NCBI GenBank assembly: GCA_019022495.1
Contig: JAFEKR010000001.1
Coordinates: 3,224,001 to 3,288,000 of the forward strand
DNA from: Epichloe hybrida
Lineage: Eukaryota > Ascomycota > Sordariomycetes > Hypocreales > Clavicipitaceae
DNA length: 64,000 bases
Reading direction: 5' to 3'
Below, in pieces: positions 1 through 64,000 of the stretch. The first letter of the stretch is position 1. Every line of letters starts with the position of its first letter. The translations under genes were made by a program, and so were the position numbers. Below the pieces are notes generated by a model that saw only the letters and a program-made list of their open reading frames with translations, was not told the DNA's origin and did not search any database.

Positions 1-2288
1 GCCGAACCGGGAGTTAATAGGTTGATACTGGGAGAGAAAGGCCTTGCCCTTTCGCCGCGATTGCTTGAGCAAAACTCTCTCGTCTCATTCGTACGGAGTA
101 CTCCGTAGAGTTGTGAACAATGTACATGTAGACGAGGCTGGTCAGGGACTTATCACGCAACCCCTTTGGATGGGCGGCCATGATGCTCGCTCCACTCTTT
201 GCTGCACAATGTTGTACGTACAATGTACGTGGTGGTTCACACGCCCTCCACAAGTCTAATTCTTTGAGGGCCCTCCTGCTGGTGGACACCCGCTACATTG
301 TACATTACATATTATATGTAGATGACCCCATCGGCCTGCCAGGTTCCTGGAATGATCAAGCGTGGCCGTGATAGGTAATGGCGATGCGAGGCAAAGCTTG
401 TTGTAAGCACTTCTGTGCCTGACAAGTTAGCTTGCTTGCTTGCTTGCTTCCTTGCTTGCTTGGCTGGTGATGGTCATACCCCTGACTCCATCATACACCC
501 AAACATGCTCTTCAATCCGCACACTCTGATCCCTGTCGAATTTTGCACGAACAACACAACTGGAAAATGACCCAATAGCAAGAAAAACAAGGAAGACAGG
601 GACGAGTTTTAAAAGGCACCTTATTTTACTAGTAAGCTACGGACGTAATCCGTACATGAAAACGAAGATATTCTTTTACGTGCAATACATTATTACTCAA
701 TCTTACTCAATCAAGTGCAGTGCGCAGATGCAGGTGCCGGTGCATGTGCAGGTGCAGGGGCAGAGCCACCCCTTGCATCACCACTTTTAGGAACTAAGGA
801 CAGGTCAGGACGGGCCTGGCGTGGGATCCCCCTAGACCCGATTCGTTTAAGCCTAAAGTTATTGAATCTACTCGGGTGGCAGCTGAAAGCGGCATCTTGG
901 TGTATGTAAGGCCAGACAGAGTGATAACCAGGCCAGAGTCTAATACTACTACTCATGCATCTGTGAGGTCTTTACGAGGCGAGTGCTTGCTTGCCAGTCC
1001 GGCCTTGTCCCAAGTTATGTCGTGTGGTGTCGTATGGTGGTGTCGTGTGGTGTGGTGTCGAAAACAACTTGGACCTGCGTTTCCTCCCCTCAAAGTGCCT
1101 TACTCATCCAAGATTTGGCTGGCTGCCTCGCTCCTTCCAGACCAGACATCGAGTACATGCACTACTGCTCCGGCCCGGCTGCACATCGCCCCATCTCGCG
1201 CTTGCCGGCTGTTCGCCCACCAGACCAGACGCCGCCTTCCCAACAAGTTCCCAAGCAGAAGACAGAAGACAGAAGAAGAGCAAGTCAACTGGTGAATCAG
1301 GTCACCAAGAAAGCAAGAAAGTAAGCACCAGCCTCGCCTTGTCGTCCACCTCGATCCCGGCCTCTGATTGGATGGCTTCGCTTCCCCGTGCTCCCCAAGT
1401 GCGTCTCGTCTTCTCTCTGTTGGCCCCAGTCCCAGTCCCAGTCTCAGTCCCACTAGCCTGACAACTTCAGAAATCGTCCTTCATACATGTACATACCAAC
1501 AAGGGCCACCCATTCTCCGTTCGCAGTGCTCCATTCTGCCAATTCTTGCCTGCTGCGGACCAGACACCCTCGTACCCTCTTCTCTCCTCCCGACACGCCT
1601 CTCTCATCACTCTCTCTAACCTTGCCGCTCGTCTGGCCCCCTTCTCACCTCATACATACATACATCTCTTCACATCTTGTTGTCTGCGCGCCGCTATTGA
1701 TCCTCAACTCAATTGGCACTTGCTGCTGCTAGCGGGCTTCATCTTTCATCTGGTAGGTGGTGTCTCTCGTCTCTCGTCTCTCGTCTCTCGTCTCTTGTTG
1801 CGCCTCTGGCGGAGCAATTCGCCATGGTCACCGGCAGTACCATTGCCCCCCAAGGAGGCGTGAACCAGCATCCCCCCCCCCCCATGTACCCGCACGAGTC
1901 GTGCCTCCTGTCCAACAATACCAGACAGACTCTTGCCCCTTGCCTTGTTCCCTGTTGGCCCTGGCCATCTACACTTTCGGAAATCTCTGGCTTCCTCTTT
2001 CTTCTCCATCTTCCTCCTTCTGCCTTTTTTTTAGTTCCGTCTTGTCTTTCTTGCTCTGCTGTACTTCGCTGTACAGTCGCACCAACTAGTGATCTTGCGA
2101 TTGCTTTTGTCTCTGTTGGCCTATATTTCTCGCGCCGACCCCTATTCGCTAACGAGGCCACCTGCTGCAGCAGCTTCAAAACAGCTGCCACCTTGCCCTC
2201 AGCCACGCAGGCCCCAGCTGCGAGCGTCCCCGATCGCTACGAACCCTCGTCGCCATTTTACTCAAAGCTACCGTTACCAGTCGTCAGG
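1..2288. other. Intergenic region and probable long G-alpha leader
   Basis: No convincing protein gene is visible. Simple repeats are: (CTTG)n at about 431-464, a CCCAGT run at 1427-1452, and about five copies of the 7-mer CTCTCGT at 1762-1797. From about 1300 to 2280 the plus strand is strongly pyrimidine-rich (CT tracts), as is common in promoters and 5' leaders of highly expressed fungal genes. It lies directly upstream of the G-alpha start at 2289, so it probably contains that gene's promoter and 5' UTR. The short open frames here overlap on both strands and lack codon or family signal. Confidence 0.5.
1762..1797 (+). repeat. CTCTCGT heptamer microsatellite in G-alpha leader
   Basis: About five direct copies of CTCTCGT lie about 490 bp upstream of the G-alpha start codon, within the CT-rich leader or promoter. 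Such a tract is likely to vary in length between strains. No function can be read from it. Confidence 0.8.
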
Positions 2289-3670
2289 ATGGGGTGTGGA
2301 ATGAGCACAGAGGAAAAGGAGGGCAAGGCCCGAAACGAGGAGATTGAGAACCAGCTGAAGCGAGACAAGATGATGCAGCGCAACGAAATCAAGATGCTGT
2401 TGCTGGGTATGTTGAGTTTGAAATCCATTCCTTATCGACTAGAGGCCTCAGACGGGTCAGGTACCGCGGAAAGCACAGCTCGCAACTGTTACTCGGATAC
2501 TTGCCCGCCCGCCTCTCGCCCCATAGCCTACGGCCCGACACAACACCAGGTATACTGACTCGGCACTTCGACAGGTGCTGGTGAATCTGGAAAGTCCACA
2601 ATCCTCAAGCAGATGAAATTGATTCATGAGGGAGGCTACTCCCGCGATGAGCGTGAGTCTTTCAAAGAAATTATCTTCAGCAACACCGTTCAATCGATGC
2701 GTGTCATTCTTGAAGCTATGGAATCACTTGAGCTTCCCCTCGAGGATCAGCGCATGGAGTATCACGTTCAGACAATCTTCATGCAGCCAGCCCAGATTGA
2801 AGGCGAAGTGTTGCCACCCGAGGTCGGTGGCGCTATCGAGGCCCTGTGGAAGGACCGTGGCGTACAGGAATGTTTCAAGCGATCCCGCGAATACCAACTG
2901 AATGACTCTGCGAGATAGTAAGTTCAATGACGCAGAACGGTCGCCCACCATACGCGGTATGCGACAAGCAAGACTGTGCTTACACTCATCGTCTCCTAGT
3001 TACTTTGACAATATCGCTCGTATCGCTGCTCCTGACTATATGCCCAACGATCAAGATGTTTTGCGATCGCGAGTCAAGACGACTGGTATTACCGAGACAA
3101 CCTTTATTATCGGAGATCTGACCTATCGCATGTTTGACGTGGGCGGCCAGCGATCAGAACGAAAGAAGTGGATTCACTGCTTTGAAAATGTCACCACTAT
3201 TCTCTTCCTTGTCGCCATTTCCGAGTACGATCAGCTCTTATTCGAAGACGAGACTGTCAACCGTATGCAAGAGGCTTTAACATTGTTCGACTCCATTTGC
3301 AACTCTAGGTGGTTCATCAAGACGTCGATTATTTTGTTCCTCAACAAGATCGACAGATTCAAGGAGAAGTTGCCTGTCAGCCCAATGAAGAACTACTTCC
3401 CGGATTACGAAGGTGGTGACGACTATGCCGCCGCTTGCGACTATATCCTCAACCGATTCGTGAGCTTGAATCAGCACGAGACGAAGCAAATCTACACGCA
3501 TTTCACATGCGCCACCGATACAACTCAGATTCGTTTCGTCATGGCCGCCGTTAATGGTATGTTACTAAGATCAAGATGGACCATTTGCGAATCTACACGG
3601 GGATGTGGGTTACTAATTTCTCTCAGACATTATCATCCAGGAGAACCTCCGACTGTGCGGCCTCATTTGA
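2289..3670 (+). CDS. gna-1: Heterotrimeric G-protein alpha subunit, group I (GNA-1 type)
   Basis: Four exons: 2289-2406, 2575-2917, 3000-3556 and 3627-3670. They join in phase to 353 residues, the exact usual length of fungal group I G-alpha proteins. The N-terminus MGCGMS carries the Gly2 myristoylation and Cys3 palmitoylation sites that anchor it to the plasma membrane. The P-loop GAGESGKST (from residue 40) is split by intron 1. Switch I contains RVKTTGI, switch II DVGGQRSERKKW begins at residue 200, the guanine-specificity motif is NKID, and TCAT lies near the end. The C-terminus CGLI gives the pertussis-toxin-site cysteine (CxxX). Known role of the family: couples seven-helix receptors to cAMP and MAPK signalling, controlling growth, conidiation, mating and virulence. 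The start is fixed by the lipidation motif. The short last exon is needed to reach the conserved ENLRLCGLI end. Confidence 0.96.
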
Positions 3671-5234
3671 ATACATATTTTGTTTCATTTTTTTTTGTCT
3701 TGTAATACGAATACCCTCAAGCTCGATTACGATTACCCAAAAGGGGTCTCGGAGACACGGCTCACGAATTTTTCTTCATTGTAATCGTATCAGCGACGGC
3801 GGCAATTGACTTTGCCAGCGGAAATGTCCCCTTCACCGTGCTTATTACGCTGCAATCGAGATCAGTGGCAGGTCGACGGTCTTGATGTTCGAATCGGCCG
3901 ACGATTCCCTCCAATGGAGATGTGCAATACTGCGTACGCACATGGTTCGAGCACTAGTAAAGAGAGGAGAATAGTGCATTGAACTGGCAGGATCTCGAAC
4001 TAAGAACGAGGCAATATACTCCATGGCATTATTTTCTATATTGATTCACTTTTTGAGAGAACGCGCGATGCCTTGTGTTGCGTTGGTGGTCATCTACTCT
4101 GTTTAATTACGAAAAAATCGATATTTTCTCCGTTATTTGTCTTTGGTTTCTTCTTCTTCTACATTGATTATGTCGTCTTCCACTTTGCGCGCGTTTGAGC
4201 TATAGTCTCGTCTTCTCATATTTTACCCGCTTTCTCAGTGTTCGTTGAGGCTTGTATGGAGGAGAATTCAGTCAATAACAGAAAGAGTGGACGACAACGG
4301 CACAGTATAGTGCGATGGTTGGAAATCAAGGCACGGGTGATGAGGCATCAGTAAAGTTAGGGTTTTTTTACTACAACCCATCTTATAAACCAAAAAAATA
4401 AGAGACACAATGGTGCAGGACAAGTGAGGTATTTAGTGACATGCTCAATACCAACGCGGATATTTAGTGGTGTGTGGAAATCTGACATCATTCATTATGC
4501 CAAGAACATATTACAAGACATATACAACATGGATGGTGGATGGTGCATGGCGGATGGTGGATCATGATCACGATCGTCATTCAAATATAGATTCTATAGA
4601 CGGAAGCTCGTTCTATACTACTTTCAAATGCCCGGCGCGGTTCCCATGTGATACTATGCACGTTCTGTCAACGTGCATCATGTGCCGAGGCCAGCGTCCG
4701 GGAGTGTGTGCACTCAACTGTCCAAGTCTCCCTTGTTTATGTCATCGAGTTGCCTGCAAATTGATTTGTATACCTGAACTGAACCAGTTATCTTTCTGGC
4801 TTGCCTTGAGCAATAGATGACGAAAGCAAATTCACGTGTCGCAGTGGCACTACATCGTGCTGTTAATCTTGCAACCAAGAAAAAAAAAAGGAAAAAAAGA
4901 AAAAGATTCCAAAGTAGGCAAGTCGGGGTGCTTTTCATCGTGTTCACCTAGGACTGCCCCCTGAAGATGCCTTCTTCTTGTCCAGCATCTACCGTCTCAG
5001 TTAGAATGGACCACGACAGGATTGGCTTGATGGTTCCCGAATTGCGACTTACTTGCTCAAGAATACTCTTCTAAACCAAATCATAAAACATCATGCCAAT
5101 TGTGGCTTTCAATCGTTGCGTCTCATCTTCCATCAATGTAAAATAGAAGCATTTGCCGCAAAACGAGGGACCTGTGTCTTGTTTGCGCCACAGATGTGCC
5201 GGTTGCACCCAGCATCGTTGCATCAACGCTGCCT
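3671..5234. other. Intergenic: 3' ends of G-alpha and the DUF3716 gene
   Basis: These 1.5 kb separate convergent genes. The sequence is moderately AT-rich, with an A-rich tract at 4880-4903 and GGATGGTG-type degenerate repeats near 4530-4565. No supported open frame or RNA gene was recognised. It presumably holds both 3' UTRs. Confidence 0.5.
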
Positions 5235-6627
5235 TCAACTTGAGGTTGCCCCAGGGGAGCCACCATCCATTGAAACGTCGCCCGTTTGACTCTGCTGGAC
5301 TACATGAGTCTGCTGCTCCCGTTGCTGCTCGGCTATGCCTTCTGGAGTTTGCAGGAACTCATCGAATTCTGCAATTCGCATGCCCAGTTCCTTAGCTGCG
5401 GCCTCGATCCTTGCAATATAGCGGTCTTTCTTCGAAAGCGCTATGGTATCTCCCATGACGCTGTTGATCATACGTCTAGTAGGATCACCCATACCCCACA
5501 AAGCAACATCTGCCTGAAAAGATGCCATCACTGAGGGCGAATTCGCTGAGAGCATGGAGGGTTGCTGAAAGTTGACCATCGGACCAGGCTGAACAGAGGG
5601 CGTCTGTGCAGTTGGAGTGAAAAGCGAAGGCTGAGGATTGTTGTTCTCTGATTTGTAGAATGGTGTTAAAATCTACATGATGAGTACGAAGAAAAGCAGG
5701 GCTAGGGACCGACGTACCATGAAACGTACACCTCGAACCACTCGCGTTGAACCAACAGTTGGTGCAACTACCGCACATTTGGCCGTCGTACACGACACAT
5801 TGGGTCCACGGCCCGTGACCTTTGTGACAGTTTTTGCATGGACGATCCGCTACCTCGCCAGTGACGTGAGCCAACAAGGCTTCGACATTGCTACGTCTCT
5901 CGATGTTGAGCTTCTGGTCACGACGGCGTTGCGCCGGCTCTCGTCGTGCAGTCTCGCCCGCCAGCTTTTTACAAAGCGTACTATCGATCTTGACGGACTG
6001 ATACATCCTCAAGACGATATCGGCTGCGGTTTGGACAGGAACTGAATGATCATTCTTTACTGACACATCGTGGTTCTCCAAAGATGAATGCGATGGGGAA
6101 GTCATATTGCCTGCGAGATGATGCTCATCTTCATCTAAGTGAAATCCTCCTCCCGTAGTGTCGAATGCATTCTGCATGGAAGAATGAAGACCAGCGATAG
6201 AAGTCGAGTCATGACCAATTCCCCCTCCACTTGTCAGATGTATGGCATTGTCCGGATGACCGTTACTACCGCTGGCTGCCAACTGGCTTACCTGTGCGGC
6301 GTCGTGATTGACGTCTGCATTAGCTTGCTGAGCAAACTGTCCCAACTGGTCTTGAGCTGTACTAGGCAATGAGGACTGGCGACCGGCGCGACGGCCGGCG
6401 TTCCCGGGCTTTGTGACTTTGCTGGCTTTGCCCCCGCGGGGCATGGCTCTCTGGCCCGTAGTTGAGCCCCAGTGGAGGGCTTGTGGTGATATGGACGACA
6501 CTGATGATAGTTCCTGCGGAAATGGATAATACGTCGTCGAGGCAGCCGGCGACAGCTGCCCAAAGCTAGCAGGGAGGCAGTTGGCGGTTTGGGTCTCGTC
6601 GCAGCGGCTGGTCCAGCGGGCGTCCAT
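5235..6627 (-). CDS. DUF3716-domain protein (cysteine-rich, putative nuclear factor)
   Basis: Two exons: 6627-5718, then 5647-5235 after a 70-bp intron (GTACGT...TCAG). Together they give 440 residues. A shorter 45-bp splice is possible but would lead into an early stop. The N-terminus is low complexity. A more conservative start is the MPRGGK methionine at 6444, which begins a basic stretch (RGGKASKVTKPGNAGRRAGR). The diagnostic block lies around residues 270-305: RPCKNCHKGHGPWTQC, then CGSCTNCWF and GSRCTFH, with at least seven cysteines in DUF3716 spacing. The C-terminus contains a helical segment (KKDRYIARIEAAAKELGMRIAEFDEFL) shown here only as its first part KKDRYIARIEAAAKELG, followed by a Q-rich tail. 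DUF3716 proteins are fungal and uncharacterised. The cysteine cluster suggests metal binding, which is inference. Confidence 0.85.
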
Positions 6628-7101
6628 TGTGGGGATCTGATTGGCCCAAAGCCCGGCTGGTGCTGGTTTGGGACAACAGAGTTGCAGTGTCTCAGTAGCA
6701 CATGCCGCCCTAAGACGACTCAGAAAAATATGTAAATAAGAAAGACAGTCTCATCAGCTCGTGGCAAGGGAACTCGTGGCATGGAGAGAGGACGAGACAA
6801 ACGAGATGAATAAATGAATCGGGTCAGAGATGTTGCATACAACGCGAGGTTGGTGCCTCAGGCGTGAGGGAAGAAAGCTCCCAATGCAGAAGCAGCAACT
6901 CACTTCTTGCTCACTTTCGCACTCAACAAGAGGAGGGGAGGGGAGGGGAGGGAGACCTCGCGTCGACAAGCACACACACCACTACACGCACACACGCGCG
7001 CGCGATGACCAGAGAAAGTTCCTTGGCAGAAACACTGTCTTTCTTTCTTTTTCAATTCTGGATAGTGCGCTCGACTCGTCACCACGGCTACGTAACCTTG
7101 A
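6628..7101. promoter_or_regulatory. DUF3716 promoter interval with G-quadruplex and CA tract
   Basis: Intergenic DNA between the DUF3716 start and the CDC123 stop. Plus strand 6935-6952 reads GGGGAGGGGAGGGGAGGG, a four-run G-quadruplex consensus with one-base loops. It is followed by a CA/CG-rich alternating tract at about 6969-7004. Both lie upstream of the minus-strand DUF3716 gene, where they could affect promoter structure. That role is inference. Confidence 0.5.
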
Positions 7102-8349
7102 TCAACGTCCAACCGGTTGGGGATCCCATATCCCAGATGCCCTACCCTCTGTGATTTCCTTCCACTGCTGTGCAAACTCTCTCAAGCCGCCCTCGCCAGC
7201 CATGCTCGCATCAACAACCTCCTTGGGCAGCTTATGAGCAGAGTATTGATGAGTACTGAAATTGAAAGCCGCAGGGTCATCCTTCTCAATAAGTCTGAGC
7301 TCTGGCAAAACATTGGGCTGGTAGTCGACCTTTGTGTCATCGTCAGTCTCTTCAGCAGCTGTTTCGTCACCGCCCATCTCTCCGACGTGGTCACTCGCAG
7401 AAGACCCAAAAAGTGGATGCTCAACCTCCGTGTCAAGTAATTCTTGCCATGAGAATAACAGTGTGTCAGTTCGCGGGGCCCAAGGGTTGATATCAATCAG
7501 GCGGATTTTACCCAGACCATCCTCAGCTACGGGGTCCTCAGGGATGTACACATCAAAGGTGAAGCATGCGTCGGGAAACGAGAGCCTCATTTTCTCGTTG
7601 AAGAAAGTATAAATCTTCTTCCACAACTGAGGCCTAAGTCCGTCCAAGAAGGAGTAGTAGTTCAAGTCCCGTTGGGTGATGCCGATGAGAGAACGTTGTT
7701 TGACGAAGCAACGGAACTCAAGTGCGACATGTGGCGTAAAAAAAGGTCGTAGGACAAGGACAGGCGCAAACGGCCGAGACGGCGGAGTTGACGTGCACCC
7801 GTCAAAAGCATGATCAAGATCATGGGAGACAAACGATGAGGATTTGAGAAGCAAGTATATGTCATTCGGTGATGTGCATTTCAGCGTGTTCTGATGTGGC
7901 GACACCCATTTGGCATCCTTGGGTGTCGACCAGTTCAACTTGGGAGCAACGGCGCCCCCAAGCTCGGCTATGACCTCTTTGATTCTGTTGTGTGTTTCTG
8001 GAAATCGTTCATTTGGAGGTAATCGAGGTGCCTCATCCTCATCATCCTCATCTGACGAGTCATCGTCCTGCCTTGCTCTGGGGTTGGCAGCTGCGCCGGA
8101 GGAATGCCATTCGGGATCAGACGACGCGACATGCCCTTCCTCTTCGGCTAGCAAGATGCCGTCTTCTTGCAGATAAGCAACAGCAGATTGAGGTAGCGAG
8201 ATGGTTCTAGACTTCAAGCAAGAACTTCGATAGTTTGGAAACCATGAGTCGTATGAGCAATTCTGGATATGGTCTTTGCTCACGGGAGGAAATACAAGGT
8301 CCCCGCCATCTTGAGGGGTTGAGTCCGGACCGGGGGGTAGATGTGGCAT
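7102..8349 (-). CDS. CDC123: Cell division cycle protein 123 (eIF2 assembly chaperone)
   Basis: A single exon of 415 residues, typical for fungal Cdc123/D123 proteins. The N-terminus has the family signature FPPVSKDHIQNCSYDSWFPNYR, given here as FPPVSKDHIQNCSYDSW, followed by a short hydrophobic segment and an acidic insert (DDDSSDEDDEDEAP, residues about 95-108). The ATP-grasp core shows PKLNWSTPKDAKW, LVLRPFFTPHVALEFRCFVK, a conserved RDLNYYSFLD and the metal-binding segment IRLIDINPWAPRTD. The family binds eIF2-gamma and promotes eIF2 heterotrimer assembly in the cytoplasm, so it is required for translation initiation and cell-cycle entry. It is divergently transcribed from CWC21 across a 352-bp shared promoter. 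Nothing is missing relative to the family. Confidence 0.95.
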   Translation of the reverse strand: MPHLPPGPDSTPQDGGDLVFPPVSKDHIQNCSYDSWFPNYRSSCLKSRTISLPQSAVAYLQEDGILLAEEEGHVASSDPEWHSSGAAANPRARQDDDSSDEDDEDEAPRLPPNERFPETHNRIKEVIAELGGAVAPKLNWSTPKDAKWVSPHQNTLKCTSPNDIYLLLKSSSFVSHDLDHAFDGCTSTPPSRPFAPVLVLRPFFTPHVALEFRCFVKQRSLIGITQRDLNYYSFLDGLRPQLWKKIYTFFNEKMRLSFPDACFTFDVYIPEDPVAEDGLGKIRLIDINPWAPRTDTLLFSWQELLDTEVEHPLFGSSASDHVGEMGGDETAAEETDDDTKVDYQPNVLPELRLIEKDDPAAFNFSTHQYSAHKLPKEVVDASMAGEGGLREFAQQWKEITEGRASGIWDPQPVGR

Positions 8350-8701
8350 AGTTCGCTAACGAGGTGAATTTGCGGTGAAACTGGAGTAAGTAATTAGGTA
8401 TGAACGGACAAAAAGATGGAGATCCAATGAGCATTTGCCAGGATAGCTACTTGAGTAGAAACGTTCAAGTTCTGCCTTGACTCACTACAAAAATTATGCC
8501 TGCTGCGACAACTTGTTGCGATGACCCCACCATGATCAATTCTGCCACCCGCTACCAACGACTTGTATCGCTCACCGCCTACCAAGATGGTCCATTTGGG
8601 CACTCTCATATCCGCTCCACTAGGAAGTGACAGAGCTTCGTCATGGAATCCCATACCATACATGCACATCTTGGAATACCACCCAACGAAACAAATAAAA
8701 C
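8350..8701. promoter_or_regulatory. Divergent promoter CDC123 / CWC21
   Basis: A 352-bp interval between the starts of CDC123 (minus) and CWC21 (plus). It must carry both promoters and 5' leaders. No TATA box stands out. Nothing else is coded here. Confidence 0.6.
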
Positions 8702-9296
8702 ATGTCAGAAAACGTGGGTCTTTCCACGCCCCGAGGCAGCGGCACCTCCGGATACGTGCAGCGGAATCTCGCCCATCTCAAACCCCGGGATCACGGAGCC
8801 CCATACGCCAAAGACCCAGACAGTCTGCGGCACAAGCAGCGACAACCAGACAAAGGCATCCTGGAGCACGACCGCAAGAGACTAATCGAGGTAAAGGTGT
8901 TTGAACTAAGAGACCAACTGGAAGAAGAAGAGTGAGCGGATCCTACGCCTCCAATTTTTCTGTTCTTTTTTTTTTGGGGGGGGGGGGGGGTATCCCCGCG
9001 CGCCTGTTAACAAGTCTGTCAGGATCGACGACGACGAGATCGATAAACGATGCGACGATCTGCGAGAGAAGCTCTTGGCGGACGCGGAGTCGGAGTCGGG
9101 TGAAAGGGGGACTGGCTCCAGGAGGACTTTCAAAGAACATCAGGTACACGAGATGGCGGACGCCAAGATCAAAGAGAGCGAGCGGCTGAGAAGGGCTCTC
9201 AGGATCAGCTCCGACTATGAGGAAGGCAGTCATTGGAGGAGGCAGGAGGAGAGACTTCGCGGCGCGGTGGAGAAGGGGCCTGAGGACGAGGAATGA
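8702..9296 (+). CDS. CWC21: Pre-mRNA-splicing factor Cwc21 (SRRM2 N-terminal family)
   Basis: Two exons (8702-8931 and 9023-9296) give 167 residues. The N-terminus [20 protein letters not shown] and the following [10 protein letters not shown] block are near-invariant in the cwf21/SRRM2 family. The second exon encodes the acidic-basic cwf21 helix ([16 protein letters not shown]) and a charged helical tail rich in R and E. The family is a component of the Prp19-associated spliceosome and contacts Prp8 and Snu114 near the catalytic core. The 91-bp intron is odd: it contains a T10-G15 homopolymer run at 8966-8990, but still has a good donor (GTGAGC), a TTAAC branch site and a TCAG acceptor. The first exon would otherwise end at a stop two codons later, so splicing is required. 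Confidence 0.92.
8966..8990 (+). repeat. T10-G15 homopolymer inside the CWC21 intron
   Basis: Ten T are followed by fifteen G between the donor and branch point of the CWC21 intron. The tract is prone to length error in sequencing and replication. It does not touch the splice signals. Confidence 0.9.
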
Positions 9297-10246
9297 GCGA
9301 TGAGAGTCAATGAAGGAATCCTGGCACAAGAGGACCGTATGCGCCGGGGACTCGAGATGCGCAAATTCGCGATGTGGTGGCTTGAGGCTGGATGGGATGG
9401 GCTGTAAGGGGATTTTTTTTCGGCGTGCCGGGGGAATGTCAGGTGCGACGCTGAAGGAACGAGAAATCATGGCTATTGCATAAGGCGTTCCAGGCTGGAC
9501 CGGCGTTGCTTTGTATATGTCTGTCTACCTAGGTTGCTCGTGAATCATCATTTCATTAACTTTTACTGACATGCACCGTGCTGCCGCGAACCAAAGTAGC
9601 CTTCCAAACGTTCCAAAAACCAAGAGATAGGTTGGTTAGTTGTCCAAGAAAGTGCCACCACAATAGTAGAGTCGGCAATAGATGACATCTGTTCGCTGTG
9701 AAATCGTCAACGTAACAGGTATAAGCACACGGTGTTTCTCGGCTTGGGTTTTACGGACACCGAGGCTATTATTATTACCATGACAGAAAATGAATATTGT
9801 CACTTTCTAGGTATAGCAGCGTTGTACGAAGCTACTTTGACCTAGGTTCCCTCTCGCAATAGCCCATCACCCATCCGAATCAAGTTATTATTAGGCCTTT
9901 GTCATTGTATTGCCATTTTTGATGGCATTTTTCCTACTGCCAGCCATGCTGTTTTTCGCGGCGGAAAATCGGGCTTCAGGTGGAGGTGGAGGCCAGTGCC
10001 GCGATTGTCAGGCCTTCAAGTACATAAGTCCCGGCGCTACACCCCCCCTTCACCTCCTACCCCCCTACACCCACCCCCTGAGTGCCTTAATCAGGAGCCC
10101 ATCCAACCAAGCACCCCCCCCCACCCCCCACCCCTACCTTCCCCCTACCCGAACCAGCTGCGCCTCCTTGCGCATATCATCGGAAACTAAAATTCTCGGC
10201 CCCAACGAGTTCGTTTATCCCGTTCATCCTGCAAAACACAGCTGCG
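9297..10246. other. Intergenic region upstream of the ABC transporter
   Basis: About 950 bp with no supported gene. It includes a C-rich plus strand at 10038-10150 (several runs of six to eight C), upstream of the transporter start. It is the boundary between the conserved block and the accessory cluster. Confidence 0.5.
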
Positions 10247-13200
10247 ATGACCATGGTCCAGGGCCGTCTTATGCGGGATGAACGGGGTCTTGAGTCCGTT
10301 GCCGCTCTACCTTGTTTCGAAGGCCTTGATTTTGCGGTCCTCTCCTTAGTTCCAGCTGTTATTTTTGTCATCGCGTTTCCGTTCCGTCTGGTCCATCTCA
10401 CTAAATCTACTCGCAAAACACGCATTGGGCCGTTGCGCGTGTGCAAGTTTGTATGTGTTGAGGCTTCTTTCTATACACGCTACGCAGGCTTGAATGCTAG
10501 AATTTGCTAATCCCTGGCTTTTGCAGGCAGCCGCTATTGTCCTGCTCGTTCTGCAGGTCGTCCTGCTTCTCTTTAGGTCTCGTCTCGGCACTGATCACAC
10601 AAAGACATGGCTCCTCCCTTCAGCTACTATCAATGTCGTGGTTTCCATTCAATTGGTGGTTCTGTCTTGGGTGGAAGACGCTCGATCCATACGTCCCTCC
10701 TCCATGTTGAGCAGCTACCTCGTTGTCACCTTGATCTTGGATATTGCCGACTGTTGGATCCTGTGGCTGCGACGCATTGATGATACTAACCTTGCGATAT
10801 CTACTGCATTCATGGTCGTCAAACTGGTCATGCTGTTTCTTGAGAGCTTGAGCAAAACATGTTATCTATACGATATTGACCACCTTTCCCCCGAGGCAAC
10901 CAGCGGCTTGCTTAGCCGGAGTTTCCTTTGGTGGATGAATGGCCTCTTCCGACAAGGCCTTCGCTCTACTCTGACCCTCGACGACCTATACCCACTCGAC
11001 GAGCACCTTGCTTCTGCAGCTCTAAGTATCAACATTCAGGAGGCTTGGGCGCGCCGTCGCGAACCAATACGTCGATTCGAATTTCCCCTTGCGGCTTGGA
11101 GGGCTCTTTATTGGCACATTCTGTCTGCCGTAATTCCCCGCCTCTCTTTGATATTATTCACCTTTGCACAGCCTTTTTTGATAGCTCAGGTCTTGGGCCT
11201 GCTTACTCAATCTGACACCGATGCTAAATGTAATACCGGGTTATCACTTGTCATGGTAGCAGCATTCATCTACTCCGGAAAGGCGTTCTCGCATCTCCAT
11301 TATCGACACTGCGTCGATAGATTTATGACCATGTTTCGTGGAGCGACTGTCTCGTTGATATACAATCACATGCTCACGCTTTCACTAAGTGATTGCGACG
11401 ACTCATCTGTAATCACCTTGATGAGTACAGACGTAGACGAAATTGTACTTTGTCTTTCTGGTTTGAATGAGGTCTGGGCGCATCTTATTGAGGTTGTTTT
11501 GGGTGTCGTGCTTCTGTCTCAACAGCTCGGCTGGGTTTGCATTGTGCCTCTTGTTGTCGTTGGTGAGTACCAATGCCTCATTGTTCTATGGACAAGATAC
11601 TGTCTTGGAGAAGCTTTTGGAGACTAACGAAAAAGAAAAGCATCCTTTTTTGGGACTGCAGAGATCGCCAGGACAGTGGGTGCGCGTCGAAAGGCCTGGG
11701 TTGATGCGATTCAGCGGCGCATCAACGTTACGGCCTCGATGCTGTCCGAAATGAGGAGCGTCAAAATGATGGGTCTGAGTCAGGTTCTGTCTCGCATCGT
11801 TCAGGACCAGCGTGTCCAAGAGACTCGTAACATGTCAGGGGCCAGATGGTCCATTGTCTGGCAGAACGTTGTGCAAAATCTACCCTGGACGCTCGCTCCC
11901 GCGCTTACGTTTGCCATATATGTCAAGCAAGCGGCCAGTCGAGGGCAAACGGCTATTGATGTCACCCAGGCATTTACCAGCCTTTCGGTCATCACGCTGC
12001 TCACAGATCCCGTGGCAAAACTGCTGAGCGCAATTCCATCTACCGCTGCTAGTACAGGATGTTTTGACCGAATCCAGGATTTTCTAGACCTTTCTCCCAG
12101 GAACGATCCACGTATTGTCTCTTCGACTGTAAGAGCTCAGCCCGTAATGCGAAATGATGACTATGCTATTCATGCTCGGGGATTGCTGCTCCGTCCTGCT
12201 CCCGCAGCCGACCCAATCGCTACTGATGTCAACTTCGCCGTCTCACGAGGGTCACTCGTCATGGTTGTTGGCCCCGTTGGGTCTGGCAAGACAACACTGC
12301 TCAAGGCGATACTAGGCGAGGCCGCAAAAGAAGATGGCTCATCACTGACGGTCGCAAGCGTTCCTATTGCCTACTGCGCGCAGGTTCCCTGGCTTCCAAA
12401 CTCCAGCATTCGTCAAACTATCTCTGGTCATGTGGAAGACGGTTCAGGTCTGGACGAAAGGTGGTATAAGCAATGCTTGCAAGCTTGTGCGCTGGATCAT
12501 GATTTGACCTGTCTACCCGACGGGGACGGGACTTTGGTCGGGAGCGCAAGCACCGTACTCAGCGGCGGCCAAAGAGCGCGGCTAGCCTTGGCTCGTGCCA
12601 TTTATTCTCGCGCTGACATCATACTACTTGATGACATACTGGGAGCTTTGGATACAAAAACACAAGCGACCATCATGTCGCGCTTGTTTGGGGAGGCAGG
12701 AATACTCAGAAAACTTCAAACAACCGTTGTGCTTGTCACACATGCACGTCAGTCTTCCCAGACACATATGACGGCCCACTTCGTCGACGCTGACTAGTTT
12801 CTGAGTAGCGGGTTACCTGAAATATGCTGATAAGACTCTCATAATCGCTAATGGAGGAGTTGAAGAACGTGGTAGAGGCGAAGAAGCTTTGAGTGACGAG
12901 TTCATACAAGTTCTGCACCTCGGGGAAAGGCCCAAGCCGGAGTCTGAGAACCTGGAGCAAGGGCGTGATCTAGCCGCCAGAGCAGATCTCGTTTCAGAAA
13001 CAAACGAGAAAAACGACTTGAATGATTCAAGGGGCGACTTGGGCGTTTACCTTTACTATTTCAAATATGTTGGCTGGCTGAACATGGCACTATTTGTGTC
13101 GTTCGTCCTCATCGACGTCTTCTGCAGCAGCTTCACCAGTAAGTCGCTAACCATCTCTCTTAACGCTGCAGGCCAGCTGTAACTGACCGCCGAAAGGCAT

Positions 13201-15186
13201 CTGGCTCAAGTGGTGGGCCGAGATTCACGGAGGCCAGATTGCTCTTTATATGACTGTATATATTTGCCTGGCGGTGTTGACCTCCATTGGTACGTTTGGA
13301 TACGTCTGGTAAGGGAAAAGCGCTTCCTCCGGTTTGTTCATTGAAGAAAATGACATGGAACTAACGAAATCTCCAAGGGCAATGCTTATCCTCATTTCTC
13401 CGAGTACTGCTCGTCAGTTGCATGAAGTCCTTCTCAGAGTTGTTATGAGGCAAGTTGAACCCGCATCTAGACATGGCATACGTTAACGGCGTTTCAGGGC
13501 GCCACAAGCTTTCTTCTCCTCCACGGACAGTGGCTCTATCTTGAACCGGTTTAGCCAGGACATGACAATCATTGAATCGCAGCTGCCCACCGGCCTACTC
13601 ATCGTCATATCGAGTATGTAATGGTCACGCAGTCACGATCGAAGCAAAGCACAGGAACCTGACACAAGTGATAGATTTGTTCTCGTCCATGGCCGCAGCA
13701 GCATTGGTCGCGACAGGCTCTGCCTTTATGCTTGCGAGTGTCCCCTTTCTGATCATTGTAATCTGGGCGCTACAGCATGTTTATCTCCGCACCTCGAGAC
13801 AATTGCGAGTGCTGGACCTTGAGGGTAGAAGCCCGCTCTTCACTCATTTCTTGGAAACCTCCAATGGCCTCGCCTCAATCAGAGCTTTTGGGTGGCAATC
13901 AAGGTTCAGAGCCAAGAACGAGCGGCTCGTCGACCAATCTCAGCAACCTCAGTATCTGTTGTACTGCGGCGAGAGATGGCTCAATCTGGTACTGGACCTT
14001 ATAGCTGGTGCGCAAGCTGTCCTAGTGGTAGGCCTCGCCATTGGGCTTCGGCGTTTCACCAGCCCAGGACTCCTAGGTGTCTCGCTGAACAGTGTTCTGT
14101 GTAAGCGGGAACTGGATGCTTTGAAATAATCATTTGCCATTCAGCTCACTGACATCAAACCAATTAGCCTTCAGCGCCCATCTATCGTCTCTCGTATCGG
14201 GCTGGACGATGCTTGAGACCTCGCTCGGAGCGATATCAAGATTGAAAGCTTTCGAGGCCACGGTGAAACCTGAAGACAAAAGTACGGAGACATACCGGCC
14301 GCCTTCAAGCTGGCCTTCACGCGGCGCAATCGAGTTTCACAACGTCACATCCATTCATAGGTACGTCAGCGTGAATCATTATCAATCGGAGCCAATCCAG
14401 TTCATACTGACAGCTGCGGTTGCAGAGCGAATGTCGTTGGCATACGCAACATCAGTTTACAAGCCAAACCGGGACAGAGAATTGGCATTTGCGGCCGCAC
14501 AGGAAGGCAAGCTCAATTCAATCATTGCAAAAGGGGGGCTTTGACACTGACTGACAGATGACAACTTCAGCGGTAAGAGTTCGTTGGTGGCTACGATCGT
14601 TAGGCTTCTGGAGATGGACGAAGGCAAAATCATAATTGACCATGTTGACATTGCCACAGTACCGCGCGAGACACTCCGTCAGCGCTTGGTTAGTCTTCCA
14701 CAAGATGCACTAATCCTGGCAGGTAGTGTAAAGCTCAATGTTGATCCAGAAGGCCAATGTACAGATGAAGCTGTATCAGCCGCTCTGGACCGCGTTGGAC
14801 TTGGAGACTTGACCCAGTCACGCGGAATAATGGCCGACGTCACGGCCACTTCGCTGTCTCGGGGTCAACAGCAACAACTTGCTCTGGCGCGGGCGCTACT
14901 AAAAAGACAGGTTTCTGGAAGCACGATTCTGCTCCTGGACGAGGCAACGAGCAATTTGGATGCCAACACAGATGAAGTGTTGCAGCGCATTTTGCGTGAC
15001 GAATTTGCAGAGTGCACAAGAATTACGGTGGCGCATCGCATCGACACCATAATGGACTCGGACATGATAATTGTGATGGACTCGGGCCATATTGTGGAAG
15101 TCGGTCCACCAGGGGACCTGATGGATAGGAAGAGCGGATGGTTCGCCGAGCTGGCGAGGGCCAAGGGTCCAGGTGTTTCAGACTGA
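10247..15186 (+). CDS. ABCC-type (MRP-like) full-length ABC transporter
   Basis: Eleven exons in phase: 10247-10450, 10527-11562, 11662-12747, 12809-13138, 13197-13308, 13378-13449, 13498-13613, 13675-14100, 14168-14360, 14426-14506 and 14571-15186. They encode 1423 residues. The order is TMD0, TMD1, NBD1, TMD2, NBD2. Entry to TMD1 carries the fungal ABCC block LSPEATSGLLSRSFLWWMN. NBD1 has Walker A GPVGSGKTT (about 617), signature LSGGQ (about 713) and Walker B IILLDD, with Asp in place of the catalytic Glu. NBD2 has Walker A GRTGSGKSS (about 1213-1221), a divergent signature LSRGQ (about 1313), Walker B ILLLDEATSNLD and H-loop VAHR. One degenerate and one canonical site is normal for ABCC. 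Introns 6 and 10 use GC donors, and intron 10 splits Walker A. The substrate is unknown. Its position beside the RiPP precursor suggests export or self-protection. The start is less certain than the rest. Confidence 0.9.
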
Positions 15187-16423
15187 AGCGAAACTCGTGG
15201 GCTGTGCTGTCGTTGCTTGGTACCATCTTTTGTTGGAAGAAACTTGGTAGATGCGTTTCCGACAGGAAAAGTAACGATGAGATCAAGCAGTAGGGAAAGG
15301 GCGACGTGTGCAGCAGCGTGGACAGTGATCTGGTTTTTCGTATCATGTACGGGTACAACTTCCACCACGTCGCCTCGCACGATTTTGAATCTTTCCAAAC
15401 CCTGCAGGATCGAAAGCAGCTCTCGTGTGGACCAGCCGCCTGCAAAGGTTTTGCTGCTTACGCATATTCAGATGACGCATCATCATATGTCCAGGTGTCT
15501 GACGATCAGGGACAAGGAGAATGTTAGTCACTTGCAGTCCACCAAGTTGAGAGTGAGACTTTGCCGTTTGCCCTCACCAATGTGGCTATCAAAATGAACG
15601 ACGGCCACGTCCTCGGACGTAACCCATGCCCCCAATGCATACGACTCTACTACTTCTGTCACGGAAAGATGAGGCTGGCGAGACCTTTTGCAAACAGGTC
15701 TACGGATACAAGCATACCGCTCTTTCGAACTGCTGTTACAGACCTGGACGCCGGCCCCCAAAGGCGAAGGTGTCACAAGGCATATAAAGTATAAAGGGAT
15801 ACTTGATGCACAAATTAGTGACCGGTTGGCTGCGCCTCTTTTTTTTCGTGTAACAGAAGGCAGTCCCACGGATTTAGATGATAGTATTCACATCCCGCGT
15901 CAATTTCCGAGTTAGTGGAGGCCGGGGATGGGGAGTGGTGATAAAATAATGAGCAACTTTGCAGTTTGGCCATCACATCTAGCTTTGTGATGTATTGGCG
16001 ACGAAACTAGGCACCGCCGGGGAGGTGAGGTGGTCGGCCGAAGATTCGGCAGCATCGATTCTCAGGTAAAAGGAACGTTTTGTTCGTACTTGAAGCTTTA
16101 TTTGTGTACAATGGACAAATCACAATGGAATTTATTTGTAAAAGGTGGGCAATTACGCCGACATACGAGCTGCTGGCACTAGTCTTCATCATTCGCTTCA
16201 GTAAAATTGACTGAAACTCTCGATTTATTGTCACACCGACACGCTGTTCTGTAACGATGGTATGAGTGAATAGATAGCTAACGCTTCTGTTGAAGAGCAT
16301 TTCCACCAGCGCGGCTTCTTGCCGTCTTGTGCCCTCGAAGGATTGTATCAAGGACAGATGGCAGACTGTTCGGCACAAGTCCAGATTCTGTTGAAGAATC
16401 GGAGCTGGTTTATAATGTGCCAT
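15187..16423. other. Intergenic between transporter and RiPP precursor, possible gene relic
   Basis: Convergent 3' regions of the transporter and the precursor. One plus-strand frame (15306-15794) reads like protein but is interrupted by an in-frame TAG at 15525-15527, continuing in the same frame for 88 further codons. I do not recognise it. No other supported gene is seen. Confidence 0.4.
15306..15794 (+). pseudogene. Possible interrupted small-protein frame
   Basis: A frame opens at 15306 and stops at 15527 (TAG), then continues in the same frame to 15794. The part before the stop contains LSCGPAACKGFAAYAYSDD, and the part after it FALTNVAIKMNDGHVLG. Both look less random than their surroundings and resemble a compact cysteine-containing domain. 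There is no signal peptide or usable intron that would remove the stop. I recognise no family. It could be a degraded secreted-protein gene or chance. Confidence 0.25.
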
Positions 16424-16763
16424 TTAAAGGTACGACTGGTGACTGTCTGGCTCCGCCGAGGAGCGCTCCTTGAGGTAAGACTGGTGACTATCCGGCTCGT
16501 CAATAGAACGCTCCTTGAGGTAAGACTGGTGGCCATCCGGCTCGTCAATAGAACGCTCCTTGAGGTAAGACTGGTGGCTATCCGGCTCGTCAATAGAACG
16601 CTCTTTGAGGTAAGACTGGTGACTATCCGGCTCAACGAGGGCATCAGCAGCAGCAACTGCAACACATTAGTTAGGTTTCCACCATGCCATGGTGAGACAA
16701 ACTTTTTGCTGGGGCGGCTAATGCCAAGGCTGGGAGAAGAAAGAAGACGTTTGAGAGACGCAT
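16424..16763 (-). CDS. Candidate RiPP (dikaritin-type) precursor with five tandem core repeats
   Basis: Exon 1 is 16763-16703 and exon 2 is 16656-16424, separated by a 46-bp intron (GTTTGT donor, CTAACTAAT branch region, TTGCAG acceptor). The spliced product is 97 residues. Residues 1-18 form a typical fungal signal peptide (MRLSNVFFLLPALALAAP). After a short leader come five units: EPDSHQSYL, then four 15-residue repeats of the form KERSIDEPD(S/G)HQSYL, the last with SSA for SID and its Leu directly before the stop. At DNA level the repeat unit is 45 bp. The architecture of signal peptide plus identical Tyr-containing cores is that of ustiloxin, phomopsin and asperipin precursors. The neighbouring UstYa genes support this. 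Oddly, the repeats are separated by KER rather than a clear dibasic KR Kex2 site. Splice phase fits only this hydrophilic frame; the unspliced frame encodes hydrophobic nonsense. Confidence 0.82.
16428..16650 (-). repeat. 45-bp tandem repeat encoding the RiPP cores
   Basis: About 4.7 copies of a 45-bp unit (plus-strand landmark GACTGGTGACTATCCGGCTC). Inner copies differ by one to three bases; the outer edges diverge more. The unit length is a multiple of three, so copy number can change without breaking the frame. High identity suggests unequal crossing-over or slippage keeps the copies alike. Confidence 0.92.
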
Positions 16764-17668
16764 TTTTGGTAATTATAATGTTGGTAGGATAGTGTATGTG
16801 GCTGAGTTTGATGATGGAGTTTGACTGCAAATAGTACCATCAAGGAGGAAAAGGCAGGAGCAGCTTCGGACTTATAAACAAATTTATTCCGTCACACCTG
16901 TCTCGATTCCGGAGCAATAATCTACTAAAACATGAGAGGGGTTTGTCTATCCGATTCTCGCTGCATCTCTGACGAGCTGATTTCCGGCTAGGCTAATGTT
17001 ACGTACGATTTTCATTACGTATGAGTTTTGGCTATCAGAGCGTGTCCTACCTGCAATTATAGCAGAATAGGGCAGCATGCTCCCTTTTTCTCCTCACCTG
17101 CCATGTTTTGACTGGTTCAGGCATGAAGCTACTTTGCCGACACGGGTTTGAGATCACTAATCTATGATGCACAATGTAGCTTAAGTGCTTTCAAGTTGCA
17201 CGAATAGTTTCCTTCAAGATTGGAGTTGACGATTGATGGCGGGTGAAAGAGGGGAACCTGGATAACGTAGCATATTATCACGTAATTGAAAATGCACACT
17301 TCCATATCTGAATGACGTGTAATATGATCATTGGAGTTGCTTTTTGCTAATCCGCGAGTTTTTGGACATGCCGAATCAGTCGTTATACTTGGCAAAAGAT
17401 CTTCAGGAGACAGAGAGATTCACATGGCGAAATCTCTGGCTTTAGCACATGGGGCGATTATTTCTAGCAAAATATTACAGATTGTAGGTGGGCAGTCCAA
17501 TTACACGTGGCTAGTGTTCTGAGATGCTCAATGGCTTTGCTACATAACCATGTTTCAAACGCTTCATTCCCCAAATTAGAGGCTATCAAACATCATTTCC
17601 GCTAATGCTATAGTCAAAAGGGCCAGCTAAGAACTATTAGTAATAAGCCGAGTTTACGACTAATATGA
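16764..17668. other. Intergenic between precursor and UstYa gene 1
   Basis: The 5' region of the precursor and the 3' region of the first UstYa gene, about 900 bp. No supported frame, RNA gene or repeat was recognised. It should hold the precursor promoter. Confidence 0.5.
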
Positions 17669-18677
17669 TTACTCACGAAGCTCAGGGTGGAAGTTTGGAT
17701 GTTTGATGAGAGATTCATCAAACCCGTTGAAGAAATGAGCCCAAGCCCACTCCTCGATGGCCTCCCAGTTGGCGCACTCATGCACGACACGAAAGTTGGG
17801 CCACGGTTTGTGAAAATTGGGAATCCAGTCAAATGTCAACAACGACACGTCAGCGTTGCACATGATGTATTGTCGCAAACTTTCAAGACAGTGATCTGTC
17901 CCGCGCCATCAGCAGCTGAAAACCCGTCTCAATTTCGTTTCATGCTTTCAAAAGTCCTTGAAAGGCTTTGAGCTCACCAATGTGCTGACCAAGATTCTTT
18001 TCTCTGGTCATGTTATAGTAATCTTGATGTAAATATCTCCGTACGTATCTCTTGAAAGACCGTCAGCAATTCCAACAAGTGAAAAGCATGAAAGCAACTA
18101 ACAAGGCAGTGAAGCTGATGATAGACATCCAAACCTGCCATGTAACCAGATCCGTCTCGTAGCGGAACAGATGTCCGATTGATCCGTTCCAGAGTGGCCT
18201 TGCTGACCCGAACAGATGAAGGGCCTAGAAGCTTGTCCCAAGCCTCGTCAAGCTCCGACCTTGGAGGCCCTTTGAAGGGGCTAGTTGACTCAAGAGCGTT
18301 TTCTATCAAGTGCGGCTCCCACCTCAGCGCCTCTAAAGCTGGGCCTACGTCACAATATTTCGTCAGCCTTCCATTCAAACACTGTTCAAGTAGTTGTAGG
18401 ACATCTCTGTCGACTTACTATAGGCATTAACCTCGGGTTTTCGAACATTAGCAACAGAGCAGCCTCTGTAGTCCCAAACAGCGAAGAACAAGGTCGTATA
18501 AGTTGCTGCAAGAATCAAGTGGAATATCAGGGACAGTGGACTTAACAAGCACCAGCGTGTCTTGTTTTGTTGAAAGGGAGAGGGGGAAAGCTTTTCGTTT
18601 GACGATATCTTGGCCGAACTCCTAAATTGCGTCAGGAGTGTTTCTGAATCTGACGTTATGTCAAACGAATGAGGCAT
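17669..18677 (-). CDS. UstYa-family (DUF3328) oxidase, paralogue 1
   Basis: Four exons, minus strand: 18677-18419, 18344-18103, 18050-17978 and 17895-17669. All phases match, giving 266 residues. A cytosolic N-terminus is followed by one membrane helix (about residues 44-66). The lumenal domain has YSPALEALRWE, then the two hallmark HxxHC motifs, YHQLHC (His at 162) and HIDHC (190-194). Next comes LRQYIMCNADVSLLTFDW and a C-terminal HECANWEAIEEWA block. The paired HxxHC motifs are thought to bind copper. Characterised UstYa proteins carry out oxidative cyclisation or hydroxylation of peptide cores (ustiloxin, asperipin, cyclochlorotine pathways). Intron 2 falls directly after the first HxxHC motif, as in paralogue 3. 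The gene shares orientation with the precursor and is the nearest enzyme to it. Its exact reaction cannot be read from sequence. Confidence 0.92.
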
Positions 18678-19319
18678 GATTAGAGCGATCGAGTCCCAAC
18701 GAGATTCAAAGCTTTACAGAGGTATATGAAGGGGACAAAAATGCTGAACCAAACGTTGGGTGCCACGAAACGCATTGCCAGTGGTTAGATGACACGATTT
18801 TATCCAAGGGGAAAAATCAAATTGACCAAGGACGCAAGACGAGAGTCCTACACCATGAGTGGCGTGTAGCGTGGTCATTCCCCGCCTTCTTGGGTAACGT
18901 CTTCTTTTGTTCATGTGCATGTATCATGTGCATGTATCTCTCGGGCCAAACTTGGGCAGACGTCCAAAGTATCACAGTAGAACCGGCCGCCGTCTTCGTT
19001 GGCAAGGCTTAGCCGTGGATCCCGACGCAGTGCGTCGGGTCATGTTGCATTTGAGGGGATATGACGATCACGAAAAGTGCCCTATTCCCACACCGGTGTT
19101 TTCTTCTCTCTCTTTCATGTTATTGCATTTGCATATATCAAGAAATTCAACTATTGAGGAGACGTATGAGTCGAGAGACTTTGGCACGACAAGAGTACAC
19201 CCTAGTATCCATATTGCACTGCCTCTGGAGGAACCAGCTCGAGAAAAAAACCTGGGTCAAGCGAGGCCCCTTTCTATTCACATTTCCTTGAAACTAATCC
19301 AATTCAACAACAGCTTGTG
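18678..19319. promoter_or_regulatory. Divergent promoter between UstYa 1 and UstYa 2
   Basis: A 642-bp interval between divergent starts. It contains an inverted or direct CATGTGCATGTATC-type pair near 18913-18938 and a short palindrome-like GATCCCGACGCAGTGCGTCGGGTC at about 19019-19041, given here by its core GACGCAGTGCGTC. Either could be a cluster regulator site; this is speculation. Confidence 0.4.
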
Positions 19320-20342
19320 ATGGGTTCCTGGAACTTGAGGCGTGTCTTTACAGACAGACTCAGCCAGACGCCACCGGGATTCTCGCGGGTGAAATGCCAC
19401 GATCTTGATCAAGAATCTTCGCTTTTGCCGCCGAGAGACTCCTCTTTCCTGGGCCTGAATACTCTCAAATTATCATTTCTTGCCCTCTTTTATGCCTTGT
19501 TCACTTCTGCTTTGACCTGCTTCGCAATATGGCGCTTCGGCTTTGATTGCAATCCCGCTTCAAGGGCGCAAGACGACCGTCTTCTGAAGACGCCAATACC
19601 GGACTGTAGGATGCTTCACAAGACGGCAATAAACTGTAAAGCGAGACTGACGATCAACGCATAGTTCCAAAAGAAATTCGAATGTTTGAAAGAAACTCCA
19701 CATTCATGGATCCGCCCACGGCCGAGAACAACGAGGCATGGAACAGTCTTCTACCGGTGAGTAAGAAGAACCGAAGACTGATTTATCTTGCCTCTGGTTG
19801 GATTGGATTTCAATCACTAAGATCAAGTAAAAGTCTGGTAGAGGCTTTATTTTTGTCAAAGATGGAGCAAAATATGGCCTTGAGCCAGGCTTAGACACTG
19901 GTAGAGGTGAAATTTATTCCGTCTCTTTGTACCATCAGATTCATTGCCTAGGCCTGGTCCGCAAGAACTATTGGCGCTTAGTAAATGGGGTCATGAGTGG
20001 TGATGATGCAGAGATGACGGAATTTGCACACAGTGAGTTAAGCGGCTCACACACTGCGCATTGTTTCGATTATTTCAGACAGAGCTTCGAATGCTCAGCC
20101 GACATGTCACTTGAATGGGCCAAGCCAGGATCCAAGCAGGTAGACGGCGTGGGTATTCCTCACGTCTGTACAAGCAAGGTTTGTCTTTCCCAGACTCCCC
20201 CTGAAACTCTGAGAGGTCCACGAATTGAGCGTCGCCAATCTAGCGGGCTGTCAAAGAATACATGGACAAGTATCAGTTTGATGGCGCTCGTAACCACGAT
20301 ATCGCGGCTCGAAGCTTGACGGCTGCTAATGGAGAGATTTGA
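19320..20342 (+). CDS. UstYa-family (DUF3328) oxidase, paralogue 2
   Basis: Four exons: 19320-19605, 19665-19756, 19834-20178 and 20244-20342. They encode 273 residues, and all splice phases agree. One membrane helix (about residues 45-70, LSFLALFYALFTSALTCFAI) precedes a lumenal domain with ENNEAWNSLLPSGRGFIFV, motif 1 YHQIHC (His160) and motif 2 HTAHC (199-203). These are followed by FDYFRQSFECSADMSLEW, the variant that reads HCxDYxRQ...CxADxxLEW in the family. The C-terminus includes HVCTSKRAVKEYMDKYQF. Expected role: copper-dependent oxidation of the ribosomal peptide in the secretory pathway. The first donor (GTAGGA) is weak but is needed for phase. The last exon was chosen to recover the conserved HVC...AVKEY end. 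It is divergent from paralogue 1. Confidence 0.9.
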
Positions 20343-20616
20343 GCGGATCGAAATCCAGTCAAAATCATAAAAGTACACCTCCCTTCAAGTATTAGCCTAG
20401 CTAGTGACTGAGTAGTCCTACGATGTAGTATATCGAGTTGGAAATCGCAGAGAAAATGAATGAAGTTTACCAATACATTGTACAAATAAAGTTCATCGAC
20501 CTGCTATATGCTTCATTGTGGTGCTGAAAGAAACGGCCCGAATTGCGCTTGTGGGCGGTCGATTATATTGAGTTTTCATAGGGTTACTATAACTACAGGA
20601 GAAAAGCAGAGAGGTT

Positions 20617-21403
20617 TTAAAGTAGTGGGATACAGGTCGGGAAACGCACTGCCACTTGGTGCAATCCTTCTTCATCGCCTTCAGTGTCTTGGAACAGTGT
20701 TTCACACTCCATGAGCCCATTTCTCTCCGTGGTGTAGCCGTCGAGGGCTGTCTCGCTCTTGACAGCTCTGTGCAACTTTCTCCAAGCAAAAATACAACGA
20801 TTCCGGAGATACGACTTGCGGACAAAGAGCGAAGAGTGACGACCTTGCATCACGTTTGCCAATGATATGGGTCCAACTGCTCCAGCCTCGGTCCAAAACT
20901 GCCCCTTCTCCAACTCCAGAAATTCCCTAGTGAGGTCAAAATCGTGGCATTCTTGAGGAAGCCAAGCGATCGAAACGGGATCAAACATGCACCCCCTGAA
21001 CCTCGCCGTGACAGAATCACTGCCGCAGGCACCAGAGGAACTTGCAGTGTTTGGTGACAGCGATCCGATAGAGACGCGATACAGATCGTACGCTGCAGAG
21101 AGGGCCAAAATGAAAAGCAACAAGGTCATAACCTGCAAGAGTTTTCGAGAAACGCCCGATGGAGCACGTCGATCTGGAGCGTCTGCTTGACGGTCCAACT
21201 CGCCATGTTTGTCAAGCAACGGAAACGTCTTCTCCTCCTGCGCCAAGAGGCCAGCATTGCCAACGTCTACACTGGATCTTGAACTTCCTAGCCCCGACGG
21301 CTCCTCAAGACGGACTATGTGATGAAAAAGATTAGAGGACGGATAGGGAAAGAAGAGAAATGCAATACGGTTGATACTAACCATAGCTAGTTCTGGAATT
21401 CAT
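20617..21403 (-). CDS. UstYa-related membrane protein (RGCxFD family) with degenerate HxxHC sites
   Basis: Exon 1 is 21403-21382 (MNSRTSY plus one base) and exon 2 is 21314-20617. The 67-bp intron has a CTAAT branch. The product is 239 residues. There is a single membrane helix (LLQVMTLLLFILALSAAY). The lumenal part carries the family signature CGSDSVTARFRGCMFDPVSI, then W-P-ECHDFDLTREFLELEKGQFW, read here only to ECHDFDLTREF, and CIFAWRKLHRAV. Relatives of this type have YHxxHC before the W-K-LHRA block and HxxHC after it. Here those positions read SYLRNRC and ERNGLMEC, so the histidines of both motifs are gone while the cysteines stay. The frame is otherwise intact. It may be a non-catalytic partner or a decaying gene. 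The family assignment comes from motif memory, not a search. Confidence 0.75.
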
Positions 21404-21801
21404 AGCCAGCGGCAGACAAACGCAATTGAAAAAGGAAGTAGATACAAAATGAAACAAGCCCAAAGCTCTCGAATGTGGGCAACCTTTATCACATAAATGT
21501 CATGGAGTTCTATTGTGTAAGTAGATAATAACAGTGGCCATGAGATATTGGGCCAAGGCACACCCCAAATGGATTTTATTGATAATTTCATGACAAAAGA
21601 AATGCATTTATATGCATAAATCACTTGGAATATTCACAAAGCGAGGTACTCGCCGAACCAGAGAGGTTCCAACAAGGGTTTATCAAGAATTACATCTTCA
21701 AGGATTGCTTGGCTCATCTCTTGTCTCGTCAAAACAAGATCCAAATTGAAGAATGCTGCCAACCTCCAAGAAGTTTTCCGTCAGACGGCGATAATCGCAA
21801 C
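21404..21801. promoter_or_regulatory. Divergent promoter for the two RGCxFD-family genes
   Basis: About 400 bp between the start of the minus-strand gene and the first ATG of the broken plus-strand copy. The second half (from 21625) is open in frame with the downstream copy but has no ATG, so an upstream non-recognised exon is possible. Confidence 0.4.
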
Positions 21802-22409
21802 ATGTTTTCAAGCATCAAATCAGATTCCGGCCTAGTTGCTGCAATAGCATTCCTCTTCATCGTGACCGTGTCACTCGAGGCTATAGCACACACTGGTCTT
21901 CTCTCATGGCCCTCTGATGATCTGGAATACACAGAGTCGCAAACCACGGCAAACAACGCTTCACGACTTGACTGCGGCTCAACACCCGACGAGGCACGAA
22001 GTCTGGGGTGCTTCTTCGACCAGCTCAGCTTTGCATGGCAAGTTCCAGAATGCTACGACGAAGAAACCATGACAGAATTTCTAGCCGCGAGCGAATGGCA
22101 GTACTTTGACGACGAGGCCGGCACGACGAGGCCGGCACGACGAGGGTATCGAGCCAAGTAGTTGCTCGAGGCGAGCGATCCGTTCACGTCACGTCCCAAT
22201 TTCACGCCACACACTGTTTATTTCTGCGCCGGCAAATGGTCAGGGTGTTTGAGAACGGACGGCCCATAGACAGTCATCTCTGGGCGTACAAGCACACGGT
22301 GCATTGTGGTCAAGTCTTGACCAACGCCACCTGGATGGGTGGATATTTGCACACGAGGGCTCCCATCATTTATCCCGAGTGCAGGACATTGAAGGACTGG
22401 AATTCCTGA
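21802..22409 (+). pseudogene. UstYa-related (RGCxFD family) gene broken by a 14-bp duplication
   Basis: The frame from ATG 21802 has a membrane helix (GLVAAIAFLFIVTVSLEAIA) and the signature CGSTPDEARSLGCFFDQLSF, W-VPECYDEETMTEF, then ends at a stop at 22159-22161. Immediately before this, the 14-mer GAGGCCGGCACGAC occurs twice in tandem, which shifts the frame. The following frame, to a stop at 22407-22409, still carries both HxxHC motifs (FHATHC and KHTVHC) and YPECRTLKDW. The two halves therefore belong to one ancestral gene and the lesion looks recent. There is no splice site that would remove exactly one copy. A real 14-bp allele, an assembly error, or strain polymorphism are all possible. 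Unlike its neighbour on the minus strand, this copy keeps its putative metal ligands. Confidence 0.8.
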
Positions 22410-23255
22410 TTTGCAAAGGGTTGGCGTTGGAAAAGAGGCACACCCAGTTTCTCATTAACGTCAACGCGAATCGTATGCTCGGGGCGTGAGGTTGTCAGGA
22501 TGTGTAGATATCAAGAGGTAGTAGTAGCGTGGCTATGTACTTAACCGATTATATGACATGTTGCTTTCGGCCGAGTCCCAATCGTGATTATTACCGCGAG
22601 TTGCGAACCTCATCTTTGAGCTAGCCGGCCGCGATAACTCCTTTTACCTGCCTGCATGGCTCGTACGAGCCCACACGGCCAACAAGATCATGACACACAT
22701 GGAGTTGGGTGTTGGACCAAATGCTGCCGTCCCGCGTCGCCTTTTCCAACTCTCGATTTAACTGGCCAAAGATTTGGGTTCTCCCACCCGCACCGTGACA
22801 CCAAGATGCGGTTCAAGGGCCTCGTCTTCATTGCCCTCCAGTACTTCTTGTGCGAGACGCGGAAATCCGTTGATCACGACATGGTTCAAGTTACTCAAAT
22901 ATCAAACATGTACGAAAAACGTCCGAGACAAGAGTGGAGACGATGGCTCGGCCGTTCATGAATGCAACTTGCCGGGCCGGCATTGACTACGTGGCAAGAA
23001 CCCCCGAGAGTCATCATGCTTCTTGACGCGGCTTCATTGCGACATCGGGATTGATTCCCCGGTGTGCTTGACGCAGGTGATGAAAATGGTTCATCCGTGT
23101 CGCCATGATCTGACGCTTGTGGCAAATGTGCCGTCGAATAGCCAGGGACTGGCCATTCCCTCGCAGCTCCAGCGTCAGCTCCTCAGACCCCCCAGCCCAA
23201 GGTCTTTTAGAATCACTGAAGATGAGAAGAAGGGGTGCAACTACCCAGCTTCATC
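22410..23255. other. Intergenic upstream of UstYa 3
   Basis: About 850 bp. An open frame at 22806-22961 begins MRFKGLVFIALQYF, but it has no repeat, homology or splice support. No gene is called. It presumably includes the promoter of the third UstYa gene. Confidence 0.4.
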
Positions 23256-24206
23256 ATGGACGGGTGCGATAGCCAGAGCAGTGAAACGGCCATGAGTGCG
23301 AGCCTTGGTTCCGAGTCCGTCTCCCAGCAAGAGAAAGATGGTCTTTTGGGTCAGGAATCCATGAATCGACATGATGGATTAGCAAGGGCCCGACGGGGAT
23401 GGGAATGCCCCTACGCTGTTTTCCTCTCAATTTTGACCATTTCGCATGTTATTCTCATTGCGTTGTTAGTCCAACTTGTTCAAAGTCGACATGCGACGCA
23501 TCGTCAACAAGGGCTGCCCATTTCACTCGGGGGATTTCCTCTGAACGAGCCTTCTCCAAGCTGGCTTCCTCCAGAGACGTGGCGAACTGAGATATTCCAC
23601 CGCAAGCCCATCTATGGCCTCGAACCAAACGATGCAGCGCGAGAGGCGTGGCGCGCTTTAATTCCCAGTAGGTAACTCAAGGATCGAAACTTCTGCTTTA
23701 CTTTCGTTGGTACCCAGCTATTCACATTCTCTCAACACAGAGGGCAAAGGATTCGTAATGGTGAAGAACGAAACCTGGCTTCCCAACCTTCCGGGCCTCA
23801 GCCATCCCAACATGAAAGCAGAGCAGCAACAACAAGCCTGCGTTGCCGTCTTCCACCAGTTACACTGTCTGGTTTGTACTCGGACAACTTCTTGATGCTC
23901 TCTCTGCTACTTCTTCTGTGCTAATATACGTGTCTGCATACTTAGTACATGACATACACGGCTTATTGGGAGGCGCGAGCCGGAAAGATTGACGAGACAC
24001 CGCCCGAGCATCTGGTACACTGCTGGGACTACCTACGGCAGAGCATCATGTGCGCCGGCGATACTACGTTGGAATGGGTTTCTGAATATAGCCATCCCCC
24101 CAACGCGACAAATGGCTGGGGCTTCCAGCACACTTGTAAGAACTTTGATGCGATATACGATTGGACAGAGCAACATCGGTCGAAAGAGGATGTGGGAATT
24201 GCCTAG
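23256..24206 (+). CDS. UstYa-family (DUF3328) oxidase, paralogue 3
   Basis: Three exons: 23256-23667, 23741-23871 and 23946-24206. They encode 267 residues in phase. The N-terminus is cytosolic, followed by a membrane helix (YAVFLSILTISHVILIALLV, about residues 50-69). Then come NDAAREAWRALIPKGKGFV, motif 1 FHQLHC (His at 176) and motif 2 HLVHC (203-207). The latter is followed by WDYLRQSIMCAGDTTLEW and the C-terminal GWGFQHTCKNFDAIYDW. It is a textbook DUF3328 protein and, with paralogue 2, belongs to the DTTLEW/DMSLEW type. Paralogue 1 is of the DVSLLTFDW type, so two subtypes are present. Intron 2 directly follows the first HxxHC motif. It sits at the right edge of the putative RiPP cluster. 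Confidence 0.93.
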
Positions 24207-24866
24207 TTGAATTCTTACGTCGGTACAGCTCCGGTGAGCATTTTACCAACTCTTACTGACGCACCAAGTGTTTCCACATCTCTACCATGGTCCAAGACAG
24301 GAAGATAGGAGAAAGAATATAAATATTATAAAAGGATGAGGAGAAGAACAAAGGACGTCAAGGCCGTAAGCTCAGTGAGGGCCAGCTACCTACCTAAGAT
24401 GGATTCAAGAAGAACAAGGATATACACGATACAGGAAAGGCCCAACTCGGTCCACCACAGACCTCGTTAAAGAAAAAATGACCACGAGGGGCCACGGAAA
24501 ATATAACATGACTCAATTCCACTTCTCCTCTTTCCATCCCCTTCATTGCCATTAATACAGATACTCTGATGCTAGTGTTCTTTGGACTCGTTAACCAGAT
24601 ATCCTGTTCTGATTTGTTTCTGTTGTAGGAGGATTGTCAAGGCCCCCCTCCCCCCGATGTTTCAAGTTTGTTACTGGAAGCGAAGGTGTAAATTTAAATA
24701 ATGTGTACGCGAGCATTGGAGCGAGTGTTTCCGCAATGATGAAATGATTCAGCGCCGGTTGTGGTAAATGCCATCGATTATAGACTGTGAATGGGAGGAA
24801 ACTGAAGAACGATTTTGGCATTCCCGTTGTCATTGTCATTTCGAATCGTGGGGCACTTGTGATGGG
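24207..24866. other. Intergenic, cluster right boundary
   Basis: Convergent 3' regions of UstYa 3 and the ceramide synthase gene. Nothing further recognised. It marks the return to a conserved housekeeping gene. Confidence 0.5.
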
Positions 24867-26294
24867 TCACTGGGATGTCCCCTTGACAGGCTTGCCATTG
24901 ACCTCCAGGGCAGGAACGGGCTTCTTCTTCTCGTTGAGGGCATCCGACTCTTCACCGTCGTCTTCACCGTCGGAGCGCTCGTCGTCGGCCGTGCTGTCGC
25001 GGATGAAGCGGTATGCGATGCGGACAATGTAGAATAGCCAGAAGAGGTTCAGGGCCTGCAGGGAAGCGAGCAGGGCGGTGGAGATGTACTGGGAGAGCCA
25101 GCACTTGTACTGCTGGGTTTCCCAGTTGAGCTCAAAGGGGCCGACGGTGCGGAACTCTGTGAAGATGGACCATATGATTTTGAGGTTGATGAAGTGGCGC
25201 ATGTAGATCCACACGCAGACGAAGAGGAAGAAGTAGGGACCGACGAAGGGGTGGTCGAGGTAGTTGAGGACTTTGGAGGTGGCGAGGAAGAAGTCGCTTA
25301 TGTCGTGGGTGGTGTAGACGGCGATGCCCATGTAGGTGAAGTGAAAGCGGTAGCTGAGGCCGATGAGAGCCAGGCTGACAATGTGATGGCCCACGAGCTC
25401 CTTGAAATCCTTGCGGGCCTTTTCCAGGCCAAGGACGAGCACGATGGCCTGCTGCGCCCAGTAGGCGGCCTGGAAGAGATAGTAGAACTTGACGGGGGCC
25501 TCGTGCGTGCGATGGGGGAAATTCTCGTACATGCCGCGCGTGTTGAAGTACCACACCGGCGTCTTGGACATGACGTACATGCCCGCTGGGCCCAGAAAGA
25601 AGAAGTAGACTGCCGTGTAGGCCTGCTCCATAAACCGAGCCTGCTTGCTGCGTTTGAGGCCAGCCCTCTTGGCCCAGGGCCTCAGCACCTCTTGCATGAT
25701 GAACTCGCGCGTGAAGGAGAGGACGATGGTGTAGAAGGCCACAAAGGCCATGTCCCAGGGTCCCTTGCCATATTGGACGGGCTTATCGGGATTCTCGATG
25801 GGGAGACGGTACGAGAGGAAGATGAATTTGTGGAGGGGGTTCGCTTCCGTCGGATTGAGGGCGTAGCCGGACAGGCAGACGGCGAGGATGGCCAGCGGAA
25901 GCACCCATGTGTGTTTGACGCAGGTTTGACGCACGCGCGATGCGAGGCCTCTTGCGCGGCGGCGTTTTGACAGTCTCTTGGAGGAAGAGGACGACGACGA
26001 GCTTGTCGCTCCAGCCGCCGATGCCGACGACGAGGCAGAGCCGTTGGCACCGTCGCTGCCGCTGCCGCTGCCGCTGCCGCTGTGGTTTTGATGATGATCA
26101 TGATGATCATGATGATGATGCGCGAGCGACAACTTGCTCGATGCCAGTGCCGGCGCTCCCGTGTCACCGGCGCGAATGTCGCCTCCTAAGCCGCTGGACT
26201 TCCTTCGTCGTCGCGCCCCTTCGGCCTCGAGACTGTGCAATTGCTCGGCGGGGCTGCTGAGCAGCGGGAAGGGTTCCGACATTTTGTTGGACAA
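24867..26294 (-). CDS. lag1: Ceramide synthase (sphingosine N-acyltransferase, Lag1/Lac1 type)
   Basis: Single exon, 475 residues. The N-terminal 120 residues are low complexity (basic RRRRK, His-Asp run AHHHHDHHDHHQNH, Ser-Gly and poly-Ser). The rest is a multi-pass TLC domain (about 160-430). The Lag motif is clear around residues 297-345: KELVGHHIVSLALIGLSYRF, then YTTHDISDFFLATSKVLNYL. The adjacent histidines and DxxD acids are the known catalytic elements. The C-terminus is acidic and cytosolic (DDERSDGEDDGEESD). It acylates sphinganine or phytosphingosine with fatty acyl-CoA in the ER membrane. Filamentous fungi usually have two or three such enzymes. A second methionine (MSEPFP) lies four codons downstream and is an equally plausible start. 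Confidence 0.95.
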   Translation of the reverse strand: MSNKMSEPFPLLSSPAEQLHSLEAEGARRRRKSSGLGGDIRAGDTGAPALASSKLSLAHHHHDHHDHHQNHSGSGSGSGSDGANGSASSSASAAGATSSSSSSSSKRLSKRRRARGLASRVRQTCVKHTWVLPLAILAVCLSGYALNPTEANPLHKFIFLSYRLPIENPDKPVQYGKGPWDMAFVAFYTIVLSFTREFIMQEVLRPWAKRAGLKRSKQARFMEQAYTAVYFFFLGPAGMYVMSKTPVWYFNTRGMYENFPHRTHEAPVKFYYLFQAAYWAQQAIVLVLGLEKARKDFKELVGHHIVSLALIGLSYRFHFTYMGIAVYTTHDISDFFLATSKVLNYLDHPFVGPYFFLFVCVWIYMRHFINLKIIWSIFTEFRTVGPFELNWETQQYKCWLSQYISTALLASLQALNLFWLFYIVRIAYRFIRDSTADDERSDGEDDGEESDALNEKKKPVPALEVNGKPVKGTSQ

Positions 26295-27420
26295 GGAGGA
26301 CCGAAGCTCGTCTGCTTCGTGGAATCTGTCTGCAAGGTTGGATGAGCTGGATTGGGGAGGGGGTGGTTAGTTGGTGGGAGGGGAAAACAAATCGTCAATG
26401 TTTGGGGTTTTTTTTTTTTTTTTTTTTTTTTTTTTCCCACCCCTGGCGTCGCGGTAGGGGACCGGGCGGGAAAGATTAGATTTGCGCGCCGCGCCGAGGC
26501 TTCCGCAATGATTCGAATTTTTCTCTCGACTCTGGCGTTTCTCCTTCGGGATCCAAAATTTGGTTGGCTGGGCCGGAGAGGACACCGGAGATTGGGAAAC
26601 GGGGAACCCCCGCCCTTTTTTTTAATTAATCGTGCAAGATCGTCGGTGCACGAGACGAGCCGTCGGCTGGATAGGGGATGGAGTTGAAGCAGAAGATAAT
26701 CGTGTCGCAACAAGTTTAATTTCTGAAGGCGTGGGCAAATTCGGGGTCATGTGCAGTGACGAACGTAAGAGACTCAGAGGTGGTGGAGATGGATGAGGAT
26801 GAAGATGGAATGGAGATGGAATCAAGGACAGGCAATTAAGGCGTGGCGCGGCAGCTTCCATCTAGACGACGTCACCATCCGTTGCGCATTCACAAGTATT
26901 TCCAAGACAAAACAGCAAAACACGCAGCACTCTCGGCAACTTCTACAAGTACGAGTCGCGTGGCCGAAGCGTTGCCGAAGGCCATGGGCCAAGCGGCCCA
27001 AGCCACACAAGACGCGAGCATTCAATAAGTCTGCAATTATGTATTACTTTGGCAAGCTATCTTGCCTAAGAACTAGCTTCGTTCACCAATAGCTTTGACG
27101 TCATTGTTAATCTCAGGGTCTTGTGTCTACTGCGGGAACACGTAGGCACGTGTCGACGGATTTTTGCGTGCGCAGCAGCAACTGAGCCCCAATCAGAGAA
27201 ATTTCTTCAATATGTGTTCTTCTGTATAAATTTCCCGGGGTTCTTGTATTAAACACCACACATACCACGCGTTCTATCGCAGAGGTTAATTGTCCTGTGT
27301 GGTTGCAATAGCGATCTGGAGAGAGATAAAGACCATGCAGCCACAAGCGGAACATCGTTTGATATTGATGCATCGCAATAGCTTAAATTCGGGTAGTGAA
27401 TGCCCTGGAGATGGCCTAAC
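26295..27420. other. Intergenic, ceramide synthase upstream region
   Basis: The promoter of the ceramide synthase gene (minus strand) and the 3' region of the next gene. It contains a T28 homopolymer at 26408-26435 about 115 bp upstream of the start, hence an A28 tract on the coding strand. No supported gene is seen. Confidence 0.5.
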
Positions 27421-28554
27421 TTAGACGGAGACGGTTTGCCTTTCAATTCCTGCTTGGCCTGGCGCAGGGTCGCAGCTTGAGCCGTGCTTCCGCTTCACGC
27501 TGGATGACTCGTCGACCGAAACAGGTGTTGATGCCTTGTCCGTCAACACATTCATAAGTCGCCTTCGAAAGGTCGTATACGGCTGAAAGGGGATCTTTTT
27601 CTGTCGGATAACAAGCCAGTCTGTCCGCTCTCTGTTATTGCCTGGCATTGCAAAAGTCTTGAGAACGATGGCTGGGATATCGGCTTCGAAGATGTATATG
27701 AACTCTGCGCCTGGGCCGTTCGTAAAAATAAGGCGTGACTGAAACCATTAGACACATCTTCCTACACGATTTGCCACGGATGCAGTAGACGCACTTTATA
27801 AATAGGAAAGTCGCGAAGTTTTGGCTTTCGCTTGCCGGTCTTTGACCTCCTCCGTTCTTTGATTCCCTTGCGATGTTGGGCCAGAGAGAGTAATATGCAA
27901 TATATATACTCATTCGACGACCAGTCGTCCATATTTGTCCTATGCAGACAACTGGTCTGCCCGGCACGTTGCGGGGAATTCGAATTGCGTATGTTTTGGA
28001 GGCGCGTAGAGTCGCCATAGCCGATTTGGACCGGTGTCTGGGGGTGGGAGCTATGCTTGCTTGAAAATGGGACAATGTATGGTTCGTGGAAACAGCGACC
28101 GGCAAAGAAGAGTTTGGTCAAGTGGCTGGACATTGAACGCCTTAGCAGTCTGTGGTCTTGATTGGGACTTGTTGGTTTCTCTTTACCTGTCCCTCTTGAA
28201 TTCATCTCTAAGCAGGTTTCCAACCAGGTCCTCCTTTCGCCTTAATCCCGAAGTCGTTGCCAGTTCTTGGACAGTTTTGGACATGTCATCTTGGTCGCAC
28301 TGCTGGCTTGAGTCAAAAGCAGAAGCTGCGCAAGTTTCCACATCGGCGAATCGACAACCCGCTATTTCTAGGTCGGCAGATGTCCAGGAAAAAGGATTGC
28401 GCAATCTCTCATGATGACGAACTATGAGGTCGGTTATTGGTGCCAGCTCTTTGGAGCAGGCCTTCTGGCCCAGGTGTGACCCGGTAGTCATCACTTTGCA
28501 AAGTTCTGGTTTGAATGATGCAACACGAGAGTGGCGCGGGTGAGTTTGGGGCAT
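27421..28554 (-). CDS. Unrecognised three-exon gene
   Basis: Exons 28554-28187, 28140-27795 and 27738-27421 join in phase to 343 residues. The second intron (27794-27739) is convincing, with GTGCGT donor, TCTAAT branch and TTTCAG acceptor; the first is weaker. The last exon has an ordered domain-like stretch: FTNGPGAEFIYIFEADIPA, IVLKTFAMPG and IPFQPYTTFRRRLMNVL. A basic Lys/Arg-rich tract (KGIKERRRSKTGKRKPK) precedes it. There is no signal peptide or membrane helix. I do not recognise the family and propose no function. The start lies only about 47 bp inside the MITE that was later split by the transposon nest, so the promoter has been displaced by 20 kb of transposon. Decay of the gene is possible. 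Confidence 0.5.
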
Positions 28555-28600
28555 CCTAGAAAAACCGGAACGGGAGAATGATTCTGCTGTGGCAAGACAA

Positions 28601-28684
28601 CGCGTAAACATGCAGTAGTGATTTTTTAATTGTGTAGTAGTAGCTAGACCTAAAACGGAAGAGATTATTTTTAGAATACATAAT
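28601..28684 (+). mobile_element. MITE, left arm (split by copia insertion)
   Basis: The sequence starting CGCGTAAACATGCAGTAGTG and running to CCTAAAACGGAAGAG at about 28662 is the inverted complement of 49146-49200. A related copy lies at 53022-53140. The arms are about 62 bp. The element's centre is interrupted at 28684/49089 by the outer copia element with a 5-bp duplication. Confidence 0.7.
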
Positions 28685-28936
28685 TGTTGGACCGCGAAGC
28701 TAGGGTTCAATGTGACTACCTCTATTGAGTTGTCCGACCCTATAAGAGAGTGCAGACTATAGCTTAAATACCTAAGTACCTTTACTATAGGTAAGGTACT
28801 AATATAGTGCTAAAATATACTATATAGTTATAAAGATTATAGAAAATAACTAGCTAGGGGTAGACTCTTATCTTAGCTAGTTAAGTAATAAGACTATTAT
28901 ATAGTAGGGATTAATTATACCCTTATAGGTATAATA
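28685..28936 (-). repeat. LTR of outer copia element (left, 3' in coding sense)
   Basis: Aligns base for base in length (252 bp) with 48837-49088. Differences are dominated by G-to-A and C-to-T transitions, for example GGTATAATA against GGTGCAACA at the end. Confidence 0.88.
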
Positions 28937-30360
28937 TACCCCCCTAGGGGACCTTATTTAAGGTTCCTTGTAATAAATCTAAATTAATTAAATTAGTTAA
29001 ATTAATCTTATAATATCTAAATTAATTCTATAGTATAAAAAAGTAGTTAATTAGTTATAATCCTATTTAATTTAAGGTTATTATATAATACTTATTCTTT
29101 AGGTTCTTTACTAAGTATACTAGAGGGTAGTTATATAAGCCTTAATACCTTATAAAAGCTTATAAAAGTATTTCTTATAAGAGGCTTTATAAGGCTATTT
29201 ATAATTATCTCTTTAGTAGTAATCTAGGTAATATTAAAGGTTCCTTTTATAATCTCTTAATAAAGCTAGTAGTAATAAATATTTATATACTAAAGCTTTA
29301 TAATAAGCTTAATAAATTTTTCCTTAAGAAGGTAAATTATTTATATATTATTATATTTAATTTTAAGTGTGTTATCTTCTAGGTATAGCCTAACCTTTTA
29401 ATATAATTATCTAAAAGCTATAAGCTCTTTACTATAATAAGAAAGCACTAAGAGCTTTACTTTAGTTAATAAAGTTATTATAGTAGCTTACTTACTTACC
29501 TTAAAGAGTATAGGTTCTCTAAAAAGCTTTATAATATAGCCTTATAAGCTTTTTTATATTATAGTATTATTAGTAAAGGAGGCATTACTATATACCTCTA
29601 ATTTAGAGTTATTACTACTATACTTAATTACTAGGTTTACTTATATATACTTATACTTAAGGGCTTTTTTAGCTACTTCTATATACTATAGCCCTAGGTT
29701 TTATAAGAATTATAAGAGTTATAAGGCTATAAAAGTAATATTAGGTCTTAAGACTATTATTAGATATAGTAAGGTTTTAATTAAAGATTAATACCTCTTA
29801 AGATCTTAAGTACTAACCTCTCCTTTAAAAGATTCTAGTAGTATAGTAGTTATTAAGGCTATAGGCCTTTATTAAGGGATTTTTATATTAAATTTAGTAG
29901 TAGCTTTATTCTAATAGGACTTCTAATTAAGCTATACCTTCCTATTAGTATAATCTCTAATAATTTTAATACCTAGGAACTATTATAGCTCTCTAAGGTC
30001 CTTTATGTTATACTTTATAAAGAGTCTTACCTTAAATTTATTATATAAATATAATTTCCCTTTAGTAAAGAGGGTAATAAGGTTATTTACATAGAAGAAG
30101 ATAATTAACCTATCCTTAATAAACATATAAATATCTTTAAAGATTTATATAAAGCCTTTACTAATTAGCTAGCTAATTAGCTTCTTTATTTATAGAAGAG
30201 GCGCTCTTTATAGCCTATAGACTACTCTAAGAAGCTTTAGATAGGCTTGTTTATCTTTATAGCCTAGAGGTATCTTATAGTAAACCTCTTTATTAAGGTC
30301 TAAATTTAGGAATGCTATAATAAAGTTATACTAGTGTGCTTTAAGATTAAAGTAATATAT

Positions 30361-30637
30361 TGATTTTTAATTTTTTTTGGGGTCATTGGCTGTGGCCAAT
30401 GCATCTAATTTTCAAGGAACTAAAGAAATTACTAGCAATACCTAGCTAGTGCCACATGTAACAACCAAATTTAATAATCACTATAGTGTTAGGTAAAACA
30501 TTAAGAAATAAGCTTTAAGCCACAAATTTAGGGGCTGAAAAGTTAATATAAAGTTTGTGACAAACTTTATGGCTGCGATTGCGCAAGATATAGTCATAAT
30601 TCGCGACCGCAGTCAAACTCAAATCCATTCGAGTTTT
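30361..30637 (-). mobile_element. SINE-like insertion with 15-bp target duplication
   Basis: A 277-bp segment of normal base composition sits inside the AT-rich outer copia element. It is flanked by a perfect 15-bp direct repeat ATTAAAGTAATATAT (30346-30360 and 30638-30652). The plus strand starts TGATTTTTAATTTTTTTTGG, so on the minus strand the insert ends in an A-rich tail. Long duplication plus A tail is the signature of target-primed reverse transcription (SINE or truncated LINE). It shows no RIP, so it is younger than the RIP of its host. No tRNA A/B boxes were clearly identified. Confidence 0.7.
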
Positions 30638-32973
30638 ATTAAAGTAATATATAATAGCTATAAATAGCCTAAAAGTGTTAGTAGCTAGGGTTATTACCTA
30701 AGTTAATAAATAACTCTTTAGTTAATGATTTCTAAGAATATAGAGATAAGCTTTGTATTGTAGGAGGTAACCTTGCTTATCTAATTTGTATAAGAAGACC
30801 TAAGTAAGGCCTAGAAGCTTTATATATAAAGGGACTTTAGTTCTAGATACTTTCTTAGTTACCTTTCTATTAATAATTCTATTAAATTCTTTATCTTATG
30901 CTTTACGAAATTCTTTTTCTTTTAGATGACTAGCTAAATAATTATAATAAGCTAGGGGAGGAGGAAGCCTAGATATATAAGGCTTTTCTTTACTCTTAGG
31001 TCCTAGCTTAAAGGCTGTAGCAAATGCTTTAAGATTATTGTAATCTTCTAGATTTGCTAATATTTCATAATTATTACTGCTATTAGGTAGGTTAAGCAAA
31101 TTATTAATACTTAATAGTATGTGATTCGCTAAATCTAGGAATTTCCCTAGTAAATTTGGAGGAGTTAGTAGATTTGTTTCTTAACTTTCTTTTTCCTTTT
31201 CTTCGTGATTTTATTAATCGTGACTAGTAGGAGTTTCTACCTGTTAAAGCTAATTAAGTGGTTATTATAGCAATAGAGGGTACGCTATCTATGGAAGCCC
31301 TATATTAGAGCTTTTATCCTTATTATCCTTAACTAGCTCTTTAAGGTATTATTTTTTAACCTCTTTTATAGTTAATAATAGGCCTCTTTCTTAAGCATAG
31401 AAGATAGACTTATTAAAGGTAATGTGGCTTAATAAGAACTAGTAGCTTCTCTTTATTATTAGTACCTAAATCAGGTATTACATGGAGGAAACGTATCTAG
31501 CGAGGTATCTAATGTGAGCTCTCTAAGCGAGCTTTAGACTTGCCTTACGAAGCTTACTTTACGTTATTACGAATACTTTATATCTAAAAGCTTATAGGTA
31601 AGTTATTAAAGCTTCTAGCTCTTCTAGTAAGTAACTCTATTAAAGCTTATTATCTCTTAACTATTTATTTAGTGCTTATTAAGGTGATTGCTAGTTAAGT
31701 AGCTTTTAAGGCGTTCGATTTAATATATAAATAGCTACTTTAGTAGCTACGGGCTAAAGGTCTTCTAGGAAGCCTGATTGTGTTATGAGAGTTATTATAA
31801 CCCTTATTATCACCCCCCTAGACTATTTAGCGTGCCTATTTTAATATAGGTGAGCTAGGCTAGACTTCCTAATAATAATACCTCTATTTATAACCTTTTC
31901 TTCCTGTCTTTTAGTCTAGAAGGTAGTCTTACTATTAGTTATTATAACCGCAATGTAAATGCCGTACACTCTTACGTACATAGCTTCTAACTAATTAAAG
32001 CAAAGCGCGATATTAGTCTTTAATAGGATTATGAAGATATAATATAGTTCTATTACTTTATAGGTAAAAAAAGCAATGTATTAGTCTTTATTATACCCTA
32101 ATAATTAAGTAAAGAGGTTAAAAGAGACTACCTTAAGTAGTCCTAAAGGTAGGGATCCTATCTAAGGGACTCATAATATTTACCTTTATGCTTTAGAGGT
32201 TTAGTAAACCTTATATTTACTTATACTTCTCTCCTTTAATTAAATTTAAAGCTTCTAAAGCACCTAATCTATTACATCCTCCCCTAGATATGCTAATCTA
32301 GCGTGCTATAGGTCTATAGGCGTTATTATAGCTGTTTTTAGGTCTTGCAAATCTCCCTTAATAACAAAAGCTTCTAATAGGCTTAAGCCATCTATACATA
32401 GCTACGTACTAATAACCTAAGTTTAAAATATCTCTTAATTACCTCTTACTAAGTCTATTACCCTTCTAGTAAGATTATCTTACCTTAGTCCCTTTTATAT
32501 AAGTAGCTAAAGAGATATAAGGTTTATAAAGAATATTAGCTAGTACTAGGCGTTTAATAAGGTAAGGGTCTAGCTGTCTATTAAGATAATCTAAGCTATG
32601 CTAATGCTATAAGCGTCTATAACACTATAACCTGCTTAAATTCTAGGCTGCTTACTATAATTAAGGTCTATAAACTAGCGTTTATTATTAAAGATATAGA
32701 TTAAGGTTCCGCTGTTAAGTATAACTCGCGATTTACCCTAGGTAAGGAAAGCCTCTGTAAACTCTCCTATAGTAGTAAACATAGTATTGTTTTCTTTAGG
32801 TTTCTTTATGCTATTATTCTTTAACCAAGCGTTATATACCCTTTTTATATTATTAGGTTAATAATTTATTACTTCTTTTGCCTTCTTTAATAGCTCTTTA
32901 TTAATCTTCCAGTCTTTTATTAGGCAGAGAGCCTTGTAGACCTTCTATAAGTCTTTTAACTTCTTTACCTTAT

Positions 32974-35900
32974 TGTTGGATTCACAGGGTATTGAATTCA
33001 ATGTAATACAGTTGTGAGCCTGAAGAATAGTATTATCATCGATTATCTATTCTAGGCTGCGTTGTCTGTTATTATAATTAATTAAGTTATAGGAAAAGAG
33101 AGGTAAAAAGCTAGAAGTTATAATATATAAAGGGAAAAGGGGTTACGCGTTTATGTCCCTATATTTCCTAGCTAATTAACATGCTAGGTTATAGGTTATA
33201 TATAAGGTCCGCGCATAGCCTAAGCTTCTGCTAGGTAATTGCGGCTACGATATATAATTGATATTACCTTTGTTCTAACACTAGAACTTCTCTCTTTTAA
33301 TATAATTATTAACACGTAATATTAATTATAGAAATAAAAAAGGAAAGATAGATTAAGAATATAATTAATAGGGGATATAAGGAAAAGAACTTATATTTTA
33401 TCTAGGTGTATAGTTACTAATAAAAGGGAAATAACAATCTTGCTTAGCTTATAAGCCTATGTAAGAATAAGTAAGTCCTTCTAAATCCCTTCTTTTCCTT
33501 AAAATAACATATATACTATACTATAGTATGTATATAATATCTTCCTCCTCCTTAGCAATACCTTTATTCTCTTACACACTACTATTAATTTCTATAGTCT
33601 ACTAGGAGGGCCTAGTAAGCTAGCGTGGTTATAGCCACTAGGGATATTAATTATAAGGGCGTAGATCCCCTATGTATTACTATCTTATCCCTATGGCTAT
33701 TCTCCTAGAGGATTACCTTTTCCTCTTACCATATATATGTTACGCATAGGTAACCTATCCCTCTATCTAGATAGTTATCTAGTTAGTTAAGATAAAGCTC
33801 TTAAGGGCCTTATTAAGTAATACCTTTATAAATACATTAGCTAGGTTATTCTCTCTATTAATCTATTAGATCTTATAGAGTTCTTAGTGTTTATATAACT
33901 ATTAAAGGGCTATAATATTAATTATTAGGCGTTTCTCCTTCATTATACTAAGCTTAATAAGGCACTTATATAAGGAGTATAAATCCGTATATATAATAAC
34001 TAGAATCTTTAGAAGCTTTAGTTAGTTAGTAACTAAGTTTAGGGTGGTTATGATTATATAAGCTATATTAACACTAGCTACTATGCTATAGACTTCTAAG
34101 GTAAGTATGCTTTACGTAACTCTCTTGCTTTTTATTAAGCTAAAGTGCATAATATTGCCTTTAATTGTAAATTTGCTGTTAGTATAGTCTTCGTTCGCTA
34201 GGATAAGTATATATCCTAGTTATAAGGATAGGTCCTAGTTATTAGTAAAGGATTTATTTATAAAGGTAAAGAGCTTTGCTTTCTTAAGGTTAATTAGGAT
34301 AAACATTAGACCTCTCTCTAGGTGATTTATCTGCTACTTTAGGCAGTGATTAAGGGCTTTTATAGTCTCTAGGGTTAGCTCCTAGTATTATATAGTAATA
34401 GATAAGTTAAAGCAAGCCTCTAGTTAGTAGATTAAGGTAATATAAGCGCCTTAGGCCCTTTACTTAATATACTTACGCTTTAAATTAGTTATAGGGACTA
34501 GCTCTAACTTATTACTTTGCCCTTTTTACTAGATCTTAATAGTATTATTCTCTAGCATAATAATACTACTATTAAACGTAAGGGGACTATCCTAGGTTAG
34601 AAACTACTTTAGCTTTACGTTAAAGCTTACTATAATAAGCTAGGTCTCTTCCTTCTTAGAGAACTTCTTATCTAAGAGGCTAATCATGTTATTAGTCTAT
34701 ATTCTAATATAGGCAAAGTTAGGGCTTTCCTTTATAGTTATAAGCAAGTAGTGATTATATGTAAAGGTTTCTATCTAGAGGTTCTCTTTATAATGCTTAT
34801 AATATGTAACCTACTAGTGTGTTCCTGCTTCTACAAGCTTGTAAAGAGGTTTAATAACCCTTATAATTATGCTAGGCAGGTAAAGGTGCTATATATGAAT
34901 TAGCAAGCGTGCTAGGATTAGTCGCTCTAGTAATATATAGGCCTATATATAAGCCTAATAGATATCTCTTAGCTAGATAAGGAATTTCCTTAATCTTGCT
35001 AACGGGGCTATTACGAGAATAAGACGTTAGCTTACGTGTTAAATCGTTAGGGCCTGTGTAAGAATAGCCTATTTCCCTTTATTCTCACACCCTTAGATTA
35101 CAAGGCATGACTTTTTATAGGGTTCTGTTATCTTGCCTTTAATCTTATTAATAATTCAGGAATTAAAGATTTAAATCCCACTATATTCTTCCTTATTAAA
35201 TATAATAAATTTAAACATACCTTACTTAATTAAAGCATTAATCTCCGCTTTTATTAATAGCTTAAATAGTTTACCTAGGGTCTTAATAATTCCTTCCTTA
35301 TATAGCTTAATTATAAAAGCTAGGTTACTATATTCTTTTACTAATAGGAAGGTATTAGCACCTTAAGGTATTACAGGAGGGTTTTTTTATAGCCTTCCGC
35401 GTCCTTGCTTTAATAGTATTAGTAGCACTATATTCTTATCACAGGCCTCTTACCCTTTCTTTCCTTCCTTTTCACTAGGCTTTATTATTTTCTTTGCATT
35501 AGAATTACTATAGTAAGGCTTAATAGATATTAACCTAAAGGTCTTCAGGCCTCTAGGTATATTAAGTGTATAGCTCTCTCTAGTAATCGTTAGTAGCTTA
35601 TATAGACTTACTTATCCCTTGCCTTCTCGCTAGACCTTAACCTTTAATCTAAGCGGTAAGCTAAGGGTCTTTAAGGTGTCTAGGCTATTACATTTAGCAA
35701 GGGCCTTATTAACCTTCTAGATAGTATAAAGTCTCTTAATCTCTTTAGTAGCCTTCTATACTATAATCACACGCTATGTAATATTAGGTAATAATAGGGA
35801 CTTACTTATTATACGTAGGTAAGCTCTAAAGATAAGGAGGGTTAGGATAAGACTATTAGGGCTTATGGTGTTATTTAGGGCCTTAATTACTATTTAAAGG

Positions 35901-38900
35901 GTAATAGGTTCTAGCATTGTAAGGCATTTGTATCTAATTATATTATAGGCTCTTTAGAGTAACCTATAATACCTTTTAACCTTCCCTATACTATAGTATG
36001 CCTTAATAGGGACTTCCTTAATTAAAATTAATATTAAAGCTACAAATTATCTAAATTCATTACTATAAAAGTTCGTTCTAGCATCTATAATAATAAAGTC
36101 TAGGGGGCCTAGGTAAGTATTAATCTAGCATATTTAGAGAGCTTCCTAGGTTATTTTCACAAAGATATTATTAAGGAATTTTACTATATTAAACACTATA
36201 GCTATATTTATAGCATGGAGTATAAGGCGGTTACTATCTAGGTAAAAGATATTTACTATTACTTTATAATTAAAGCTATACTTATCCTTAAGGGTAAACT
36301 TAAAGTAATTAGGGCTATTTACATGTATTTAGTATTAGTAGTAAATTCTTATTAGCTCCCTAATAGCTTTAATATTAACGTTATGCCCTAATCTATAAAG
36401 AACCTTATGTAAACGTTAGATTAATAGATGCCTAAAGCAGCAATATAATCACTATAGCTTGCCTTCTATAAGGTAGCTCTAAGTAACTACTTCTTCTTTC
36501 TATATAAGAAGCATTTAGGCGTAGCCCTATTTACATATAATAGGGACTTTGATTTTTCCTTATTATAGCGTGTTCTTAGAGATATTAAAGTTAATCTTTA
36601 GATAGTTTATATTATTAAGGGATAAGAGAAATAGAGTGTTTATAAGGATAACCTAAAAGAGAATATTTCTAAAGGGAGTAAGTATATTAGCTAATCTAAG
36701 CGTAATAATTAAGTCTCCCGCGCTAAATCTAACTAATGCCTTCTTCTCTATTAATTTATTAAGCTATAATATAGGTATCTAATATTATAAAGTAAGAAAT
36801 TAAGGGTGCCTTACTATAGAGAACTTTGCGGCTCCTGTATTAGGTATAATCCCTTAGAATATCACATAGGAATAGTAATCTTTTCATATAAACATTACTA
36901 GGGCTTTATTTATAAGTTCCTACTAAAAGGGGTCTTCTTTACTTAGGCTATAATACGCTGCTTACCTTATTAGGAATTAAACTATTTTCTTGCTATGAAT
37001 ATAGGTTTTATATGTAAAGAAGCTTATAGGTACTAGCCTATCTGTATTATTAGGGCTGTTATTAAATCTAATGCTCTTCATATACTAAGCGATTTCATTA
37101 TTAACAGGGGGTTAGGACTTGTGTTCTCCCTTATACTAAGTAAGGAATAAATAATATAAGTTATTAGTTAGATCCGTAAGGTAGTGGTTCTTAAAGCATT
37201 AAAACGCCTTCTTATAGTTCTCTTTAGGGTGCTTAGATAACTAGTATCCTTCCTTATTATATACGTAGTACTTCTTTATACAAGGAGTACCTCCTCTTCC
37301 TTATAGTTTTAAGGGGTATTAGGTCTCTTTTCCCTTCCTATTATATCTTTAGTTAGTCTAGAATTACTCTAGGGTTATAGCTTTAGTTAGGAACTATTAA
37401 TATTTTTTCTTCTCTTCCTTAATAAAATAAAGGGTTATTCTAATTTATTTATAGAACTCTTATAGTCTATCTAGCGGATTTATAATTACTTCTCTACACT
37501 CTAGAATACTATAACAGGCTCTAATAAGTTAATTCCAGAGTGCCCTTTTAGTTTAGCTTACTTTAGGTATTACTTATTATAAGATAGCTAGTCTTTCTAT
37601 AAGTTTATTAAAGTATTTAATTATTAACTTACTTAGGTTATTATTTATTATTTCTTATAGGGAAGTATTATTCTACTCTAGTAGATATCTTTACTATATA
37701 TCCTTAGTTTTAAATTATTCTCTTATATAGCTAATAAGCATAAGGAGATCTTATAGTTATCTAGGTTTAGAGAGGTAGTTTATATAGTATTATAGTGCTT
37801 TACCTTTAAGTATAACCTTAAAAGCATAACTAGCTTATTTAGGCTAGATATTAAGTAACTTACACTTTCTGAAATATTTAAAGCTTTAATTTAAGGATAT
37901 TATAGTTATTAGCGCTATAGAGTTATTCTTTAGATAGGTTAAGTAAAGGTCTCTAGGTCTATAGGGGTTCTCTAGGTATTTCCCTTTATATTTATAAAAG
38001 GGGTAGTAAGATCTTTAGGAAGTAAGAGAGTAGCTTTATAAGTAGTACCCTTAGGGCTTATTATTCCCTCTAATCCTTCTCTTCCTTATATTAGGAAAGA
38101 GAAATTATAGCTCTTTAAGCTATGCTAATAGGGGCATTACTAGCCCTAGATAGCATAGGTTACCTCTATTAGTAACTCTCCTGCTTAGGGGTATTATTAG
38201 TAGTGTTACTAGGGTAATACTACTAACTTACCTTTAGTAAAGGTATAAGTAAGGGAGTTACCCGTAAATACTTACAAATCATATCCTTAGGTAGTCTTAA
38301 CTCTAGGTTAATTAACCTTCCTAGGGGAGATTAGCTAGGCCTTCCTAGAGGGAATTAACTTAGTTTTCCTAGGGGAGTCTAGCTTATTAATCCTTTTAAT
38401 AGTAATTATACTAATAAATAAGGTAATAGGGTAGGTTACCTAGTTCTAATATTACTATTATCTAGTAAATTATAGAAGAACTCTTTATTCTATAAGTTCT
38501 TTTAGAAGCCTATATACTTTTTCCTAGCCTCTTTAATTTCTTTAAGAGTTTAAAATCTAAATTCTTCTTAGTTTACTACTTCTTTAAGGTTATTTACTAT
38601 CTTAGTGCCTCTTCTAATAGTTATATACACTTTATTATAAAGAAAATAGTCTTAAAGTCTATTTTATAAAAGGTCTCTCCCTTTTATAAACTTATCCCTT
38701 AACTATTTATAAAAGTTATTACTAAATTTAGAGAATAGTGTTTTTCTAAATAACCCTTACTCCTTATATTATTTAGTCTTTATAAGGATATAGAGACTAA
38801 TTTCCTTAGGTATTATTATCTCTTTATGTTTAGAACTTCCTATTTATTAGAGTAGTTCTTCTATAATATATTATTAAAGCCTTATAGAGATATAGGGGTA

Positions 38901-39751
38901 TAGGTTAGTATAGATAAGGGTTTTTCCTTTATTAAGGTATTTATTGCTATCTCCTGTTTTAATGCCTTCTATAGCATTATTATAGCTATTAGTCTCACTA
39001 GGAACTCTAAATTAACTAGAGGTCCTAGATGTTTTAGCTGTATCTAATATTCTAATTAATTAAGGGAGGTAGATCTTATAATATAAGGAGAAAAGGGGTA
39101 TAACTATAATTATGTAATGTGTTTTAAATATAAAAGATCATAAGGTAAGGCAGTTAACTTTAAATATGTAATAGAATATATAATAAAGAAAGATAAGGGG
39201 ATAGCTTAGCTACTAGTATTAAACCTTTCTTTATTATTTTAGAGTCTATATAGATATAGATATTAATACTAAAGTAAGAAGAGAGCTATATTATACCTTT
39301 CTATTAGTATAACTTATTATTAAACATAGCCCTCCTATTATATAAAGCAAGTTATTGTTAGATAAGCTACCTTTTCTAATTAACCTTGCTAATCTACGGT
39401 GTTCGAAGACTACGTAGTTATTTGTGAAGGTAACTACTAATTAGTGTTAGATTTATAGGGTATTAAATTTAATATAATACAGTCGTAAGCCTAAAGAATA
39501 GTATTATCATTAATTATCTATTCTAGGCTACGTTATCTATTATTATGATTAATTAAGTTATAGGAAAAGAGAGGTAAAAAGCTAGAAGTTATAATATATA
39601 AAGGGAAAAGGGGTTACGCGTTTGTATCCTTATATTTCCTAGCTAATTAACATGCTAGGTTATAGGTCACGTGTGGGGTCCGCGCGTAGCCTAAGCTTCT
39701 GCTGGGTAATTGCGGCTGCGACGCGCGATTGATATCACCTTTGTTCTAACA
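32974..39751 (-). mobile_element. Nested copia element 1 (RIP-degraded)
   Basis: Two 307-bp LTRs (32974-33280 and 39445-39751), both TG...CA, are flanked by the duplication CTTAT (32969-32973 and 39752-39756). The total length is 6.78 kb. A purine tract on the minus strand adjoins the left LTR, so the element is oriented on the minus strand. The internal DNA is AT-rich with stops in every frame; similarity to the interior of element 2 and of the deleted element at 61-64 kb places it in the same copia group. It is inserted in the outer copia element. Confidence 0.87.
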
Positions 39752-42407
39752 CTTATGCTTCTTATAATAAATATAGTTATCTTTCTTTACCTTCTCTTTT
39801 TTAGCTTTATCCTTTATTTTACTATTAAGAGTTAGTTTTACTCTAAAAGAGTTATTAGCCTTTACTTAAGACCTTCCTTAGGCTTTAATTAGGTGCCTAA
39901 TCCTACTTATAATACTATAGAAATCTAGGACCTTTCCCTCGCTCTTTATAGTATAAATTAACAAGTTAACCTAAGCTAAGATAGTAGGGAATCAAGCCCT
40001 GATAGCATTATTAATTATTTCTATAGGTAAGTTACCCTTAGTAATAGGGTAGTTTACTTAGAAGTATCTCTTATAACTAATTAAAGTATCTATAAGCTAT
40101 TTATTAATATTTACTTTTATAAGGTTTTGTTTAATAGTCTTATTAAAATTAACTTTAGTATAATACTTAATAATCCTACTTAAAGGCATTATATTTCTCT
40201 TAAGCTCCTTAATCTTATTATAAAGAGATATATGTGTTAGTATCTACAGGATACCATTGACCTACGCGTAGGGTTTTCGGGGTGGACTAAAGTGCATATA
40301 ATTATTATATATTCTAGTTTATTAAAGTAAGCAAAAAAGGGATTAAATAGAAGCAAAGAGAGTGCGCTATTTATTATAGGAAAAGGGGCCTTAATTAGGG
40401 TTATTAGCGAAGAGGCCATATATGCTAACCCTAATCGTGGCGTGGTTAGGCTAGACATATAAGTCCGCGATATAACGCGCCTACCTAATTAGAGGCGCGC
40501 ACCCTTATTAATATTATACTTATTTTAACACTAGAAACTCTCTCTCTTTAATATAATTATTAACGTATAATATTAACAAGAGAAGTAAATAGGAATTAAG
40601 GAATAAATAAGATTAAATGATTATAAATAATATTATAAGAAAAGGGCAAGGGGAAGGGGTATAATAAACAATAAAATCTAATCTATAAGCTTATGTAAGG
40701 ATAAGTAAGCCTAATTCTTAATACCTTTAATCTTATTAGATTAACACAAATATTATAATTACGTAACCCACCCTTCTATCCTAATAGTTACCTTATTACT
40801 TATAATAAACCTCTTAAATGCCTTGTTTAGCAATGCCTTTGTAAATACATTAGTAAGGTTATTATTCCTATTAATCTATCTAATCTTGTAAATCTCTTAT
40901 TACTTATATGATTAACAAAGGGCTATGATATTAATTATAAGACGCTTCTCCTTTATAGTACTAAGCTTAATAAGGTATTTATATAAAGAGTATAAATTAG
41001 TATAGATAATAATAGGAATCATAGGGAGGTTTAATTAATAAGTAATTAACCTAAGCGTTATTAAGACTACGTAAGCTATATTAGCACTAGTAACTATACT
41101 ATAGATCTTAGAGGTAAGCACACTTCTTATAACTCTCTTACTCTTAGTAAAGCTATAGTGTATAATATTAGCTTAGATTATTAATTTACTATTAAATCTA
41201 TTAGTTTAGGCTCTTTATATCTTAAGGTAATAGCTCTTAGTGTTATATAGTAATAGAGAGGTTAAAGTAAGCTTTAGGTTAGTAAATTAAGGTAATGTAC
41301 GCGCCTTAAGCTTATTATTCTATATATGCCTATTTTAAATTAGTTAGCAGGATTAACTAAAGCTTTTTACTCTAGCCCTTTTACCTTAGCGTAATTACAT
41401 TATTTTTAAGAGTAATAATACTACTATTAAAGATTAGTAGGTTCCTTATAGAAAGGATTTGCTTTAGTTTAGTAGTAAAAGAAGTAGCTTTTAATTAATC
41501 TTTCTCTTATTAAGAGAACTTATAGTTAGATAGTCTAATTATATTATTAGTTTACATCCCTATACACGCGAAGGTTAGGTTCTTCTTTATTATTATAAGC
41601 AGGCATAGGTTAAACATAGAGGTTATTATCTAGAGCATTTCTCTATAGTAATAATAATACATTACTTACTAGTAGGTGCTAGCTTCTATAATACTATATA
41701 AAGGCTTAATTACTTATATTATTATGCCTATAGGGTATAGGTAATGGATTTAGATAGGGATTTAGGCTAGGATTATATAACTAAGAAGCATTTGTGCTTG
41801 CACATAGGCCTATGTGATATTACGAAGCTAGAGGATAAGGCCTAGTAATAACAACGTAGGTGCTATTACGAGAATTAATTACTAGCTAGCTCGCTAGATT
41901 ATCAGGGCCTGTGTGAGGATTGCTAGCTTCTTCTTATTACTATAACCTTAGATTACAAGCCTTAACTTCTTGTACGGATCCGTTATCTTGCCCTTCACCT
42001 TATTAATAATACAGGAATTAAAAATTTAAACTTTACTATACTCTCTTTTATTATACTTAATGAATTTAAACATGCCTTATTTAATTAAAGAATTAATCTT
42101 AGCTTTAGTAAATAGCTTAAAGGGTTCGCTAGGGGTCTTAATAATTCCTTCCTTATGTAATTAGATTATAAGCTTAAGGTTAGAGCTTTCCTTAGCTAAT
42201 AGAAAGACATTAGTCTTATCTTTTATTTAATTTGCGTAATTAATATTAGATATAATAATAGGGGGGTTCTTCTAAGGTCTTCTAGGTCCTTGCCTTAGGG
42301 GATTAGTAGGAGGGGTAGCTATAGGCTATAAGGAGGTGTCTTAGTTATTTACACTCTTAGGAGGTCTCTCTTTATTAGGATTTTTATAAAAAGGCCTAAT
42401 AGATATT

Positions 42408-42953
42408 TTGTCGGGGCAAAACAACCACCCCAAAACAACGGAAAAGAGGGATCTGACGATAATGATGATGCCGATGAAGATGACGAAAATGACGATATTG
42501 ACGGTATTGACGAATTCAACGATATCAGAAATTGAACCTAGATATCGGGATCTAGGTCTGCGATATTTGCGATCCATCGCGAGGATCTAAGCTGCGAAGT
42601 CTCTTGCCAATATCAGGTCATCTTATCAATCCAATATCAGCCGAAGCTATCAAATATCAGCCGAAGCTATCAAATATCAGCCGAAGCAAAAAGGGTATAA
42701 TCTCAATTGAACAATCCAAGCCAAAAGGCTACGAAGGGAGAGTTGATTTTCTATCAAAAGGGAGGGAATCTAGGGTTTTTATCTAGCTAGGGGGTCAGGG
42801 GCTAGGCCGGATCCAATGTGGTTGAATTGATCCGACAATCCGATAGATCCGAGGTTGAAGGGGCTAGAGGTCTTGTGAGAGAGGTCTCAAGGGATCCGAT
42901 AGATCCGAGGTCTTGTGAGAGAGGTCTCTAGGGGTCATATTCCTAGCCACACA
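42408..42953. mobile_element. RIP-free 546-bp insertion of unknown class
   Basis: A segment of ordinary base composition lies inside RIP-degraded element 2. It is flanked by the 5-bp duplication ATATT (42403-42407 and 42954-42958). It begins TTGTCGGGGCAAAACAACC and ends CCTAGCCACACA. It contains three tandem copies of a 21-bp AATATCAGCCGAAGCTATC-type unit near 42646-42687, and two copies of a 41-bp block with GATCCGATAGATCCGAGG near 42840-42928. No coding capacity is evident. The 5-bp duplication and TG/CA-like ends suggest a solo LTR or a small non-autonomous LTR element. Confidence 0.6.
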
Positions 42954-44791
42954 ATATTAATCTAAAGGCCTTAGGGCCTTAAGGGAGCTTAAGAGTGTAG
43001 GTCTTACCCTCTATAGCTAATAGCTTATAGGGGCTTGCCTATCCTTTGCCTTTACATTACATACGTATAAGCAATCCTAGTAGGAGGTTAATGGTTATAG
43101 AGGTATTAGGACTGTTCCTTATAGCGAGGGCATTACTAACTTTCCGCTAGGTATAAATACACTTAACTTCCTTTATTACTAGTTAGATTATAAGGGCTTA
43201 CTACGTGATATTTAGTAATAAAGGCAATTCCTTAACTATATAAGAATACGCGCTGAAAATAAGGACTATTAGCATAAGACCATTTAATCCTGCGGTGTTA
43301 TTTATAGCTTTAACTGCTATTTGCAATGCTACGGGCTCTGGCGTTATTAGGCATTCCTGTTAGATAATATTATAGGCTCTTTAGAGTGGCCTATAATATT
43401 GCTTAACCTTACTAATGCTATGGTAAGCCTTAATAGGGATGTCTTTAATCTTAATTACTATTAATAACGTAAGCTGCTTAAATTCCTTGCCTTTAAAGGT
43501 TATTCTAGTATTTATAATAATTAAATCTAGGGGGCCTAGATAAACATTAATCTAGTAAAGACAGAGTGCTTCCTATGTGGTCTTTATAAAGATATCTTTA
43601 ACAAATCTAGCTATATTAAAGGATATAGCTATATTAACAACTTGTAAAATAGGGTAGTTACTATTAAGATATATAATGTCTATAATGATTTCGTAATTAT
43701 AGGCATATTTATCCTAAAGAGTGAATTTAAACTAATATAGGCTATCCGCGTATAATTAGCACTACTAGTAAACCTTAGTTAGTTTCTTAATAGCTTTAAA
43801 CTTAACCTTATACCTTAATTTACATAGTAAATTATAAAGATATTAAACTAAAGGGTGTCTAAAGATTAATATAATTAGTAATGCTTAATCTCTATAAGAT
43901 AACTCTAAGTAACACTTTCTTCTTTATTAAGAAGCATCCACGCATGCCCCTATTTACATATAATAGGAACCTTAATATTCCCTTACTATAAAACATTCTC
44001 TAATATGTAAAAATTAATTTTAAGGCAGGTTATATTATTAAGGCATAAGAGAAAGGGAGTGTTTATAAGAATTACCTAAAAAAGAATAATTCTAAATAGA
44101 GTTAGCACTTTAATTAATCTAAGTGCCTTAATTAGTTCTCTAGGGCTAAATTTAATCTTTATCTTCCTAGTATTTAACTTATTAAGCGTAATAGTTAGTA
44201 TTACACTTTATAAAGCTAAGAATTAAGGGTAGCTTACTAATAAACATCCCGTAGCACCTATATTAGCTATAATGCCTTTAAAGGTTCTAGATAAATATTA
44301 TCCTTTAAGTATAAATACACTTAGTGCCTTATCTAGTTCCTAAAGATTAAATAAATCCTTCTTAACTAGAGTATAAGTTATTACTTTACTAGTAAGAATC
44401 TTAGTAGTCACATAGCTATTATAAGTAGTCCTATATGTGAAAAAGCCTATAGGCACTTAGCTATTACTATTTTCTTTACTAAAACCAAGTTCTATTAGGT
44501 ATTAGTTAATATTATTATCCTTAGCTAATTCGGGATTATTATTACCTTTATACTATATTAGGAATATATTATATAAAGAAGCTATTAAGTCTATGTAAGA
44601 GTGACTCTTAAATCATTAGAATGCCTTCTTCTAGTCCTTATCTAAGTGTTTAGTTAACTAATAACCTTCTTTGCTATATATATAATACTTTTTAAAGTGT
44701 TAAGGCTTGCTCTTTAATAAAGATTAACTATACTAGGCTTCCTTGCCTTTTCTATTATACTTATAGTTAGTCTAAAAGTGTTCCTTAGTAC

Positions 44792-45972
44792 TGTTAAAAT
44801 ATATTGTTAAAAATATATAAGGTTTTGTAATCCTAGGTTCAGTTGGATCGGTCCACTCTTTTGATTTCAATAGGTTATGAGCCCGGTGGCGCAGTGGTTG
44901 TGGCTTACTATAGCGTATTAGCCCGCCCACTATAGTGGAGCACTGCTCTGCGAGGCAAGGTTATAAGTTCGAACCCTGCTGAAAAAATAATAACAAGAAA
45001 TTTAATTGCTAGTATAAGCTTAACCTCCAATAAGGCACCTGGATATACAATTCTAGGGGGAGTGTTAAAATATATTGTTAAAAATATATAAGGCTTTGAA
45101 ATCCTAGGTTTAGTTAGATTAGTCTACTCTTTTGATTTTAACAGGTTATGAGCCTAGTGGCGCAGTGGTTGTGGCTTACTGTAGCGTATTAGCCCGCCTA
45201 CCATAGTGGAGCACTGCTCTGCGAGGCAAGGTTATGGGTTTGAACCCTGCCGAAAAAATAATAACAAGAAATTCAATTACTAGTATAAGCCTAACCTCTA
45301 ATAGGGCACCTAGATATACAATTCTAGGGGGAGTGTTAAAATATATTGTTAAAAATATATAAGGCTTTGTAATCCTAGGTTCAGTTAGATCGGTCTACTC
45401 TTTTGATTTCAACAGGTTATGAGCCCGGTGGCGCAGTGGTTGTGGCTTACTGTAGCGTATTAGCCCGCCTACCATAGTGGAGCACTACTCTGCGAGGCAA
45501 GGTTATGGGTTCGAACCCTGCCGAAAAAAAAAAAAAAATAATAATAATAACAAGAAATTCAATTGCTAGTAAAAGCCTAACCTCCAATAGGGCACCTTGG
45601 ATATACAATTCCAGGGGGAGTGTTAAAATATATTGTTAAAAATATATAAGGCTTTATAATCCTAGGTTCAGTCAGATTGGTCCACTCTTTTAATTTCAAC
45701 AGGTTATAAGCCTGGTGGCGTAGTAGTTGTGGCTTACTGTAGCGTATTAGCCCGCCTACCATAGTGGAGCACTGCTCTGCGAGGCAAGGTTATAGGTTCG
45801 AACCCTACCAAAAAAATAATAACAAGAAATTCAATTACTAGTATAAGCCTAACCTCCAATAGGGCACCTGGATATATAATTCCAGGGGGAGTGTTAAAAT
45901 ATATTGTTAAAAATATATAAGGCTTTGTAATCCTAGGTTTAGTCGGATCGGTCCACTCTTTTGATTTCAACA
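44792..45972 (+). mobile_element. Tandem TRIM-type mini-LTR array (five LTRs, four internal segments)
   Basis: Five 81-bp LTRs at 44792-44872, 45063-45143, 45334-45414, 45621-45701 and 45892-45972 alternate with four internal segments of 190, 190, 206 and 190 bp. Each LTR starts TGTTAAAATATATTG and ends TTTCAACA. Just inside is GGTTATGAGCCC, complementary to the anticodon stem-loop of initiator tRNA-Met, the half-tRNA primer site used by copia elements. Each internal segment ends in the purine tract AGGGGGAG. The whole array is bounded by one 5-bp duplication AGTAC (44787-44791 and 45973-45977). The internal segment also holds a Pol III A-box-like TGGCGCAGTGG and B-box GGTTCGAACCC. There is no coding capacity. 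Copies differ mostly by C/T transitions. Confidence 0.88.
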
Positions 45973-48836
45973 AGTACTAGCTTCTATAGGGAACTACTAC
46001 TAATTAATTAAAGCTTTAGATTTGCTAATTAATATCCTTATCTATTTGCAAAAGCATTAGAGGTTAATAGGAAGATTAATAATATAGGCCTTATATTCTA
46101 GGATTCCTTTACAGGCATTTAGAATCTAACTATAGAGGTCTAATTCCAACTAGGATTTATAAGGATTTGCCCTTTAGAGATTTAAAAGCTTTATTATAAG
46201 GTCTTTAAAGCACTTAATCTTTAATTTACTAGGGTTCTCTTAAATAATCATAAGCAGTTATAATCTTCCCTATAATAGATAGTTCTTTTAATATATATTA
46301 TCTATCTTAAACTTCTACTTAATCCTATAGATAAGAGTTAGGAGATCTTAGGGGTTTCCTTAGCCTAAAAGATTCTCTAAGAAGTACTATAGAGGTCTTC
46401 CTTTTAGTATAAACTTAAAACCATAGCCTAACTATTCTTATGTAATTCCTAGTATCTTATACTTTCTTTAATAAGTTAAGAGCTTGATATTAAGAATATT
46501 ATACTCCTTAGTGCTATACTTAATACTCTTATTACTATAGAATTTATTAAGATTAAGTAGTTACTTTAATAAGGGTTAGCCTGTCTTCTAAGGGGGAATA
46601 GGGATAATTAAATCTTATAGAAGAGGTACTATAGTCTTAGATTATAGAGAGGGATTATAGTGCCTTATTATAGGAGGGGAAATAAGGGGGGTCTAGGGTT
46701 ATAGTTAGGGGCTTATAATAAGGGGATTGCCTTTACTATTACACCTTTGCCTTACACTTAGTATGCTTAGGGATTAGTATAATAGAATCTAGGAATAGAA
46801 TAGGAGTAATTATAGTAGTTAAGGGGATTAGGGATAACGTAAAGTAATTAGTTACTTTAGTTAATCTCTAAAAGAAGGGATACTAATAGGAAGGAGGTCT
46901 TTATAAAAGTCCTTCTCTACTATTTACCTCTTAAAGGGGAAATACTTCCTAGTAACTTCCTATATTTCTTTTTCTTTCTAGTTATAAAATCTATTATAGT
47001 TAATAATATCTTTAAGTAAGATTACTATCTTATAGTAACTCTATAGGTTTATATAGACATTACTAAAGAAGAGAAAGTCTTAAAGACTCTTTATAGCTTT
47101 AGGATTTACTACTTAGAATATTTCTTGTTTTTATTCTCTAAAGTTATTACTAAAGATAGTAAATAGGGTTTATAGGTATAGGTTCTTATATTTATAGGTT
47201 ACTTTCTTAATAAGAATCTAGGCTATAAGTTCTTTAGGGGTAGTGTTTACTTTAAGATTAAATAATTCCTTATTCTCTAGTGCTTATTACGTAATATATT
47301 AGTGTAAATTAGGGGATATATAGTTAAGGAGGTGAGATATAACTTATAGATTAGCTTCTCTTTTAGTATCCTTAGGGGGGAAGGTTTATTTATAATTAGA
47401 GGGAATGTCTTAGGCTCTAAATCCCTCTAGTTAATCTTAATGTTTTACTATAATGTTAGTAGTAGATAGGGGGGTAAGGGAAATAGAGAATTAATAGAAG
47501 TCTAAAGGATTATAAGTAAAGCTATTATCTTTATCCCTTAGTGGGTTTAATTAAATAATTAAGGATAGGTTAGGTTAGTTACTAACTAGGCCTTAATTAA
47601 GTTAATAAGCTTAGATTTAGTATAGAGCTAGTTATAGTTACTTAAGGTAAAAGGAGAGCTAGATTATACTTCTTCCTTAGCATATTTAGTATCTTAGAGT
47701 AGCACTTTCTTTTTTATAAGGTAAGTCCTTAATACTAATGCCTCTTCTATAAACCTTACTAATCTATAGTATCTATAGAGATAACTATTAATTAGTGTTA
47801 GTATTTATAGGATACTATTAACCTATGCGTAGGGTTTTCGGGGTGGACTAAAGTATATATAATTATTATATATTCTAGTCTATTAAAGTAAGTAAAAGAG
47901 GGATTGAATAGAAGCAAAGAGGGTGTGCTATTTATTATAGGAAAAGGGGCCTTAATTAGGGTTATTAGCGAAAAGGCTACATGTGCTAACCCTGATCGCG
48001 GCGCGGTCAGGCCGGACATATAGGTCCGCGATGCAACGCGCCCACCTAATTAGAGGCGCGCACCCTTGTTGATATCATGCTTGTTCCAACAATATGCCTT
48101 AAGGTTATTTACTTATATTTAGGCCTAAGGGTCCTTATAAACTATATATAATACTCTTATAAGGCCTTTATAAGGCTCTAGAATTAACTATTAAAGACCT
48201 AATAATAACTACTAAGAATAGCAAACTAGGCGCTATCTTTAGTATTATTAAGTTATTAAAGGTACTAAAAATAACTCTCTTTAGTTACCTTAATATCTTT
48301 AGGCAAGCTTTCCTTAGGTTCTAGTAAGCTCTTAGTTATAGCTCTAGTGCTATAAGAGTGTGTTTAAACTCCTAAGGTCTTTATTATAAATAATTAACTC
48401 TATATAGCTTCTATTACTTTTCTCTTTACTAGAGTCCTATTTCCTATAAGGATTAAAGGCTTAGGAGGGTAATCTAGCTATAGATTTATATTAGGATTAA
48501 TAAAGACCTAAATTCTATCTTTAACAGCTCTTACCTTAACTATCTTATACTATAGGTCCTAATAGTAGGGCTTTTATAGCTTAATAGCTAGCTTATTACC
48601 TTTTAAAGATTCCTTAGCTATTATAAGATATTCTATAGTGTTATTATTAAACTAGTAAAAGGTAGTATTAATCCTAGTGTGCTAGGGTTACTTAATTATA
48701 ATGTTAATAAATTAGGCCTCTCTTTTACTAGGTATATACTAATTATTTAAAGATTAAATAATTAGTTAATTTAAAGAGAAAAGTACTAATTTAGAAGAAA
48801 GGTATAATAATTATAAATACTATGTAATTACTACTA

Positions 48837-49088
48837 TATTAGACTATAAAGCTAGGGTTTAATATAACTACCTTTATTAAGTTATCTAACCCTATAAGAG
48901 GGTGTGGACTATAGCTTAAATACCTAAGTACCTTTACTATAGGTGGGGTGCTAATATAGTGCTAAAACATACTATGTGGTTATAAAGATTATAGAAAATG
49001 ACTAGCTAGGGGTGGACTCTTATCTCAGCTAGTTGAGTAGCGAGACTATCGTGCGGCAGGGATCAATTATGCCCTTGTGGGTGCAACA
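48837..49088 (-). repeat. LTR of outer copia element (right, 5' in coding sense)
   Basis: Partner of 28685-28936. It retains more G and C (ends GGGTGCAACA) and is followed by the ATAAT target duplication. Confidence 0.88.
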
Positions 49089-49200
49089 ATAATTCACGGG
49101 AGGTCACTCCCCTTCATAAATTTGCGGGCGTGGGTACCTCTTCCGTTTTAGGTCTAGTTACTACTATCTCGTTAAAAAGTCACTGACAGGTTTACGTGTG
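49089..49200 (-). mobile_element. MITE, right arm (split by copia insertion)
   Basis: On the minus strand it reads from CACACGTAAACCTGTCAGTG to GGTACCCACGCCCGCAAATT and CTCCCGTGAATTAT. It pairs with the left arm at 28601-28662 and is strongly similar to 53022-53140. This shows that the outer copia element landed inside a pre-existing MITE. Confidence 0.7.
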
Positions 49201-49540
49201 AATAACCAATGAGCAAAAAAAAGATCAAATTTAACAATACATGGCAATATTCGAGAACGTGGGTATTAAACCTAGGATTACCATCTAGGCCGTTAAAAAT
49301 GTAACGCTAGCAGTAGATACATCGTCTGTCGACGGAAGGCGGTAAAGGAAAATAGCGTAATGTAAAACACCCTCTAGCAAAGAAACCGAATTCAACGCCC
49401 AAAGCTATGCAACTTTTCTAGCCCGTCTCTCGCCATGTATAATTAACCCATTTGATTGTGTGAACCATGAACAATACCGCTTGAAGCCATTCCATTCCAT
49501 CCCGGCTTGTCGCGGGATTTTATCAGTCGTAAACACCCAC

Positions 49541-51826
49541 TCAATCCTCGTCATAGTCGACATCCACGCCGCGGTACCGCATCTCCAGTACCCATTTGCC
49601 GTCAAAGTCGATGCCTTTGCGAATCTTGGTGCCTGCTTTCCTCCACACTGCACTCCCGAGGCCCATGTCTGCTATGAAAAGTCGCCATTCGTCATCGGAT
49701 GCGGCACTGCTCAGGACACCTGGTCTACCGTCTGGGGGCGGCGTAACTACCTCGAGTAGACCCTTCTTGGGGGCGCCAATGGCAACAACATATCTCGGCT
49801 TCACGTAGAGGGGCGCCCCGTCGATAATGGCAATCTTGCCTGACGTGGGATCAATTCCGGTGGGCACGTCCACGGACATGACGAACGCCTCGTTGCGGTT
49901 TGCCCACTCCATCAGCTCGTAGACAGTAGCTTGGTCGCCAATGCGGAGTTCCTCAAACGAAATCGTCAAGCCTAGCAGCGCATCTATGATGAGGGACGCG
50001 AATACTGGGGTTCCCGAGGCAGCCGATTTTCGCAAGTGCTCGAAAAAATCGTTCTTGTGGAGCACCTTTCCGCCGAATGCGCGGTAAAGCTGTATCTGTC
50101 TTCGTAGGTCCTCCAGCAGGTCTTTTTCTCGATCCATGCCAACTAGGCACACCAGTACGTCGAAGCTTTTGTTGCGTAGGTGCCGAGCGGCGGCTAGCGC
50201 ACGGATGCCAGATTTGTTGTTTCCAGCCAACACCACAATGGTGGAAGCGCCAGATGATGAGGAGCCATCGGCTAGTGAGCTGGCAAGTGCCAGCTCGAAC
50301 CGTACTATGATGGCTGGATCAGAGAGTGCGACGACTGCTACTTCGGCTATACCACGGCCGGCATTCTCTGCCATGAGGGCTTCCGAGAACCCAAGCTCGT
50401 TAGCAGCAATGTTTTCTAGGTTTAGCATTTGCAGCGTGGATATGGCTTCAAGTCGGCGGTTTGAGGGGACGAGGTACAGGCCTGGCTGGTCAACCCGTTG
50501 CTGCAGGCGGTCATCAGCATCGCGAAACCCCGTCTTTGGGGAAGCACGTCTCGTGGACGACTGGGAAAGACGTACAGACGAGTTAACGCGGCTGAGCGGC
50601 TGGCTCGTCATGACACCGCTGGCCTTGCGAGATTGTGACCGCCGAGACACCCCTGATTTGCTTTCTGCCCTGGGCTTGACGCCCTGCCCAGCATTCCCGT
50701 TCCTTGCTTCACGGCCACTCAGCTTCTCTGGCTCGTTCACCATGACATCTGCTTCACTGTTCCAAAAATCGGCACTCTGCCCGCCCAAGGAGGTAGGGAC
50801 TTCCAACACCATTTCCGTATGATGTAAATTCTTACCCCCGCTCGTGCCGGGTTTGGGTCGGCGATTGTGCGAAACAAGACGTTCGGACTCGTCCACCTCA
50901 TCCTCTTTGCGCATTTGATCAAAGATGGTGCGCTTGTCAAACTTGGCGAGGTTGTTTTCGAAATCGAATTCACCCATTTCCTCCGTGACATCTTCCGATG
51001 CCCACCCATTGTCGGCAAACTCTTTCATACCTTTTCCATTCTTTTTGAGAGAGTTGAAGGGCTGGAAGGAGGATGTGCTCTGCAGAATGGGTGTTTGCCT
51101 CCACCCCTTGCCGTGGCCACCCATTCCAGATCCGTTGCCTTGAGATCCATGTAGATGTACGGCGTTGTTAGACTTGGATGGTTTGGACGTCTTTGAACGA
51201 CTCTTCCTCTTTTGCGATGGAGTTTCTGATGCGGTCGGTGTCTTGTCACCTGAATTGCTCCCTTGGCTTACTCTCATGCCCTGAATGGAATCCAGAATGT
51301 TCTGCTCAGGCCCCCTGCCACCAGGCGCATGCGGCTGATTTCCCAAGTTATCGGGCCGCTCTTGGAACCGGGCGGCAGTGGCGGGCGGTGTGCGGGAATT
51401 CGGCCGTCTGCCCACGCTCAGAATTGCCGGATCAACGAAGGACTGTTGTTGTGGCTGCTTCTGTGGTATTGGGGGCTGGCGATGTGAAGGATGAACTCCT
51501 GGTAAAGGTGAAGCGTATTTCTTTGGTGACGCATAGTTGACGGGTATCTCAGAAAGATCGGCAATGTTAGCAGCATCAATCTTCATCTGCGCTGCCGTTT
51601 CCTGCGTCGCAGCGATATACACTACAGCACGTGAGAGGCCTCAAGTCAGTGACAGTCCGTTACATTCAGCTCGCACCGCTGCTGAAAATTGCTTGGATAA
51701 ACACATACCGTTAGTCAGGGTGAGACTACTCCCCGCTTCGACATCTCTCACAATGCCCGTGAGACGATACCCGGCAGGCTCACGGAGCACAACCCTCATG
51801 TGCAATCCAATAAATTGACTTGCCAT
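49541..51826 (-). CDS. EDC3: Enhancer of mRNA decapping protein 3 (EDC3)
   Basis: Exon 1 is 51826-51709 and exon 2 is 51621-49541, with an 87-bp intron. Together they encode 732 residues, usual for filamentous ascomycetes. The N-terminal divergent LSm domain (about 1-80) starts MASQFIGLHMRVVLREPAGY. A long Ser/Pro/Gln-rich linker follows. The FDF motif is EFDFENNLAKFDKRTIFDQM (about 260-280). The C-terminal YjeF_N Rossmann-fold domain runs from about 455 (ENAGRGIAEV, VVLAGNNKSGIRALAAARHL, SVDVPTGIDPTSG). EDC3 binds Dcp2 and the DEAD-box helicase Dhh1 and scaffolds cytoplasmic P-bodies. The intron is required to add the LSm start, and its phase fits. It lies in a normal-GC island between two transposon-rich blocks and shows no damage. 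Confidence 0.94.
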
Positions 51827-52466
51827 CGTTGTCGAGTTTCTGGCAAGTTCGGAATTTCCGCCAGAAGAGAGGAGAGAAACCAAATTTTTCAGGGCAAATC
51901 GGTATTGTGCAATTTTCGCCTCTCAAACCGCTACCACACCCCTGGCGGTGTTGGCGTCAGCAGACTGCCGGCTCTTTGCCACCTCACACCAAAGAAATCA
52001 TTCGGATACACAGCCGCTCGTTTTCAAACACCCGAGTCTCCCTACGTAAGTTCCCGCCGTGGCGAATTATCGAGCCGATCAAGGAGGTGAGCCGAGACGC
52101 TTGATTCGTTCGGTTTGCTCGTGATGGGCTCCTCGTCGTTGGAGCTGGAGAGGTCCGCTGTGCACGAGACAACTTGCTCTAGCCGGCAGGCAGTCTCGAG
52201 AGCTGTCGTAATCAACCTGCACCGCTCTGAGGAGTCGAAAGTGACTCGCGAAGCCGTAGTACGCTGCTCCGTTTGTTGCAATGAAATGTGATAGTCGAAG
52301 CGGTTAGATTTAACTGCCGACTTGACGATATGCGCGCACGAGTTGGTAGGCTCCTGAGGTTGAGAACGTAGTAAGGCAAAAAAGTCTTGAAAAGGCTGGC
52401 CGGCCGCCCACTTTGCGAGTCATGCCACACGCCTTCTCTTATCGATAAGCGCAAACCTAGCTCAAT
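51827..52466. other. Intergenic upstream of EDC3
   Basis: About 640 bp of normal base composition holding the EDC3 promoter. No supported gene was found on either strand. Confidence 0.5.
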
Positions 52467-52853
52467 GGACATCTAAACATGCATCTGTCAAAAATTGATC
52501 ACGCATCTGCCGTTAGTCCTAATCAGGATAGATAGCTTACTTACTTATTTTTAGTATAGCTTATGTCTATTAATCTTTATAGTATTATTAAGAGTTAATT
52601 ATAATACCTATAATAAGTGTAAAGATATTAATATTATTAAAGCTATTATAATTATATTACTAGCAGATTATAAGAAATAAATTATAGTTAACTACTAGGC
52701 TTCTTAGAGGGATTATTAAAGAAGGATTAACTTAGCGTTAGTGTAAATATAGGCGTTACAGAGGTAAGGTCTCCTTGCATCAGGGGATTCCTAATTAGGA
52801 CTAACGGCAGATGCGTGATCAATTTTTGACAGATGCGTGTTTAGATGTCCCCA
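52467..52853. mobile_element. MITE with about 60-bp terminal inverted repeats
   Basis: The left arm (from GGACATCTAAACATGCATCT at 52467) and the right arm (ending TGTTTAGATGTCC at 52850) are near-perfect inverted complements over about 60 bp, through CGCATCTGCCGTTAGTCCTAA. The 260-bp centre is very AT-rich with no coding capacity. A clear target duplication was not found. Confidence 0.75.
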
Positions 52854-52862
52854 GGCCAAACC

Positions 52863-53027
52863 TGTTACGATACGAAACGTAAGATCTGAAGGAGTGTGTG
52901 AAGGTTATTAATTTAACTATCTAGAGGTCAAAGCTATTATCTAATATAGGGGTTCTAGGTCACGTGCTAGGCCACATCCTTGGCACGGCAGGCTACATCC
53001 TATGATTGTCAATTCTAGCACGTAACA
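52863..53027. repeat. Solo LTR (TGTTACG...CGTAACA family)
   Basis: This 165-bp unit starts TGTTACGATA and ends TAGCACGTAACA. It is the same family as the LTRs at 53392-53533 and 55693-55835, but with a short internal duplication (CACATCC...CTACATCC). No matching flanking duplication is seen, so it may be an old or rearranged copy. Confidence 0.7.
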
Positions 53028-53140
53028 AACAACACGTAAACATGCAGTAGTGATTTTCTAATCATGCAGTAGTAATTAGGCCTAAGACGAAAGAGGTGCC
53101 CACGCCCGCAAAATTTATATGAGAAGTGACCTCCCGCAAT
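53022..53140 (+). mobile_element. MITE end, same family as 49089-49200
   Basis: It reads ACACGTAAACATGCAGTAGTG then AGAGGTGCCCACGCCCGCAA and ATGAGAAGTGACCTCCCGC, closely matching the split MITE arm. Only one end is recognisable here. Confidence 0.6.
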
Positions 53141-53391
53141 GTATGCAATTTATAATATTCTATTTTAAATATGGGAAACCGCGTTTTTGGGCTTCTTTTG
53201 GAGATACAGAGCTTCTAAAGGGCTAATCGCGGGTGCCTGCGCCACCATATGGGTTTAACCCCAGTCCAATTACGCCATAGCAAAAGAACACGCATTAACA
53301 AACAAGTCAACATTTACTTGTTCAATTGACACCTACCTATATTGCTAGGCCTAGGCAAAGCATAGACTATCACAGCGCTTAAACGCTCTCC

Positions 53392-55835
53392 TGTTACGAT
53401 ATAAAACGTATGATATAAGGAGTGTGTGAAGGTTGTTAATTCAACTAGCTAGAGGCTGAAGCTATCGTCTAATATAGGGGTTCTGGTCACGTGCTAGGCC
53501 ACATCCTCTGATTGTCAATTCTAGCACGTAACAAATGCGGGCACCACGGATAAAAGAGATAGCTATCCCAGCTATCTAATAAGATCTAACGAATTTACAA
53601 CAAGCTAGGAATCGGGCTCTTGTAAGGGAATTCAGTCAGATAGATCATCAGGTCCGGCGGTCATTAAATCGGTCATCAAATTGATCATCGAATCGGTCAT
53701 CAAATCGGTCATCGAATCGGTCATCGAATCGGTCATCAAATTGGTCGTCAGGTTGATAACTTGACCTACGGGATCTGTAACTATAGCGGTCGGGTTGATC
53801 ATCAAATTGTACATCTGATTCGAAATGTAAGTCAACAGGGCGCTCCAAATCATAGTCAATTTGATCATCGGATTGATCGAATTGATCCGGTTGATCGGAT
53901 TGATCAGGTTGACGGTTAGGCCGACGATTGGATTGATAATCCGAGTCGCTATCAGATTGGTAATCGTACAGATAGTCGTATTGATCAGGCTGATAGATCT
54001 GATGGTTGATAGCTTGGCTAGGCAACGAGCTTTGCAGAGGTCTAGGCGACGAGCTTTGCAAAGGGTCAGGAATTCGGTCAATCCGTTGAATTAGCTGATG
54101 AATTCGCTGACGAATTTGCTGCACTAGGTTAGGTAACAAGCTTTGTAAAGGTCTAGGTAATGAGCTTTGCAAAGGTCTAGGCAACGAGCTTTGCAAAGGG
54201 TTAGGAATTCGGTTAGGCTGTTGAATTGGCTGACGAATTTGCTGCAGCGGGCCAGGCAATAAGCGTTGCAAAGGGTCAGGAATTCGGTCAGGCTGTTGAA
54301 TTGGCTGACGAATTTGCTAACAAGCTAGCTGCCTTCGAAGGTTATCGCGTTCTTTGAAGACTTCCTTAACAAGGTCTTCAAGCTGCTGAAAATCATCCTT
54401 TTCTATTGCTAGCTGCTGTTGAAGATCCTGAATCTGTTGCTGCTGCCACTGAATTTGCTACTGCAATTACTGCTGTAATTGCTGCTGTTGCCACAGATAA
54501 CGGGTCCTTAGGTCCTGAAGGTCCCGCTGATGCTATTCCTGCTGCCACTGGAATTGCTGAACTAGCTGCTGTTGAATCTGTTGATATTGCTAACTAGCTA
54601 GGCATAGGTCCTTAAGATGCTAAAAGACCTGATTTCTTGAAGGGAAGGTCTTCCTACAGATGCCACAGGTTCGGCGTTGATGATCTTGCTTGTACGCTGT
54701 AATCGCTGTTGCTCACACTGATCTAGCTGATGTAAGGGAAGCATTATAGCGGCTTTATTAGATCGAAGTTGACGAATTTGTCAGATTTGACGGTCGGATC
54801 GAAGGTCGAAGATCGAGGGTCTTCAAATCGAAGGTCGAGGGTCTTCAAATCGAAGGTCGAAGGTCTTCAAATCGAAGGTCGAAGGTCTTCAAATCGAAGG
54901 TCGAAGGTCTTCGGATTGATCGAATTGAATCGAAGATCGAAGAATCGAAGGTCGAGGGTCTTCGGATTGATTGAAATGAATCAAAGATCGAAGAATCGAA
55001 GATCGAGGGTCTTCGGATTGATTGAAATGAATCAAAGATCGAAGAATCGAAGATCGAGGGTCTTCGGATTGATTGAAATGAATCAAAGATCGAAGAATCG
55101 AAGGTCAAGGGTCTTCGGATTGATCGAATTGAATCGAAGATCGAAGAATCGAAGGTCGAAGGTCTTCGGATTGATCGAAATCGCACGATCAATTGATTCA
55201 AAGGTCGAAGGTCTTCAAATCAAAGGTCGAAGAGATCGAATGTCTTCAAATCAACGGATCGAAGGTTGAAGAATCGAAGTCCGAAGGTCTTCGGGTCAAC
55301 GGATCAAAGGTCGGCACGAGGGTCAACGAATTGATCGAATTGAATCGAAGGTCGAAGAATCAAAGGTCTTCAAATCAACGGATCGAAGGTCTTCAAATCA
55401 ACGGATTGAAGGTCTTCAAAGAGATCGAAGAATCTGACAATGGGAGCGATGCCTAAGGGAGCTATCTGGCCTAGCAAAAGGGATAGCTTGATCAATTAGT
55501 CAGATTGACCGTCAAATTGAAGGTCAACGAATCTGACGATAGGCGCGATGCCTAGAGGGACTATCAGGCCTAGCGAAAGGGATAGATTTGATAGGCTTGG
55601 TGGGTTGGTTAACAAATAGTCGGTTTGGTGGCTTTTATTAAGCAGTAAAAGCGCTAGAGGTGCGCAACGATCGAAGAGCAATTACTACCACTTGTTACGA
55701 TATAAAACGTATGATATAAGGAGTGTGTGAAGGTTGTTGATTCAACTAGCTAGAAGCTGAAGCTATCGTCTAATATAGGGGTTCTAGGTCACGTGCTAGG
55801 CCACATCCTCTGATTGTCAATTCTAGCACGTAACA
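53392..55835 (-). mobile_element. Short-LTR, non-autonomous LTR retrotransposon
   Basis: LTRs of about 142 bp (53392-53533 and 55693-55835) are flanked by the duplication TCTCC (53387-53391 and 55836-55840). The 2.16-kb interior has near-normal base composition, unlike the copia elements. Minus-strand frames encode a zinc-finger-like CGICRKTFPSRN followed by HLKDLC (near 54600-54690, with stops), a Gln-rich coiled region, and a repetitive segment at 54271-53648 with LPRPLQSS-type repeats and a run of DDRFDDRF. Another stretch (54770-55440) is built from AATCGAAGGTCGA-like direct repeats. No reverse transcriptase, integrase or protease was found, so it would depend on another element. The Gag-like interpretation is inference. 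Confidence 0.75.
54770..55440. repeat. Degenerate tandem repeats of GATCGAAGAATCGAAGGTC type
   Basis: Short units of GGTCGAAGGTCTTCAAATCG, and longer 60-bp units with TTCGGATTGATTGAAATGAA, repeat many times inside the short-LTR element. They leave all frames partly open on both strands, which explains the long low-complexity open frames there. Confidence 0.8.
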
Positions 55836-55885
55836 TCTCCGAGCTAAATTCTCTCACGGATTCGCAACAACTTGATCTGCCAATG

Positions 55886-57100
55886 CTAGATTTGCCTGGC
55901 CCGAATCATCAAACTAGACATCGTTTCCAGAAAGGTCTTCCTCCCAGCCTTAGTACTCAGGTCTAAATAATGTGTTATATATACATCTAGAAAGGCTAGT
56001 GGCCTTGAATTAAAATCTTGCTCAAAGGCTTCGAGATATGAGTTAGTCACATCAAACTGAAGAAAGCGAACATATTGCTGTGTAGGATGAGCAATTATAA
56101 CGCTATTTTGCATTATTAGTAAACTGTGAAAATATTTATAAGAGATTTTGAAAATGAGCAGGAAACGGTACCTTCCGTGTCCGAATTTATTCCCTTCGCC
56201 AGAGTAGTCTTGAAGCCTGGCGGCTATCGCTTGGCAAGTCATTTGGCCGAGACATTCATCCGTAAGGATTGGTTTGCCATCCACTATGCGTTGAAATTCA
56301 CCCTTGGCCTCAACTAACATCACACAGCCATTTCTCAGCTGCAGCCTGCCTTCGTCAAATAATCGCAACACGAGACCCCTGTCATCCATAGCTGCCACGC
56401 GGCGCCTCTTATCCGGGGTAAAAGCATCATGCCAGAAAGCATAGTCGCGGAACTCGACCACCGGATTCACAGCATCATTTTCTTGAGGAAAAGCATAATG
56501 CAAGACGTGCCGAGTGACAAAAGAGAAAAGTCGCAGCGTTTCCTCTTCCTTGCGTGCTCGCACAGACGAGCTCTTATCAACATAGCCAACAGAGGACGGC
56601 GTTTCGTTAGATCCGTCGGAAAATGAACTGCTTGAGTCGACCTCCATCATAGTGGAATCAACATAATGTTCATGCTTAGTTTGGATCCTAGTGCGCTTAG
56701 ATTTCGAACCAGTCTCGGCATCGTCTTCCTCGTCTGACCGAGGCTCATCATGAGGAGCGGTAAACCTTGCAAGAGCCGCCCAAGTACGGCCAAGTGAGTC
56801 CCCAATAGTCGGGTCCCTGACGAGAGAGTGTTCGCTTCTGGACATATAATTATTGCCCGGCCCATTTAAAAACTTCTCAATTTCTTTTGGTGTCGGTCCG
56901 TTTGACGGCGTGAATTCGGACAAGACTGGCAGGTGTTGGACTACCTTGGGTTTGACAGCCAATCCAAAGAGCTCGGGGCGCCCCCATTTATTAGCGGCAA
57001 CATAGTCTAGTTTGACGAAGGGGACTCTCTGCTCTGCTGTAAAATGCTTTGTGAAAGTCGACTTGTTCGTAACAACCTCGTAGTATGCCGCGTCTGCCAT
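55886..57100 (-). CDS. Unrecognised fungal protein with nuclease-like ExK motif
   Basis: The frame is open for 404 codons from 57100. A likely intron at 56171-56103 (69 bp, GTACCG donor, TACTAAT branch, AATAG acceptor) keeps the frame and would give 381 residues. The N-terminus is MADAAYYEVVTNKSTFTKHF, with an acidic middle (SDEEDDAETGSKSKRTR). A conserved-looking core has AFWHDAFTPDKRRRVAAMDD, then CVMLVEAKGEFQRIVDGKPI and LTDECLGQMTCQAIAARL, ending with HPTQQYVRFLQFDVTNSYL. The VEAKG segment resembles the E-x-K strand of PD-(D/E)XK nuclease folds, which is inference only. It starts about 50 bp right of the short-LTR element. No transposon-type partner gene is visible. The family is not recognised with confidence. 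Confidence 0.65.
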   Translation of the reverse strand: MADAAYYEVVTNKSTFTKHFTAEQRVPFVKLDYVAANKWGRPELFGLAVKPKVVQHLPVLSEFTPSNGPTPKEIEKFLNGPGNNYMSRSEHSLVRDPTIGDSLGRTWAALARFTAPHDEPRSDEEDDAETGSKSKRTRIQTKHEHYVDSTMMEVDSSSSFSDGSNETPSSVGYVDKSSSVRARKEEETLRLFSFVTRHVLHYAFPQENDAVNPVVEFRDYAFWHDAFTPDKRRRVAAMDDRGLVLRLFDEGRLQLRNGCVMLVEAKGEFQRIVDGKPILTDECLGQMTCQAIAARLQDYSGEGNKFGHGRYRFLLIFKISYKYFHSLLIMQNSVIIAHPTQQYVRFLQFDVTNSYLEAFEQDFNSRPLAFLDVYITHYLDLSTKAGRKTFLETMSSLMIRARQI

Positions 57101-57335
57101 CGCAAATCGTGAGTGAGGAGGCTGACTTATAGAAAATAATTGCTTATAAAGGATAGACGCGAGTTAGAGGGATCGGAAACGCCACTTAACAACTTTGACA
57201 TGAACTGAGGATTAAGCACAAAAGCTTGAATGAAACAAGACACGAGGGATTTAGTAGGCCTTGGTTTCTCTACCCCTCTCTAACAGCTGCAATCAGCTGC
57301 AAGTACCGAGGTCCGCGTCAAAAGTCACGTCTCCT
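57101..57335. promoter_or_regulatory. Divergent promoter interval
   Basis: 235 bp between the minus-strand ExK gene and the tentative plus-strand gene. No motif recognised. Confidence 0.35.
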
Positions 57336-58126
57336 ATGAAGGGGAAGGTGCGCTGCACACCTGACCCACTCCGCCAAAGAAAAACACAGATTAGGTGGGG
57401 CCTCGAAAAGATGCTGCAAGACAAGTCATCCGACAAAAGGCCGAAACCTCGGGACTTGATGTCGTCTGGCCAATCTCACGTTGCCTGCGGCAGCTGCCTG
57501 CCTGCTCCCAACAGAATGCACGACGCTCTTCGACCAGACAATGAAACATACAAGCACTACTATGAAGTAGGGTATCGCGTATGGTACCAACTGTACTTGA
57601 CGGCAGTCGCATCGCCTTTAGATATAACCAGTCTAGACATAGAGAATGCGTTTCCTCAACATCCACACTTTCCACCGCAACTAGAGCTCAACCGCAACTC
57701 CTCTGCAGTACTATATGTGACCGGAACATCCAGCTGGGAAACCGCCAAAGGTGATTGCGACCTGGGCCCTTTGCAAATGAGCCTTGCCTTTGGAGTCACG
57801 ATAACTTGCCCAATCACTGTTTCCCTGGAAACATGTTCTCTCTTGTCCGGGATCGTATGTCTCGGCGTCTTTCCCAACAGCAGTGAGCTATATTCTTGAC
57901 TACGCAAATTATCATCGAATCCACAGCCAGTGTCGCGCGGCTTTTGCGGCGGCATTTCTTTTACCGAAGCGCCACCGTATTTCGAGGCAACTTCGCCTGC
58001 CCCTTACGCAATACTACGACGCGCAACAACTCAAGCCTCTCGCCAGAAAGCATACTCCACCATGGGGAAGTAATCAACTACAGCTGGATAAGATGCTCAC
58101 CCTCAGTTGTAATACTCCAGGAATGA
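57336..58126 (+). CDS. Tentative two-exon hypothetical gene
   Basis: Exon 1 (57336-57882) and exon 2 (57927-58126) join through a 44-bp intron with a good donor (GTGAGC) and acceptor (CCACAG), phase matched, giving 248 residues. Exon 1 contains HYYEVGYRVWYQLYLTAVAS and LEIN-like stretches; exon 2 reads SVARLLRRHFFYRSATVFRG and ends CSPSVVILQE. There is no signal peptide and no recognised motif. Overlapping open frames exist on both strands here, so this may be wrong. Confidence 0.3.
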
Positions 58127-58327
58127 TCTCGCTCTTGAGCAGCACTTTTATTGAACCAGACCTTCCGTGCAATGTTTGCGGTGCTTGGATTCAAGGCGCC
58201 TTTGCGGTTCTTGATACATATATATCTTAAGAGCCGCATATTCTGACTCAAGTACTCGTGCGTCGATCTCCTAGCCTAGGTTTTCTGTCGTTTGGTGGCA
58301 TACTTATGGGCGTCCAACGCTACATTA

Positions 58328-61196
58328 TTGTTGGAATCCCGCCGCAAGCGTTCAACCGCATGCAGGCAACTTAGACACTAGGACCCACCTGACTAGTTAC
58401 TTTTCTAGACCTTCAGTAGATGCATAGTATAGTTTATATAGGCAGATTATATACCCTATAGTACAAGTACTTAGTTATTTAAACCATAGTCCACGCCCTC
58501 TTATAGGATTAGGTAACTTAATCTATACCTTTATTTCTAATCCTAGCTACTTAGTCTAATATAGTAGTAATTACTTAGTATTTATAATATAAAGACCCTT
58601 CTTTCTAATTAATACCTTTATTAAGTTAATTCTAATTAATTAATTATCAAATTTAGTACATCCTAGTAAGAGAATAGGGTTTAATTATAATTATTAATAT
58701 TATAATTAGGCAACCCCTAGTAGCAAGGAAAATCTATATAGGTTAAAGTTTAATAAATTATAATAATAATAATATAGGATATTACTAAGATATCTAAGGA
58801 AACTAATACTACTTAAGGCTATAAGCTAGTAGTTAAGCTATAGAAACCCTATTATTAGGACTTATAGTTTAAGATAATAAAGGTAAGAGCTATTAAAGAT
58901 AGGATTTAGGTCTTTATTAATCCTAATTTAATAATAACTCTTAACTACTTACCTAAGCTACTAATCCTAATAGGAAAAGGGACTCTAGTAATAAGAAAAG
59001 TAGTAATTATAGCTTTAACTACTTTACTAGAAAACTAGACTAAAGGGCCTTAAATACACTTAAGAATATTAATATCTAGAGTTATAAGTAATTAGCAGTA
59101 ACCTTAAGAAAGCTCTCCTCCTATAAGTATTACTCCTATTATTAACTTAACTAAAGAGAGATACTTTAAATACCCTTAATAACTAGATAATACTAAAGAT
59201 AGCGCTTAGTATATAGTTCTTAATAGATAATATTAAGTATTTAATAGTTAGTATTAAAGTCTATTAAAGACTATAAGAGAATACTATAATTAGTTTATTA
59301 TAACGCTTAGAAATAAGTATAAGTAAATAATCCTATAGTATATCTTACTTTATAAGAAGCTTAGAGAGCTTATAAGGAATATAATGCCCTTAAATAAAAT
59401 AATTAGGCATTACACTAAGGTTAACTTTAATAAAGTTATTAAGCATAGCCTAGTAAAGGTTAATATTAATAAATAGCTTACTAACGCATTAATTAGCTAT
59501 AAGCAATGTTTTTAAGCAAATTACTTAATTACAAAAGGCAACTCTCTAATTAAGATAATTAATAATACTATTAGCACCCGATTCCCTTTAATTTCAGCCT
59601 AAATTAATTCACTAATCTTTACCACTAAGATTAAGGGTAAAACCCTTAATTTCTACTCTATAATTATAAGGATTAGGTATTTAATTAAAGCCTAGGGAAG
59701 GTCTTAAAGTAAATCCAGAGAATCTTTTAGAGTAAAGCTAACTCTTAATAGTTAGACTAAAGAAGATCTTAATAAGGGAGATAAAAAGCTACTTTATATT
59801 TATTATAATAAGTATAAGGCTAAGAAGTTAAAGGACTCTTAGAAGAACTATTAAACGCTTTACTTACCTAAGAATTAGACTATTAAGGAAGATTAATTAA
59901 AAAAGGCAAAAGAAGTAATAAATTAATAATCTAATAATATTAAAAAGTCCTATAACACGTGGCTTAAGGAGCATAACATAAAGGAAGCTAAGGAAGCAAA
60001 GGAAAGCAAGCTAGAGGGTAATATTACCTTTATTACTATAGAGCTATCTTTAGAGGCCTTTTATGCCTAAGGGCGCTTATAAGTAATACTTAATAGCGGT
60101 ACTTTAGTACATATCTTCAATAATAAACACTAGTTTATTAACCTAGATTACAGTAATTAACTAAGTATCTAAGCTAGGTATAGAGTCACTAAGGCTTATA
60201 ATGTTAGCATAGCCCGGATTAAATTAATAAATAGCTAGACCCTTATGTTATTAAACGCGTAGTATTAACTAACCTTCTTTATAAACCTTATATTACTTTA
60301 GCTACTTATAATAAAAGGCATAAGGTAGGATAATCTCATAGGGATTATTATAAACCTAGTAAGAGGTAATTATAAGATTTTTTTAACTATAACCCTTAGT
60401 ACTTAACTATATATTAAAGGGGATAGCCCTAATAAGGCTTTTACTATTAGAAAGGACTCTTATAACCCAAAACCCCTAATAACCACAAAAGCAAACCTTT
60501 AGCACGTAAGAATAGCTTATCTAGGTGAAGATATAATAGATTAAGTGCTTTAAAAGGTTAACATACTATTAAAAGAGCGTAGTAAGGGTAAATATAAAAT
60601 TTGCTATATAGCTAAGGTGCAGAGGCAGATATTGCGAGTTCCATAGACGGATTCCTTACCCTTAGGACCTCTTTAAGTTATAACCTATAACCTCTTTACT
60701 TAATCGTAGGGCTATAATAAGGATTATTACATTGCTCTCTTTACCTATAGGGTAATAGGCCTCTGCTATATCTTTATAATTCTAATAAAGACTAAAATCA
60801 CGTCTTACTTTAATTAATTAGAAGCGCACTACGTAAGAACCTTTAGAATTTATATTATAGTTATTATTACTAATAGGGAAACTACCTTTTAGACTAAGAA
60901 GCAAGAGGCAGAGGTTACTAATAGAGGTATTATTATTAGAAAGTCTAGTCTAGCTTATTTATATTAAAATAGGTATGCTAAGTAGTCTAGGGGGGTAATA
61001 ATAAGAGTTATAATAACTCTAATAACCTAAGCAGGCTTTCTAGAGAATCTTTAGCCTATAGCTACGGAAGTAGCTATTCATATCCTTAATTATATACCTA
61101 GAAAGTCTCTAGATTAGCTTTTACCACATTAAGCTTTAAATAAATAGCTACAAGAGAATAAGCTTTAATAAAATTATTTACTAGAGAAGCTAGAAG
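58328..61196 (+). mobile_element. Copia element of the outer family, 5' part (interrupted, continues at 63902)
   Basis: A 5' LTR (58328-58561, starting TGTTGGAATCC, ending GTCTAATA) matches the inverted complement of the outer element's LTR. The following plus-strand interior is RIP-degraded. Near 60496-60545 a frame reads L-stop-HVRIAYLGEDII, matching the copia GAG-pre-integrase motif with TGG changed to TAG. The integrase region follows to 61196, where a second copia element is inserted. The sequence resumes at 63902 after the AGAAG duplication and leaves the window. Confidence 0.75.
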
Positions 61197-63901
61197 TGTT
61201 AGAACAAGCATGATATCAACAAGGGTGCGCGCCTCTGATTAGGTGGGCGCGTTACATCGCGGACCCACATGTCCGGCCTAACCGCGCCGCGATTAGGGTT
61301 AGCATATGTGGCCTCTTCGCTAATAACCCTAATTAAGGCCCCTTTTCCTATAATAAATAGCGCACCCTCTTTACTTCTATTTAATCCCTCTTTTACTTAC
61401 TTTAATAGACTAGAATATATAATAATTACGTGTACTTTAGTCCACCCTAAAAACCCTACGCATAGGTTAATGGTATCCTATAGATACTAACACTAATTAG
61501 TGGTTATCTCTATAAATACTATAGATTAGCAAGGTTTATAGAAGAGGTATTAGTATTAAGGACTTGCCTTATAAAAGAGAAAGTGCCACTCTAAGATACT
61601 AAATATACTAAGGAAGAAGTATAATCTAGCTTTCCTTTTACCTTAAGTAACTATAACTAGCTCTATAACTAAATCTAAGCTTATTAACTTAATTAAGGCC
61701 TAGTTAGTAACTAACCTAACCTATCTTTATTCATTTAATTAGCGTGTCTATTACGCGAATAAACCCTTAGAAGCGTGTTTATTAAATGATTAAGGCCTAG
61801 TTAGTAACTAACCTAACCTATCCTTAATTATTTAATTAAACCCACGAAGGGATAAAGATAATAGCTTTACTTATAATCCTTTAAACCTCTAAAATTTCTC
61901 TGTTTCCTATACCTCTTAATCTACTACTAATATTATAGTAGAACACTAAGATTAACTAGAAGGATTTAGAACCTAAGATATTCCTTCTAATTATAAACAT
62001 ACCTCCCCTACTAAAGATACTAGAAGAGAAGCTAATCTATAAGTTATATCTTACCTCCTTAACTACATATCCCCTGATTTACACTAATATATTACATAAT
62101 AAGCACTAAAGAACAAGGAATTATTTAATCTTAAAGCAAATACTACCCCTAAAGAACTTATAGCCTAGATTCTTATTAAGAAAGTAACCTATAAATATAA
62201 GAACCTATACCTATAAACCCTATTCACTATCTTTAGTAATAACTTTAGAGAATAAAACCAAGAGATATTCTAAGTAGCAGATCCTAAAGCTATAAAGAGT
62301 TTTTAAGACTTTCTCTTCTTTAGTGGTGTTTACATAGACCTATAGAGTTACTATAAGATAATAGTCTTGCTTAAAGATATTATTAACCACAATAGATTCT
62401 ATAACTAGAAAGAAGAAGAAATATAGGAAGTTGCTAGGAAGTATTCCCCCTTTAAGAGAAAAATAGCGGAGAAGGACTTTTATAAAGACCTCCTTCCTAT
62501 TAGTATCCCTTCTTTTAGAGATTAACTAAAGTAACTAATTACTTCACGTTATCCCTAATCCCCTTAACCACTATAATCACTCCTATTCTATTCCTAGATT
62601 CCGTTACACTAATCCCTAAGTATGCTAAGTGTAAGGCAAAGGCGTAATAGTAGAGGCAATCCCCCTATTGCAAGCCCTTAACCATAACCCTAGACCCCCC
62701 TTGTTTCCCCTCCTATGACAAGGCACTATAATCCCCCTCCGTAATCTAGGACTACAGCACCTCTTCTATGAGATTTAATTATCCCTATTCCCCCTTAGGA
62801 GACAGGCTAACCCTTATTAAAGTAACTACTTAATCTTAATAAGGTAAAGCTTTTCGTATTTGTGGATGGATTATTTGCTAATAACTAGGACCTTACTTCC
62901 TAGCTAGGCTATGTGCTTATCCTAGCTAGTAAAGTCTAAGAGGAAAACACCTTTATAATCTAAGGTAATATCATGCACTATAGCTCTACTAAGAGCAAGA
63001 GAGTTATAAGAAGTGTGCTTACCTCTGAGATCTACGGCATGGTTGCTAGTGCTAATATGGCTTACGTGGTCTCGATAACGCTTAGGTTAATTACTTATTA
63101 ATTGAACCTCCCTATGATTCCTATTATTATTTATACTAATTTATACTCTTTATATAAATACCTTATTAAGCTTAGTACCATAAAGGAGAAGTGTCTTATA
63201 ATTAACATTATAGCCCTTTATTAATCGTACAAGCGATAAGAGATCTGTGAGATTAGATAGATTAATAGGAATGACAACCTTGCTAATGTATTTATAAAGA
63301 CATTGCTAAATAAGGTATTTAAGAGGTTTATTACGAGTAATAAGGCGACTATTAGAATAGAAGGGTAAGTTACGTGATCGTAACGTTTGTGTTAATCTAA
63401 TAAGATTAAAGGTGTTAAGAATTAGGCCTACTTATCCTTATATAGGCTTATAGATTAGATTTTGTTGTTTATTATACCCCTTCCCCTTGCCCTTTTCTTA
63501 TAATATTATTCGCGATTATTTAATCTTATTTGTTCCTTAATTCCTATTTACTTCTCTTATTAATATTATATGTTAATAATTATATTAAAGAGAGAGAGTT
63601 TCTAGTGTTAGAATAAGCATAATATTAATAAGGGTGTGCGCCTCTAATTAGGTGAGCGCGTTATATTACGGACCTATATGTCTAGCCTAACCGCGCTGCG
63701 ATTAGGGTTAGCATATGTGGCCTCTTCGCTAATAACCTTAATTAAGGCCCCTTTTACTATGATAAATAGCGCACCCTCTTTGCTTCTATTTAATCTCTCT
63801 TTTGCTTGCTTTAATAGACTAGAATATATAATGATTACGTGCACTTTAGTCCACCCCGAAAACCCTACGCGTAGGTCAATGGTATCCTATAGATACTAAC
63901 A
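61197..63901 (+). mobile_element. Internally deleted copia element (same LTR family as element 2)
   Basis: 296-bp LTRs (61197-61492 and 63606-63901) are flanked by the duplication AGAAG (61192-61196 and 63902-63906). Total length is only 2.7 kb, so about 3.4 kb of the interior is missing compared with element 2. The remaining right part includes the RNase H region (62850-63115) with FVFVDG, LGYVLIL and RSVLTSEIYGMVAS-like frames. Those bases are less transition-mutated than their surroundings. A target duplication around the shortened copy means it either transposed in deleted form or lost its middle afterwards. Confidence 0.85.
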
Positions 63902-64000
63902 AGAAGCTTTATTAAATTATCTTTAAGCTTTTGGTTATAAAGCTTTTATAATAACATAGGATAGGCTTAGGAAGATAGGTCTAAAGCTATCACAAAGAGC
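63902..64000 (+). mobile_element. Continuation of the interrupted copia element
   Basis: Begins with the second copy of AGAAG and continues the AT-rich interior of the element that starts at 58328. It runs past the window end. Confidence 0.6.

Follow-up and report, generated by a model that had tools for sequence, protein, structure and literature searches.

An EPDxHQSYL repeat precursor beside UstYa genes in an Epichloe genome: a candidate dikaritin-like RiPP locus

The closest described systems are the dikaritins, the epichloecyclins and the Kex2-processed repeat proteins (KEPs). The dikaritins (ustiloxins, phomopsins, asperipin-2a) have been delimited in more than one way. A passage of PMC12048977 quotes from Ding et al. 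a five-gene definition that includes a tyrosinase and a methyltransferase, and a definition quoted in the same text takes DUF3328 as defining the class; working clusters, according to that passage, can be short of some genes of the five-gene set. The epichloecyclins of Epichloe come from GigA, which is described in an excerpt of PMC7317419 as having imperfect 27-residue repeats and a four-gene cluster that includes kexB. KEPs were screened for as at least three tandem repeats of at least 8 aa lying between KR, KK, RK or RR sites, and tyrosine was found in the repeats of 65.6% of KEPs with DUF3328 neighbours versus 38.2% of those without (passages of PMC7329392).

The locus described here lies in the window, the whole stretch of 64,000 nucleotides that was analysed (C1:3224001-3288000, from an assembly of 79.9 Mb in 156 contigs), and a second copy of it lies on contig C113. 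Like the dikaritins it has a leader and a multi-core precursor adjoining DUF3328/UstYa genes with a double HxxHC, a tyrosine in every core and a transporter nearby. It differs from them in its core, EPDxHQSYL, and in its linkers, which carry KER (4/4 in the window, 4/6 on C113) and not a dibasic site. It also has a motif-less UstYa-like partner, Y3, and no tyrosinase, methyltransferase or peptidase domain was found among the 25 ORFs scanned out of 63 listed with at least 90 aa; exons and the remaining ORFs may hide some. By the DUF3328-based definition, in the form quoted in PMC12048977, the locus is dikaritin-like as judged from its sequence: UstYa enzymes with two HxxHC motifs (Y1, Y2 and Y5) accompany repeated cores, five units in one copy and seven in the other.

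With the epichloecyclins the locus shares an Epichloe repeat precursor, a leader and UstYa-type genes. It departs from GigA in its 15-residue repeats, in its five UstYa-type genes and in the kexin, for which no domain match was found near the window or on C113; the nearest is on C1, about 1 Mb away. No GigA-like repeat ORF was recognised around the kexin-domain matches, just low-complexity or weakly repetitive frames, so GigA supplies no positive control here. The likeness to KEPs lies in the leader and the near-identical short repeats. The window precursor, however, has no dibasic site, and the C113 precursor has two KKR only.

The precursor gene and its second copy

The precursor gene occupies 16763..16424 on the minus strand and encodes a 97-residue protein. 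Its parts are as follows.

16703..16763, minus strand: exon 1, 61 bp; ATG, leader MRLSNVFFLLPALALAAPAK and the first base of the next codon
16657..16702, minus strand: intron, 46 bp, GT-AG; GTTTGT...CCTAACTAATG...CAG, with CTAAC
16424..16656, minus strand: exon 2, 233 bp; five EPD(S/G)HQSYL units, linkers KERSID/KERSSA, TAA right after the last SYL

The protein begins with MRLSNVFFLLPALALAAPAKIAAADALV, continues with four 15-residue units of the form EPD(S/G)HQSYL-KERSID/KERSSA and ends with a fifth core, EPDSHQSYL, directly before the stop. Core position 4 is S in four of the five units and G in one. The initial annotation had proposed this model (minus strand, 61-bp exon 1, 46-bp intron, 97 residues, five units), and splice reconstruction bore it out, including the agreement of the splice signals (GT...CTAAC...CAG) with a TAA placed immediately behind the final SYL. 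It had also pointed to repeats open in two wrong frames, and one other minus frame and one plus frame were indeed found open. No ATG lies in the exon-2 frame between the upstream stop and the repeats, so the gene requires a spliced first exon. Tandem Repeats Finder reports the repeats as a 45-bp array of 4.6 copies at 16428-16633. The N-terminus of the leader is hydrophobic, with a best 9-residue mean of 2.58 by Kyte-Doolittle hydropathy alone.

A protein search with the precursor returned no relative at E<=1 (1 candidate), the precursor being either unannotated or absent in that database, which does contain Y2 relatives at 94% and 84%. Pfam and NCBIfam gave sub-threshold matches only for both precursors, for example to YpzI and thiovarsolin, and these were taken as chance matches.

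The second copy, at C113:3002501-3039904, aligns collinearly with window positions 5107-28598, the blocks being 81.7-93.7% identical. A D123 gene and a TLC/LAG1 gene are among the common blocks, and the LAG1 region has two strong copies genome-wide, those of the window and C113. C113 in addition holds stretches without a window counterpart, the longest of about 11 kb. The Y2 protein of C113 is 98.9% identical to C2857_004661 of E. festucae Fl1, versus 93.8% for the window copy. The host genome is that of an Epichloe. The collinear blocks, the two LAG1 copies and the Y2 identities together suggest that it is probably an interspecific hybrid in which C113 would derive from a festucae-like parent; a segmental duplication is a possible alternative source of the two copies.

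Several other features of these regions were recorded. Blocks of about 23-39% GC per kb lie at 29001-49000 and 58001-64000 of the window, with about 42-58% elsewhere; AT-rich blocks of this kind are typical of Epichloe genomes. A 271-bp tandem repeat (4.3 copies, 44792-45972) lies within an AT-rich block, and short tandem repeats are densely nested at 53658-55420. On C113 the interval of about 11 kb between Y5 and LAG1, missing from the window, contains PIF1-helicase-like ORFs (L013, about 5080-7870), which were named by reading the ORFs themselves.

The homologous precursor on C113 consists of MRFLNVFILLPALALAAPTKSAATDALV followed by seven units, mostly EPDRHQSYL. The start matches that of the window gene, as do a 61-nt exon 1 (90.2% identical) and an intron of 46 nt that begins with GT and ends with AG (93.5% identical). 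Across the 12 units of the two precursors, five in the window and seven on C113, no change occurs at E1, P2, D3, Q6, S7 or Y8. H5 and L9 each stand in 11 units and are both replaced in the remaining one, the first C113 unit, EPDGLQSYF. At position 4 the units have S, G or R, with R in most C113 units. All ten linkers have the K, the R and the S, with E between the K and the R in eight of them and K in two, both on C113, whose six linkers thus comprise four KER and two KKR.

Pairwise pN/pS over the 12 units, which is descriptive only, the units of one array not being independent, is 0.119 for the core, 0.043 for the core without position 4 and 0.474 for the linkers. In a frame control on the 10 full units (the two terminal units excluded, stop codons skipped) these descriptive values were 0.32 for the EPDxHQSYL frame, 1.23 (no stops) and 1.25 (stops in 5/10) for the other forward frames, and 0.47 and 1.84 (stops in 10/10 each) and 1.05 (no stops) for the reverse frames. 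Outside codon 4, the variable core columns are third positions in six of eight cases. Between window and C113 the leader differs by 7.2 nonsynonymous changes over about 61 sites and 1.8 synonymous changes over about 23, and so shows no amino-acid constraint. This apparent absence of constraint counts against reading the gene as a RiPP precursor.

The UstYa genes and other neighbours

The precursor is flanked by an ABC transporter, arginase-family remnants and five UstYa-type genes, and the UstYa genes adjoin the precursor in both copies of the region.

10494..15186, plus strand: putative multi-exon ABC transporter gene; PF00005 in two ORFs and PF00664 in one
14865..15887, minus strand: arginase-family gene remnants; PF00491 at 14865-15467
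17669..18677, minus strand: UstYa gene Y1, 4 exons, HQLHC and HIDHC; PF11807 192.2 bits; dN/dS to C113 0.14
19320..20342, plus strand: UstYa gene Y2, 4 exons, HQIHC and HTAHC; PF11807 92.1 bits; dN/dS to C113 0.33
20619..21384, minus strand: Y3, protein of a UstYa-like sister family, containing a hydrophobic stretch; start codon and first intron placed tentatively
21802..22409, plus strand: Y4, a relative of Y3; its C113 copy is open, with HATHC and HTVHC, its window copy frameshifted
23256..24206, plus strand: UstYa gene Y5, 3 exons, HQLHC and HLVHC; PF11807 99.5 bits; dN/dS to C113 0.32

The models of Y1, Y2 and Y5 were spliced manually and are supported by the PF11807 score after splicing and by matching splice sites on C113. 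CctR, a DUF3328 protein, is described in part of PMC12435403 as a binuclear copper enzyme that requires HxxHC(x)nHxxHC. Both HxxHC motifs are kept in all 16 aligned relatives of Y2 (of 28 found). A sequence search of the PDB with one Y2 homolog gave no chain at E<=1. The locus numbers of the Y2 and Y3 relatives follow directly on each other both in Conoideocrella luteorostrata (QQS21_012737/012738) and in Purpureocillium takamizusanense (JDV02_008951/008952).

Y3 and Y4 form a second, paired type. Neither has a Pfam match, and they match each other by hhalign with a probability of 98% and E 1.9e-13. In profile comparison with the UstYa-family alignment Y3 gave no match, and Y4 gave a weak one (probability 1%, E 0.052) in which its HxxHC motifs were aligned with those of UstYa. 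The HATHC...HTVHC of C113 Y4 aligns with YLRNRC...GLMEC of window Y3. HxxHC is absent from window Y3 and its six aligned database relatives. C113 Y3, read from its open frame and standing outside that alignment, has LRNHC...ELMEC, with one histidine of the first motif and no complete HxxHC. The absence of the motif therefore looks conserved and not like fresh decay. In the window Y4 has a frameshift that a short tandem duplication at 22109-22145 has caused.

The boundaries of the cluster were set by position. The ABC transporter would, from its position only, belong to the cluster, and it is a possible exporter. The arginase-family gene has a fuller homeolog on C113 (within L012:1393-3464, PF00491 at L012:1783-2148), and blocks present there are missing from the window alignment; the window gene is probably not functional. 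No other repeat precursor was found in the cluster among ORFs of at least 40 aa with a 5-residue word occurring at least three times. Elsewhere in the genome two more UstYa gene clusters, apparently copies of each other, lie in L014-L017 (C101:108001-127000 and C68:728001-747000); their repeat ORFs were low-complexity frames only, and no secreted repeat precursor was recognised there.

Proposed pathway and alternative readings

The earlier reading of the gene as a RiPP precursor gains from the conserved second copy, from a reduction of amino-acid change that is specific to the frame of the core and from neighbouring UstYa (DUF3328) genes in which the HxxHC motifs are complete. That reading had passed over the KER that joins the units in place of a dibasic Kex2 site, the second copy in the genome with its R at most core positions 4 and its two KKR sites, the frameshift of Y4, and the missing complete HxxHC of Y3 in all aligned relatives. 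The locus is likely to be of a dikaritin-like RiPP type but to have a core that is new, and its precursor would be cut, trimmed and oxidised by UstYa proteins. A cyclic product and a new family are plausible.

In the proposed sequence of events the precursor would enter the secretory route, and a protease of kexin type, or one specific for monobasic sites, would cut its K-(E/K)-R linkers; a yapsin-like protease is an alternative. A passage of PMC2515848 mentions processing at Kex2 sites whose P2 residue is a different one, and reports that acidic residues are enriched at P1', P2' and P4' where cleavage occurs. If the window linkers were cut after KER, E would stand at P4' in all four, while P1' would be S and P2' either I or S. 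The product would then be trimmed towards the EPDxHQSYL core. SYL would be the C-terminus of the core on two counts: the final unit stops at it, and a core from which the basic residues had been trimmed after KKR would stop at it too. Alternatively, removal of the terminal arginine alone would leave products ending in KE, not L. The membrane-bound copper-type UstYa/DUF3328 enzymes (Y1, Y2 and Y5, with Y3/Y4 as the second, paired type) would oxidise the core, most likely with the invariant tyrosine as the site of the crosslink; export of the product may be aided by the ABC transporter.

A more specific version, less likely than not, is that of a new family of Epichloe cyclic peptides: processing would be monobasic, at K-x-R, and not by dibasic Kex2 cleavage alone, and oxidation would be paired, the UstYa enzymes acting together with a couple of the Y3/Y4 type in which one member retains both copper-type HxxHC motifs and the other, without them in all its known relatives, is a scaffold or regulatory half.

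Among the alternatives the most serious, though unlikely, is that the window locus is a relic and that the pathway runs from the festucae-like C113 copy, the window precursor having lost KKR (to KER) as well as Y4. The frameshift of Y4 in the window only, the more reduced arginase-family gene, and the absence of KR from the window precursor against two KKR on C113 would all fit such a history. KER is not confined to the window copy, however, as it also stands in four of the six C113 linkers; the window Y1, Y2 and Y5 are open as spliced, with dN/dS of 0.14-0.33, and the window cores are free of stops and vary at position 4 only.

The gene could also encode a secreted repeat protein that yields linear signalling peptides, as KEPs do, with the UstYa genes acting on another substrate. 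In passages of PMC7329392, 6120 of 7878 KEPs are without DUF3328 neighbours, so that a repeat protein of this kind has ample precedent. This reading is nevertheless improbable here, where UstYa genes with dN/dS of 0.14-0.33 sit beside the precursor in both copies, tyrosine is present in all 12 units and the search described above found no other repeat precursor in the cluster. That the array is a non-coding minisatellite open by accident, as its 45-bp tandem structure and its three open frames might suggest, is hardly credible given that among the stop-free frames only that of EPDxHQSYL has reduced amino-acid change, that the variable core columns outside codon 4 fall largely at third positions, and that the intron and the start are kept in both copies.

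Implications for Epichloe and for repeat-precursor mining

Epichloe endophytes protect grasses. The locus read here as dikaritin-like adds a further repeat-type precursor to the genus, and its core sequences give exact masses to seek in apoplast metabolomes. The [M+H]+ values computed are 1075.4691 for EPDSHQSYL (1073.4534 at -2H and 1071.4378 at -4H), 1045.4585 for EPDGHQSYL (1043.4429 at -2H) and 1144.5382 for EPDRHQSYL (1142.5225 at -2H). The characterised Epichloe RiPPs come from gigA, and another candidate cluster, for a 56-residue proline-rich peptide, has been proposed (PMC8982410, in part). The core and linker strings and partial forms of neighbouring locus tags were absent from the full texts that were searched, a set that lies outside supplements and most subscription journals. 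From these literature searches and those of the protein database, a cyclic peptide from an EPDxHQSYL precursor has probably not been described before.

The related UstYa-type genes extend to Conoideocrella and Purpureocillium, the former being a scale-insect pathogen according to a passage of PMC12352038. In the Y3/Y4 pair nature provides a contrast from which to learn how copper enzymes of the UstYa type may act in pairs. Because the window precursor lacks a dibasic site, a screen by the published KEP criterion would pass it over; precursors with KER linkers escape that filter, which is a blind spot. If a K-x-R-processed family is real, such precursors would be invisible to KEP mining, and more may await discovery.
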